Shown one piece after another: positions 1 to 64,000 of a stretch of DNA of 64,000 nt. Position numbers and translations under genes: made by a program. This DNA comes from Rugalucina vietnamica (Eukaryota; Mollusca; Bivalvia; Lucinida; Lucinidae): NCBI GenBank assembly GCA_964017185.1, contig OZ024878.1:2707151-2771150 (forward strand), read 5' to 3'. The notes beneath the pieces were generated by a model. It worked only from the letters and a program-made list of their open reading frames with translations. It was not told the DNA's origin and ran no database searches. Numbering within the stretch: position 1 is the stretch's first letter; each line of letters begins with the position of its first letter.

Positions 1-303
1 AGACACTATGAATTGATTTCCAAATATAATGTTGGGTTAAAGACGCTTTTAAGTGAGGGTCTTTCGGAACCAGAATTTTATGGTGACTTGGTTTACAAAT
101 TTAAGAAACTTATAGGAAGTAATGATTTTTCTTTTCAATTTAGAAAAATCATAACACGTTACAGACGTATAGGTTATAACTTGAATGTTATGCGACAGTC
201 TGCATGCTTAGTTTTTAACCCAATCACGGTTGATAACTATGCTGCCTTCTTTAATTGCACGCCGGTGGGTCTGGCGTCAAACTCTATGATGGCCCCGACT
301 TAA
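1..303 (+). pseudogene. retroelement reverse transcriptase, C-terminal fragment
   Basis: Open frame entering from the left edge (read from base 1 as a continuation, not from an internal Met) and stopping at 303. The protein has the low-complexity-free, basic C-terminal look of a reverse-transcriptase polyprotein tail (SEPEFYGDLVYKFKKL, FRKIITRY, RQSACLVFNP). A nearly identical stretch recurs at 63503-63902, where it follows recognisable RT motifs (MGTNCAPLVADL and YLEDILNIDN at 63030-63210), so this is the end of the same element. The 5' part is outside the window. Penelope-like element is my best family guess from the RT motif style, but I could not test it. Confidence 0.6.
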
Positions 304-559
304 AGCTATGCATTTTAGTTGGTTGGGGCCGGAGCTTCTTGTCTGTTGCTTGGCCCACCGGGGTCCAACTGATGTTTTTCTTTTGCTCCGGAGTTGGTAA
401 GTTATTTGGCGCCCAGGGATCTCCATCGTCGGGCAGCTTACTGAATCTGTGAGTCCTGGTTTTTGATTCATCAGGATGTTTATCATGATTTATTTGTTTG
501 TTCTTGATGATTCATTTACTAGTTAGATATTCACCACAAGGACCGAAGAACTAACTAAA

Positions 560-930
560 TGTTATGAACCACTGCAGAAGCTGAGGGTGAGGTTACGGCC
601 GTGTAAAATCGATTTAAACCCGCCAGTAACTTTGTGTTACTGATCGTTCCAAGTCGATACTTCTGTGGTGGTTCTTTTTGTTTTATGTCTTGGTGTTTAA
701 AATATTTTTGTGCTGTTGGCGCCTTATGTGTGTTTTCATATTTTAGTTAAGTTAAGGTAACTGAGTGGCCACCTATTGGGAAAATAGCTGCTCATTCGGC
801 TTACGAAATGTTTTCATGGTATAAGTGCCTGATTGTTAGTTTGGTTTTTTCCCGCCTCGGTTTTTGGAGTGGGAATCTTTTTCTGATTGCGCCTTTTCCT
901 GATCTTTGCCTACTTGTACTTTTTTATGAT
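560..930 (-). repeat. interspersed repeat family R1 (GTACAAGTAGGCAAAGATCAGG), full-length copy
   Basis: About 370 bp, noncoding. On the minus strand it begins with a GTACAAGTAGGCAAAGATCAGG-type motif, passes through ATAGGTGGCCACTCAGTTACC and ends near the GAACCACTGCAGAAGCTGAGG block. Other long copies: 43109-43400, 46518-46620, 46643-46950, 48462-48820, 50177-50540, 62288-62620 (plus) and 58722-59001 (minus). Shorter or diverged pieces: 11095-11255, 26441-26530, 28626-28725, 36482-36530, 43731-43785, 49761-49795, 59845-59935. Confidence 0.8.
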
Positions 931-1069
931 TCTGCGTACTTAAACAACTAGAATATTTATAATTTATGTCATATATGCAAGAAAAGATCTAACATAAGTT
1001 AGAATAACACAGTTTTGTAGTTTCGCTGAATTTTCATTTTCGACCAAGGTCTGAATATATCCTATTTCC

Positions 1070-1175
1070 GTCGGTATGGAGAGGTATAACGGAATACCGA
1101 TGGAAATATTCCGTCTATATATGACCTTGGCGGTTGGTGGGACGTTCAAACCCCAATCAACCAACCAAGACATAA
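1070..1175 (+). repeat. SINE 3' tail fragment
   Basis: Ends with the ATGACCTTGG..GTTGGTGGGACGT...AATCAACCAACCAA tail that also closes the tRNA-derived SINE at 37150-37314. No tRNA head is visible here, so this is a 5'-truncated copy. Confidence 0.55.
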
Positions 1176-1488
1176 ACAGGTTGGATCAACGTTGACAATA
1201 CTGATAAATCAGACGACATTTCCAATCTACCATATATATGACGTTACACTCTGCTAAACGTGTATAATAAGTCCGTGCTTTATTTTACGTGTACATTGGT
1301 TATTTTATCTCGGATACACATGTCTAAAAGTCTGAAGTTAGATTATGATTATTTTCGCCATTTTCGTTTTGATACTTTGTGCAATGTTTTACTATTATTA
1401 TCAAGTCGCATGTATAATTCTCTCGCTGATGGCTTAGTACTTAAAACGTAAATGTATTTCAATGAAGTGAAATTGAGGTTTACTTATA

Positions 1489-2302
1489 CACTGAGGGGAA
1501 CTTCTAACGCAACACTTTCATTTTCCATCATATCTCAAAAATTAAACCACCAAATTCATTGAAATTTTCCGCAAACATAAATCAATTATGCTTGCGTATT
1601 GTCTGTATTTTTCACTGAAATTGATTGTCCACAACCTATAGAATATTAAGTTTATCTAACAAGACTCAAAAATGAAAAAGCCACGACATTTGGCGAATTT
1701 AATAGTATCACAGCGGTGTCTCAAAACGTATCATATCAAGCTCGTATCCCGTATCCCTAACCCCACGAGCTTGCAAATAAGTTTTCAAGCAATAAAAAAA
1801 AACAACATATGATGTGTTTAGTCCAAGAAGTAGCGTTATTGGTTACCTCTGGGATGCGTTTAAAAACAGGCATGTGCGGTGTGTTGTTTCAAGAAATCCG
1901 CAGTAGCTGAAGTAGATCCTTATGGAGGAGTAGAGAAACATCCCACACGGACTTGCTATGAAATAAATATGTTTTGTTTATGAGGAGGAGGTGTTCCTGT
2001 GTCGTCCAGGCCCATTCTGGATATACAGGATATTAACTGACTATGACAAACTTCACTGCTGTGATATTCGAGTACTTGCATTTACTTATCTGTCCAACTG
2101 GATTATAGTGACTTTTTGTTTTTCAGTCATATGTTATAAACATCTAATTTATTGCATTATAGTCCATTGATTGTTTTGAAAATTACAGAAAGTAAACATG
2201 AATAGATGACCTAAATTTGTTGAAAATTTCAATAAGAATGATTAATTGATTATTGAGTTATGTCCAAAAAGGTAAGTGTTGCGTTAGAAGTGCCCCTCAG
2301 TG
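1489..2302 (+). mobile_element. decayed Tc1/mariner-type DNA transposon
   Basis: 814 bp bounded by inverted repeats: CACTGAGGGGAACTTCTAAC at the left and its near complement (GTTAGAAGTGCCCCTCAGTG) at the right, followed and preceded by TA, the target-site duplication of the Tc1/mariner superfamily. Inside, 1830-2045 still reads as a transposase C-terminus. Confidence 0.75.
1830..2045 (+). pseudogene. Tc1-like transposase C-terminal remnant
   Basis: One frame reads VIGYLWDAFKNRHVRCV, then RNIP, then FMRRRCSCVVQAHSGYTGY before a stop. These match the C-terminal landmarks of Tc1 transposases (xLWD, IPQ, SMRRRC..VI.A.GGHT.Y). Three in-frame stops between the landmarks show it is dead. It lies inside the TA-flanked inverted-repeat element at 1489-2302. 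Confidence 0.7.
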
Positions 2303-3555
2303 TAAAACTTAATTTTCAATGCATAAAATCTGCGCTCTTCTAGTTAAAAAATAAAGTTGTAAATAGAGATATGTCCGCATAACGCTCGTGCCAGAGTAGC
2401 TGTTATGACCACCCGTGAAAAAGACATTGTCCGAACAATGTTCACACCAGAATAGCTGTTATCACCAGAATAGCTGTTATGACCACTTCATGTACTGTTA
2501 CAGCATGCAAACAAATCAAATATAGGCGCTTAATCACAATTTTTGCTAATTGATTCCATCTGCATTCGTTGTTCTTAGACACGTATATTGTCTCCAGATA
2601 CCTCTCAGATAGACTGTTATACATAGAATGTGATGTGAATCTAATAGGTATATAGAGGGAATCAAAATAAGTTAAGAAAAGAAAATTGAGTATTATATAA
2701 ACCATTTTCAAATATATTATCGTTTATCAACATAAGGTAAGGATAAAATACACATTTGTACATTTTTCAAGTGCCTCGTCCACATTGCTCACTTCCTAAT
2801 TAACGACTATACCTATCACTGGGTACAGTACCTCTAACACTGTGAGGCTTTCACTTCGTACAATACCTCTCATTCACTGGGACAGTAGTTCCTTTCACTG
2901 AAATTCGAACGTACAGTCCTGTATTGTTAGAAATTTCGGAATCGATGAAGTGGATCAGCAAGAGTTTTCTTATATTGAAAGTTCCGAAGTATTTCTTTCT
3001 TTTGGGCGTATTTTATTTTCTCAAAATTGGTTGATTTTAAAACTAGATGAGAAAATGCAGCGACTTTTAACAGTTTTACAACTCTCATCCAAAACAAATG
3101 CCTCCCGTATGCTCCCACGAACACCCTTTTCGGTTTGTCGACCATAAGATGAAACAAGAACATGTACCGAAATGATCAACTGAAAACTATGGCACAGAAA
3201 CAAAACTTATAACACAAAACCATGCAAAATACTTACCACTATCTCACATTTTTTGCCCCAAAAATGTGTTCAGTCACTGGTACAGTGTCTTTCACTGATT
3301 CTACGGTGTACAGTGAATCTATAGGGTGAAAAAGGGAAACAGGCACATATGAGGGCTTCTAAACAAATACCCGCAATACAATCTTACACACGATAGATAT
3401 ATTTAACTTCGGGCTCTCGGTGCATGCTTTTGGCTGGCCAGGTCAGGAAAATATCATACCCACCTGACGCTCAGCGGGTAATATGAACTTAGGCACTGCC
3501 TAGAACGGGCATGCCATCATGATTTTGAAATTATTATTGATTTAACAACTACTAA
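2303..3555. other. unassigned AT-rich intergenic stretch
   Basis: No gene seen. It has small local duplications (ACCAGAATAGCTGTTAT twice at 2445-2485; TCACTGGGTACAGT-type words around 2815-2885 and 3270-3315). The short open frames here do not resemble proteins. Confidence 0.5.
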
Positions 3556-3556
3556 A

Positions 3557-3735
3557 CTCCGTGGTGCAGTGGTTAAGTCACTCGCCTTGTAAACCAGGGG
3601 TCGCAGGTTCGATCACGGGCTTCTCCTAAAACAACAACAAAAATCAACCTCCCGGTTGAGCCTTCGGGTACTCCCGGAACAACAAACCCATAAAAAACAA
3701 CCTACTATAGTGCTGGTCTCGCCCAGGAAAAAAAA
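3557..3735 (+). repeat. tRNA-derived SINE (truncated copy)
   Basis: Head CTCCGTGGTGCAGTGGTTAA..CTCGCCTTGTAAACC..GGTTCGATCACGGGC has A-box and B-box like blocks (B box GGTTCGATC) and a tRNA-Thr-like anticodon loop (CTTGTAA). The same head is at 37150. After the head it diverges, with a hairpin CTCCCGGTTGAGCCTTCGGG..CTCCCGG and A-rich tail. Confidence 0.7.
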
Positions 3736-3821
3736 GTATAAAAAAAAAAGTATAGAAAAAAAAAAAAAAAACAACTACTAAACAAAACTTACTGTAAAAG
3801 TATATGTTGTGCCATTGTCCT

Positions 3822-4440
3822 GTCCTCCCCTATCCAATACCCTACCCTACCCTTACACCTACCCTAACTTTACTCCTACCATTACACCGAACCACCTACC
3901 CAACACCTTACCTCCTACCCTATCCTTACGACTTCCCCCTACTCCAAATCCTTCCCTTACCATACCCTTACTCCTACCCCTACACATAACCTCCTACCCT
4001 ACACATAATCTCCTACCCTACCCTACCCTACTCATACCCTTACTCATACTCTTTGCCCTAACCCTTACTCCTTCCCTTATCCTACCAATACCATACCCTA
4101 ACTTCTACCTACCCAAACTCTTACCCCTACCAGGCTACCCTTACTACCATTGCTGCTACTCCTTAACCTACCATACCCTTACTCCTACTTCTACCCTACC
4201 AGTATTCATATCCTACCCTACCAAACCCTATCCTTACTCATACTACTTACCCTACTCTACCCTACCCTTACTCATTACTCTACCCTATCCTTACTCTATG
4301 CCGTGCCCTACCCCACCTAACCCTACCCTACCAAACCCTATCATTACTCCTACTACTTACCCTACTCTACCCGTACCTTACTCATTACTCTACCCTACCC
4401 TTACTCCTACCCCTCTCTTCACTATCCCTACCTTACCTAG
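3822..4440 (+). repeat. degenerate CCCTA/CCCTTAC simple-repeat tract
   Basis: About 620 bp built almost only of CCCTAC, CCCTTACTC and CTACC words, purine-poor on this strand. It resembles degraded interstitial telomere-type repeats (canonical animal telomere CCCTAA), but the unit is not conserved and true CCCTAA runs are absent. Open frames through it are artefacts of low complexity. Confidence 0.85.
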
Positions 4441-4734
4441 TACCAGGGTGTTCCCCATCGACCTAAGAGTATTAATTTAGGGGACCAATGTCCCACTACT
4501 GACAACTCCTAAACAACATTCTGACAAAATAGGACAATATCAGGAACAAGAAATATTTATTAATTTTGGGGGACATCATGGTCCCCTCTCTGAACAGAAC
4601 TGGGTATTTTGGGGTTATTTTTGGGCCAAAACGTTCATTTTGTGCGCCAGGTAAAACCCTCGGGTAGCTGACTGAAGAACGAACGACTCACGGAGCCGAA
4701 ACGACCAGTTACTTGCATTTGGATGTCCGAATTA

Positions 4735-5086
4735 AGGTTGTATCGGCGATTCGCGGCCGAAACGACCGGATTTCGCTATTTAGACGCATCGTTCCGGCCC
4801 GTTCTGGTTCCGGTAAATAGTAACACCGGATATTAGAAGAATTTCGCGCGTGACTGTGACGTAATTTTTATTTATTTTTTGTAACTTTAGAAAGAAAGTT
4901 GATCTGAATCTGAATAGTTTACTGGTGACACGCCAAATGACATTATTTCACCAGGGGGTTGGATGTAACGACTCGCGGCCGAATCGACCCACTTTCGCTA
5001 TTAAGACGCACCTGTTTCGCTAAATTGTGATACCCGATTATAGCGATAATCGAGCATTCTCGCGCGCTGAAGAAGTGACGTAACCT

Positions 5087-5126
<40 letters not shown>

Positions 5127-5165
5127 TAATTTTGCAAACAAAATTGATCTCAAGTGAAACGAAAA
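4735..5165 (+). repeat. two diverged copies of a CG-rich block
   Basis: 4735-4905 and 4965-5165 are related: each has TCGCGGCCGAA.CGACC, TTTCGCTATT.AGACGCA, TTCTCGCGCG or TTTCGCGCG, GTGACGTAA, a T-rich run, then TTGTAA.TTT...TTGATCT. The second contains a poly-T run (5090-5125). Confidence 0.6.
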
Positions 5166-5374
5166 AATATATTGTCCACAAAGAAGCTAAACTGTATAAT
5201 CATGGGTGGAAAAAGGATGTATATTTTATCTAGAACTACCGATGGGATAGCGAATTATCGCGAGATAGGGAGATTAGCGATATCCCCCGAGACTAGGACC
5301 GGACGTTCAGGTGCACAAAGTTAGTTAGGTAAACAACATCAGAGTTCATTTACCCGTGTGTACGCGTTACCTAT

Positions 5375-5443
5375 AGGCGGGCACGCAGCTGGGCCTTCGG
5401 CCCAGCCTCAGTGCGCTTCGCGCACTTCGTGCCATGCCCGTAA
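5375..5443. repeat. multi-hairpin palindrome with TTCG loops
   Basis: Outer arms GGCGGGCACG / CATGCCCG enclose two perfect stem-loops: GCTGGGCC-TTCG-GGCCCAGC and GTGCG-CTTCG-CGCAC. It looks like the GC-rich core of a foldback element. No flanking duplication was recognised. Confidence 0.6.
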
Positions 5444-5692
5444 TAACTACGGTATTATTCTTTACCATGGAATGTCACATTGCAAGTCATTTAAACCTGA
5501 TCTTTCTTTTAGTCTTATTTTCGCTTGGAGTTGATATATATCTAATCAATAGTATATACTAAGGTGATACAAAAAGAAAACAACACACTTTTGTGCGAAA
5601 AAATGATTTATTTGACAAAAAAATCCCGAGGGGTCAGACCATCACGGAAACCGCTCGAAAAAAACAAGGGGAGTAAATCTTGTCTTTCTAAA

Positions 5693-5705
5693 CCGGAAGT
5701 GACGT
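5693..5705 (+). promoter_or_regulatory. composite ETS/CRE-like promoter motif
   Basis: CCGGAAGTGACGT lies 87-99 nt upstream of the ballast-domain gene start codon. CCGGAAGT is the ETS/GABP core and TGACGT a CRE half site; the joined form is a known proximal-promoter composite in animals. No TATA box at a convincing distance. Role inferred from sequence and position only. Confidence 0.4.
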
Positions 5706-5791
5706 TATACTATACTTGTAGATATCCGCTTCCTTTCGATCCGCCATTACTATTGATACACACATATAAAGTCGCATTAGCAATCAGAATT

Positions 5792-8700
5792 ATGGAAGAC
5801 AACGCCGATTTTGATGTTGTTCCCGACGTGAATGAGCGTCAGGAGATTGCGCCATATCAGTTCGAACCACAGCCGGTAGTTCTAGCGAGGGAATCGGACG
5901 CGAGCGATTCCTCAGAAGGCGAGGATGAAATTGAGGACCAGGTCCCGGTTGATGCCGACGAACTTGTTGGGCGTGTTGGTAACACAAACTGGTGGGTTAA
6001 ATTTATTTTTTATTTTCGTTTGAAGCGTGACGAGGGATCATAGATGGAAAATGTATTTACAGCATTTATAATGCATCGTTTCCGAAATACGAATGGGTGA
6101 GTGGGTGGGGTACCTGAAATAAATTGCCAGCGCATTTCATTTGATATTTTACTTTTTCTAGCACCGCATTTAGATAGTTGAGGTCTAGATGAGATTGGTC
6201 TTTTATATATTCTCAGTGTATGTCGGCATGATGATGAAATGTGTTTTTATGATAATCTCATTTTAGTATTATAATCGAGGTCACCTGTGTATTATGGGAA
6301 GGGAAACTATACTACACTTTTACTTGTTTATACTCCTTCCACATGCACACTGCTGAGGTATGGCAGCTTGTAGGTATGTGCAAACTTCATCGGTGTACAG
6401 CGTTTATGTTTAACATCCAAGTCAACATTTTTTTCGGTCATGTCGAGACTGAAACAACATTGTTGGACTTTTAACCAGTACATGTATTATCAGGAGGCCA
6501 AGGCCTCTACGTAGCTTTGGAAGCCGGTACTCTACCACTTTGGCACACTGTTTTGATTACATCCCAAGCAACTTTTTTCATTCATGTGGAGAGCATCTGC
6601 TCCTACCTACCCAGTTCTATGTGGAATTTTTTTTCTTATTATCAATATGCTAAAGAGTAGAGGCTGTAGTCTAAAGCCCCTATCTCACAGGAATGCGACA
6701 ACTGGAGACAAGTTTGTGACTATTTTGCGACAAAGATAAAGATATAAACACAACTTTCACATACCAGTCTCATTGAATGGACATTTATGCGACAAATTTG
6801 CAAATTTATGTCTTATTTTGAAAATATATCTTGCGACTGTCACGTGACTGTCGAACGACAGTCCCACAAATGTACCTTTACAGTCATTTTCATTCATATG
6901 ACAGTCGCAAGACATTCATGAGAGTGTCGCACAACATTCGTACGAATATCATGAGTTTTATTTCCTCACCAGAAAATCGCGAGGTGTTAGCTAATTTTCT
7001 CAAGACAGTTGTGCGACTGTCGTACGACATTCGTACAAGTGTCATGAAAAACAGTCTTATAAGAGCTTGTCATATGACAGTCGAAAGACATTCATGAGAG
7101 TGTCGCACAACATTCGTACGAATATCACGAGTTTTATTTCCTCACCAGAAAATCGCGAGGTGTTAGCTAATTTTCTCAAGACAGTTGTGCGACTGTCGTA
7201 CGACATTCGTACAAGTGTCATGAAAAACAGTCTTATAAGGGTGCGGTCTACCTTAGGTGTGCTAGTATCATTTCTAAGGCTGACTGATTTGAAGAGAGCT
7301 TGTAATGAAAATATGTGGTTGCTATTGTATGACTGCCAATGCTCTAATGTGTCTTTTCAGGTGCCTGTGTGGAAACTGTATACCAATGGGAACTGAGCAT
7401 GAATCTGTGTGTTGCCAAGAAATACATGGTTACAGTTACAGACTAGAAGAAGAGGATGTGCAGTGCATTACCCAGCATCCTGGATTTGACGCCAACTGCA
7501 CCAACCCATGGGTACTGGAACTATCGTTCTGGGAATATCTCCAAAACAACGGACCAATTGGTGATGAAGAACCAAGGCATGAGTAAGTTGAACAATGTAA
7601 TATAACTTCATCAAGCTTTCACTTTTTTTTTCAATATATGAACATAAGCATCTGAGCAACATTAGGATATAAACAGATGTGAAAACAGCAAATAAATATT
7701 TGAACAAACCACTAAACTACAAACCAATTACAGGTATATTATAAGCACATATATACATATTCTATGCTACAATTTATTTCGTATAATGGCCTTGTAAGAC
7801 TTACAAGACAATAATATTATACCGGCTAGCAATTTGAACTTGTATGCTTTAACAGGAAATCTTACCGAAACGAAATGCAAGAAATCAGATATTACTTTAA
7901 CCCAATTTATTTGACACAATCACAAAAAAGACCACTTTTGGCAGACTAATATAATTGCATAGGCCAGTTCATCAGTCTGTGAAAATAAATTGTCCTAAAA
8001 GTATGCATGGAGAGAACACAAATCACACCAAATTCGATAGCCATGAAAAAAAAATGGTAACAGTAATTTGCCAAGCAAATCCTGATTCATTCTAGGCTCA
8101 AGAAATTAATTACAACTGTTGAAGGGGAGCCTGGTGGTAGAGCATCAGACAACGAATCGAGAGGTTCTGGGATTTATCCCCACTTAAAGTGCCATGTTGT
8201 TTCCTTGAGCAAGGAAAATTAACTTCCCGAAGTACTGTTAAATACCCAGGAAGCAGCTGCCCTGTCCTGACATGACTTATAAATTATTGACTAGAACATA
8301 AAATCTCTATATACAAACAACAATTAACTAGGTACAAGTGGACATCATGATATGTACAATAGACAAGCTGACAGAATATTTTCACATTAATCCTTTATGG
8401 CACTGCATTTGAGCCGCCCCATGGGAAAACCAACAATCTGAAAACAAAGGCGCAGATCAGCTTCGCGGTGACCGCGAAGCTGATCAGCGCCTTTGTTTTC
8501 GCTACTCGGATAGTACAAATCCTCCTCTACTTAACTAAAAATTTCAAGCTTCTAGCCTGCTTCTGTAGCTGTACAGGTCGGTTTGTGTCGGACCTGTTCG
8601 GAAACCACATTGTTGGTTTTCCCACGAGGTGGATAATTTTTCTTTGATTCAGAAAGATACATGTATCTGACAATACTATTTTTACAACTGACTATTTATT

Positions 8701-9440
8701 CATCATATTACTGACTCATCTGTTGAAATTGATGGCTTTGACCTGACATTACTCAAAAATTGTTGACTAGGATCATTGGATGTTCAACCACAAACGTGTA
8801 AGAGTAGACAATTATAACCATTCTGTGATAGCAATATTGAGACAAATTTGCTTGTGGCCCTTGCAAATATTGTGTCAGACTGAGGATCGAGAGATGTGGT
8901 TCAAACCTCACTAATGCTGTGGTCTGTCCCTGACATGACTGAAAATAGTGTTGACTGGAAAGTTTAACCACCAATAAAAATATTTAGTTTTGCCTTGATT
9001 GAAAATCAACAACAAATAGCAACACTGATAGTGAATGTACATGAACCAAATAAAAAAATGAAATGATACTTTCAGGAAATTTCATTTTCTGATTCTAAAA
9101 TTATTTCCATGTGCTAAAACACTACTTCTTACATCAACAAATCAAGGTTCTTGACATGTCATCAAAATGCATACTCCCAAACAATTATTCATGGAGTTAT
9201 ATATTATTTTCCTGGAAACCCAACATCGAATCTGTTGGAAAATGTTTGTGTTCTTATAAAGCCAGTACACTTTTCCATTTTCTTTCCAGGACTTATCGTT
9301 ACATCGCATACAGACGACTGTCAAGGTTCATCTATCAACGGCTGCCAAAACATGACAGAAGAGTCCATCCAGCATGTACAGTGGCAAAGATCAGGGTTGC
9401 CTTTCCAGACCAGAACTATGCCGGGTTTCAATATGCATAG
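5792..9440 (+). CDS. P2X7-type ballast-domain protein, 3 exons, 190 aa
   Basis: Coding exons 5792-5991, 7361-7582 and 9290-9440; phases 2, 2, then stop TAG at 9438; total 573 nt. Exon 1 gives an acidic N-terminus (IAPYQFEP, then SDASDSSEGEDE) ending GNTNW, with the Trp codon split over intron 1. Exon 2 starts CLCGNCIPM, then ESVCCQE, with later Cys: the zinc-coordinating cysteine cluster of the intracellular ballast domain of vertebrate P2X7. Exon 3 (TYRYIAYRRLSRFIYQRLP, PACTVAKIRVAFPD, YAGFQYA) matches the C-terminal part of that domain. There is no channel part, so this is a stand-alone ballast protein, a type known in invertebrates. Its biochemical role is unknown; GTP and zinc binding are known only for the P2X7 domain. 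I chose the ATG at 5792 because it is closest to the domain and follows the promoter-like motif. The gene converges on the THAP gene, with stop codons about 80 bp apart. Confidence 0.8.
6690..7240 (+). repeat. intron 1 tandem duplication (176-bp period) in a GCGAC-rich element
   Basis: Two nearly identical copies starting at CATATGACAGTCG (6895 and 7071) and ending with AACAGTCTTATAAG near 7065 and 7239. Upstream (6690-6890) the same TGCGAC / GTCGCA words recur in both orientations, so the whole block looks like a mobile element rearranged inside intron 1 (5992-7360) of the ballast-domain gene. Confidence 0.7.
8125..8295 (+). repeat. tRNA-related SINE-like repeat
   Basis: Contains AGCCTGGTGGTAGAGCATCAG (A-box like) and GAGGTTCTGGGATTTATCCCC (degenerate B box), then a body ending TGTCCTGACATGACTTATAAATTATTGACT. 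A second diverged copy with GGTTCAAACCTC and the same TGACATGACT tail is at 8840-8990. Both are in intron 2 (7583-9289) of the ballast-domain gene. Confidence 0.5.
8410..8632 (+). mobile_element. foldback MITE family B (TGAGCCGCC), copy 1
   Basis: Inverted termini TGAGCCGCCCCATGGGAAAA / TTTTCCCACGAGGTGG and an internal perfect hairpin around AGCTTCGCGG-TGA-CCGCGAAGCT flanked by GGCGCAGATC and GATCAGCGCC. No coding capacity. Other copies, with approximate ends: 14573-14793, 26009-26246, 37694-37911, 37981-38198, 39720-39918, 47960-48179, 53375-53610, 55347-55581, 59478-59692, 61009-61243. Confidence 0.85.
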
Positions 9441-9488
9441 ACATGTGTTCAATATCAGTAGACAGTGGAGTCATGTTCCATAGAAACA

Positions 9489-9494
9489 TTTATT
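9489..9494 (-). terminator. polyadenylation signal of the THAP gene
   Basis: TTTATT on the plus strand gives AATAAA on the minus strand, 28 nt beyond the THAP gene stop codon. It falls in the short gap between the two convergent genes, so their 3' untranslated regions probably abut or overlap. Confidence 0.5.
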
Positions 9495-9521
9495 GTGTAT
9501 GTGAGATCATAAGATCAATAA

Positions 9522-12500
9522 TCATTTAGAACTGAATCTTGATCTGAAGTTCTTGACAGCCTCTTCCTTGTCAACTTTGTTCACTTTATCTGTAGTATAT
9601 CCAGGAATGGACACTGCTGGTCGGATTAGCTGAGCCTTGGCCTCCTTCACAGTCTTGAAGGTTGTCCTCAGAGACCACACGGCGTCCATCAAATCATCAA
9701 CATAATCTGGAGAAAAAAAACAGCAACCATTTATTATCAAAATTCAAACGGCCAAAACTGAAGGATGGTCAAGTTACTAAATAATAGGCAATGTTGTTTC
9801 TAGTATTATTTTTTGTAATACTGTTGCTATGTATGACCAATAATTGCTTGTCTCAGCCACCAATTTTTTAGTCATGTCGGGACAGAGCGACCACTTCCTG
9901 GATATTTATCACAACTGTAGGAAGTAAATGTGTCTTGCTTTCAAGGTGACCCCAGCAGGGATTGAACCCCTTGAGTATCGGTCATTCACTCTACCACAAG
10001 GCACCAAGCTCCCTAAAATGTTATGTTTGACTATGTAAGGTAATACAGGGGTAAACTATTAAAACATGATCTCAATAAATTTACTTTATAATTTTCTTTT
10101 AGTCTGTTTTAGTCGGTTGTAACCCTTACCCAGATTTGTTAAAGTTGGGTGAAAATTTGGGCCAACACCCATTGGGCGTTGATATATGATTCTTGGTAAA
10201 CCGTTCAGGTCAAAGCCTTCACAGAAAAAGTAGTTCAAGTCATACCATCCAAACACAAACATTTTAGTTTACTGATATGGTTATGTATTTTAAAGCACAT
10301 TTTGCATGTCATGACTTCCTACTGATAGATAGGAGGCCCATAAAATTGAGTCAATGTCCAGACATGACCTGAGCTGTTGACTGTGACGTAAAGCATCAAT
10401 TACATTAGGAAAACATGTCCTTGTAAAGTATACCCCCTCAAACCCCAATTTTATATAGTAAAACTGTGGTATGCAGGGGTATACCTATTTTTCTTATTTT
10501 TGCTCCAAAACATAGATTGTGGGTACATGTACTCGTTAGAACTGACTCGGCGAGGCAGTTCTAACGTGTACCCACAAACTATGTTTTGGAGGAAAAATAA
10601 GAAAAATATCAAAATTTTCTACTAAAACTTTTCATTTTTTACAACTTTAGAAATCACTGTATATTGCATGGGCAAGTTTTCGTAATGATTAAAAAAAAAT
10701 AAAAAAAAAATAATCAATGACAACATGTTGTTGTTCCAGATTTTGCAAATAAAATATTGAAACAGCAAATTGTGCAAAATATATTTACCATATGTCACCT
10801 TTGTAGTTACTTTCGTAACAACCTCTTTCCCCTTTTTGTACTTTGGGTAGGATAGTTTCCACCTTGGAACTCCCTCTGCAGTGACAGCTTGGGCTTTGTT
10901 GACATTTTCATTGAAATGGAGTGCAGCTAGCAGCAACCTGAAATAAATGTAATGATAACAATCAATTGCCATAAAATTGTGATATAGATAAAATTTGATT
11001 TGAGTCCCTCAAAATAGTTTAATGCACTATACTGAAAATAAAACATGAAAACATGAAACATATCTTACGAATGGCTATTGCCATCAGTCGACAGATTAGT
11101 GGTCACATATTGGGAAAGAGCTGTTCACTCAGCTTACAATATGCTCTTTTTGAATTAGTTCCTGGTTTATTTTTCCAGCCTCAGCTTTTGGAGTAAGACT
11201 TTCTTTTTAAATGGTAGGAACCATTTCCAGATCATTGCTTAATTTTACCATTTCAGGTAAGTAGCATAATTTATATAAAATATTTCACAAATATATATAA
11301 AAATGGATACTTATAAATGCAAGTTTGCTATGATTCAGTTACTACTTGTGTAGATTTGGGAAACATGGACTTTTACTCTGCTGTACACTTACTTTGCTTC
11401 CATAGACTCGTAGAAAAAGTGACCATGCTTGGACGCAAAGTAACACACAATCTTATGGAAGGCCTCCAAGGAAGACGTCTGCTCTTTGCCGGATAGCTGC
11501 TCAATGTCATTCTTTAGTCGGGTACTCTGTATCACAGCCTTCAGTTCTTTATGTGCTTTTGTCTCTGGAAATGTATTGAGTATTATTACATAGATCTATG
11601 TGACTATCAAAAAAAATATGAGGGTAAATGAAATAGCAACCCTGATTCCTATAAATGGACTGTTTGGCCTTTTCAACTGATTAAAGCATAACATGCTATT
11701 TTTGAAACCCACTCATGCACTCGCTAAAATGGTGTGTCTTACATATGCCACAAATAGTGGTCATACCCAAGACAATGACTAAGATAATTAAGGCATCTAA
11801 CCTCATCTTGTCTGTTTATAAAAGAAACAACAGTGATCTGCTTCAAATAAGTACATGTAATCTGCTTGAAATAACAGTGATCTGCTTGAAAAAAAAAAGT
11901 TTCATGAATCAATTTACATATTTGAAATACCTTTGCCTATCCAGTTTCTGTCGATATCACCATGTAAACATCTTGGAAAGAGTTCACCGTGTCCCTCATG
12001 AACATTCGTGATGTGTCTTTCGATTGACAGCCACTTCTCCACCACCATCTGTTTGTTGCCCCCACTGGATGCCGCACACCAGTACAGATGATTAGAGATT
12101 GATTTTATCCATGGGGCAACCACTTCACACTTTGGTTTCTTGGCGATTTTATCCAATTTCTTCTTCACAGCTGTATGAAAATAAATAAAAATAAACTGAG
12201 ATTTTTTAGAGCAGTGAGCATATTAATGAGAAAATGGATGGGCCATACTGCGGTTTCGACTAGATATGTCTCTTCTGTGACCCTCTAGATTTGGCAAAAT
12301 GGAGTCAACAAGAAATACTGTATACTGTATATATGCACCCACCATGAATTATACTCATTACTGCATCATAAGTAACCTATATTTCTTTTCGTAACGACCA
12401 TCATCATGTGATTCAAATTTGAAAATGATAGTTGATGAACATACTGTAAAATCAGTTGAGACAGGCTATCATTATTGTCTCAGTTTTATTTTTATTGTGA

Positions 12501-15500
12501 ACTCTAATACCTATAAGCTTGGAAATTATTTTTAGTATTGAATTAAAATTTCATGATTAACATGAGCATCAAAAATGCTTTATAAAGGTCTGGTAAGAGA
12601 TAATTAAAGATTCTCACACTTTGATATGTGCCACACGTCAAACCAATGTTGGATTTCAGGATGGTCGGTTCTCAGCCATTTCCGAACCTGGCAATGACGA
12701 TCAGTGATGATGTCGGTGATCTGTAACTGCTGTTCTGTTAGGTAGGAAACACCACGCTTCAGACCCTCAAGCTCCATATGATAGCTAGATGGCACCTCGT
12801 TGCTCTGAAAATGAAGTATTACAAGAGTCACTAAATTGCTAAATGCGAACAAAAGTTTGTCATTGCAAATGGGGCATTAGCTTGATGCACATGATGACAG
12901 TAGTGCCTGATCTAACAGAAGCTATATTGGTGATTTGTTTTCACTTTCCAGTATTCATTTTGTTTTATTGTGGTCTGTCTTCCCCTTTCAAAGTATCTCT
13001 ACTTCAATAGCAAAACCTAAACAAACTGCAACGGCAAACAGCCACCTTCTGGAAAGCAGAGCTATTTACTTGGTAAAACTGCACATGCTATACTTAATCT
13101 ACATACCAGAAGTTTAGTGGGATCTGATTGTTAACAGCATTTGGACTAACAGCATTTGGACTTCAAACATTGAATCCTATACTTGTTTTAAAATAATATA
13201 TCAAACAGACTTGGTACTGGAGCAAGCATATGTATAGCTCACAAACAGCACAAGTAGTTTACACATATTATGACTTTGACACTTGTATCTTGTGTTTTTT
13301 TTCTTCTTCAAAACTCGTATTCAAGAGAAGCAGTGGTGCATTGCTCTAAAGGCTAAACAGTAATTCCATTTGCATACCTGTACCAACTGGATAGATAGAA
13401 TCTGGCCACTTTCCGAATCCATCAGGGAGTAACTGCCATACTTTGCTGTGTGGCCTGGAGAACAGCAGCGCCCGTCACCAGCCAGCTTTACAGGTCTGTT
13501 ACGCCGTTCTTCTAGTAATCCTGCCTGGATTAGCATCCACACTTTATTGACTGCCGGAATAATATAATGTTTCTGTAATCTGTAGTATGTGTTTGTACTA
13601 ATACTAGAAATGTTCGCACTCTTGAACAAGTTCAAAGTTTTCACTGTACTGCAGCCACTGAAGTATGCGGCTGCAGTTACACACAGGTTGCCCACAGGCA
13701 TTCGATTCAGAACTGGCCCACTACACCATTCACGAACATGTCCATTGTCACACATAGACTTCACTTTGATCAGAGTCCCAACACTGAATACTGTGTTTCG
13801 GCACTTGCTGAAGCACTCTATACATATTGCAAAGAGTGCTAGTAGACAGGACTGGAAGACAATGTATTTTCTCTCCTTAATTGGGGAAACATCTGGCTCA
13901 CTGGAAAACAAAGATACAAAGACTTATTATATGAATCATTTTTTAAAGCAACAGCTGCCGGCTTTTTCCTGCTTACAAGGACTTTTTCAAGGTTCTGAAT
14001 TGTAATTTCAAAGTGTCTATCTAACTTATTACATTGTATTATTTTTTTTTTGGTTGCTGTTGTTGTTGTTGCTGTTTTTGTGTTCATACTCGGAAGCCAA
14101 TAATGTTTCAGTATTATTGGATCACAGGCACTCTCTCCTAGGTACCTCTATTCAGATTAAAAAAAAAAGAGACCACTAGGCCATAACGATGAGGTTCATA
14201 ATTGAACTAATGTGTATCTTACATGGTATCCTCAATCTCTTCCAGTTCTTCTTCACTATCTGTTGAGTCATCATCACCAGGTAGCCAGTCTGGGTCGTCA
14301 TCCGGGTTGTCTGAGTAAACAATCTCATCATCATCATCGGTACTGTCTTCTTCGTCGAGGAATAAGGGACCTCCAATGATCGTACACTGAACCCCAGTTT
14401 CCTTCACCTCTGGCACATTCTTCTCTTCTTCAGCTTTCAAACCACCAAAATCAGAGACCAAGTACTGTGTACTTCTCTGAGCAGTCTGTAATTTCTTAGT
14501 TTGTGTTGTCTTGACGTAGGTTTTCTACAATAAAAAAAAAAAATAACTAAAAATGTGAGAAACAAACTTATATGAGCGGCTGTATAAGAAAACCAACAAT
14601 CTGCAAAACAAAAGGCGCAGATCAGCTGTGCAGTAAATGCATCAGCGCCTTTGTTTTTGCTACACGGATAGTAGAACCCTTCTTCTTAGATCCGAAATTT
14701 CAAACTTCTAGCCTTTTTCTGTGACTGTACAGCCCGGGTTGTGTCAGACCTGGTCCGAAACTCAAATTGTTGGTTTTCTCATGCAAAGGCTCATACATTA
14801 TTGCCCATAAACAAGTCATCATTGAATTTCTTTTCCAACACTGAATCTTGCAGTTTGTTATACATACAGTATACTAAAAGAAAAGGGTTTCCTATTTTAT
14901 GCGTGCGTGGCATAATGAAGTAGATCTATAGGGTAAGAGCTAGCCATTGGTTAAGCAGAGGCAAACCTGTAATAATAAAACACTATGCACATCTATTGAT
15001 ACAATGGAAAACTTCAATCACATGTAAGCCCTTGTAAAAAATTATTTTAACTGGAAAGACATCAAATATAAGTATAATGCTTAGCCTTTTCAGAAGCTAA
15101 ACATACACAATTCATTATGAGATACATGTATTATGACTAAGGTTTACAGGTATCTACAGCAACTATAATTGACTGTAAAATATTCAGGTTTATCCACATC
15201 CGTATCATTCTCTAACTTGGCTTGCCAATCAAGATAACTTACTCTTCTTTCTGGTGTGGCAGCACAAGGAACTGTTATGAATGTCGTTCTGGGTATTTCT
15301 GCTTGAACAGTCTCTGTACCAGTAGATGCTGTTTGGCTGTTGGGAACCTGCAAAAGGATTAAATTACCAGGTGTGAGACTATACCAAGCCAAATTCCGTA
15401 AAATTGACCCACTGGATCTGGAGAACATTTTTGAGCATTTGTGAGCATGGTAGCCACCATGGTTTTTACCATATACGGGCGTGGCAGCCATCTTGGTCAT

Positions 15501-18500
15501 GTGACCAAGATCCCATGAACAAAGTTTCATTCTCCCTACCCTTGGTGGCTCCACATAAAATTTCATTTTGATCGGTCAAGCTGTTTTAGAGAAGATCTTT
15601 GAAATTGTCGACAACATACAATGACAGACGATCGGTGGATCATGCCTATAGATACTAAAAGCTCACTTTTGAGTCTTCGGCTCAGGTGTGCTAAATAGTT
15701 ATTTTTCCTTACAGAACAACAGCAATTTTAAAACCAGAGGACCAATGGCCACCTGAGATCTGGGATATGCAACTTAAGTTGACCTTGCCATAAAATAGGT
15801 CAAGGTCATCCCAGGGTCATAATTCATATAAACTTTATAGCTCTCCATTCCCTGGTGCTTTATGCCAAGTTTCAAAATTATAGGCCTTCCGGTTCTGAAG
15901 AAGAAGATTCAAAATTATAGGCCTTCCGGTTCTGAAGAAGAAGATTTTTAACGTTTTTTTTTTTTGCTATTTATAGCCATGACAGCCATCTTGGTCATGT
16001 GACCTTAACCTTTTTATAGCTTCATTCCCCCTCCCTAACAATGCTCCACATAAAGTTTTGCTTTAATTGGCCAAGCTGTTTCAAAGAGGAAGATATTTGA
16101 ATATTATGGCCATATACATGTATATAGCCCCTGCCCTGGGGCAGACAACTGAGGTTATTCTTTTCATAAACATAAATCATACTCCCAGCAAGTTTTCGCC
16201 CATTTAATTACATTTTACTAATTTTCCCATGCAAATGCATTAGCGGCCAAAGTTGATCATGCCGTAAAATAGATCAAGGTCATCCCAGGGTCATGATTTA
16301 TACAAACTTTGGATATGTGACCTGGATGTGACCTATACCATCTTGGTCATGTGACCTGGATCATTTAAACAAACTTACGCTCCCCCTTCCCAAGATTGTT
16401 GGTCCACATGAAGTTAGGCTTTGATTGGCCCAGCGAAGAAGATGTTTGAAATTATTGATCAATGACTTATGCCGGAGCATGGGTATACATGTACTATATA
16501 ACTAAGCTCACCTGATGAGTCTTCGGCTCAGGTGAGCTAAAAAACCTACCCAAGTCACAGTTTAGATGGTATAAGAATTAAGATGTGTTACATCTGAGAA
16601 TAATTAAAATGAATCAATTTTCCAACTTCAACTTTGCAATTGACACACTGGCATGATACATATTTAAAAAATATGTTGGGGAAGCCAAGCAAGGACATAT
16701 TACTTTGAAGACAAGTGTCATTTAACAGGGACAGTTCTGGCTCAAAATATTATGAAGAAAAAAAGTTGTTTTTTTCTATCAACACTAGCAGTCAGGGACA
16801 AAACCTAAACAAGTTATAAAAAAAATAACTGAAACAAGTTATTTTTCATTTTCCCTGCATCAGTCAAAATCTGTGAAGTTTTTCTTAATTTAATTGAAAT
16901 ATGCAGGGTTTTACATAATTAAAATGTTAATGGGAGATGCAGCAAGATGAGAGCTTTATACTCACATGGCTGAAAGTTAGTATATACCATTAAGATTTTG
17001 AAAATTTCAGTTTTTTATGCATTTTTTTGGCATCAGAATGGCAAAATCCCTGATTTTAAAACATCTGTTCCCACCTTACAAGAATTTTGGCACATGTCTA
17101 GACAATTTTCCTAGGATGATGTAACTTAAATGTAGCTACTACAAAAGAATTTCTTAGTACGCATAGTCTAAAAAGTGGTACGCAGGTACTTCAAAGACAA
17201 GTGGGGTAATGATTCTAATAACCTATTCAAGTTAATATTGTCATAATTACCAATAAAAGCATTACTTAAATAAGTGGTTTTTTGATCTGAAAAAAATATC
17301 CAAGAAAAGTGAACTCTAACATCTTGGAAAGGGAGATCATTTAAAGTGTATTAATAACTTGTTTCAGTTATTTTTTTTATAACTTGTTTAGGTTTTGTCC
17401 CTGACTGACTAGTGAGAAATTTTTATCGCAAAATTTTAAAGAAAACTTTTCTGTGATATCTACTTTCTATGAGGTTTTCCTCCCATTCACCCCAATTTAA
17501 TGAAATTTTTGGACCAAAATTAAGCATATCTCTCAACATCTCTGCAGAAAAAAAAAAACTGATGAATTTTCATGAAAAGGTTAAAAGTAGATTAATTACC
17601 TTTGTTGTTCCTGGAGCTTCTCTATTATCTTCTGTTGAGCTGGTGATTTTTGGACGTTTGATCTTTGGTTCATCATCCACAGTTGTATCATCATCCACTG
17701 TGGAGTAAATAGTATCATCTGTCTCTTGTAGCCTTGATTCAACACTTGTGACTTCAGTTTCATGGTCACTGATCACTCGCTCTGAGGGGTCTGTATTGGT
17801 GTTATTCAGCAGCTAGAAATAAAATAGAGAAAATAATCAGCATTCTATAGATGGATGACCTGATCATGACATGTACAAGGTGTAATACATTCATTTACAT
17901 AATTAACTGTATCTTGAGAAACTGGTCTTCTTAGTTTCTTCTCTGGTTTGCATGGGGCACTAAAAGGACCGAAATGACCAAAATTTATTCAAGGGGTCCA
18001 CCTCTGTTTCAAAATATGGGTGAACCTCTAAATATGCAGTCTTCGCGAAATCGTTTTTCAGCTGCAGGACAGCTTTCTGGCACACTGCAAGTTTTAGCTG
18101 GTCAAAACCCCAATTCTGTAGCACAATTCTATATGTTATTCATGGTAAATTTGGAAATGTTTGCCAGACTTTGTCTAACAAATTAAAACATCTTGTCAGT
18201 CAGAATAAAATTTTGCTGTTTTTGACCAACAGACCGGCATTTTTCGTAAAGACTGATTACCGGTATGTTGGTGAGGCCCCCATATATCTGCGGGTGCATA
18301 TCTATTTCAAAGTAGGCACCAACCAATTGGTTATCCACTACGGTCTACGCCATAGGCCACCAATGGGACACTGGATAGGAATTATTTTATGGTGAATTCA
18401 CTCACACTGTTCAATTTTTAATGCCCTGCTAAAAGCCTGGCACATTGGTCAAATTTGTAGTCAAATTCTACTATAAGCTTTGGTCCCCTGAGGCTACTAA

Positions 18501-20461
18501 TATTTAGGAACAACAGCTTGGAGTTGTTCTGTATAAATAATATGAGAGTTATGCTTGGATTTCAGCATGTAAGTGTACACATTACATTTGCAAATAAAAA
18601 TCATACAATTATACTTGAAAAATATAATACATTGTATATATGTTTATTTGAATCAATGAGGCCATATATCAGTGGGTATTTCAAACATTTGGCACTGCAG
18701 GCACATGTGCCCTGCTGTTCCCCCCGTTATCCCCGATCCCACACAAGGTTCCCATTTACTCTCTATTGAGGGTTTTTTACCCCCAAAATGTGTCACGTAC
18801 CCCAAAAATTTGCAAACCTTCTTGTATAAGCCTATTCATAGCGGGTATAAAACTAAGAAAATAAAGCCAGTGTACCCTTATTTTCAAAATTCAGTGGGAA
18901 CTCTGCCCACAGAGACTGGCCACGATACCTACGCCTGGTGCATAAGGTGGCAATTTTCTATCATGGTAATTTAGAGTCAGAGTTACCCCCCGTACCCATC
19001 ATTTCAAAATTCAAATGTAGGAAGGGATTGATTGATTGGTCTAAGGTGGTTGATTCTATGTCTCATTTCTCACAATTTTGCGGTGCCTTCACCACACAGT
19101 CCAGGCCTGATCAGTCCTTGGACTTATTACTATTTTTGAAGTTACAACATTTTGGACAAAAACACATTTTTGATGAAATGTCATGCATCGTGCTTTGCTA
19201 GCTATACATCTGAAATGCCAAAGAATGTTGATTTCAGATAATTTCTAACATGCCTATTATTTTTTATCATTACGAAAACTTGTCCATGCAATATACAGAG
19301 TTTTTGAGCTTTAAAAATTGAAAATCTTTAGCTGAAAAATGTTGATATTTTTCTTATTTTTGCTCAAAACATAGATTGTGGGTACAAATTAGAACCGCCT
19401 CGACGAGGCGGTTCTAAAGAGTACCCACAATCTATGTTTTGGAGTAAAAATTAGAAAAATAGGTATACCCCTGCATACCCCAGTTTTACAATATAAAAGT
19501 GGGGTTTATGGGGGTATTCATTTGGTATTAATTTGGGTTCAGGATTGATAGATTCAAGAATGGTATTAGACTGCTGAAATGTCAAGAAAGAAGTAAACCC
19601 GGGAGATCATGCCTCCTTGACATGCTCTCTTTCAATCTCTTTGATTCCCCACCCATTCCATAGCATTCATGTTTTGGCAATTTATGATAAAATATTCACT
19701 ATACAACAATATTGAATGATGTCAAACAACAGATGAGCAATTCATTATATAGCCAACATACTTCAAAACTATAAAATCTGAAATGGAAAAGCGATCGAGA
19801 CCAAATTGTTCTTTTTTAATATCCAAAGACAATATATCAGACGCCTCGTGTCACTGTAACACGTTCAATGAAGAAGACCGTCAATATCCGAATATAATTA
19901 TATAAATTGCGTACTTGTTTACACCTGAGATGATGATCAGAAATTGATCGACTCAGTATATGAAGATAAATAAACTGATATGGAGAGTCGCCGTGCGGTT
20001 TTTTTTTTTTTTTTTTTTTCTAACGTCTTCCTCTTCTTTTTTTCGCTTCGTTTTTAGTCTTTATTTTTAAACTTTCTATGCTTTTCTTTACAATAGGTGC
20101 AGGAATGGAATCTGTGATTTTAATGGAATCAGTCATTAACTCGAATATTAGATTCCTTTTTTTTCAGTCGTTCATTTCATGTATATTCTAACAAGTCGCC
20201 GCCAAATTTCAAAAGAAAATGACACTCTTATTACCAGCTACCTATATGCTACCGTGCAATACCTGTTGATTCGGTGACTTATTTGATCTTCGAGCCGGTA
20301 AAGATCACTCGCACTTAGGTCACGTGGCGGGCGCGTGCCGCGTAACTAACCGATAGCTCACCCAATTAACAGTTTAATTGGTTGAATAAAGTAACATTAC
20401 GGAAACAATAAATTACACAATGAAAACATAATCGTAATCCCTAGGCCAAAATGCAACCACA

Positions 20462-20519
<58 letters not shown>

Positions 20520-21005
20520 GGCTCTTCTCTCTTCTCTCTCTCTCTCTCTGTTGTAAAATATTCATGTAGAATTTTGAAAAGAATAATACTCCAACTTATG
20601 TATACTTGCCTCTCTAAGGAGCGATTTCTTTTCCACAGGTCGTAGACTGTTGTACAGCTTCGACGGTGATGTTGTTGGTGGAGCTTCTCCGTGGTACCAA
20701 AACTTAGTAGGAATAGCGTCTTTTTTCAAACGCGGCCTCGCCGTCTTCACGTTGCACGAAAATGCCACAATGGGATGCTTTTCGAATGCATCAAAGTCAA
20801 AGTGTAGTCCGCACATTAGAGCGCCTTTCGCCGGTTCCCATTTTTTCTTCTCAAACCCGGGCTCAACATACTTTCTCTTGCACTTTTCTACCCAAATGTC
20901 ATATCTTCGTTTGTCACTGTTTTTATTTGGAAACGTGTGGAAACTTATCTCTTCAGGGTTTTTTCTGTTGTCCTTTTTACATCCCGCTACCGCACATTGT
21001 ACCAT
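9522..21005 (-). CDS. THAP-domain, transposase-derived protein, 10 exons, 823 aa
   Basis: Exons in coding order: 21005-20610, 17812-17600, 15347-15243, 14524-14223, 13900-13378, 12804-12618, 12170-11931, 11564-11393, 10937-10789, 9706-9522. They total 2472 nt with matching phases and no internal stop. Residues 1-100 are a THAP zinc finger: C4, C9, FHTFP at 22-26, W38, C65-x2-H68, AIPT at 97-100. Residues about 240-338 are acidic (DDDDE, DDPDWLPGDDDSTDSEEE). From 339 on the protein resembles a family often found in fish, cnidarians and molluscs: YIVFQSCLLALF, CDNGHVREW, AGDGRCCSPGHTAKYGSYSL, YHMELEGLKR, IITDRHCQVRKWL, WFDVWHISK, SISNHLYWCAASS, QTSSLEAFHKIV, LLLAALHFNEN. The GDG, TDRH and later acidic residues could be a DDE-type core; Kolobok is a candidate superfamily, untested. 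It is intact and intron-rich, which suggests a host gene of transposase origin. The first intron seems to use a GC donor. DNA binding in the nucleus is inferred. Confidence 0.8.
9865..10018 (-). repeat. tRNA-derived SINE, minus orientation
   Basis: Read on the minus strand: GGGAGCTTGGTGCCTTGTGG..TAGAGTGAATGACC, then GGGGTTCAATCCCTGCTGGGG (B box GGTTCAATCC) and a tail ending CTGTCCCGACATGAC. It lies between exons 10 and 9 of the THAP gene. Confidence 0.65.
10408..10688 (-). mobile_element. foldback MITE family A (GTATACCCC), copy 1
   Basis: About 280 bp with imperfect termini (ACGAAAACTTGCCCATGCAA on one side, the complement of AGGAAAACATGTCCGTGCAA on the other), a central palindrome CCGCCTCGGCGAGGCGG type flanked by ACATAGATTGTGGGTAC and its complement, and a GTATACCCCTGCATACCCC block. 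Other copies: 19270-19525, 22478-22815, 29088-29367, 29398-29510 (partial), 33568-33812, 35286-35566, 47137-47410, 48189-48382 (core deleted), 49398-49661, 58212-58430, 60052-60325. No ORF in any. Confidence 0.85.
12203..12310 (+). repeat. interspersed repeat family R2 (GCAGTGAGCATATT)
   Basis: About 100 bp: GCAGTGAGCATATTAATGAG, GGATGGGCCATAC, CTGTGACCCTCTAGATTTGG. Related copies at 43915-44005 and 63575-63660 (inside the interrupted retroelement). In an intron of the THAP gene. Confidence 0.55.
14573..14793 (+). mobile_element. foldback MITE family B, THAP-gene intron 3 copy
   Basis: TGAGCGGCTGTATAAGAAAA at the left and TTTTCTCATGCAAAGGCTCA at the right, with AGGCGCAGATCAGCT / ATCAGCGCCTTTGT inside. 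It is diverged from the 8410 copy. Confidence 0.75.
15400..16540 (-). mobile_element. AGCTCACCTGAGCC foldback element, two diverged partial copies
   Basis: Copies at about 15400-15700 and 15735-16540, each ending on the plus strand with AGCTCAC..TGAGTCTTCGGCTCAGGTG. Their bodies share blocks such as GCCATCTTGGTCATGTGACC, CTCCACATAAAATTT and AGGTCAAGGTCATCCC with the plus-strand copies at 51021-53145 and 55921-58085. They lie in intron 2 of the THAP gene, just beside exon 3. Confidence 0.75.
16783..17414. mobile_element. inverted-repeat element of unknown family
   Basis: About 630 bp bounded by long inverted repeats: CACTAG.CAGTCAGGGACAAAACC at the left and its complement at the right, continuing for about 55 bp through AACAAGTTAT and TAACTGAAACAAGTTATT blocks. 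Noncoding interior. No clear target-site duplication. Confidence 0.65.
19270..19525 (+). mobile_element. foldback MITE family A, THAP-gene intron 1 copy
   Basis: Starts TTACGAAAACTTGTCCATGC, has the CCGCCTCGACGAGGCGG palindrome at 19396-19412 and the GTATACCCCTGCATACCCC block. Its right end is degraded. Confidence 0.8.
20466..20550 (+). repeat. CT dinucleotide microsatellite
   Basis: (CT)n run of about 85 bp, interrupted once by AGGCTCTTCTCTT. It lies about 60 bp past the donor of the first THAP exon, inside intron 1. Confidence 0.95.
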
Positions 21006-21464
21006 TTTGCGGCACTTCTATATCATATAAAGTCTTTTTAATCACGCATGTCCCGTAATGACGTCTTCGAAAACGGCAATGTACACTAAATTAAATCGTT
21101 TTACTGCAGAAACCGATACACGAGATAGAGAGAAAATGTTAATTTATAAATGGGATATTGTAATCGAAAATATTATTCTTTTCTTCTATTTTTTTTTTAT
21201 TCAAGTCACTAAACCAGAGACATGTAATACCGCACTAACGTAATGGAAGCTGCATGTTCGGACATTTATAATTATTGCAACCTTATTTGTCATATAAATA
21301 TTTTTCTCTCTACTTCGTGTATAACCTTTTGCAGAAAATTCGATGTTTGACACAGTAAAGAAGAAATCACAGAGAATAATCACTAGTTAATCCATAAAAA
21401 AGTACTATGCGTCGCGATCTATGTAATATACATGAGTGCCAGAATCCGTTCGCATTGAATAGTA

Positions 21465-21483
21465 TGACGTCATAGCCCCGCCC
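21465..21483. promoter_or_regulatory. CRE plus GC-box-like motif upstream of the THAP gene
   Basis: Palindromic TGACGTCA (21465-21472), then CCCCGCCC (21476-21483), about 460 bp upstream of the THAP gene start; a second ATGACGTC is at about 21058. Both are typical animal promoter words, but use by this gene is unproven. Confidence 0.3.
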
Positions 21484-21499
21484 ACAGGTAACTACCGGA

Positions 21500-22470
21500 A
21501 AAGACCGGAAAATACCGAAGTGAACGTGAATTATTGGATCAACAAAAAATAATGATTTTTCGTGCTAGTTTGGTCAAACACATTGTTTTTATGTTTTAGA
21601 CACTTTATTTGAATATATTCTACAGTTATTTTAGGCTAGAATTACGTAAAACGGCAGCTTTAAGAATAAATGAACAATACATACCGTCAAACGTACTGAA
21701 TTCTGCGGGATTCTGTATCAGGGACCCTTTGATATTGCGGCAGCATATGGAAACATACGACTTGCAATCAACATAATTGAGTGTCTGGAACTCGTGGTTC
21801 ATGCATAAATAATAACTCTGGTATCTGACAAAAGATTAGACCACATCAAATATTCAATATCCGCAGGACTTTCTTGTACGTACAAAGCTCAGAAATAATT
21901 GACTGTCTAGCAAATGTCTCGTCGGGTCGAAGTATTGTGTCAAAACGAATCATTCAATTAGACTGTATAAGTTGGACGTAATATAAGGCGTATATCGAAG
22001 AACCAGTATGACTGTGATCGTATACAGTTGTATACGTGTATACAGTTGTATACGTTGCAATGGACAGCTATCCGGCTTGTTTCATATAATAGAACCATGG
22101 CGTGCATTATACGCTAGAATCGACCATGCAATCGTAGGAAACAACAAGAAAACACTCATTTCCAACTTAACCACCGCGTGAACATAAAATAAGCGAGTGC
22201 ATCACAATACACAATTTGGCAGAACCATTTAAAAAAAAAATAAATAAATAAACTGATCATAAGTCTGTATGACAAACCAAACTCCCAAAATGTTATTATT
22301 TGTTATGTTTCAGTTCGAAACCTTGATATTTTCACGTCGACGTTGACCTTGAAATACTTGGTTCAACAATAGTATTTTTAAACGTAAATAACACTAGAAT
22401 AAAATTATTGAAATCTGACACCGTATAAAATAGGTTAAAGGTCATTTCACAACACCTGAGACCACACATT
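21500..22470. other. intergenic, no gene seen
   Basis: AT-rich sequence with a small repeat of GTATACAGTTGTATACG around 22020-22055. No exon, RNA gene or complete element recognised. Confidence 0.5.
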
Positions 22471-22477
22471 TTATTAT

Positions 22478-22815
22478 CATTACGACAACTTGCCCGTGTA
22501 ATATACAGAGATTCTTTTCACAAGCAAAATAATTGAAAGTTTCATTGGAAAATGTTCAATATTTTTAATATTGTTGCTCGAAACATTGATTGTTGGTACA
22601 CGTTTGAACCGCCTCGCCGATGCGGTTCTAACGAGTACCCACAATCTATGTTTTGGATCAAAAGCAAGAAAAAATGTATACCCCTGCAACCCCCAGTTTT
22701 GCTTTATAAAAGTGGGGTATACGGTATCCATGTAAAAGTGGGGTATACGGTATCCATGTAAAAGTGGGGTATACGGTATCCATGTAAAAGTAGGGTATAC
22801 GGTATCACGATGATT
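22478..22815 (+). mobile_element. foldback MITE family A copy with an internal tandem repeat
   Basis: Family A termini and core (GCCTCGCCGATGCGG). In its right part a unit GTATCCATGTAAAAGTGGGG of about 26 bp is repeated around four times (22715-22806). Confidence 0.75.
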
Positions 22816-22943
22816 CTTCTATGTACATGTATTTTCCATTGCATAACATACTAATGACTCTGAGCAGATAGGAGCCCCAGGGAAAACTATTATTTAGGGG
22901 CCGATAAAGGGTTATAACAATCATTATCAGTAGATATTAAATC

Positions 22944-23036
22944 ATATTATACAATTGTTGCCCTTGAGTGAGGGTGACATGACGATTTGTTCACCCGAGG
23001 CAGGTTATATTGCCCTCACTCAAAGGCAACAATTGT
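22944..23036. repeat. palindromic element with ACAATTGTTGCC arms
   Basis: ACAATTGTTGCCCTTGAGTG at the left is matched by the complement CACTCAAAGGCAACAATTGT at the right, with a short spacer containing GGTGACATGACG / TTCACCC. A foldback structure, noncoding. Confidence 0.65.
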
Positions 23037-23085
23037 TTTACTATGCCGAACCACTTTTAAAACAAATAAGCGACATGCCACACGA

Positions 23086-24059
23086 CAAACGCATGTGACT
23101 ACAAGTGCAACTGCACATTTAGGCGAATATGACGTCAGAGGGTAATCTGATCATGCGACATGACAGATTATCACCCTCCACGTGCACTGTAATGCCTAGG
23201 TCACACTAGGGCTTTCGTACGCTGCGGATAGGTGTTCCGTATCTGTCCGTCCTATCCGTAACGATTCGTATCTTATCCGTAATGTCCGTAACTGTACGTA
23301 TCGTATCCTCAGGGCGCGGAAGATCCGCGGGCAAATTTTCATAACTGTCAAAAATTCATGTGCGGATGGACGATCGGTAATGGTAGGTAATGGTACGTAA
23401 CTGAAGGCATTTATTCGACTCTGTCCGTATCTAATCGGTATAAAAACGTATCTAAACGTATCATTCCGCGATCAAGCATTTGTTGCGGATCAATACTGTT
23501 CCATACGTGTTGTTTCGTTCGGTTGCGGTCTTTGTCGTTTACATACTTTTCGATACAATTTAATACGTTCAGATACGAACACGTAAAAATGAAGACCACA
23601 ACAAAATCACGCCATAAATGTCAACATGTAAGTATTTCAACGTAAAAGACTTTATTCGGAGGTACCAGTCAGTAACAAACATTATTAACCCGTATGTGAA
23701 AGTAATTATAGTCGCAATTTTGCGCAATTGTCGGTAAAAATAGGTATTTACTTTATACTTTATAGTGAAAGCCAATGCATGTCAAAACTTGATAAAATTG
23801 GTATTTACATTGATATGAAATTTCACTGATATCAAATCTCACTGATATCAAAAATCACTAGTGACTGATATCAGCCTATAGATCTTCACTGTAGATTTTG
23901 GATTACTTCTGACGGTTCAATTTACGTCATTTAATGTGTCTCACTTCAGAAGTTAAAACGCCTATAACTCCGTTATTTATGAACGAAAACATACAGTGTG
24001 GGTATTCATTTTCTTAGTTAGAACGTAAGAACAAAGTGGTACCAAAATTATTTGTGTTT

Positions 24060-24096
<37 letters not shown>

Positions 24097-25155
24097 TTTT
24101 TTGTTTTTTTTTTTTTTTTCATTGCGTGCCTTGAGAATTGGAAAATGCCTGTGTAATGCATAAAATAAAAAAAATGTTTTCGGTGAATACCAAATATATT
24201 TAATCTGGTGAGTTGAAAACATAAAAATTTTCACTCGTGCTGCGCACTCGTGAAAATTCTGATGTTTTCAACTCACTCGATGAAATACATTTGGTATTCA
24301 TCTAAAAAAGCAAATGTCCTCTTTATGTTAGCTTTTGAACGTAACATATCAGCATCTAAACCTTTGGTTTGTTATAATGCTGTCAAATACCCGTAACTGA
24401 ACGTCATAAAAGGTAGAAACCCACATGGTGTCATGGTATCTGTCCGCAGCCAATGCTTGATTGTGGGTTGATGCATTCATTTACGGTGTAGATACGTTTG
24501 TGTTACGGTTTAGATACGGAAAGATTCGAATCAATGCCTTCAGTTACATGTCATTACGTATTATTACGGATGTTTCATCCGTGCCAAATTTTTGACTTTT
24601 TTCAAAATTTGGGCGCGGATGGAATCGGACTTGCATATACAATACGTTAAGATACGGACATATACGGAAAAGATACGAATTGTTACGGATATGACGGATA
24701 GATACGCATGGCCAATTCGCAGCGTCCGCAGCATCCGGATGTGCTAGTGTGACTGTAGTTTGACCAAAACCTGCATTTTCTTGCATCAGATTTCACCGTC
24801 ATATACGCAAGAAAACGCAACATTACGTATCTGAAGGTGTACGTCTGTATCTAAACGTAACAGATGGTATCGAAAGGTATGTAGTCAAGTATCTTAACCG
24901 TATCTTTCCTGAACTACCCGTATTTATTCGTATTTAAAGGTATTAAATTCATTAAGAACCGTTAGCCACGCCCACAAAATTATGCGGATCGCTACGTATA
25001 GTAATCGCAACTATCCGCGGCATCCGTAAGCGCTAGTGTGACCTAGGCATAAACAAATGCATGTGACTACAAGTGCAGCTGCACGTTTTAAGGCAAATAT
25101 GACGTCAGAAGATAATATGATCATGCGACATGACAGAATAGCACCCTCCACGTGA
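23086..25155. mobile_element. 1.86-kb inverted-repeat element between 100-bp direct repeats
   Basis: Inner element 23193-25049 has inverted ends TGCCTAGGTCACACTAG / CTAGTGTGACCTAGGCA and an interior rich in GTAACGGATA / CGTATC words, with a second GCTAGTGTGAC end-like motif at about 24741. On both sides (23086-23187 and 25057-25155) lies the same direct repeat: GCATGTGACTACAAGTGCA, AATATGACGTCAGA, GATCATGCGACATGACAGA, CCCTCCACGTG. Noncoding; family unknown. Confidence 0.65.
24183..24300. repeat. long palindrome nested in the 23.2-25.0 kb element
   Basis: Arms GAATACCAAATAT...GAGTTGAAAACAT and TTTTCACTCGTG are matched by CACTCGTGAAAATT...ATGTTTTCAACTC and ACATTTGGTATTC; the loop is about TGCG. 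A foldback insertion next to a poly-T run (24066-24119). Confidence 0.7.
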
Positions 25156-26008
25156 CATGCTCTGGACCAATCAAAATCCACACTCAGCCAATGATTATTA
25201 ATGAGGTATAATAATAATTATTGTCCTTTTTATGGCGCCATCCAGGAATTAGCATATCCTAATGACCCCATAATTACTTAGATAAGACAATCCTTTGATG
25301 TGCGATATGTGGGATATTACACATTGAATGTTTATTGGGGTGAGCAAAAGAAAAAATAATTGCCACGTTTGTTAACATTATCACATACATGTACATTAGC
25401 TCGCTAACCTTCACTACATGACACTTGGAGCCCCTCCTATTGGATCCGTGCGAGATAGCTATATAGCAGAGCAAACCTTATATCCAACTGACTGACCACC
25501 TGATTACTGGTTAACCGCTTGGAAGACAGTTCTATAACTGGAAGGTGGTTAAGCCAGGACCACTAAACACATGTCTTAGTTATAATATTTAAATGCACAT
25601 TTTTGCATGCCTTCATATCCCATTGTTGGGTATATAGAAGTCTCCTAAAATGTTGAATAGTTCGCGATATGATCATGCATTGGTTATTGTCTCCTCCCCC
25701 GAGACCGGCGTTTTAACTGTTTTATAACGGAATGCGGAACCAATATGACCTTTGTCACGACATATTTACAAAATGGCATTATAATCACTGGTTAAAGAAA
25801 CATACAAACATACTCCATAATTTTCCGTAAAGTCCGAATTCCCCATGCAGTGGTATTACGGAACACCGAGAGTGTTCGCAGCTTATGACCAAGCCACAGA
25901 GTTGACGATGCTTTATTAAACAAATTTATTCAAGCAAATCTCAGACGTTCAACGTATGAAATGACGGCCATTAGATTATTTTATTAACCGAATAGACAAA
26001 TAGCGGTG

Positions 26009-26246
26009 TGAGCCGCATGATGAGAAAACCAACGATCTGCATATGAGAAATCAAAGGCGCAGATCTGCAGTTACTGCGAAGCTGATAAGCGCCTTTGCTT
26101 TCGCTATACACGGATAGTACTATGCATCTTAAGCTTCTTTCTAAATACAAAACTTCCAGCCTCTAGACATCTTCTGTGCTATTACACTCTTGCTTTGTGT
26201 CAGATCTGTTCGGAAATCACAATGTCGGCTTTCTCGTGTCGCGGCT
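26009..26246 (+). mobile_element. foldback MITE family B, intergenic copy
   Basis: TGAGCCGCATGATGAGAAAA at the left and GCTTTCTCGTGTCGCGGCT at the right, with AGGCGCAGATCTGC and AAGCGCCTTTG inside. Confidence 0.8.
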
Positions 26247-27157
26247 AATATCTCGTGAATGTACTTTGTCCATGATCAGACCTTCGTTTGCCTTTGAAAC
26301 GTTTTCGAGGCAAAATATGTCGAATGAATCATCATAACTGACTGGAGAAAACTTTGTGACATATCACTCACACTCCAGTATATAAATCACGCTCTATCGC
26401 AACACTGTTACATGCAGAATGACAATGTAGTTAATAGAAAGGTACAAGTAGGCAACGATCAGGAAAAGGCGCAATCAGAAAAAGATTCCCATTCCAAAAA
26501 CCGAGGTGGGAAAAAACTAAAATAATAATCAGGTACTTATATAGAAACTCATTTTGGCTGTAACAATGTTTGCTTTTCTGAAAACTTGGACCTTTTGTAA
26601 AGTAGTGGCATTGAGAGAGTAGTGTTAAAATGCTCGCTTATCATGGTTGTGGTCTTGATAAATGCATGGTTGGGATACCCAGTCCAAGTTTTGTGTGTAT
26701 CCCCGAGTTCTTCATTCCACCATAGCAAACCACCCGCAAATCAAGAACGCCTAAAAGTTTTTCACAAGCTTGCGTTTGTTTTATAACCCAATTTTGTAAT
26801 CATGCCGTGGCATTGGTCACTTTGGTTCCGAGTTCCGTTAACTTAACAGGTAAACGGGACAAAATTGGTCACGGGGAGGTAATAATCAAGAATGCAATGA
26901 TTATAGTTAAATGATTTTATACAAAAAACTACTCGAATCCACAAATAAAGGATAAATATGATGGTCTACTATTCTGTATGTATTCGTGACTATCACATTC
27001 GTGTTATTTCACCTTGGACACCTTGTGTATGTCGGGTCAGCAGCATCAATTTCACGTACGTAAACATGAGGACATTGACTGTTTTCATCAGTTTTGCATG
27101 AAATAGCATGGTGATGAACCAGTATTTTCTTAGGAAGCTTTAAGAGACGACTGCAAG

Positions 27158-27395
27158 ATGCAGAACATCGTCTTACTTTATCTCGCATTATTTCTCGTTT
27201 GTGCGTGTAAGTTCTAAATTTATTTTACTATACTGTTTAGTTTAAACATATTTTATTGTCAAACTTACAAAGGGGTTGGGCTACAAGTTCTGACAACATT
27301 AATTACAGCCCGTCCCCTACAACATATTTACAACAACAGCGTACATGGCAAACATAAACAAAAAGTTATACTATGCATATACCTATTTTCAAATA

Positions 27396-27462
<67 letters not shown>

Positions 27463-28378
27463 GTAGTTTCAGTGTCAGATGTCGGTTTGGAGAAATCAAA
27501 ACTGGACGAAGTATGGGACTTATTCGTCATACAGTGACTACTCAAAGCGCCTTGTATCCTTTATGTACTGTTAGACAGCCTGAAATAGAAAATAATTATC
27601 GTCATCATTTAGAGTAGATTTTACATTGTTTCAATAATTTCGGTTTCAGAAGTTTTAATCGGTTCTTTTTTGATTGGTTTAATTTTCATTTGATAACTTA
27701 AAAAGTATCGAAAAAAAATCAAGCAATTAAATACATGTAGCCATGTGACATTCATTGAGTGATCGTAGAATATATATTTCTAGAACATGGTAATTTTATC
27801 AATATTTTCTATTTTGATAACTACTCGTTCTCTTTTGATCTGAGTAATTAGAATTTAAGTAAGTAAGTAAGTTTATTTACAAAGTCAAAAAGGCTATAAA
27901 GCCCATCAGGATACAAGCAATTACAATACATACAATACATATCATAGGTTAACATGGATAAGATTCATTTTGTAACCTACATTAATAATTAATAATATTT
28001 GGCTCCATTTTGATAAAACTATTCTTTGTACGGACTATCCTGTTGAAGTTTGCAAAATCTCAGAAATACATTTTGGCTCCTTGTTGCCAATTATGAAGGG
28101 TCACTAATGAGGCTTCAGTAGCCGAAACTATGGTATGGTCCAACTCCTTTCTCTTTTATATGCTCACCGCTCTTTAAAGGATTGCAGTTTTTGGTTCACA
28201 ATTCTTAATTTTTAATTTTCTCACTTTGTTTGCAGCTGGAACATCTAAGATGTTTGCAGTGAACATTGGTCATGGCTGTCCATTTAAATTCCCAAAATGT
28301 ATTAAAGACTGCAAAAAGAGCTCGTATCCGTATGGCATCTGTATCAAGAAACTGTGTATCTGTCTCAAACTCGAGTAG
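27158..28378 (+). CDS. secreted CS-alpha-beta (defensin-like) cysteine-rich peptide, 2 exons, 63 aa
   Basis: Exon 1 27158-27206 (donor GTAAGT) encodes MQNIVLLYLALFLVCA, a clear signal peptide. Exon 2 28236-28378 (acceptor TTTGCAG) continues in phase 1 and stops at TAG. The mature peptide is about 45 aa, lysine-rich, with six Cys spaced C-x6-C-x3-C-x9-C-x4-C-x1-C and a GIC at Cys4. That is the cysteine-stabilised alpha-beta pattern (CxxxC, GxC, CxC) of invertebrate defensins, so a secreted antimicrobial role is likely; the same fold is used by some ion-channel-blocking peptides. The 1029-nt intron holds an AG microsatellite. An alternative end is possible: a GTAGGT donor two bases before the stop could join in frame to an acceptor near 28838 or 29008 and add about 15-18 residues. 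No close homologue recognised. Confidence 0.65.
27403..27459 (+). repeat. AG dinucleotide microsatellite
   Basis: (AG)n of about 57 bp in the intron of the CS-alpha-beta peptide gene. A CT run of similar length lies just past its stop codon (28389-28442), so the last coding exon has complementary simple repeats on either side. Confidence 0.95.
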
Positions 28379-28385
28379 GTATCGC

Positions 28386-28388
<3 letters not shown>

Positions 28389-28442
<54 letters not shown>
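28389..28442 (+). repeat. CT dinucleotide microsatellite
   Basis: (CT)n of about 54 bp starting 10 bp after the stop codon of the CS-alpha-beta peptide gene. Confidence 0.95.
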
Positions 28443-28447
<5 letters not shown>

Positions 28448-28703
28448 GTAATCAGTTCCAGTTTAGAAAATAATGTAGTGATAGGTATTTTTATCGAGAA
28501 CGTTTGTTACGTTTATATTCTCGCAAGCCGTTTTCAGATAAAGAAAGTAAAATCGAATGTTGATTATTATAAAAAAAAGTATATGAACATTAAAAATAAA
28601 ATAAATAAAAAAAAAACAACACTAAAAGTAGGCAATGCTCAGAAACAGGAATTGGCGCAATTAGAAAGAAATTGCCACTCCCAAACCGAGATGGGAAAAA
28701 CTA

Positions 28704-29031
28704 GATTAACAATAAGGTACTTAAATTTTAGTAACGTTTAAAAACGTTTAGTGGTAAATAAAATGAACAAATGTTTGAATGAAGTACGCATAGTTCCCTT
28801 CTTCCATTTTTACCTTTACATCACTGTATTTACTTGCAGGTCATATCTTAGGTTCGGTCATTTGGTAAAATGTAACAATCAGGTACTTAAACTTTAGTTA
28901 CGTTTTAAAAAACGTTTAGTGGTAAATAAAATGAACAAATGTTTGAATGAAGTTTGCATATTTCCCTTCTTCCATTTTTACCTTTACATCCTTGTATTTA
29001 CTTGCAGGTCATATCTTAGGTTCGGTCATTT
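28704..29031 (+). repeat. tandem duplication of about 170 bp carrying a splice acceptor
   Basis: Two copies, about 28704-28862 and 28875-29031, share AGGTACTTAAA.TTTAGT, GTTTAGTGGTAAATAAAATG, CTTCCATTTTTACC and TTTACTTGCAGGTCATATCT. Each has an acceptor-like TTGCAG and an AATAAA. This could be a duplicated 3'-terminal exon of the CS-alpha-beta gene, or duplicated noncoding DNA. Confidence 0.7.
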
Positions 29032-29087
29032 GGGAGATGATGTACGCTCGTAGATGAAGCTTCTACCTCGCAGTTAGCCAGGATAGC

Positions 29088-29367
29088 ATCACGAAAACAT
29101 GTCCGTGTAATGTATACCCCCTTGAACCCCACTTTTATATAGCAAAACTGGGGTATGCAGGGGTATACCTATTTTTCTTATTTTTGCTCCAAAACATAGA
29201 TTGTGGGTACTCGTTAGAACCGCCTCGGCGAGGCGGTTCTAACGTGTACCCACAATCTATGTTTTGAGCAAAAATAAGAAAAATATCAAAAAAATTTCCT
29301 CTGAAAATTATCGATTTTTGACCTGAAAAAATTACTGTATATCATATGGGCATGTTTTCGTAATGAG
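29088..29367 (-). mobile_element. foldback MITE family A, best-preserved copy
   Basis: Perfect central palindrome GTTAGAACCGCCTCGGCGAG and complement, flanked by ACATAGATTGTGGGTAC / GTACCCACAATCTATGT. Ends: AAACATGTCCGTGTAATG and the complement CATATGGGCATGTTTTCG. A truncated copy follows at 29398-29510. Confidence 0.85.
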
Positions 29368-30794
29368 TGTAATCATTTCTAAAGCCAACACGTGCCAACA
29401 GGATAACATGTCCGTGTATTGTATACCCCATTAAAGCTCACTAATGCATAATAAAACTGTGCTATACAGGGTACCTATTTTTTCTTATTTGTGATCCAAA
29501 ACATATACTTAAGGAATTAAAATACGCAACACATTAAAATTCAACTGTAACGTATGTATTTGACGATGTTAATTAAATCTCTTTTAAATACATATGTTTG
29601 TCTTGCAGACTACTTGTGGCATGTGATGAAATGAGAAAACGTCATTTGTTTGACAAAATTGACGTCAAAACGTCAAAAACCATGAAAAAACAAATTGTGA
29701 CGTAAAAACTGGGGTGAAGATGCCAAAAATGTACATGTTTGGTAATGTGACGTCGACTTGATAATCTGTAATAAAGATTAGCATCATTGCATACTTGAAT
29801 GCCAGCCCATGTTGCTTTAAAATTGGTACACTGAATGCAAAAGTGCACAATAATAAATAATGAGCCATCCATGTCATTTAGATTATTCGGTGTGGGCCTT
29901 TTGTGCTGATACGGTATTTATCGAACCAAAAGAGGACATGCCATACTTTTCAAGCAATAGTGACGTCACAGGTACCGTACAAATGGGGCTCCTAGCGTCT
30001 GTTTTGTCATTGACGTTGGTGATGTTAAACGTCACAAACATAATCTAATGCTACCAACGAGTCAATGAATACATCTGCAATCATTTTCAATTGTTTTGGA
30101 ATGAATAAAATTGTTTTTGGTTCAAAATTGACTTTAATTGGTCATGTTTCCAGTGTGTGCCACGGTGGCTCAGTAAGGTAATGCGCACGCCATCAAGCAT
30201 ACTTAACCGACATAGTGACTTAACCTGCTGTATTTTGACGCTTAGATACTGCTCACATGTAATAAGATCAGATACACGACATGCTTGCATTACAAAGCCA
30301 GCCTACACTACCCCAAAGTTTTTGTTGCGTTTCTTTATTCCTTAAGTATATATTGCGTGTACCTACAATTGATGTTTTGAGCATACATATTGAAAATATC
30401 ATATTATTGGAATTTTCAAGTTTTACAGCTGAAACCATTGCGTTTGCAAATTATAAAGCTTTGTTCTATTATGTTACAAGCCAAATTGGATCTTGTTTTA
30501 AACCATTCAATACGGATGTCCCGACATAACTGAGAATGTTTTGACTGGGACACTAAACCTCAATACAAACACACATTGGATACCGACGTGTTATGGAATT
30601 TTGTTATTTCAGTCTGTTGACATCTGTACGTCATTCAACAGTTCCATTTAGCTATTTAGGACATTATGTACTTTTATTAATTCAAAGATAAAGGCGTACG
30701 AAAGATAAGGAGTAATGACTTATTAAAAGTTTCCGAACTCTATTTGAGTGTTTCAAGTGGTTGAAATCTTTAATCATTAAACAATAACTTCAAG

Positions 30795-31178
30795 ATGCTA
30801 CTGACATTTGGAATTATCACGGTATTCATCCTTGCCAACGGATTTCTTCTCCAAAGGAATTATCTGACTCCTGAAAGGCCAACCCTTACGGAAGGATCAG
30901 CATTGAATCTAACATGCAAGTTGCAACAGTTCAATTCCTTCATCAAAGCTAACTACACAACAGCGGATATCGTTTTCGCAAAGAACGCGAATAGAATACC
31001 GACCAATTCTACCGATGTATTCATAATGGACGCCATGACAGCGAAACTACAGATACATGCTCCAGCAAAGGTCAACAAGACGCTAGGACTTATGGATCAT
31101 TATTATTGTTACGTATTTGATAATGGACACCTGAGTCATATAGTTAGACAACAATCTGTGGAATGTACGACTATGTAA
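30795..31178 (+). CDS. secreted single Ig-like domain protein, single exon, 127 aa
   Basis: Starts at an ATG with a hydrophobic N-terminus (MLLTFGIITVFILANGF) typical of a signal peptide. One Ig-like domain follows: LTEGSALNLTCKL (first Cys), ADIVFAKN, AKLQIHA, LGLMDHYYCYVFDNG (second Cys in a YYC context); the usual Trp after the first Cys is not evident. Several N-glycosylation sequons (NLT, NYT, NST, NKT). Stop TAA at 31176; a variant polyadenylation signal ATTAAA at 31316. An alternative donor (ATGTAACA) at the very end could extend it into a longer gene, but I saw no partner exon. A binding or recognition role is a guess. Same strand as the neighbouring CS-alpha-beta and CUB/LDLa genes. 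Confidence 0.6.
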   Translation: MLLTFGIITVFILANGFLLQRNYLTPERPTLTEGSALNLTCKLQQFNSFIKANYTTADIVFAKNANRIPTNSTDVFIMDAMTAKLQIHAPAKVNKTLGLMDHYYCYVFDNGHLSHIVRQQSVECTTM

Positions 31179-31387
31179 CACCCTCAAAGCGTGTTAGGAA
31201 ACAATTTCATCAAATTGAATGACATTTTGAACAATAATGTCTGCTTCACAATCAATATAACAGACTTTTACTTTTGTTTTTCTTCGAAAATTGAAATGAA
31301 AATTTGAAAATGAAAATTAAATGATAACCAATTGGCTAATGAAGTAATTACTGGTTATTCATTGATTGTTTCATTTCTTGTTTTAAG

Positions 31388-31550
31388 TCTTCGTCCACAG
31401 CTCTGGTCATATCGGAGCGTTGCCCAAATTTTTGGGACTCCTACTAACCACTGGGATGGCATTACATGCGAAATGTGCTGTAAAATATAGCAACCCAAGT
31501 ACACAGCTAAGCATTATATGTATGGATGGTTTGAAAACCCCTTTACCTGG
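31388..31550 (+). repeat. diverged repeat pair with 33215-33375
   Basis: Both stretches share CAGCT.TGGTCAT.TCGGA, GGATG.CATTACAT, CAACC.A..TA, and TATGT.TGGATGGTTTGA. No coding potential. 31179-34139 otherwise holds only repeats and unassigned AT-rich DNA. Confidence 0.45.
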
Positions 31551-32291
31551 TTAGGCTTTATGACGGAAAGAGTTTCATGGTTCATCATAGAAAATAGCTC
31601 TTCTCTAATAGGTGGCCAATCAATTACCCAAATTTGAGCCGCATCATGAGACAAATCGACTATTTACATATTATGCAAAAACAAAACCAACAATTCATCT
31701 GATTTCTAAATCTGAAATTTCAAGCATCTATCCCTTTTGTATGACATTAAGGCTGGATTTTGTTGGGCCTGGCCCCGAGGTTATAAAACTTATTTCGTGC
31801 TCAACTCAGCTGAGCATGAAATTACAAAAGTTCAGATATACTAAAATAGCCACAATCAGTTGAAAAATATTCAGTGACATTTATCCCATAAGAAAGCAAG
31901 GACATCTATGGATTAAATGGGAGTTCTCCCTAATTGATAAATATGTCACTTTTAAAGACGCAAAGGCCTGGCTTTTTGTTGTCAGTGTATTCTGGCATAT
32001 TTTGAAAGTATGTCGGTTTTAACATTTTTTAGGGAATTTGCACTTCTAAGCATTGTGCAATACACATAGATTTAAAGCAAATTTACTTTTGAACATGCAC
32101 TGTATATCTATTTATACATATACAGAAACTAAATATACACACCCTGACACTGGTTTGACAAGAAATACGGCCATGAATATTTACAATTCTACAGTTGATG
32201 TCTTTTAAATTGTCCATAGTAACAGTGCATTATTTTGTTCATGAAAAATTTCAGAAAATTATACATTTTCGTCTTGCTGACCCCGTTCTCC

Positions 32292-32390
32292 CCCTAGACC
32301 CAGGATGCCACTTTGATATGATGTGCATATGTGAAAAACACATATACTGTCAAAAGGACATGCTGGGTCTAGGGGGGGGGGGAACATGCC
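32292..32390. repeat. small foldback with CCCCCTAGACCCAG arms
   Basis: CCCCCTAGACCCAGGATG at the left and CATGCTGGGTCTAGGGGG at the right flank a CATATGTG palindrome. Short MITE-like structure. Confidence 0.5.
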
Positions 32391-32805
32391 TAGAATTAAA
32401 CTATAAGATTGTAAATTAAAGATCTTATGTACTATGCTTACATTTCGTTCAAAATAAACTTCAAAATACAAAATAATTAGCAATCAATGTGTGGACATTA
32501 TTCAGTATTCATATGGCAAACAAGCCCATATTTGTTTGCTTGAAAAGTGCTGTTGACAAACAACTGCGAATCAGTCCAAAGTCCTATGGTTCATTTTGAC
32601 AAAGATGGGGTGGGTTGGGAAATTAGTTAGTTGCATTATCTGGATTCTGTTAAATCAGCCAAACTGTTTTGTAAACAAAAGTGTATATATTTCTTTTCCT
32701 ATAAATGCTAAATTCAGCCCCAAAATCATAACTTGAAAGTTTTGTTCCCCCAAATCTGTGATTTAAGGACTTTTTACATCTTGGCCATAGATTTTCTATA
32801 GATTT

Positions 32806-32870
32806 CCTGCTGATAAATGTTAAAATGCCAACAAGTGTTGGCAATCATTTTAATATTTATCAGCAGGATA
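32806..32870. repeat. 65-bp near-perfect hairpin
   Basis: CCTGCTGATAAATGTTAAAA with TGCCAACA pairs with TGTTGGCA and TTTTAATATTTATCAGCAGG around an AG loop. It is shaped like a miRNA precursor or a deletion-derived foldback element; no evidence to choose. Confidence 0.6.
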
Positions 32871-33567
32871 AATTTTAGTCTCAGCCTCAGGGCCTGGTGT
32901 GAAACCTCAAACACATGTCTTTCATGACAAGGCTTAATTAGTAATAGTGACCCAAGTGAAGCGAAAACATGTTTTCTGCTGACGTGGCGTGGTTCAGATA
33001 TGCAGACTGGGACGAAAAGGTAAATGTTGTGGACTTTCTTTCACCAATCACTGATATTACAGATAAAACTTGTGTTTTATCAATGGTTTCCTAATATAAA
33101 CACAGCGTCATTTATCACGCTAACATTCGCATGTACAATGAATACCATTTTTTTTTTATTTTATTTTATTTTATTTTTATTTTATTTATTTTTTTTTTGA
33201 ATTAACATTCCTGTCAACAGCTATGGTCATGTCGGATTTCATTGGACTTTTTCTCAAAATTAGGATGTCATTACATCCAAACAATGCTTCAAATATAACA
33301 ACCAAACTATGCCACAAGGTCCTACATGTATATGTGTGGATGGTTTGACTTGCACCACTTTTCCTGGGTAGACCAAAACCTTAATGTGTTACACATGTAC
33401 ATTATTCAGTTCAGCTCTATAAACAAAGTTTATGTTTTATACCAGTGCCCTCAGAACCCAAGGAACGTTAATTCACGGATAAATATGTTTGATTGCTGCT
33501 TTTTGGTGGCTGGTTCTTTTTTACGTCCCACTTTGACACAACATCATGGCATCTCACTGTCCATTAC

Positions 33568-33812
33568 GACAATATGCCCATGCAATATACAGAGCTTTTT
33601 GAATTTGTAAAAAAAGCAAATTGTTTTCAGTAGGCAATTTTTATACTTATTAAATAATACATATTTTTGCTCAAAACATACATTGTGGGTACCCATTAGT
33701 ACCAACAATTTTATGTTTTGGATCGAAATTAGAAAATTAGGTATACCGTTTCAAATCCCAGTTGTTGGGCTTACGGGGGTATACATTTTACGGACATGTT
33801 TTTCTAATGCAT
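33568..33812 (+). mobile_element. foldback MITE family A, core deleted
   Basis: ACGACAATATGCCCATGCAA at the left and TTTACGGACATGTTTTTCTA at the right; the central palindrome is reduced to TACCCATTAGTACC. Confidence 0.7.
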
Positions 33813-34139
33813 CACCATGTTGGGAAGATGTCCCCTAAAATAGGGGCGACGTCCCGACACATCGGTAGGTGTGGTGGTATGCAACAACACAATGTTAAAT
33901 ACATGTATGTTATTGTTTAGTTTACAGAAAATGTGTCACCAGTTTATTTTGCAATAGGGACGAGAGACATTGCAAAATAGTTTTATGTAAAATTATCAAC
34001 AATTATGTTAACGCTATGATGATACATCATTCTCCGTCACTTCACATGATTGTACGCGTTATCGCAAGGGAGTGTTATCGTTTGTGTATTTTTAAATTTA
34101 AACCAACAGTTTAAACTTTCTTTTAACTTACACACAACG

Positions 34140-37100
34140 ATGAAAACAGTATACATAATTGTTAATACATTACTTATTGTAACATTACAGAGTGTACATG
34201 GAATTAGTGATTGTAAGTTAGTGCTTTGAATTTACAAAACCCCAAACCCACTATAAACCAGTATTTTGAACAAATACGATGGCCGAGCATCCGTGTTATG
34301 ATCGTTACGTTAATACACGTTTATATACAAGAAAGTGTTGTTTATGAAGCTTGTAGGCGCGATAGCATAGTATTGTCCTTTATCAGGCAACTAGGATAAA
34401 ATACAAACCGTTCCCCAGCGGATCATCTATTGTGATTTTGTAATACTCTACTATTGGCATACAGTTAAGCGTATTCCATTTGTGTATTCTACTTGGGATT
34501 TTGGAACGCTAAGAATAAAATCTTATGAAACATTTCAAAAGATTGTTATAAATTTTGACAAAAACATTATACCAACAATTTAATGAAGAAAACATAATAA
34601 ATGCACAAGTAAGCAAAGGGTTGTAACCGTTGACTGCACAAAGAAAATTACCCATACAACTGTGAAAATTCAATAGAAAAATTTCGGAGGCCAAAGGTGA
34701 GCACAACTTCTCAGAAAACACCAAGACAGTAACGATTTTTTCAAAAGATATAGTTTTGAGCGACCAGTTTCAGAAAATGCTGAAAAAAGTCAAATGGCAG
34801 CACAGAAAACTCGACCACCTTTGGTTAACATTGCGTGTACCATCCCCTCTGTCGAATAACAAGTTGGCACCTTCTGATCATGGAAGCATTTGAAGTTCAA
34901 GATCATTTATACTCACAGACAAAATTGGAAACACTGATAAAAAATGTAGCTAACGTTATGCTATATTCATGATATTGTAGCGCATACCCATCAAATTCAT
35001 AAAATTGAAGAATTTTTTGTTTGTTTGTTTCTATAACGCTTAGTCCTTTTTATTTGGCCTAACAAATGTATACTAAGAGAAATGTTCATTTTTTAGATAT
35101 TAAAAGTAGTCACAAATACACTTTGAAACTTCAACATAGAAAGGCTTAGCTTCTAGTATATGCAATGCTTATGTTACTTTGGAACTGTCCGAGAGAACAT
35201 ATAAACATGACCCTGCAATGCGGCATACATATGTTTTGATAGAGATTAAGAACCAAGATAACCTATGAAGCTGGCTGAACAAAGATTTCATGTCCATGAA
35301 ATGTATACCCTCAAAAACCTTACCTTTATATGCATTATATTAAAACTGGGATATACAGTGGTATGGGTATACAGTGGTATACCTCTTTGTCTTATGATTG
35401 GCCTAAAACATAGATTGTAGTTCTCGTTTGTACCTCCAAAGCGCGGCGGTTAAAAAGTGTACCCGCAATCAATGTGTTTAGCAAAAGTTGAAACATATTT
35501 GATATCTTTGAAAAAAATAGCTAAAAGTATCGAAAGTATCTGTACGTTTATTGCATGGATATTACGGCTGATTTTCAGATTATCTAGATGAGCATTGCGG
35601 GGGTGCAATGCCAAGTTTTAGACAAGCCCGACTGCAGCTGACACGGGATTACCCAACACAGTCGGGTCCCTACCACCCCCAGACTACCGGTGTTTACCAA
35701 CCCGACGAGGACTGCCAGTTTAGGCTCATCGCGAGACATGGGTACCACCTGATGGTTTTCTTTACAGTTCTGGATATTCCCAGCCAGGATAACTGCACTA
35801 GTGATTGGCTAGAAATAGTGGATGGCAACTCCACGTCCAATTTATCTTTAACAGGTACAAACTCGACGGACATTCAATAAGTCCTGGGTATTGCATTGTC
35901 TTATTAAACTTAATGTATTGCTCCTCTTTCTATATTCAATACTTGTCGCGTGCATAATAAAACGTAGTAGTTCGTCCAACTGATTGCATGAGTAAATCGT
36001 GCGATGATTTTAGAGAAATTTACTCGTGTCATATAATTCGACAAATAGGTTACCGTATGGGCGACACCTCATTAATACGTTATTGGGTATGGTCTACTTT
36101 TGACCTAGGTAAAAGCTTAAGGTATACAGTTGAGACATTCAACATACATGTTTTCCGTTAGAAAATAAGAAAGAAATCCGAGTTTGTCTAATTCACAGGA
36201 TTGGACAAAATACAGGTAGCTGATTTCTAACGGTAAATATATGACAGCGGTCCGGGCTGACTGAGTTCGACTTTTCTATAAACTCCCTACTTGAACGGAT
36301 GGACTAGCCGAGCACGCCCATATATGAATATTAAAGTTACCGCCTATACAGTGACCTGTTTGCCGAATTATACACTTCTTTTTAGTGTCAGTCATAGTAA
36401 ATAGAATACCTTGCGACTGTTTTAATTTCAGGGAATGGATCAAAATTATTTCGCTGAAATATGTAAATCTAATATAATGTATATGTAAGCAATGATCAGG
36501 AAAGTGGTGAAAAATGGCAATTAGGTACTTATACAAATACATATTTCATAAGCGTACAGAGCAGTTACATTTATTTCCCTAAAGGTGGCCACTCATTTAC
36601 CAGAACTTTCTTTTATACATGTATATTAATACACGCAAAAAGGCACACACTGCACGGACAACTAATCGGCACCAAACCATAACACAGACAGAACCACAAA
36701 AGAAATACATATTTGCATCATATCTAATATTCAAATTACAAAACAGTGTTATTGTTATTTTTTTTTTTTTATTTCAAGACGGAAAAAAATGCGGTAACGT
36801 GTTTCCAAAGGATGTGTTCACAACTGAGGGTCGAGAATTGACAGTGACTTTCCATAGCAATCAATCCATCATAGACTCAAGGTTTGAACTCATTATAACG
36901 GAATATCATACAGGTATTGTCATTAAAATATTTGTTCCAACGGTATAACCTTGATTCAATGTGGTGGTTCTTCTTCGTCGTTTCCATTTCAATCACTGAT
37001 CAATTACTGGTTTCCATCCTTAAATTTTATGAATATCTTTTGCTGCAGTGATGTCTAATCAGATACTTTATTTGCAAGAAGAAGGCAAGGCAGCAAACAA

Positions 37101-38998
37101 ATTTGACCGTCTCGAATCGCTCAGCATACAACAACAAACGAATATAGAAGCCTCCGTGGTGCAGTGGTTATGTCACTCGCCTTGTAAACCAGGGGTCGCA
37201 GGTTCGATCCCGGGCTTCTCCAGTCCGTCGGATGGGATTATAAACCGAGGTCCCGTCTCCATATGACCTTAGCTGTTGGTGGGACGTCAAACCCGAATCA
37301 ACCAACCAACCAAACGAATATACCTTTAAGTATAAACTTGCGATTATGGTAACCGTTACATTTGACAGACATCAGACAAACAGAGAACCCTTACTAAAAG
37401 CAAACCATACAGCCCGTCCTCAGAGCGAGTCACATGCTTAGCCCGTTATTTTCACTCATTACAGGTAAGTGCTCTGTTTCGGAGCACATGTGTCGCAATG
37501 GGCGGTGTGTATCAAACACATGCTCAGCCCGTTATTTTCACCCATTACAGGTAATTGCTCTGTTTCGGAGCACATGTGTCGCAATGGGCGATGTGTATCA
37601 AACCTGATCACGGGATGCGGCGGTGGCAACGGAAATAACCCGTGTGGTGATTGGTCAGACTGTGATACTATAACACTGAAAACTTGTAAGTCATGAGCCT
37701 TCGCATGAGAAGACTAACAATGTATCTGGGTTTCCGACCAGATCCGACACAAGCCAGGCTGTACAGCTCTAGAAGCAGGCTAGAAACCTGAAATTTCAGA
37801 TTTAGAAAGACGATGCATTGTACAATCTACATGTTTGAGGTGAAAACAAAGATGCAGATCTGCGCCTTTGCTTTCGTATATGCAGGTTGTTGGTTTTCTT
37901 ATACAGCGGCTAAGATAATTTTTCGAAAGTTTACATAGGTTTTTCTATTACATACACCGGTAATGGCGGAAACCGTTAACTGAGCCGCCTCTTGGGAAAA
38001 CCAACAGTGTGGTTTCCGAACAGGTCTGACACAATCCGTCCTGTACAGTCTCAGAAGATGGTAAGAAGCTTGAAATTTTAAATTTAGAATGTAGAGGAAT
38101 TTTACTATCCGTGTAGCGAAAACCAAAGCGCTGATAAGCTTCGCGGTTGCGCCTTTGTTTTCGCCTATGCAGATTGTTGTTTTTTCCCTGTGGCGGCTAA
38201 ATTAATACATCAAATTATCTAGCAGTTATCTACATAAATATCTCGTATATTGACTCGTTTCAAAACATGGTTTTGTCCCATTATTTGTTATATATCTTTT
38301 CATACTGCAGCACCCTCTCACGAGTATTATGTGCAGTCGCGCTGTCAGTGCAAGTCTATTAATATAGACAACTGGTTTACAATTTCTATTTATAATCCGT
38401 GCATTGTTGATTGTCACCTCCCCGTGACCAACTTTGTCCCATGTACCTGTTAAGTTAACGGAACACGGAACCAAAGTGACCTTTGCCACGACATGTTTAC
38501 ATAATTGGATTATAATGTTTGACATAATTGTTGTTTTTGTCATTTCCTTATTTTGATTTCACGGAGATGTATGCGTTTAAGATTGCTCCAGTGTATTATT
38601 TGTCCGGGAATGGAACAATATTAGGTATCGGCTTAAAAGTAGTTGGACATTAAAATATCAATCATGTATGCCTGACACTGACACACTTAGGCATTTAACT
38701 AAGATGTACGGTCTAGAATGTTCTCAATATTATCAAATTATCATAATATTACAAAACAAACACTTATTTAATATCAACTTAACTTGGGAAATTTTTGGCA
38801 ACAGACAAAATAGGAAGAGTTAACACAAAATAAAATTTTACTTTCAGACTATCTTGATGAACACTGTAATGAGACTCTATATGTTAATGGCAATACCGGT
38901 CCTCTTCTACTAAACCTGACAAGGCACGCCTATTACAAGCCCAACATGAAATGTGAGGTACAGGAAATTTAAATAAGCTCCAGTGCATCATCATCATC

Positions 38999-39051
<53 letters not shown>

Positions 39052-39115
39052 TATCATCACCATCATCATTTTTATCATCATCATCATCATCATCATCATC
39101 ATTACCATCATCATT

Positions 39116-39154
<39 letters not shown>

Positions 39155-39212
39155 GTCGTCGTCGTCGTCGTCGTCCTCGTCACCATCGTCGTCGTCGTCG
39201 TCGACGTCGTCG

Positions 39213-39269
<57 letters not shown>

Positions 39270-42200
39270 ACCTACGAATATGAAATTCGTAACTAAGAGA
39301 TGTAGCATTGCTTGAAAACACCTCACGTCCCTGGTGGGATTCGAACCAGGAACTCCATTGACTGAAATCCAATTCTCTAAACACTTTGTCAAAATTGTCG
39401 ACTCCCTGACGAAGTATGTCAGAGATTGTATTTATCTGATACAGATTGTACTTGCCTGATACAGTGTATTGAAAAGCTGTGCTATCGATAGAAGCAACGC
39501 ATTGTGTTTTTATTGTGTTTTATTATTATTGCTAGGTGACTCTTACTGCAGTAGACCTCAGTGGACAAGGCAGCAGTAGTGTAGACCACAGTAGATTGAT
39601 GGTCTACCTGAGCAGTATAGACATAGAGAACCAGGGTCAGTGTAAATATGACTGGGTCGAAGTTGATGACGGGAGTAGTAGGACAACTGCTGATTTCTCT
39701 AGTACGTTTAACCTATATATGAGCCGTCTCGTGAGAAAACCAATAATGTGGTTTTTGAACAGGTCCGACACAAATCAGACTGCACAGTCACTGAAGCAGG
39801 CTAGAGGCTTGAAATGTTTGATTTAAAGAGAAGAGGGATTGTACTATTTGTGTAGCGGAGCTGATCTGCGCCTTTGTTTTCGCCTATGCAGAGTGTTGGT
39901 TTTCCCATGGGGCGGCTCAATTATTATTTCTATCTCTTTATAATACTTTATTAAAAAGGTTTTGGATTTGCCCCGTATCATTTGTCTTTCATTTTAGACT
40001 GATTTTTTAGTTAACATGTATACATTTTACTCGAGTTGTTATACGAACTGGATCGCTTATACGAGAATAAGTGTGAGATCCAACAATACAGTAGATGGTT
40101 TTCGAAAAGTAGACTCAAATATTGAATAGGACAAGCATTATTTACTTCAAACGCAGATTTGTATTAGAAAAAGCGGTAGGATTGTACAATGTGCGTAGAG
40201 GAAAACTGGTTTATTCAGGGGGTAGCAGGCTTGGGGTCAATTATTTTGAAAAGTAATTAATTGAATTACAATTTCATTGACATTTGTTCAGTTAAATTAC
40301 AATTACTAGGCATTTCAGCAAAGTAATTCATTACATACACTAACTTAGCCTAATGTAATTTATTACATACAATAACTTTGCATTGAGTGTTGAGACGCAT
40401 TAAACTTTCAAGTCCCAAAATAATCATAAATGGAAGTAAAGTTCGAGAACACTTGTAGCAATAATGATTGAGAATTATCTGACAGGAACCTTTTGTACTA
40501 TCCCATCAAATGTCAAAATATTATTTGCAAATATAATAACACCTTGTAATAATGGTTAATAATTAGGAGTCTAGGAAGCAGTATATCTGTTCTCACATGA
40601 CTGTAAAATTTGTTGACTCTCACGCTAAAGCACATTATAAATTAGTTATAACATGATAAAGAATTTTGATCAATAATTTCCATCAGCTTCCCATTTGGAA
40701 AACATAGTATTCAAGGTCACTCCACCTTTGATGTATTAGAATTACTCATGTATTTGAATTGAAAAGAAGCAGTTTAATTTTGTGACCATTTTGGTTAAAA
40801 TGACTTCAAAACCTTTAAATAGCCTAAAACACTACTCCAAAAAGCATCTTATTCAATTATGAATCTTTCAGTGAGGTGTGTAAAATAAGCAACAAGAAAT
40901 GCTGCAGGCAATACACCAATTAAGTGCACAAAAGAAAAGATAATAATTGTTTGAGTTTTCACACTTCTTTGTTTAATAATTGTTTGATGTCACAGTGTGT
41001 TTAAAAGATGATAAATAGCTCATCAGTTAGGAAAGGGTTAAAAGTACCAAAGACTTACTTACATCTGTAGACGAAGAAACAGTTTTAATAGATAAAGAGA
41101 CAAATTTTAACTACAGTCACTACAGGGCTAACTGATGTCTAGGGGAAAGTATCTCATTTGAATACTGTATGATCGATCAGATACTTCAATAAGACATGCA
41201 ACGAAAAACGATTCAACAGGATAATCTGCAGTGCACTCTTACAATATTGATCTCTAAATACATGTAAGAGATACTTTTTCTCTAAAGTAATTCAAAGTAA
41301 TTCAAAGTAATATTAATTTCTCTCGTTTTTGACACTGTAATTCATTACATTTCAATTATTGTAATTAAAGTAAAGACTGAATTACAATTATTTCAATTAT
41401 TTTGAAAAATGTAATTAAATTGCAATTAATTACAATTACAATTTTAATTACCCCAACCCTGGGGGGTGGTAGATAATCATTTAGTACACTCCAAAATAGA
41501 CTATTGTGTACATGCATTTTAACATAAATCTAAATCATTGTGTGTTACATTTAGGTGGTAAACTGTGTGGCAACACGGCCCCGACTAACACGTATAGATC
41601 ACTTGGTAAATCTATGACGGTGTATTTTCAAAGTGATGGGTCAGACCAGTTCAGCGGGTTTAAAATGGTTGTAACTCCATTCCATACAGGTAAACTTGTT
41701 ATTAGGAAGATAAGCCATCAGGTAGTAAGAAAAAAAGGAACCAGTAATTGACACATTTAAATATAAACCTGACCCATTTTACCCTATTTTTAGATTAGTG
41801 GTCTGCCAATTTTTTTGCTGTATGTATAATATTTCCGTCAGAGAGAACGTAAAGTAAAGTAAAGCCTTGGTTTTCTAAAGTCACAATCTGTACATATGTC
41901 TATGACTTAAATGCTTTACTTGAAAGGCCTATAGGACTTTTCATAGCTACAACGGAAAAATATTTTCTGTTATACCGAGATTTTTGCAGGAACCTGTTTG
42001 TCAGATGAACATCAGTGTGCGGATGATAGGTGTATCTCTAGTGAGGCCACGTGTCTGGGTTATAACACATGCGGAGATGGGTCAGACTGTCCTCTACCTC
42101 AACCGCCTGCTTCTATAACGTCGGGTAAGTGATCATTTGTCTGTAAGCAACTTGACGTCATTTGCGCTAAAGTGGCCCATATACTGCTAATACCAATTTA

Positions 42201-45200
42201 CCAATAATAGACGTATCTCTAGTAAGGCCACGTGTCTGGGGTATAACACATGCGGAGATGTGTCAGACTGTCCTCTACCTCAACCGCCTGCAACGTCCGG
42301 TAAGTGATCATTTGTTTGTAAGCAACTTGACGTCCTTTGCGCTAAAGTGGCCCATATACTACAAATACCAATTTACCAACAATATATGTTTCTTTAGTGA
42401 GGCCACGTGTCTGTGGTATAACACATGCGGAGATGTATCAGACTGTCCTCTACCTCAGCCTCCTGCGTCTATAACGTCCGGTAAATTGTCATTTGTCTGT
42501 AAGCAACTTGACGTCATTGGCGCTAAAGTGGCCCATATACTACTAATACCAATTTACCAATGATAGACGTATCTCTAGTGAGGCCACGTGTCTGGGGTAT
42601 AACACATGCGGAGATGTATTAGACTGTCCTCTACCTCAGCCGCCTGCATCTATAACGTCCGGTAAGTGAGCATTTGTCTGTAAGCAACTTGACGTTATTT
42701 GCACTAAAGTGGCCCATATACTACTAATACCAATGTACCAATGATAGATGTATCTCTAGTGGTGAGGCCACGTGTCTTGGGTATAACACATGCGGAGATG
42801 GGTCAGACTGTCCTCTACCTCAACCGCCTGCGTCTATAACGTCCGGTAAGTGATCAACTTGGCGTCATTTGCCAATTAACCAATGATAGACGTATCTCTA
42901 GTGGTGAGGCCACGTGTCTGGGGTATAACACATGCGGAGATGGGTCAGACTGTTCTCTACCTCAGACGCCTGCATCTATAACGTCAAGTATTATAATTCT
43001 GTCAGAAACTGCAATGACCATCTAATATCCATATCCCAACTTAGTCCCCTTCAACATAGGCGATATTTCAAAACTTTATGATGTATAGACGCTGAATAAA
43101 AAGGTACAAGTAGGCAAAGATCAGGAAAAGGCGCAATCAGAAAGAGATTCCCACTCCAAAAACCGAGGTGGGAAAAAAACAAACTAACAATCAGGCACTT
43201 ATACCATGAAACATATCGTAAGCCGAATGAGCAGCTATTTTCCCAATAGGTGGCCACTCAGTTACCTTAGCTTAATAAAAAATATGAAAACATACATAAG
43301 GTGCTAACAGCACAAAAAAAAATTAAACACCAAGACATAAAACAAAATGAACCACCACAGAAGTATCGCCTTGGAACGATCAGTAACACAAAGTTGTAGA
43401 ACAATTTTCGTAAGTTTGATTTTTATTCATGCTAACTTTTAGTTAAAAAGTATGTCCGTATAAAGAAAAAATAGGCTGCTTGTGTCTCAGCCAATGCTCA
43501 TAATCGACTGACCGACCACACAATTGCTGATTGACCGCTTCGACGGCTAGCCTTAAAATGAACAGTGGATTAGTCCATTATAAAAATCCTGATACATGTA
43601 AGTTAGATTGTTTACTTGGATGGTTATATGCAAGGGTCATTGCATCTTCAGTGTTGGGTAGAAGTCCAACAAAGAGGAGGTGACGTCCCGACATTCTCAA
43701 AGCTATTGACTGAAGCATACAAAGATAAAAGTAAGCAATGGTCAGGAAATGGCGAAATCAAAGAAACTGCCACTCCAAAAGCATCAAATGAAACAAACAA
43801 TTCTTCTATTGACATGCAAGCAAAGAGTCCAAATATCCATTGTCTTTACTCCCAAAAATTTATGCTATCGGAACAATTTAACCTTTCCTTACAAATAAAG
43901 ATAAAATGATCCTTTAAAAGCAGTGAGCATATTGATTAGAAAAGGGATGAGCCATACCGCGATTTTGGCTACTCAAGCCTTATCAGTGACCCAAAAGATT
44001 TGGCAGCATGACATCACTGGGTGCTTCCTTCGTCCCGATATAAAAAGGTTTTGTTTGACTTTTTCTATAGGTCCCGATAGGATTTGGTTTTGTTTGATTC
44101 CGGTATCAGATTTTTTTCTACAATAATTCCTAGAATTTGGTCAAAGATTTGATTTGATTCTTATTTATGACGTCATTGAAAGAATTTCAATTCATAATAT
44201 AGTGCTTTGAATGCAATTTTATAGTAAGATTCCATTTGATTCGTTAAAAATGAAGTAATTTAAGCAATTTACGTTATAATCGACTCTATTTTGTGGAGAT
44301 TTACTGTGTTAAAGAAGTAGAACAAAATCCGTTACCAAAAAGTCAAACAAAACCTTTTTATATCGGGACCAAGGAAGCACCCAGTGATGACATGGAGCCA
44401 AAATGAATACTCTCCAAACTTCACTCTTTAGGATGCAAGATATGCTGGTGGTACCGACATTAAAGGGCAACTAATCTTACTACATCTAATGTCTCTATGC
44501 CGTAATACATGTATTGATCGAATAACAGATGCTTCGTTTTAGATTAACCACAGCAGTATTTTCGTATTTTTCGACAAATTGTTTTCCCTAATATAGAGTT
44601 TTCCACATTCTAATTTTAATTTTCATTTAATGTTGCTTTTTCCTTCAGTGTATCTTGATGCTCGGTGTTATAGTAACGAGCGCCTTCCTATCCATGGTCA
44701 AATTCGCCTGCAACTGACTAGAAGTGCGACCTATTCACCACACTTAAGCTGTTACCAAACATTCGAGGCTGGGCTCGGACAGAGAATGATGGTGTATTTC
44801 CGAAGTCTAAATATAGAAAATCAGGGCACGTGCAGCTATGACTGGGTGGAGCTTGATAATGGTGCATCAAGATCTAGCGGATACATTAACGGTATAATTT
44901 TAACTATGCCCTTACTTTACTGGTATAGTTTCTTGACTACGTCCTTACATTAATGCTAGTATTTCTTAACTATGTCCTTACTTTACTAAATATTTCGATC
45001 GTTTCATCGAGTAGATCGAAATAGTTGTCTATGCGACACGTGAGCGCGACTAATTTGTCGTAGTATACTGGAGGTTATGCACGGGCGATTCAGTGAGTGA
45101 GCGGTTTACTGTGATTTTGAGGGCACTCTCTCGAAGTGAACAGCTTTGTACCAAACTTTGTATAGATATGATGATCTTAAGGTGTTAGATTGCCACCTTC

Positions 45201-48200
45201 CCTCTAGGAATATACTGCAAGGCACGTAATCTTCAGCTTTTTTAACCGAAACGCTAGCAAAAAATAAGGGCTGGTTGAGGTATGTTTTGCTGGGCGGCGG
45301 GTATTCTGTACGGGGTCGAGATCATCCACAGTAGACCTCTGAAAGTGACCCAGCGATTGTCAGATATTTCAGCTACACATTTAAATCAAGGCACACTAAT
45401 TTTGGTCTTTCAAATTTATCCTTCAACCGCATATTTATCTTACGTAACAAGCAATCCGTCAGTGCTGTCACTTTCTCATGTTCACTGTTCACTTCACAAT
45501 AAAGTGCGCCACATTGCATCAAATGTGTTGTTTTTGATTTGTTGCCGAAGTGAAGAATAGACTGGTATAATTTCTTGACTGTAGTATTTCTTGACTATGT
45601 CCTTACTTTACTTAGGAAAATATTTATATACTGATTTATCTTTTCGATATAGGAATGCTTTAATTTAGATGTTCGTCACATTCATAAATGATAGAAAAAG
45701 GAAGGCACACGGATTTGGATAGACTTTACCGAAATTGTCCGTTATGTATGACAAAGAAATGTACTTGAAGACGAATACCACTTTTTAATGGTTTGTCCTG
45801 AATATGAAGATGTACGTTACAATTTCTTTCCAGAAAATATGCTTACAAATGTTAACTTGAACAAGTTTCATAGTTTTATGACATCTAAGAATGAACATGT
45901 TATAACATCATTAGCGAAATATCTTTTTCACTCTTTTCCAAAACGGAAGTATTTACTTGAATAGACATCTTCTCATAGAAGAAGCAAAATACATATTATA
46001 AAGTTTATAGACACATAGGGTATACACAGTGTATTATCCTAAACTGAATAATTAACTGATACATGTAGTATCAATTGTGTTTGACCGTCTTGTGCACTGT
46101 TACGATATATTTTGCATTTTCAGCGTTGTTGATATTAGAAGAAAAGCACACCAACAAAGATACAAACAATGTATTATGTGTAGAGATTGTTATATTGTAT
46201 CATTTTGCTGCACTTTTTGCTGCACTTGTTATATTGTCACTCGTATATGAATGATTATGCCATTGTTTTTCTATTGTGGGGTGGCCTGTATTGGACCTTA
46301 TAATTTATTTCATTGATTCACATGACTCTGAGACTTGATCACTGGCTCTTTGCATTTTTTGCCTCTGAGCTGGCATATTTATCCATATCATCTTCATAGA
46401 GGAGCTCATCTAGTACATCAGTCTGCACCTTAGTGCAGTGTAGAGATATATAGACAATATCTGGACACGGCTATTAATATACAGCGTGTCAATGGCTGAC
46501 TCAAAATGGAATATCAAAAGGTACAAGTAGGCAAAGATCAGGAAAAGGCGCAATCAGAAAACGATTCCCACTCCAAAAAACCGAGGTGGGAAAACACCAA
46601 ACTAACAATCAGGTACTTATACCATCAAAACTTCTTTAAAAAAGGTACAAGTAGGCAAAGATCAGGAAAAGGCGCAATCAGAAAAAGATTCCTATTCCAA
46701 AAACCGAGGTGGGAAAAAACTAAATTAACAATCAGGTACCTATACCATGAAAACATATCGTAAGCCGAATGGGCAGCTATTTTCAGAATAGGTGGCCATT
46801 ACCTAAACTTAACAAAAAATATGAAAACATACATAAGGCGCCAGCGGCACATAAATTTTAAACAACAAGACATAAAACAAAAAGAACAACCACATAATTA
46901 TCGCCTTGGAACGATCAGTAATATAAAATTACTGGCGGGCTTAAAACATGTATAATGTACATTAAAATGCTATGTTATTTTTCCTCAGGTAATAAAATAT
47001 GTGGTAGCACTGCTCCAGTTGGCGTATATCAAACCAGTGGTCGCTATTTGACAGTTTACTTTCACAGTGATGGTTCTGATCAGTTTTCTGGTTTTGATAT
47101 GATCATAACCTCATACCATACCGGTGAGTGTCTACATTACGAAAACTTGCCCATGCAATATACTGATTTTTTTTCTGTAAGTAAACAAGAAAAGAAAACT
47201 CCATGAAAAAATAATATTTTTTTTAAATATTTGCTCAAAACATAGATTATGGGTACACTTTAGAACCGCTTCGGCTAATGAGTACCCACAATCTATTTTT
47301 TCGACCAAAAATAAAAAATATGTAATATAATATACCCCTGCGTACCCCAATTTTACTATATAAAAGTGGGGTTTAAGGGGGTATTCTTTGCACGGACATG
47401 TTTTCCTGATGCCAGAAATCATGGCAGAAACTTTTCTATTCCTGTATTTATACTGCATATAATCTACAAAAGTTGCAACCGATCTTGAATCTAACCAATA
47501 GTGTAATCATTTGCTTAACGACATTACATAAAAGGGCTCCAATATAACATCTTTGTGGCTATATTTGATTTGTTGCACCGCAAACGATCCAATCATCCTC
47601 GATTTTCTTGTATACTCATGAACGTCTCATGCATGCCCACCGATACCCACTGACCAGTGGCAGACAGTTTTACTAGCAAAGGTGCAAATAATCAGAAAGT
47701 GTATGACTTCTTACATTTTTCTCTCAGGTAGCTGCAATTCAGATGAGTCCCAGTGTGCTAACTCCAGGTGTATTCCGAGCAGTATTAAGTGCTCAATCTA
47801 TAACCCCTGTGGTGACTATACTGACTTCCCTAATTGTGGTGGCTCCTCGTTCACTGCGCAGCCAGCACCCAGCAACACAGGTGAGAATCAACGCAACTTT
47901 AGACTTTTTTCCTGGGGGTGACAGTGGCTCGACATTAAGACGATTCCCATAATAAAACTTAAGCCACTCCACCAGAAACTAACAATCTGCATATGCAAAA
48001 CCAAAGTAGTAACTGCACAGCTGATCAGCGCCTTTGTTTTCGCTACACGGATAGTACAATTCCTCTTTTTTCCAAATCCAAAATTTCAAGCCTCTAGCCT
48101 TTTTCTGTAGCTGTACATGCCGGTTTGTGTCAGACCTCGTCGAAAACCAAAACTGTTGGTTTTCTCATTAGAAGGCTCAATTTTCACTTCATTACGAAAA

Positions 48201-51200
48201 CTGCCCATGCAATATACAGAAATATTTAAAGTTGTGAAAAAAAATTTCATTAGAAAATATTTGATATTTTTCTTATTTTTGCTCAGCAAAAATAAGAAAA
48301 ATAGGTATACCCCTGCATACCCCAGTTTTACTATATAAAAGTGGGGTTCAAGGGGGTATTTATATCACGGACATGTTTTCCTGGTGTTATTTTTATTATC
48401 AAGTAACCAGCTCGCACAGTGTGTTGTCTACCATAAAATTTGAAGCTGAGATCCTGTGAGAAGGTACAAGTAGGCAAAGATCAGGAAAAGGCGCAATCAG
48501 AAAAAGATTCCCACTCCAAAAACCGAGGTGGGAAAAAACCAAACCAACAATCAGGCACCCATACCATGAAACATATTGTAAGCCGAATGAGCAGCTATTT
48601 TCCCAATAGGTGGCCACTCAGTTACCTTAACTTAACTAAAAATATGAAAACATACATAAGGCGCCAACAGCACAAAAAATTTAAACACCAAGACATAAAA
48701 CAAAAAGAACCACTACAGAAGTATCGACTTGGAACGATCAGTAACACAAAGTTACTGGCGGGCTTAAACCGGTTTTACAGGTACCTAACCTCACCCTCAG
48801 CTTCTGTAGTGGTTCAGTGAATGTATTTTATGAGAGCAGTGAATGTATTTTATGGTCATTCAGTGATCCCTATACAGAGTAGAAAATAAAATAATTACTG
48901 GAATAGTATTACTATTTAGTCCACGATGCCAGTGTCACATTCGTTCCTCTGTTTATATTTGTTGCAGTTTACTATATGGATACACACTGTGGTAGTACTA
49001 TTTCAAACATCGACAGTTTGGAACAATTTCATCTAAAGTTGACGCACAGTCCGACATACAGAACAGGGATGAGATGTCAAGTAACCATAGAAACCAGTCC
49101 TGGTAGCCACATATATTTCAAGTTTGTGTCACTAGATTTAGAACAGAATTCTGATTGTTCCTTTGATTATGTTCAGTTCTTTGATGGCGATTCCAAGTAT
49201 AGTCAAAATATTGCAGGTAAGGATTGTGTTACGTCACTAGGAAATCACATAATTTGCTTCTATTTTCAATTTCTACCATTTTAGTAGTTCATCTAGGTAA
49301 CATTTACTTCGTTTCGCTCCGCCATAAAAGCTTAGAATAAAGCAGAAAATGCCTACAAACGTTTTTAAATGTGAAAAAAAATCGACTGAGTTCCTAACAC
49401 GCCCATGCAATATACAAAAAATATTTTTGTTGTAAAAATGAAAATTTTCACAGGAAAAATTTGATATTTTTCTTATTTTTGCTCAAAACATAGATCGTGG
49501 GTACACGTTAGAACCGCATCGGCGAGGCGGTTCTAACGAGTACCCACAATCTATGTTTTAGGGCAAAAATAAGAAAAAATAGGTATACCCCTGCATACCC
49601 CAGTTTTGCTATATTAAAGTGGGGTTTAAGGGGGTATTCATTGCACGGACATGTTTTCCTGATGTTTGATCTATTTATTTTCTGTGTTCGCTGTTTCTCG
49701 TACATAATTTTCTTTTTTTTTTTCGGAAAACGATAAAAAAAGTTTGAATACATCTTTAAAAGGTACAAGTAGGCAATGATCAGGAAAAACTCGTGTATGC
49801 CTGTGTTTAATTGCGAAACGAAAACAAAGATACAGATCCTTGGTTAAGAATTTGTGTGCAGCTGATCAGCGCCTTTTCGCCTCATAGGGCATGGATATTT
49901 CCATTCTTCTCTACAACTAAAGACTATTGGAATCAGTTTTGCCCAGTTTATATTCTTCTAGGTGGCCGCCATTGCGAATCCACGCCCCCCAGTGGCTACT
50001 TCACCACAAGTGGGAGCTACTTGACCGTGTATTTCCATAGTGACAACTCTAATCAAAAGTCTGGCTTTGATCTTCTCATCCAACCTTCAGATACAGGTAA
50101 TCTTTTGTCGGTTTGGATTCATGTCATGCCACTGTATTAAGACTAAGTGCGCAACAAGTGCATATATACTTAAAAAAGGTACAAGTAGGCAAAGATCAGG
50201 AAAAGGCGCGATTAGAAAAAGATTCCCACTCCAAATACCGAGGTGGGAAAAAACCAAACTAACAATCAGGTACTTATACCATGAAAATATATCGTAAGTC
50301 AAATGAGCAGCTATTTTCCCAATAGGTGGCCACTCAGTTACCTAAACTTAACTAAAAATATGAAAACATACATAAGGCGCCAACAGCACAAAAATTTTAA
50401 ACACCAAGACATAAAACAAAAAGAGCCACCACAGAAGTATCGCCTTGGAACGATCAGTAACACAAAGTTACTGGCGGGCTTAAACAGGTTTTACATGGCC
50501 ATAACCTCACCCTCAGCTTCTGCAGTGGTTCATAATATTTAGTTAGTTTTAAATGTTTAAATAAAGTTTAATTAAGACTTTACTATAGGTTTAACTCATA
50601 ACCCATTTGGCTACGCACGTTGACTGACCATCTTCATCCATCCCCCTCTCTTTAACGTTACATAGAAAAATTGCATCTTTCAGTAATTATGAATCACCAT
50701 TGCGGGGAAACTATCGATATAAGCGCCGTCAGTCAGATACGACTCAGACTGACGAACAATCCCCAGTACGCTGCATATATCCAATGTCAACTGAACTTGG
50801 AAACCAGCTACGACAAAATGATGATGTTTTATTTCCGAGATTTGGATATGGAAAATGCTTGCTCCAATGATTGGCTGGAAATCGATGACGGAAGTACCAG
50901 ATCGTATCCGTATCTTGCAGGTAATGACCAAAAATAAACGGATTAATCATATGAGGATTAGCATACTGTATTAGTATACTGGTGAGATGGGGTGGTCCGC
51001 CAAGCCATTTCATCAGTTTTTTTAGCTCACCTGAGCCGAAGGCTCAGAAGGTGAGCTTATAGTATAGTAGTCGAGCCGGCGTCCGTGCGTGCGTCCGTCC
51101 ACATTTTCAAACTTGAATATCTCTAAGACAACAAGGCCAATTGTGAACAAATTTTATCTAAAGCATTATTGAGGATGGGGAAAGGTTGTATTAGGTTTTG

Positions 51201-54200
51201 GGCCAGGTCGGATCAGAACTCTGGTTTCCATTGCAACGGATAGCTCCCATAGACTTACAATGGGAAAAACATATAAAAATCTTCTTCTCTGAAACCACAA
51301 AGCCAAGAGCTTTCAATTTTTGTGTGTAGCAATGTCTAGTGGTCCTCTTCATAAATCCTGCCAGCCGTGCCCCTGGGGTCCATACGGGCCCCGCCCCGGG
51401 GGCGTCATGATGAAAATATAAAAAAAATCTTCTTCTCTGAAACCACAAGGCCCAGAGCTTTCATATTTTGTGTGTGGCAATGTTTAGTGGTCCTCTATAT
51501 AAATCCTGCCAATCATGCCCCTGGGGTCAAACATGGCCCCGCCCCGGGTGTCATTAACTCCCTTAGACTTACAATGGGAAAAACATAAAAAATCTTCTTC
51601 TCCGAAACCACAAGGCACAGAGCTTTCATATTTTGTCAGTAGCAATGTATAGTGGTCCTCTTTATCAATCCTGCCAACCGTGCCCCTGGGGTCCATAGGG
51701 GCCCCGCTCCGGGGAGGGGGGTCATGGGTAAAACAAAAAAAATCTTCTTATTCGAAACCACAAGGCCCAGAGCTTTCATATTTTATTTGTAGCAATATAT
51801 AGTGTTCGTCTTTATAAATCCTGCCAACCGTGCCCCTGTGGTCAACACGGGCCCCACCCCGGGGGCGTCATGATGAAAATATAAAAAAATCTTCTTCTCT
51901 GAAACCACAAGGCCCAGAGCTTTCATATTTTGTGTGTAGCAATGTTTAGTGGTCCTCTATATAAATCCTGCCAATCATGCCCCTGGGGTCAAAAATGGCC
52001 CCGCCCCGGGGGTCATTAGCTCCCATAGACTTACAATGGGAAAAAACATAAAAAAATCTTCTTCTCCGAAACCACAAGGCCCAGAGCTTTCATATTTTGA
52101 GCGTAGCAATGTATAATGGTCCTCTTTATAAATCCTGCCTACCGTGCCCCTGGGGTCCATACGGGCCCCGCCCTGGTGGTGTCATGGGAAAAACATAAAA
52201 CAAAATCTTCTTCTCCAAAACCACAAGGCCCAAAGCTTTCATATATTGTATGTAGCAATGTTTAGTGGTCCTCTATATAATCCTGCCAATCATGCCCCGG
52301 GGGTCATTAGCTCCCATAGACTTGCAGTGGGAAAAACAGTGGGAAAAATCTTCTTCTCTAAAACCACAAGGCCCAGAGATTTCATATTTTGTAAGTAGCA
52401 ATGTATAGTGGTCCTCTTTATAAATCCTGCCAACTGTGCCCCTGGGGTCCATACGGGCCCCGCCCTGGGGGCGTCATGGGAAAAAACATAAAAAAATCTT
52501 CTTCTCCGAAACCACAAGGCCCAGAGCTTTCATATTTTATTTGTAGCAATATATAGTGATCCTCTTTATAAATCCTGCCAACCGTGCCCCTGTGGTCCAC
52601 ACGGGCCCCTCTCCGGGGGCGTCATGGGAAAACATAAAAATAATCTTCTTCTCCAAAACCAAAAGGCCCAGAGCTTTCATATTTTTTGTAGTAATGTATA
52701 GTGTTCCTCTTTATAAATCCTGCCAACGGTGCCCCTGGGGTCCATACAGGCAACGCCCCAGGCATGTCATTATCTGCCATAGACTTATAATGGAAATAAA
52801 TGAAAAAATCTTCTCTGCAACAGCATGACACAAAGCTTGTATATTTGATATACAACATTGTCATGTGGAGCTCTACATAAATCCTGCCAATCTTGCCCCT
52901 GGGGTCAAATATGGCCCAACCCCGGGGGTCATTATAGGACCCTGACCTTGTTAGATGATTTTTTCAAGTGAACCAAACTGGCAGAAAAGAGGATACACAA
53001 TCCAGACAAGAGCTCTTCTGCTGATGTAAGTAGGGTTTCAAGGTCACATGACCAAGATGGCTATCATACCCATATATATGTTAAAAACCCCAACTACTTT
53101 GTCCAGTGACTGTACTTGTTGGCTCTCAGGTGAGCGATCGTTGCCCCTGGGCTACTTGTGATTCGAGCGTGATAGAACCGTTTATTTTGTTTCATTGTGT
53201 GGTTATACACCCCTGTCTCCCTTACTTTATAATGCAACCAGAAAAAAAATCACCTCATTTACTTTGAAGTGAGGAAATCTGTTTTTCGCCATTTTGTTTA
53301 ACAAAAAATGGTAAACAGCTACAACAATCCTCCTCAAACCATGATAGCAGTATATTTCTTGGTTAATTTATATTTGAGCCGCCTCGTGGGAAAACGAACA
53401 ATGTGGTTTCCGAACAGGTCCGACACAAACCGGCCTGTACGAGCACAGAAGATGGCTGGAGACTGGAACTTTTGGATTTAGAAAGAAGAGGAATTGTACT
53501 ATTCGTGTAGCGAAAACAAAGGCGCTGATCAGCTTCGCGGTTACCGCGAAGCTGATCTGCGTCTTTGTTTTCGCATATGTAGATTGTTGGTTTTCCCATG
53601 AGGAGGCTCATTCTTCTTATTCATCGTCGTGATTGTCACTGCTTTCTGGGTTGTTTATACAAGATAAGAAAAACACGCGACTAACTTCTATAGTTTCTAG
53701 ACAAAGCAACCACATCCAGCGGTTCGAGTTAAACTAAACTACTGTGTAATAGTCTTTGGCGAGAACTCGTAGCGTATATTCTTGATTCACGCTCGTTTAA
53801 AATTAAAACAAAAACAAAACTACATCCCTATCGACTTTGACAACGATTTATTTACATTTGACGTCATTACCTGGTGACCTAATGTACACATCATCACCTG
53901 AGATGAAACGCTTTACCGGATGACGTTACCGGTAAATTGGAATTCAAACGGAGTATGAAAGAAAAGGAATCGGTGGAGACATGACAATATCCAACCATGA
54001 GGAACGTCAAGTGTAAATAAATCGTTGTCAAAGTCAATAGAGGTCTGTTTGCTGGAGTAAAGCCAATTTTAAAACACTTTATCTGTTATTATTAACTTTA
54101 GTGTTTGTCATCTACACCGTGTGTGGATTGGATTTCACTGTGTACATTTTAATTAATCTGCGCTTGTACACAGAAAAAAGACAAACCCATAAAACAACAG

Positions 54201-54981
54201 GGCGGTTTTAGTGTTCATGCCCACCAGCGCCATCATGAACCCCAACAACAACCGAGGTGGGGCCTCTAAGCGCAGGAATCTGGGGTTGGGCATGTGGGCA
54301 ACTTGAGGCAAAGCGACTCCTCTTTGAACAGCTGACAGATGCCTACAACCCCCCTCTCAAACAGATGATTTGGTATTTATTTTGTCAGTAGCTAAATAAA
54401 CGGACAAGCTATGGAATTGTAAAATCTGCGAACCGTTGCTTGATTCAAGTTGACATTTGCGTTGTTACCCAGGTGGAAAGCTGTGCGGCCATACAATACC
54501 GACCCAGGTCTACTCTACCACAGGACGCTATATAACTCTGTACTTCAAGAGCGATGTCTCTGTACAAGGAAGAGGGTTTGATATGATTATAACGTCATAT
54601 CGGGATGGTAGGTGTAACATCAATTTAACCCATATTTTACGAATGAATTTTCCCATCATTACCATTTGAGTCAGTCCACTTTCATTATTAGGGGCATCAG
54701 GGGTGATTTTGAATTTTTATTCCATTTTTCGATGAAATTCTTCTGAGCAAACAGTATAGCCCCAGATGGGACGCCGCGTTCTGCGGCGTCACATCTTGGG
54801 CTATGCTGTTTGCCTACGTCCCTCAAAAAAGCAAGGATTAAATGAGTTAAAGTATAAGCACCAATCGATATGTTCTAATCTGGTTTTACATAGTACAAAC
54901 ATACACTTTCACGAAACGTGTGGCACATAAACCTAGATCCCTTACATCGAGTATTAACATTCTCAAAAAAAATAAATAAAA

Positions 54982-55012
<31 letters not shown>

Positions 55013-58000
55013 AAAAATAAACAAAAATAAATAAATAAAAACGTAAAAAATGAGATCTGTGAAAAATAAAATGTCCCTTCCCGGGTTCCGTAGATCTGAC
55101 TAAATCGTGATTCAATTGAAAATGTATGTTGAAGCCCAGCTGGTTTTGAATGCTTATAGAACATTTATATTTATTATTTTCATGTGCTTTTCGTCAGATA
55201 AAGTGCATCTATGTCTGCGTTTCAGATGTATATTGCGGCTTAGGTGAACACAGCTGCGCCAACGACCGATGTATAAACGCCAGTCTGGTTTGTGATGGTT
55301 ACAACTCGTGTGGGGACTACTCAGATTGTACAACAAGTAAGATATATGAGCCGCCCCATTGGAAAACCAACACCTGCATATGCGAAAACAAAGACGCAGA
55401 TCAGCTTCGCGGTAACCGCGAAGCTGACCAGTGCCTGTGTTTTCGCTTCTCGGATAGCACAATTCTTCGTCTACTTAACTCCAAAATTTCAAGCTTCTAG
55501 CCTGCTTCTATAGCTGTACAGGCCGGTTTGTGTCAGACCTGTTCGGAAACCACATTGTTGGTTTTCCCACGAGGCGGCTCATATATCTTTGAGCCCGAAC
55601 AATCAATTTAAACCCCTCCCTAAGTACTTTTATATATATACATGTAAGTGATCGTTTCAATGCAATTTTTATTTTGTGATACGTTTTGCTTTTATGATTT
55701 TGTGTTGATATTTTGTGCCGCTTCCACCTACTGAGTGGACATCTTGAAATGACCACGAATGTAACATTCGTTTTATCGACATATGACTCTCAAAAAAGGA
55801 TTTTATCGCTTTTAAAGTGGACATATTTTAAATGTAAATTTACAATTGTTGTTACGGACGTCGTCAATGACAATGCGTATGCCCGCAAAAGTGGTATTAC
55901 ACGTGTGGTCATAACATTTTTAGCTCACCTGAGCCGAAGGCTCTCAGGTGGGCTTATAGTATACCCATGCTCCGGCGTCCGTCCGTCCGTCCGTCGTCGT
56001 CGTCCGTCGGCGTTCACAAATTCAAAGATCTTCTTCTCTGAAACCGCTTGGCCGATCAAGTTGAAATTTTATGTGGAGCCTCCATGGGTAGGAGGAATGA
56101 AAGTATGTTCACGGGAACTTGATCACATGACCAAGATGGCCGCCGCGCCCATATATGGTAAAACCCTTCAAAAATCTTCTTCCCCATCATAATTTGCTAA
56201 AATGATGACCCTGGGTTGACCTTGACCTATTTTACGGCAAGGTCAATTTTGGAAACATAGGCTTTTACATGGGAAAAAGTGAAAACTATGTTTTTTTTTT
56301 AAAACTGTTGCAGCCTGAGGCCTGAAAAGTGGTAGATGAAAACAACTAATGGAGTAGATGAAGGTATATAATTAATTTAGGTCAAGGTCATCTCTTGACC
56401 TTGGCCAGTCTGTCGTCCATACACACTTTTCAAAGATCTTCTCCTCTGAAACCGCTTGGCCAATCAAAGTAAAATTTTATGTGGAGCATCCATGGGTAGA
56501 GGTGAAGAAAGTTTAATCGCGAAATCTAGGTCACATGATCAAGATGGCCGCCACGCCCATATATGGTAAAAACCACTCAAAAACCTTCTTCTCATGAATC
56601 GGAAGGCCGATTTTCACGAAACTTGGTATGTAGCATTTGGGACTACAGCCCATCGTAGTTTGATCAAATGATGACCCTAGCATGACCTTGACCTATTTTA
56701 CGACAAGGTCAATTTTGTAAACATAGGCTTTTACATGGGAAAAAGTGAAAATTATGGATTTTTTGAAAATTATTGCAGCCTGAGGCCTGAAAAGTGATAG
56801 ATGCAAAACAACTAATGAAAGTATGTGATTAATTTAGGTCAAGGTCATCTCTTGACCTTGACCAGTCTGTCGTCCATACACACTTTTTAGCTCACCTGAG
56901 CCGAAGGCTCACAAGGTGAGCTTATAGGATGGCCATGATCCGGCGTCCGTCCGTCCGTCGTCCGTCGTCCACAATTTCAAAGATCTTCTTCTCTGAAACC
57001 GCTTGGCCGATCTAGTTGAAATTTTATGTGGAGTGTCCTTGGGTAGTGGCATTTCAAGTTTGATCGCGAAATCCAGGTCACATGACCAAGATGGCCGCCA
57101 CGCCCATATATGGTAAAAACCATTCAAAAATCTTCTTGTCCAGAACCGGTTTGCAGATTTCCACGAAACTTTGTATGTAGCATCGGGGATTTCAGCCCAT
57201 CATAGTTTGATAAAATGATGACCGTTGAGTGACCTTGACCCAAATTAGGTAAGGTCAAATTTGGAAACCTAGGCTTTTACATGGGAAAAAGTGAAAACTA
57301 CGGATTTTTTGAAAACTATTGCAGCCTGAGGCCTGAAAAATGGTAGATGCAAACAACTAATGGAGTAGATGGAGGGATGTGATTAATTTAGGTCAAGGTC
57401 ATCTCTTGACCTTGGCCAGTCTGTCGTCCATACACACTTTTCAAAGATCTTCTCCTCTGAAACCGCTTGGCCAATCAAAGTGAAATTTTATGTGGAGCAT
57501 CCATGAGTAGGGGTGAAGAAAGTTTGATCGCGAAATCTAGGTCACATGACCAAGATGGCCGCCACGCCCATATGTGGTAAAAAACACTCAAAAATCTTCT
57601 TCTCCAGAACCGGCGAAACTTGGTATATATTATTTGGGACTCCAGCCCATCATAATTTGTTGAAATGATGACCCTAGGATGATCTTGATCTATTTTACGA
57701 CAAGGTCAATTTTGTAAACATAGGCTTTTACATAGGAAAAGGCGAAAACAATGGATATTTTGGAAACTGTTGCAGCCTGAGACATGAAAGTTGCTAGATG
57801 CAGACAACTAATGGAGTCAGTGAAGTTATGTAATTAATGAAGGCCAAGGTCATTTCATGACCTTGACCCCAGGTCATTTAAATATCAAAATTAAAATTAT
57901 GTTTTTCTCAGAAATCACTGGGTTTGGAAACTATTGCAGCCTGAGACCTGAAACTTTGCAGGTGCAGACAACTTATGAAGTCAATAAAGGTGTTTGAGTA

Positions 58001-61000
58001 TTCAAGGTCAAGGTCATTTGATGATGACTTAATACAAGGTAATGCTTCAGGTGAGCGTTCTCAGGACCAGTGGTCCTCTGGTTTATTTCATGACGATATT
58101 CACTGGAAAACAGCGACGTCATATGATAAATACTCGTTTTGTAACAGTAGCTGATTATCAGTTCCAAGGTTTAGACTTTAGTTCGGACTTAACTCCCATT
58201 TACAGTGCATCATCAAGGAAACATGTCCGTGTAATGCATTACCCTTGAACCCCACTTTTATATAATAAAACTTGGCTTCACAGGGTATATTTAGTTTTCT
58301 TATTTTTGACCCAAATATACGTGGCAGTTCTAATGTGTACCCACACTCTATGTTTTAAACATCAACAGAAAATTTTCAGTTTTTACAACTGAAGAAAAAA
58401 GCTGTATATTAAGAATACTTTCGTAATGTGATATTTCAGGGACCTGTAAGTCTGACGAATACCAGTGCGATAATGGCCGATGTATTCCAAATAATGTCAG
58501 GTGTCTAGGTGATACGAGTAATAGCCCATGTGGAGACTATAGCGAGAAATGTCAAACAACAACAACATCTACAACCACTACTACAGATTATTTCTATGAC
58601 TATTATAACGGATTATCAGGTACCGATGAAATAGCATTTGACAATAAACAAACCTTCACATAACATACTTTCATTCAGACTTACGTTAGCTTGTAATGTA
58701 TAAGCATGCAAATAGTAACTAGTCGATACTTCTGTGGTGGTTCTTTTTGTTTTATGTCTTGGTGTTTAAAATATTTTTGTGCTGTTGGCGCCCTATGTAT
58801 GTTTTCATATTTTTAGTTAAGTTAAGGTAACTGAGTGGCCACCTATTGGGAAAATAGCTGCTCATTCGGATTACAAAATGTTTTCATGGTATAAGTACCT
58901 GGTTGTTGGTTTGGTTTTTTCCCACCTCGGTTTTTGGAGTGGGAGTCTTTTTCTGATTGCGCCTTTTCCTGATCTTTTCCTACTTGTACCTTTTCAAGCC
59001 TCTTTTAACTTTTTGTCAAAAAGATGAAATGGACATTTCAGGTCTAATATGTGTATCAACCATGAACTGTACATCAACACTTATATATCTCTGATTGATC
59101 ACAGTAAGATGCAATCGACAGATAATGAGTTCTCTATTTTCAAAATAGTTCATTTGGAGATCGAAAATAATGAAACTTACCAAGGTGAATGTTTGACAGC
59201 TAATGGCTATAGTTAAATTGCAACTGGATGACTATTGTGTTCTGCTTATTTCTTGTCTTTGACAACTGATTGAGATGCTTGAAACTTGTCATTTGCTAAG
59301 CTGGTATTTGCGCGGTTGTTACATACAAGCATGGATGCCAACGTTCATATAAGACAGTCGCAAACTGCAGCTTCACATAGTATGCATCCTATGATCTTAT
59401 GTTTGTTTCAAAACAGTTAAAGTATGAATGAGAAAAGTAATGGGCTACCATCGGGTTCAAATTGTACTTGTTCCTAATTTAGCCGCGTCGCGATAAAACC
59501 GGTCTTCGGGAGTTCCGACCACGTCCGACACAAACTGGCATGTACAGTCACAGAAACAGGCTAGATGCTTGAAATTTTGGCTGTCCGAGTGGCGAAAACA
59601 AAGGCACTGATCAGCTGTGCAGTTACTGCACAGCTGATCTGCGCCTTTGTTTTCGTATAAGCCAAAATCCGGGTTTCTCATGACGTGGCTCAATTCATTG
59701 CATTTTTTTTAAACTTAAGTAAAGATACACAGTGTGAAATGTTTGAAATAAGCAATGCTAGTACTTCAATGATATAAAGAGTTCAGAAAACCTTTTACAC
59801 TTTTACCAGACAGTGATTTTCAAAACGTATTTTCTTTCTATTAGTATTTGATTTCCCCGCCTCAGTTTTTGGAATGATATTTCTTTCTGATTGTGCCATT
59901 TCCTGATCATTGTTTTATTTTACCTTTCTACACACATAGGCGCAGCAATCGCGGGTATTACACTGGGTACAACAACATTTTTCGTCCTGCTCTTTGTGGC
60001 AGCCTGTTTTGGTGCTAGACGCAGAGCCGCGCCAGTGGTAAGCAAGATACATTACGAAAACTTGCCCATGTAATATACAGAGATTTTTCACCTTTAAAAA
60101 ATTGAACATTGTAAGCTGAATTTTTTTTTAAATGTTTTTAATTTTTGCTCAAAACATAGACTGTGGGTACACGTTAGAACCGCCCCGCCGAGGCCGTTCT
60201 AACTAGTACCCACAGTCTATGTTTTGGAAAAATAAGAAAAATAGGTTAACCCCTGCATACCCAAGTTTTGTTATATAAAAATGGGGTAAACGGGGGTATA
60301 TATTAAACGGACAAGTTTTCCTGATGAACTGAATGGTTAACGTTTTGGGAAAGAGTTCAGTGTTTAGTCAGAATATAAGTAAGTAAGTTTTGTAGATATG
60401 CATACGAGTAGTTTTAATCTTGCTTTGATATATTTATAATTTTTGGGGCCTGCATGTTAATGGTCTTTACACACGCATTGCTTTTGAAACAAGAACTCTT
60501 AGGTTCGATCCCGGGCTGCCAAAACTTAGTTTGTCGGATGAGATTAAAAAAAAAAAAAGGTCCCGTCTCAAAAAAAAAAAAAAAAAAAAAAAAAAACAAA
60601 AACAAAAAAAACAAGGTCCCGTCTCCACACGATTAGTTGATGGTGGAACGTTAAACTAAATCAGCCCTCCAATTAGCCAAAATTTGATATTTTTTTTTTA
60701 ATGACACACTGAATAGAGCTTAATTTGTTTTTAAATACACTTCATTTGCTTACAATATACACATCAATTTGTTAGTTATGTCTACGGGTTTTAATATAAG
60801 GCCATTTCAGTTGTGAGTTTGGAATTTGTTCACTTCTGTTTGAATGGACAAATAAAGCAATGTGGATGTGCAGGATTCTAGCTACCAAATTCAGCAATGA
60901 TTTACAGTGACTACAATATCATCCATTCCAACTTTAAGTCATAAAGATCGGTCAATCCTAGCTAAGTGTTGATATATGCCTCGGTCTATGGGCTCGTTGT

Positions 61001-61534
61001 ATAACATTTGAGCCTGTACATGAGGAAGCCAACAATTTGCAAAGGCGAAAACAAAGGCGCAGATCAGCTTCGCGGTAACCGCGAAACTGATCAGCGCCTT
61101 TGTTTTCGCTACACGGATAGTACAATCCCTCTCCTACATAAATCCAAAATTTCCAGCCTCTAACCATCTTCTGTCACTGTACAGCCCGGTTTGTGTATGA
61201 CCTGGTCGGAACCCAAATTGTTTGTTTTCTCACGCACAGGCTCATTTCTGATATTTTTCGTCGTCAGGTGAGAAGAGTACCCAACGTTGGTACAGTGTCA
61301 ACATTATCATACGCCTATGAAAATCCAGTTCCAATATACTACGGTAATGACGCACCCCCTCCATACCCCGGGACTACCGGAACCACAGGCTACCCTGGTA
61401 CGACCGCACTGTACCCCACCCCCGGGGGAGTAGCTGTCTCTGGTACAGTTGGGACCATACCAACGATAAGCTGTGGAACTACGGCTACAAACCAAGTGGC
61501 AAACGCTACTTCATTTGCTCTTCAGCCGAAATAA
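34140..61534 (+). CDS. type I membrane receptor with 5 CUB and 5 LDLa domains, 19 coding exons, 1035 aa
   Basis: Exons: 34140-34212, 35579-35854, 36779-36913, 37551-37685, 38848-38957, 39536-39701, 41555-41689, 41990-42124, 44649-44891, 46989-47123, 47728-47880, 48968-49216, 49962-50096, 50684-50920, 54473-54607, 55226-55336, 58440-58619, 59940-60037, 61268-61534; 3108 nt with consistent phases. Residues 1-24 signal peptide (MKTVYIIVNTLLIVTLQSVHG). Then CUB1 25-161, LDLa1 162-206, CUB2 207-343, LDLa2 344-388, CUB3 389-514, LDLa3 515-565, CUB4 566-693, CUB5 694-817, LDLa4 818-854, LDLa5 855-890, Thr-rich stretch, transmembrane helix about 915-938 with RRR stop-transfer, tail with PPPY (WW-ligand type). 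Every CUB is two exons, the second always 135 nt, and nearly all exons are phase 1-1, so modules can duplicate freely. CUB/LDLa ectodomains bind ligands outside the cell in LRP12/NETO-like receptors; ligand unknown. AATAAA signals follow at 61621 and 61653. Confidence 0.8.
35286..35566 (-). mobile_element. foldback MITE family A at the 3' end of intron 1
   Basis: Family A body (AAAACTGGGATATACAG, AACATAGATTGTAG, CCGCAATCAATGTG). Its right end (TTGCATGGATATTACGG) stops about 12 nt before the acceptor of exon 2 (35578). Confidence 0.7.
37150..37314 (+). repeat. tRNA-derived SINE, full-length
   Basis: Head GCCTCCGTGGTGCAGTGGTT..CTCGCCTTGTAAACC..GGTTCGATCCCGGGCTTCTCC has A and B boxes and a TGT anticodon loop (tRNA-Thr-like). 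Body GTCGGATGGGATTATAAACC..GGTCCCGTCTCC, tail GTTGGTGGGACGTCAAACCC and (CCAA)n. Pol III transcription of the parent family is inferred. Located in intron 3 of the CUB/LDLa gene. A diverged copy is at 60445-60680. Confidence 0.8.
37431..37602 (+). repeat. 86-bp tandem duplication of the acceptor and 5' half of the LDLa1 exon
   Basis: Two copies (37431-37516 and 37517-37602): ACATGCT.AGCCCGTTATTTT, CATTACAGGTAA.TGCTCTG, GAGCACATGTGTCGCAATGG. Only the second continues into the complete LDLa exon. Reading the first copy through shifts frame, so the used exon should start at 37551. Confidence 0.85.
37694..38198 (+). mobile_element. two adjacent foldback MITE family B copies in intron 4
   Basis: Copies 37694-37911 and 37981-38198. 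The first starts 8 nt past the donor of exon 4 (37686). Both carry the GTTTCCGA.CAGRTC, GCGCCTTTG and TTGGTTTTC blocks in reversed order relative to the 8410 copy. Confidence 0.75.
38400..38525. repeat. interspersed repeat R3 (GGTCACGGGGAGGT / ACCTCCCCGTGACC)
   Basis: CACCTCCCCGTGACCAACTT, CTGTTAAGTTAACGGAACAC, GGAACCAAAGTGACCTTTGC. Related copies at 26800-26905 (opposite strand) and a diverged one at 25680-25800. Noncoding. Confidence 0.6.
38984..39270 (+). repeat. CAT/CGT trinucleotide microsatellite
   Basis: About 285 bp of (CAT)n with a (CGT)n core (39153-39212). It fills half of the 578-nt intron that splits the first half of CUB2. Long His- or Met-rich open frames across it are artefacts. 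Confidence 0.95.
39320..39400 (-). repeat. tRNA-like SINE head, minus orientation
   Basis: On the minus strand: GACAAAGTGTTTAGAGAATTGG then GTTCCTGGTTCGAATCCCACC (B box GGTTCGAATCC). A complete tRNA cloverleaf is not evident. Confidence 0.5.
39720..39918 (-). mobile_element. foldback MITE family B at the 5' end of intron 6
   Basis: TGAGCCGTCTCGTGAGAAAA at the left and TTTTCCCATGGGGCGGCTCA at the right. It starts 18 nt past the donor of exon 6 (39702). Confidence 0.8.
40226..41461. mobile_element. non-autonomous hAT-type element
   Basis: Ends CAGGCTTGGGG and CCCCAACCCTG with long AT-rich sub-terminal inverted repeats (AATTACAATT / AATTGTAATT words). Flanked by GGGGGTAG and GGGGGTGG, a 7-of-8 match that fits the 8-bp hAT target-site duplication. 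1236 bp, no transposase. It is inside intron 6 of the CUB/LDLa gene. Confidence 0.7.
42025..42990 (+). repeat. six-unit tandem array made from the 3' half of the LDLa2 exon and its donor
   Basis: The true exon end (to 42124) is followed by five diverged copies with donors or former donors at 42300, 42481, 42662, 42846 and about 42986; period 175-184 bp, last about 140. Shared words: CCACGTGTCTGGGGTATAAC, ATGCGGAGATG, GACTGTCCTCTACCTCA, ATAACGTCCGGTAAGTG, CTAAAGTGGCCCATATACT. In the copies the third Cys codon TGT has become CGT where checked, and no good acceptor precedes them, so they look nonfunctional. Confidence 0.9.
43109..43400 (+). repeat. interspersed repeat R1 copy in intron 8
   Basis: Starts AAGGTACAAGTAGGCAAAGA and ends at CGCCTTGGAACGATCAGTAA. 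3' truncated compared with the 48462 copy. Confidence 0.8.
44015..44386. mobile_element. inverted-repeat DNA element with 7-bp target duplication
   Basis: About 370 bp. The left end CACTGGGTGCTTCCTTCGTC and the following ATATAAAAAGGTTTTGTTTG are matched by complements at the right end, giving inverted repeats of about 50 bp. Flanked on both sides by ATGACAT. Noncoding; family not recognised. Confidence 0.75.
44922..45620 (+). repeat. direct repeat pair around an insertion in intron 9
   Basis: TGGTATAGTTTCTTGACTAC..GTATTTCTTAACTATGTCCT at 44922-44988 recurs as TGGTATAATTTCTTGACT..GTATTTCTTGACTATGTCC at 45562-45612. The DNA between has a CGATCGTTTCATCGAGTAGA hairpin and no gene. Confidence 0.5.
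45715..45964 (+). pseudogene. LINE ORF2 C-terminal fragment
   Basis: Frame 45761-45964 reads VLEDEYHFLMVCPEYEDVRY, then FHSFMTSKNE and LAKYLFHSFPKR before TAG. Just upstream in another frame is DRLYRNCPLCMTKK. The CxxC...EDEYHFL.VCP.Y...R pattern is the zinc-knuckle end of non-LTR retrotransposon ORF2. A +1 frameshift joins the halves and the 5' part is missing. In intron 9 of the CUB/LDLa gene. Confidence 0.75.
46518..46950 (+). repeat. interspersed repeat R1, two nested or tandem copies
   Basis: A 5' piece (46518-46620) is followed by a longer copy (46643-46950). Both begin AAAAGGTACAAGTAGGCAAA; the second runs to TTACTGGCGGGCTTAAA. It ends about 40 nt before the acceptor of exon 10. Confidence 0.8.
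47137..47410 (+). mobile_element. foldback MITE family A at the 5' end of intron 10
   Basis: Starts TTACGAAAACTTGCCCATGC 13 nt past the donor of exon 10 (47124), has a shortened core (AACCGCTTCGGCTAATG) and ends GCACGGACATGTTTTCCTGA. Confidence 0.8.
47960..48382 (+). mobile_element. MITE family B followed directly by a core-deleted family A copy
   Basis: Family B copy 47960-48179, then family A 48189-48382. The latter has lost the palindrome (TTTTGCTCAGCAAAAATAAG joins the two inner arms). Both are in intron 11. Confidence 0.8.
48462..48820 (+). repeat. interspersed repeat R1, complete copy
   Basis: From GAAGGTACAAGTAGGCAAAG to CTTCTGTAGTGGTTC, about 355 bp. It is the clearest plus-strand example; compare 50177-50540 and 62288-62620. 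Confidence 0.85.
49398..49661 (+). mobile_element. foldback MITE family A, intron 12 copy
   Basis: Core GAACCGCATCGGCGAGGCGG intact apart from one mismatch, arms ACATAGATCGTGGGTAC / GTACCCACAATCTATGT, right end GCACGGACATGTTTTCCTGA. Confidence 0.85.
51021..53145 (+). mobile_element. AGCTCACCTGAGCC element with an internal 150-bp tandem array
   Basis: Starts AGCTCACCTGAGCCGAAGGC, then GGTGAGCTTATAG and GTCCGTGCGTGCGTCCGTCC; ends CTCTCAGGTGAGCGATCGTT. Between 51340 and 52890 a unit of about 150 bp (AATCCTGCCAACCGTGCCCC, TCTTCTTCTCTGAAACCACA, GCCCAGAGCTTTCATATTTT) is repeated about eleven times. Open frames crossing it are repeat artefacts. It makes up most of intron 14 (50921-54472). Confidence 0.85.
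53375..53610 (-). mobile_element. foldback MITE family B, intron 14 copy
   Basis: TGAGCCGCCTCGTGGGAAAA / TTTTCCCATGAGGAGGCTCA, and a perfect core hairpin AGCTTCGCGGTTACCGCGAA with flanking GGCGCTGATC. Confidence 0.85.
54747..54813. repeat. 67-bp GC-rich hairpin
   Basis: GCAAACAGTATAGCCC..GACGCCGC pairs with GCGGCGTC..GGGCTATGCTGTTTGC around a GTTCT loop. Foldback element; in intron 15. Confidence 0.65.
54967..55040 (+). repeat. AAAT tetranucleotide microsatellite
   Basis: (AAAT)n of about 70 bp with minor interruptions in intron 15. Confidence 0.9.
55347..55581 (+). mobile_element. foldback MITE family B at the 5' end of intron 16
   Basis: TGAGCCGCCCCATTGGAAAA / TTTTCCCACGAGGCGGCTCA with core GCTTCGCGGTAACCGCGAAG. 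It starts 10 nt after the donor of exon 16 (55337) and is flanked by ATATA and TATAT. Confidence 0.85.
55921..58085 (+). mobile_element. AGCTCACCTGAGCC element(s), one nested copy
   Basis: A first copy starts at 55921 and a second start (AGCTCACCTGAGCCGAAGGC) is at 56888. Shared blocks: ATCTTCTTCTCTGAAACCGC, GTGGAGC.TCC, CATGACCAAGATGGCCGCC, AGGTCAAGGTCATCTCTTGA (four times). The end CAGGTGAGCGTTCTCAGGAC..CCTCTGG is near 58080. Probably two elements or an internal duplication; noncoding. Confidence 0.8.
58212..58430 (-). mobile_element. foldback MITE family A at the 3' end of intron 16
   Basis: Degraded copy (AACATGTCCGTGTAATGC, ACCCACACTCTATGTTTT, ACTTTCGTAATG). It ends about 10 nt before the acceptor of exon 17 (58439). 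Confidence 0.75.
58722..59001 (-). repeat. interspersed repeat R1, minus-strand copy in intron 17
   Basis: GATACTTCTGTGGTGGTTCT through GATCTTTTCCTACTTGTACC; very similar to 655-926. Confidence 0.85.
59478..59692 (-). mobile_element. foldback MITE family B, intron 17 copy
   Basis: Diverged ends (TTTAGCCGCGTCGCGATAAA / TTTCTCATGACGTGGCTCA) with core hairpin CAGCTGTGCAGTTACTGCAC. Confidence 0.75.
60052..60325 (+). mobile_element. foldback MITE family A at the 5' end of intron 18
   Basis: TTACGAAAACTTGCCCATGT starts 14 nt after the donor of exon 18 (60038). Core CCGCCCCGCCGAGGCCG; right end ACGGACAAGTTTTCCTGATG. Confidence 0.85.
60445..60680 (+). repeat. tRNA-derived SINE, diverged, with two A-rich insertions
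   Basis: GGTTCGATCCCGGGCTGCC (B box), GTCGGATGAGATTA, then GGTCCCGTCTC twice separated by a poly-A run, and a tail GATGGTGGAACGTTAAACTA. Same family as 37150-37314. Confidence 0.65.
61009..61243 (+). mobile_element. foldback MITE family B at the 3' end of intron 18
   Basis: TGAGCCTGTACATGAGGAAG at the left, TTTTCTCACGCACAGGCTCA at the right, core GCTTCGCGGTAACCGCGAAA. It ends 24 nt before exon 19 begins (61268). Confidence 0.8.
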
Positions 61535-61620
61535 TATGACTACAACGGCGAAATATGATGAAAAATGACTTTCTGGTTCACGCATCATTATTACAGCAAC
61601 AAAAATAACTGACAAAGTAA

Positions 61621-61626
61621 AATAAA
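61621..61626 (+). terminator. polyadenylation signal of the CUB/LDLa gene
   Basis: AATAAA 87 nt after the stop codon at 61532-61534. A second AATAAA is at 61653 and a third at about 61815. Confidence 0.45.
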
Positions 61627-61995
61627 ATATCATTTGCTACTATGAAAAGCATAATAAATATTAAGATATAAACTAGTTAGATCTGCTGTGTTTACAACCA
61701 AGATTGACGCCATCTAAGCAATGTCGCCACAAATCGGAATTGTACTGACAATCTGACTGTCAATTGTCTTTTTTTAATTCGATCTTTCAAAAAATCCATA
61801 GGTTGCCCACTGAATAAACTAATGCCTTAATTTTATTGCTCGTGTTAGCTAAATCAAGCTGGTATCCAAAATGGTCGACAAAAAGTGAAATGTCTGGTAT
61901 CCCTATATATAATGGATACTTTGTAGAGGGTTCCGTGCGACGAGCTTGTCCACATCTAACAATTATTTTTATTTTCTACTCTGTTTACCACATTA

Positions 61996-62182
61996 CACTA
62001 CAACCTCGTTATAACGCCCCTCATTATAATGTGGTTTTCAATATAACACGGTCATGTCATGGCTCTCAAATTGATTATTTTATTATATGTCTATAGAAAG
62101 TAACCTCATTATAACACGGTTCACTTATAACACGGTCTGTTTCTTTGGACCCCAAAGATAGCGTTATAATGAGGTTGCCCTG
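61996..62182. mobile_element. pogo/mariner-type MITE with TA duplication
   Basis: 187 bp, left end CACTACAACCTCGTTATAAC, right end GTTATAATGAGGTTGCCCTG, flanked by TA on both sides. Internal AACACGGTC words repeat the end pattern. No transposase. Confidence 0.75.
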
Positions 62183-62287
62183 TACCACATAATCTGATTA
62201 AAGAAAGACTTCTGGATTTGCTAGAGTGGTAATTCAAAAGGGCATTAAAAACTTAAGTTCGCTTTATTTGGCATGTAATGACAGAAA

Positions 62288-62620
62288 AATGTACAAGAAG
62301 GCAAAGATCAGGAAAAGGCGGAATCAGAAAAAGATTCTCACTCCAAAAACCGAGATGGGAAAAAATCAAACTAACAGAAACTAGCCGAATGAGCAGCTAT
62401 TTTCCCAATAGGTGGCCACTCAGTTACTTTAACTTAACTAAAAATATGAAAACATACATAAGGCGCCAACAGCACAAAAAATTTCAAACACCAAGACATA
62501 AAACAAAAAGAACCACCACAGAAGCATCGCCTTGGAACGATCAGTAACACAAAGTTACTGGCGGGCTTCAACCGGTTTTACATGGCCATCACCTCACCCT
62601 CATCTTCTGTAGTGGTTCTA
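62288..62620 (+). repeat. interspersed repeat R1, copy downstream of the CUB/LDLa gene
   Basis: From ATGTACAAGAAGGCAAAGAT to TCTTCTGTAGTGGTTC, with a deletion in the TACTTATACCATG region. Confidence 0.8.
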
Positions 62621-62989
62621 ATATACATGTACACATATAAACAAGCAATAAGGAAATCATGTTAAGAGATATAAAATATAGGAACCAACGTATAACATAC
62701 ATGTATATAATACCGGAAAGCAGGGTGAGCAGTTATTGAAAGTAAGGTGGTCACAGTGCTAACTTGGACTCAACAAATAAAATGCAGAGGGCTAAATGAA
62801 CAGCCAAATGATATTCGGATGGCCACAAAGTCATACAACAAAAACTTATTATTGGAATAACTTGGATAAATATGAACCACCACGGTATTAAAGGCTTTTT
62901 TCACTAACTCTGACCAAAGTTGGTATATACTTTGGTCATGTCAGAATGTGTGTGAAGCTATATCCTATCTCCTGGATAATATTATTTTA

Positions 62990-63902
62990 TATTAGATTTG
63001 GGACCAAAGTGTAGAGACAAATTGATGAAATTCCGATGGGTACAAATTGCGCACCTCTCGTAGCTGATTTATGTTAAAGTTTATACTGCTACGAATAAGA
63101 TTTCTTGAATTCTCTTAACCGTGATAATCAAGCTGGTGTTAACGAGGCTTTTAATTCCTCTTCTATGTACCTCGAAGACATTTTGAACATTGACAACCCT
63201 TATTTTGAAGGTATGGTCAATCAAATTTATCCACCTGAACTACAGATGAACAAAGCCAAATACCGAAGCCCCCTTCTGAGATCTATATCATTCTGTTTCA
63301 AATGGATTTTTTTTCTTGTTAATTTATAATAAGCGCGATTGCTTTGATTTTGATATAGTAAATTTTCCGTTTTTGGATGGTGACGTTCCTCGTCGTGCTT
63401 CCTGTGGTGTATACATTTCGCACCATATTATGTATGCTAGAACTTCTTCAACAGGGCTATCGGTATCATAAACTTCGAAAAAAACTTTTCTACATTTTAT
63501 CGTAGACACTATGAATTGATTTCCAAAAATAATGTTGGGTTAAAAAGGTACAAGTAAATAAAAATAATTGTTAGATCCTTTGAAAGCAGTAAAAATACAA
63601 AGCTAGAAGATGGGCCATATTGTACAATTTCGGGTAATGAACCTTCATCAGTGACCCTTTATAAAACTTGCAGCGAAAGCCAGACATTTTGCTGCAATTT
63701 CAAGACGCTTTTAAGTGAGGGCCTTTCGGAACCTGAATTTTACGGTGACTTGGTTTACAAATTTAAGAAACTTATAGGAATGAATGATTTTTCCTTTCAG
63801 TTCAGAAAAATCATAACACGTTACAGACATAAAGGTTATAAATTAAATGTTATACGACAGTCTGCATGCTTAGTTTTTAAAGGGTTAACCAATCATGGTT
63901 GA
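62990..63902 (+). pseudogene. retroelement reverse transcriptase fragment, interrupted
   Basis: MGTNCAPLVADL (about 63037-63072), then NSSSMYLEDILNIDNPYFEG and QIYPPELQMNKA (63141-63261; YxDD-type motif here YLED), DFDIVNFPFLDGDVPRR (63348-63398), then the C-terminal LLSEGLSEPEFYGDLVYKF block (63705 on). Several frameshifts and stops, an internal deletion after 63445, and a 158-bp insertion at about 63546-63703. The catalytic Asp pair is altered to Glu-Asp. Same element as 1-303. Confidence 0.65.
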
Positions 63903-64000
63903 TAAGTAATTATGCTGGCTTCTTTGATTGCACGCCGGTGGGTCGGGCGTCAGACTGGATGATGGCCCCGACAAAAAGCTATTCATTTTAGTTGGTTGGG

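What the first reader, a model, noticed from the sequence alone, without database searches (positions are those of the whole stretch)
27158..28378. Hidden two-exon CS-alpha-beta peptide gene
A signal-peptide exon with a GTAAGT donor and a downstream exon in matching phase encode a lysine-rich mature peptide with C-x6-C-x3-C-x9-C-x4-C-x1-C and GxC. Neither half shows up as a meaningful open frame alone. The spacing fits defensin-type peptides, but the sequence is not one I recognise, so it may be a new member.
Basis: partly seen in the sequence, partly recalled or inferred. Interest (0 to 1): 0.75.

Follow-up and report, generated by a model that had tools for sequence, protein, structure and literature searches.

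The report
Two-exon defensin-like peptide gene
A shellfish (probably scallop) genome carries a small split gene that very probably makes a secreted, disulphide-rich defence peptide; it is one of a scattered gene family, new in detail but of a well-known kind.

Summary
Exon 1 (27158-27206) and exon 2 (28236-28378) join in phase 1 at GTAAGT/TTTGCAG and give a 63-residue precursor with C-x6-C-x3-C-x9-C-x4-C-x-C and GxC. It is not a chance pattern: the window's own 1.09-Gb genome holds paralogous exons on contigs C9, C10 and C17, and the reversed peptide finds none. Four of six other single-domain paralogues have their own upstream signal exon with a GTAAG donor, all in phase 1. In the pair L011/L012 the exons are 84% alike, the introns no more alike than shuffled DNA, and dN/dS is about 0.2. 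Best sense: a secreted, cationic, six-cysteine CS-alpha-beta peptide nearest short-n-loop defensins, probably antibacterial. Formal membership is weaker: Pfam scores stay below cut-off (21.8 of 27 bits), the helix histidine is absent, and no structure could be predicted. A potassium-channel role is less likely (no KCXN). New member of a known kind. In passing: seven loci encode two CS-alpha-beta units in one frame.

The parts
27158..27206 (+). Exon 1 (coding part): start codon and signal peptide MQNIVLLYLALFLVCA plus first base of a split codon
   Evidence: hydropathy and GTAAG scan
27207..28235 (+). Phase-1 intron, 1029 nt, GTAAGT donor and pyrimidine-rich TTTGCAG acceptor; contains an (AG)n tract at about 27401-27460
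   Evidence: phase and position shared by paralogues
28236..28378 (+). Exon 2 (coding part): rest of the precursor, whole CS-alpha-beta domain, stop codon TAG
   Evidence: E 4.6e-28 self match and paralogues
28277..28363 (+). Six-cysteine core C-x6-C-x3-C-x9-C-x4-C-x-C with GxC (gamma-core)
   Evidence: ten invariant columns of alignment A1; window keeps 10 of 11 columns invariant in the other six members
28589..28609 (+). Possible polyadenylation signals (ATTAAA 28589, AATAAA 28595 and 28604)
   Evidence: motif scan; consensus matches only, in an A-rich stretch, not evidence of use

Best explanation
This is an intact host gene for a secreted antimicrobial peptide of the CS-alpha-beta (invertebrate defensin) kind. 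Exon 1 encodes the signal peptide. After splicing (phase 1) and removal of the signal, probably after ...LVCA, a peptide of about 47 residues (pI about 9.3) folds into one helix packed on a two-stranded sheet. It would be held by disulphides 1-4, 2-5 and 3-6, with the CxxxC of the helix bonded to the CxC of the last strand. It is released into haemolymph or onto an epithelium, where its positive face attaches to bacterial envelopes. It then kills either by general membrane damage or by sequestering the cell-wall precursor lipid II, as oyster defensins do. Shown here: gene anatomy, homologous family, shared intron phase, selection on paralogues, cysteine frame. Inferred: transcription, signal cleavage point, disulphide pairing, fold, antibacterial action, and (least secure, perhaps 30%) lipid II as the target.
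For: Joined precursor and spacing. Paralogous exons in the genome, none for the reversed peptide. With all phases allowed, a signal exon with GTAAG donor lies upstream of 5 of 8 relatives (46.6 kb), all 5 in phase 1, against 1 background donor in 106,710 bases; 2 of 5 further two-domain loci (1.5 kb upstream each) have one too, both phase 1. L011/L012: coding 84%, dN 0.10, dS 0.51; introns 42.5%, six shuffles 42.1 to 45.9%. L009/L010, 47 codons of exon 2: 7 of 10 nucleotide differences silent, dN 0.027, dS 0.318. Profile A1 against the PDB: 10 distinct sequences at E<=0.01, of which 9 are named as defensins, micasin, BmKDfsin3 or cobatoxin, e.g. 5xa6 BmKDfsin3 4.6e-4 and 2lr5 micasin 0.0018 (that all nine have the CS-alpha-beta fold is recalled). 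Pfam PF24552 'Defensin-like' matches 6 of 7 members, best E 1.8e-5. The same plan (two exons, phase-I intron, unsplit mature exon) is reported for scorpion defensins and said to resemble mollusc and arthropod ones (PMC6435467, section 16 read). Oyster defensin Cg-Def binds lipid II (PMC13139365 and PMC3418506, passages).
Against: No transcript evidence. The window peptide stays under Pfam's cut-off (21.8 of 27 bits), and 0 of 19 candidates scored in the genome pass it for PF24552. The best PDB profile hit is a beta-defensin (5ki9, 5.4e-5), a different fold class (recalled), and 14 of 54 hits at E<=10 are viral haemagglutinin or envelope chains, in my view chance. The one background signal exon is phase 1 too, as are all three found in the window at hydropathy 2.2, so phase agreement by itself says less than the number of donors. 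The window departs at one of 11 columns invariant in the other six members (K for P just after CxC). Of the plectasin residues named for lipid II binding (F2, G3, C4, C37, the N-terminus, His18; passage) it keeps G and the two cysteines but has H for F2 and D at the His18 place, and seems to keep an N-terminal extension before GHGC.
Confidence: 0.7

Rival explanations
1. It is a CS-alpha-beta peptide with a regulatory or ion-channel role (potassium-channel-toxin-like or a hormone-like ligand) and not an antimicrobial.
For: Single-sequence PDB hits are led by agitoxin 2 and kaliotoxin (E 0.04 and 0.068); some paralogues touch Pfam Toxin_2, Toxin_17 and PF14866 below cut-off; 2 of 4 distant relatives scanned pass Pfam Toxin_3, with 27.8 and 22.7 against 21.5 bits. 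The n-loop is short (6 residues). One review says that spacing alone cannot tell toxin from antimicrobial (PMC5116183, passage).
Against: KCXN, the gamma-core motif linked to channel toxicity with a short n-loop (PMC5116183, passages), is absent from 9 of 9 domains tested (the other two-domain loci were not in that test). With the family profile BmKDfsin3 and micasin come before cobatoxin, more defensins follow, and agitoxin comes only at 0.14.
Confidence: 0.15
2. It is a pseudogene or silent copy: the open frame is a relic of a once active family member.
For: No transcript data. The family has decayed copies: L010 has no GT at the place of L009's donor, and C17:29.59 Mb holds a row of broken exon-2 copies. 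The window has K where the other six members have P.
Against: Start, signal, donor, acceptor, frame, six cysteines and stop are all intact, and it keeps 10 of 11 columns invariant in the others. No close copy was found on which selection on this very gene could be measured.
Confidence: 0.1
3. The coincidence of a signal-like exon and a cysteine-rich stretch is chance; there is no gene.
For: Short exons and consensus splice sites arise by chance in AT-rich DNA.
Against: Paralogues with the same two-exon plan, genome-wide E-values down to 4.2e-8 with an empty reversed control, 0 of 60 simulated windows with the cysteine pattern, purifying selection in two paralogue pairs.
Confidence: 0.03

Closest known systems
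Scorpion CS-alpha-beta defensins (BmKDfsin2/3/4/6) and other short-n-loop 'ancient invertebrate-type' defensins such as micasin and plectasin
   Same: Two exons with a phase-I intron before an unsplit mature exon (scorpion genes, PMC6435467); six cysteines with a short n-loop, x3, GxC and CxC; GxGCPF start of the core (window GHGCPFK; BmKDfsin3 and micasin GFGCPFN); cationic.
   Different: Single-sequence similarity is weak (BmKDfsin3 E 0.15, micasin 1.1); H for F in GFG; D instead of H before the third cysteine; a stretch with an invariant V (then G-x-G-C) lies between signal and core, whereas the solved BmKDfsin3 and micasin chains start at GFGC.
Pfam PF24552 Defensin-like
   Same: Best Pfam match of the window peptide, and matches 6 of 7 aligned members.
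   Different: Below the curated cut-off (21.8 of 27 bits); model positions 12-42 of 43 matched.
Bivalve eight-cysteine defensins, myticins and mytilins
   Same: Secreted cationic CS-alpha-beta peptides of bivalves (PMC7168163, introduction read).
   Different: Eight cysteines and four disulphides, and for mytilins four exons; here six cysteines and two coding exons.
Scallop big defensins
   Same: Defence peptides of bivalves including scallops; six cysteines (PMC3182236, start of abstract in listing).
Scorpion alpha-KTx (agitoxin 2, kaliotoxin)
   Same: Cysteine frame; a strand-like stretch before the first cysteine (recalled for the toxins).
   Different: No KCXN motif; similarity weak (E 0.04).

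Membership tests
Invertebrate CS-alpha-beta defensins | Two exons, phase-I GT-AG intron, mature peptide exon not split (PMC6435467) | tested here: met
   shared by paralogues with all phases allowed. That the splice is used is not shown
Invertebrate CS-alpha-beta defensins | Cysteine pattern CX4-15CX2HCX6-9GX1CX4-9CX1C (PMC6435467) | tested here: not met
   Spacings and GxC met in 9 of 9 domains including the window, but the histidine is D here; only L014 has it among the nine
Invertebrate CS-alpha-beta defensins | Passes a curated family model (Pfam PF24552, PF01097) | tested here: not met
   21.8 of 27 bits for PF24552; no PF01097 match listed for the window peptide
Invertebrate CS-alpha-beta defensins | Helix plus two-stranded sheet with disulphides 1-4, 2-5, 3-6 | not testable with these tools
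   Structure prediction switched off; only sequence alignment of the family profile to solved chains with the cysteines in register
Invertebrate CS-alpha-beta defensins | Secretory signal peptide and cationic mature peptide | tested here: met
   Hydrophobic core 3.1 on the Kyte-Doolittle scale; pI 9.3; net +6 over the core. No signal predictor was at hand
Invertebrate CS-alpha-beta defensins | Antimicrobial activity | not testable with these tools
   needs the peptide
Ancient invertebrate-type (short n-loop) defensins | Six cysteines with a relatively short loop between Cys1 and Cys2 (PMC8819291, passages) | tested here: met
   x6 in the window; x6 or x8 in 9 of 9 domains
Lipid II-binding defensins | Plectasin contact set F2, G3, C4, C37, N-terminus, His18 (PMC3418506, passage) | tested here: inconclusive
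   G and both cysteines kept, F2 and His18 not, N-terminus probably extended (read from alignments)
Scorpion potassium-channel toxins (alpha-KTx) | KCXN in the gamma-core | tested here: not met
   0 of 9 domains
Mollusc eight-cysteine defensins, myticins, mytilins | Eight cysteines | tested here: not met
   six in the mature part

The most novel reading that the evidence does not exclude
The gene belongs to a so far undescribed bivalve (scallop) CS-alpha-beta family that has spread over several chromosomes by repeated duplication in two forms. One is a single-domain peptide that keeps a conserved N-terminal strand (V-x-x-G-x-G-C) in front of the core; the other is a two-domain precursor with two complete CS-alpha-beta units in one exon. 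The retained strand and the loss of the F2/His18 contacts would mean a mode of action other than plectasin-type lipid II capture.
Probability: 0.4. Interest if true: 0.5.

Novelty: new member of a known kind. Interest (0 to 1): 0.4.

Why it matters
Short secreted peptides split over two exons are easily missed by gene finders. If expressed, this family adds a six-cysteine defensin type, and a two-domain form, to a bivalve group for which the papers I saw speak of big defensins. It gives a set of natural variants with which to ask which residues are needed for lipid II binding.

Tried and rejected
Chance pattern: rejected. Mollusc eight-cysteine or big defensin: rejected by cysteine number and spacing. 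Family members in bacterial genomes: could not be scanned. Another gene pair in the window: a second signal-like exon at 11806-11743 (minus) has, in the next 9 kb, only one weak four-cysteine candidate partner. L015 match (C10:35.3 Mb, E 1.2) dropped: no CS-alpha-beta pattern. L047 and L048 dropped: pattern not found; three weaker matches were not opened. L008, the other copies at C17:29.59 Mb and L038 were left out of A1 as truncated. NCBIfam: only far sub-threshold actinodefensin (best 6.2e-4; 14.2 of 65 bits for the window) and a radical-SAM model matching 2 of 7. Never answered: genome searches with PF01097, with the L014 peptide and with the L013 peptide, so the family count is a lower bound.

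Published precedent: searches listed no paper that I could tell describes this family. I saw listings and the named parts only, and the library lacks most subscription journals.

Full report
What is there. On the plus strand, ATG at 27158 opens a 49-nt coding exon (MQNIVLLYLALFLVCA and one base of a split codon) that ends at GTAAGT (27207). A pyrimidine-rich TTTGCAG ends the intron at 28235. Exon 2 (28236-28378) completes MQNIVLLYLALFLVCASGTSKMFAVNIGHGCPFKFPKCIKDCKKSSYPYGICIKKLCICLKLE and a stop. The mature cysteines are spaced 6, 3, 9, 4, 1, with GxC at the fourth. Exon 2 is however visible by itself as part of a 66-residue open frame.

Is it more than chance? The six-cysteine pattern appears once in the window's six frames and in 0 of 60 windows simulated with the same base-to-base steps. 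Hydrophobic ATG exons that end at GTAAG number two in 128 kb of strand. The genome in which the window lies is held: 1.09 Gb in 47 contigs, the window being C10:2707151-2771150. The peptide finds itself at 4.6e-28 and relatives on C17 (4.2e-8, 2.6e-7, 8.1e-5), C10 (9.5e-6, 0.006) and C9 (1.5e-5). The reversed peptide finds nothing at E<=10 (the tool warns that an empty answer alone shows little, but the forward peptide is its partner).

Gene plan of the relatives. Each of the seven complete single-domain exons (window, L009/L002, L010/L003, L011/L004, L012/L005, L013/L006, L014/L007) has a plausible acceptor in phase 1 in front of the domain, among other AGs. A first scan for signal exons kept phase 1 only, so I repeated it with all phases. 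In 46.6 kb upstream of eight relatives it finds five GTAAG signal exons (L009, L011, L012, L014 and the two-domain L036), all five in phase 1; none for L010, L013 and the two-domain L037. Five more two-domain loci, with 1.5 kb each, give two (L042, L046), both phase 1. The background (opposite strands of the eight loci, and one strand of L015, L016 and L038; 106.7 kb) gives one, also phase 1. So the number of donors discriminates well; the phase alone less so. L010 has the matching exon but no GT at the donor place. L013 is the last of a row of broken exon-2 copies. Introns of the five complete single-domain models are 273 to 1630 nt.

Selection. L011 and L012, on different contigs, are 84% alike over 219 aligned coding positions; Nei-Gojobori dN is 0.10 and dS 0.51. 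Their introns align at 42.5%, within what six shuffled introns give (42.1 to 45.9%). L009/L010 differ at 10 of 141 positions over 47 codons from DLIKV on, 7 silent; dN 0.027, dS 0.318; the few codons before these, which differ more, were not counted. An earlier figure for this pair used a shifted frame and is void. For the window gene itself no close copy was found, so selection on it is inferred from the family. It keeps 10 of the 11 columns invariant in the six others and has K for P at the eleventh.

What kind of peptide. Alignment A1 of seven exon-2 peptides has ten invariant columns: V, G, G, the six cysteines and the G of GxC. As a profile against PDB sequences it gives ten distinct sequences at E<=0.01. 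Nine are CS-alpha-beta defensins or the scorpion toxin cobatoxin (fold class recalled); the top one is a beta-defensin, 5ki9; 14 of the 54 hits at E<=10 are viral haemagglutinin or envelope chains, in my view chance. Pfam's PF24552 'Defensin-like' matches 6 of 7, best 1.8e-5, the window at 2.0e-4 and 21.8 of 27 bits. In the genome 0 of 19 scored candidates pass that cut-off. NCBIfam shows far sub-threshold actinodefensin. Two of four distant relatives scanned, both two-domain, pass Pfam Toxin_3, 'Scorpion toxin-like domain' (27.8 and 22.7 against 21.5 bits). So the superfamily placement is well supported as a set, and each single piece is weak.

Comparison with print. Scorpion defensin genes have two exons, a phase-I intron and an unsplit mature exon, a plan said to resemble mollusc and arthropod defensin genes (PMC6435467, section 16 read). 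The pattern printed there asks for H before the third cysteine. Here it is D, and of nine domains only L014 has H. A review finds no criterion that separates 'defensins' from other CS-alpha-beta peptides and names KCXN with a short n-loop as a likely mark of channel toxins (PMC5116183, abstract and passages); 0 of 9 domains carry it. Short-n-loop 'ancient invertebrate-type' defensins are the closest class (PMC8819291, passages). Bivalve defensins, myticins and mytilins have eight cysteines (PMC7168163, abstract and introduction). Scallop big defensins have another gene plan (PMC7203481, passages).

How it probably works. Secreted, cationic (pI 9.3 for the 47-residue form; net +6 over the core), disulphide-stabilised, antibacterial. 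Oyster defensin binds lipid II (PMC13139365 and PMC3418506, passages). Of the plectasin contacts named there the window peptide keeps G3, C4 and the late cysteine, but not F2 or His18. By the usual -3/-1 rule (recalled) signal cleavage falls after ...VCA, which leaves eleven residues before GHGC; the invariant V in that stretch suggests it is kept. I therefore rate lipid II as possible, not as the default.

Organism. Its COX1 lies on a 30,680-bp contig and reads TGA as sense, which suits an animal mitochondrial genome of unusual size. Large ones are printed for the scallop Placopecten magellanicus (31-41 kb, PMC9727918; 32,115 bp, PMC3176263; up to 40,725 bp, PMC5031957; passages). I recall 30,680 bp as the minimum given for that species. 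This is a lead, not an identification.

Verdict. A well-formed member of a scattered family; new in sequence, ordinary in kind. The untested steps are transcription, fold and activity.

Noticed in passing
L036 (C17:14918738-14918992, minus), L016/L037 (C9:57610641-57610904, minus), L041, L042, L043, L044, L046: Seven loci encode two CS-alpha-beta-spaced units in one open frame (second units judged by eye; the genome match at L041 also spans a stop). Three (L036, L042, L046) have an upstream signal exon with a phase-1 GTAAG donor; L043, L044 and L046 lie within 150 kb on C13. Bi-domain defensins are printed for a plant (PMC5700942, listing only); my searches showed none for bivalves.
   Followed up: partly
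27403-27458 and 28388-28443: An (AG)n tract in the intron and a (CT)n tract nine bases after the stop form a 56-nt perfect inverted repeat around exon 2; in the pre-mRNA they could pair and loop it out.
   Followed up: no
29087-29471, with hairpin arms 29173-29227 and 29229-29283: Near-palindromic, repeated element whose pieces recur in several paralogue loci; looks like a fold-back or MITE-type repeat (the output was cut).
   Followed up: no
28693-29033 and 26509-26542: A 129-nt tandem duplicate (95% alike, 168-nt spacing) and a related piece upstream of the gene; similar pieces in L009, L010, L013 and L016, so probably a dispersed repeat.
   Followed up: no
11743-11806, minus strand: A second signal-peptide-like exon (MRLDALIILVIVLGMTTICGI) ending at a phase-1 GTAAG donor; no convincing partner exon found within 9 kb.
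   Followed up: partly
30774-31178, plus strand: Open frame with a hydrophobic leader near its start and a weak Ig-like match (PF13895, 19 of 27 bits), downstream of the peptide gene.
   Followed up: no
35572-55500, plus strand: Exons with CUB (four frames) and LDL-receptor class A (two frames) domains above Pfam cut-off: one or more secreted or membrane multi-domain genes.
   Followed up: no
20562-21017, minus strand: THAP-domain open frame (52.1 bits, cut-off 23.9), perhaps from a transposon.
   Followed up: no
L013 (C17:29.59 Mb): Row of several truncated exon-2 copies ending in one full copy with C-C-C at the end; no GTAAG signal exon within 6.9 kb upstream.
   Followed up: partly
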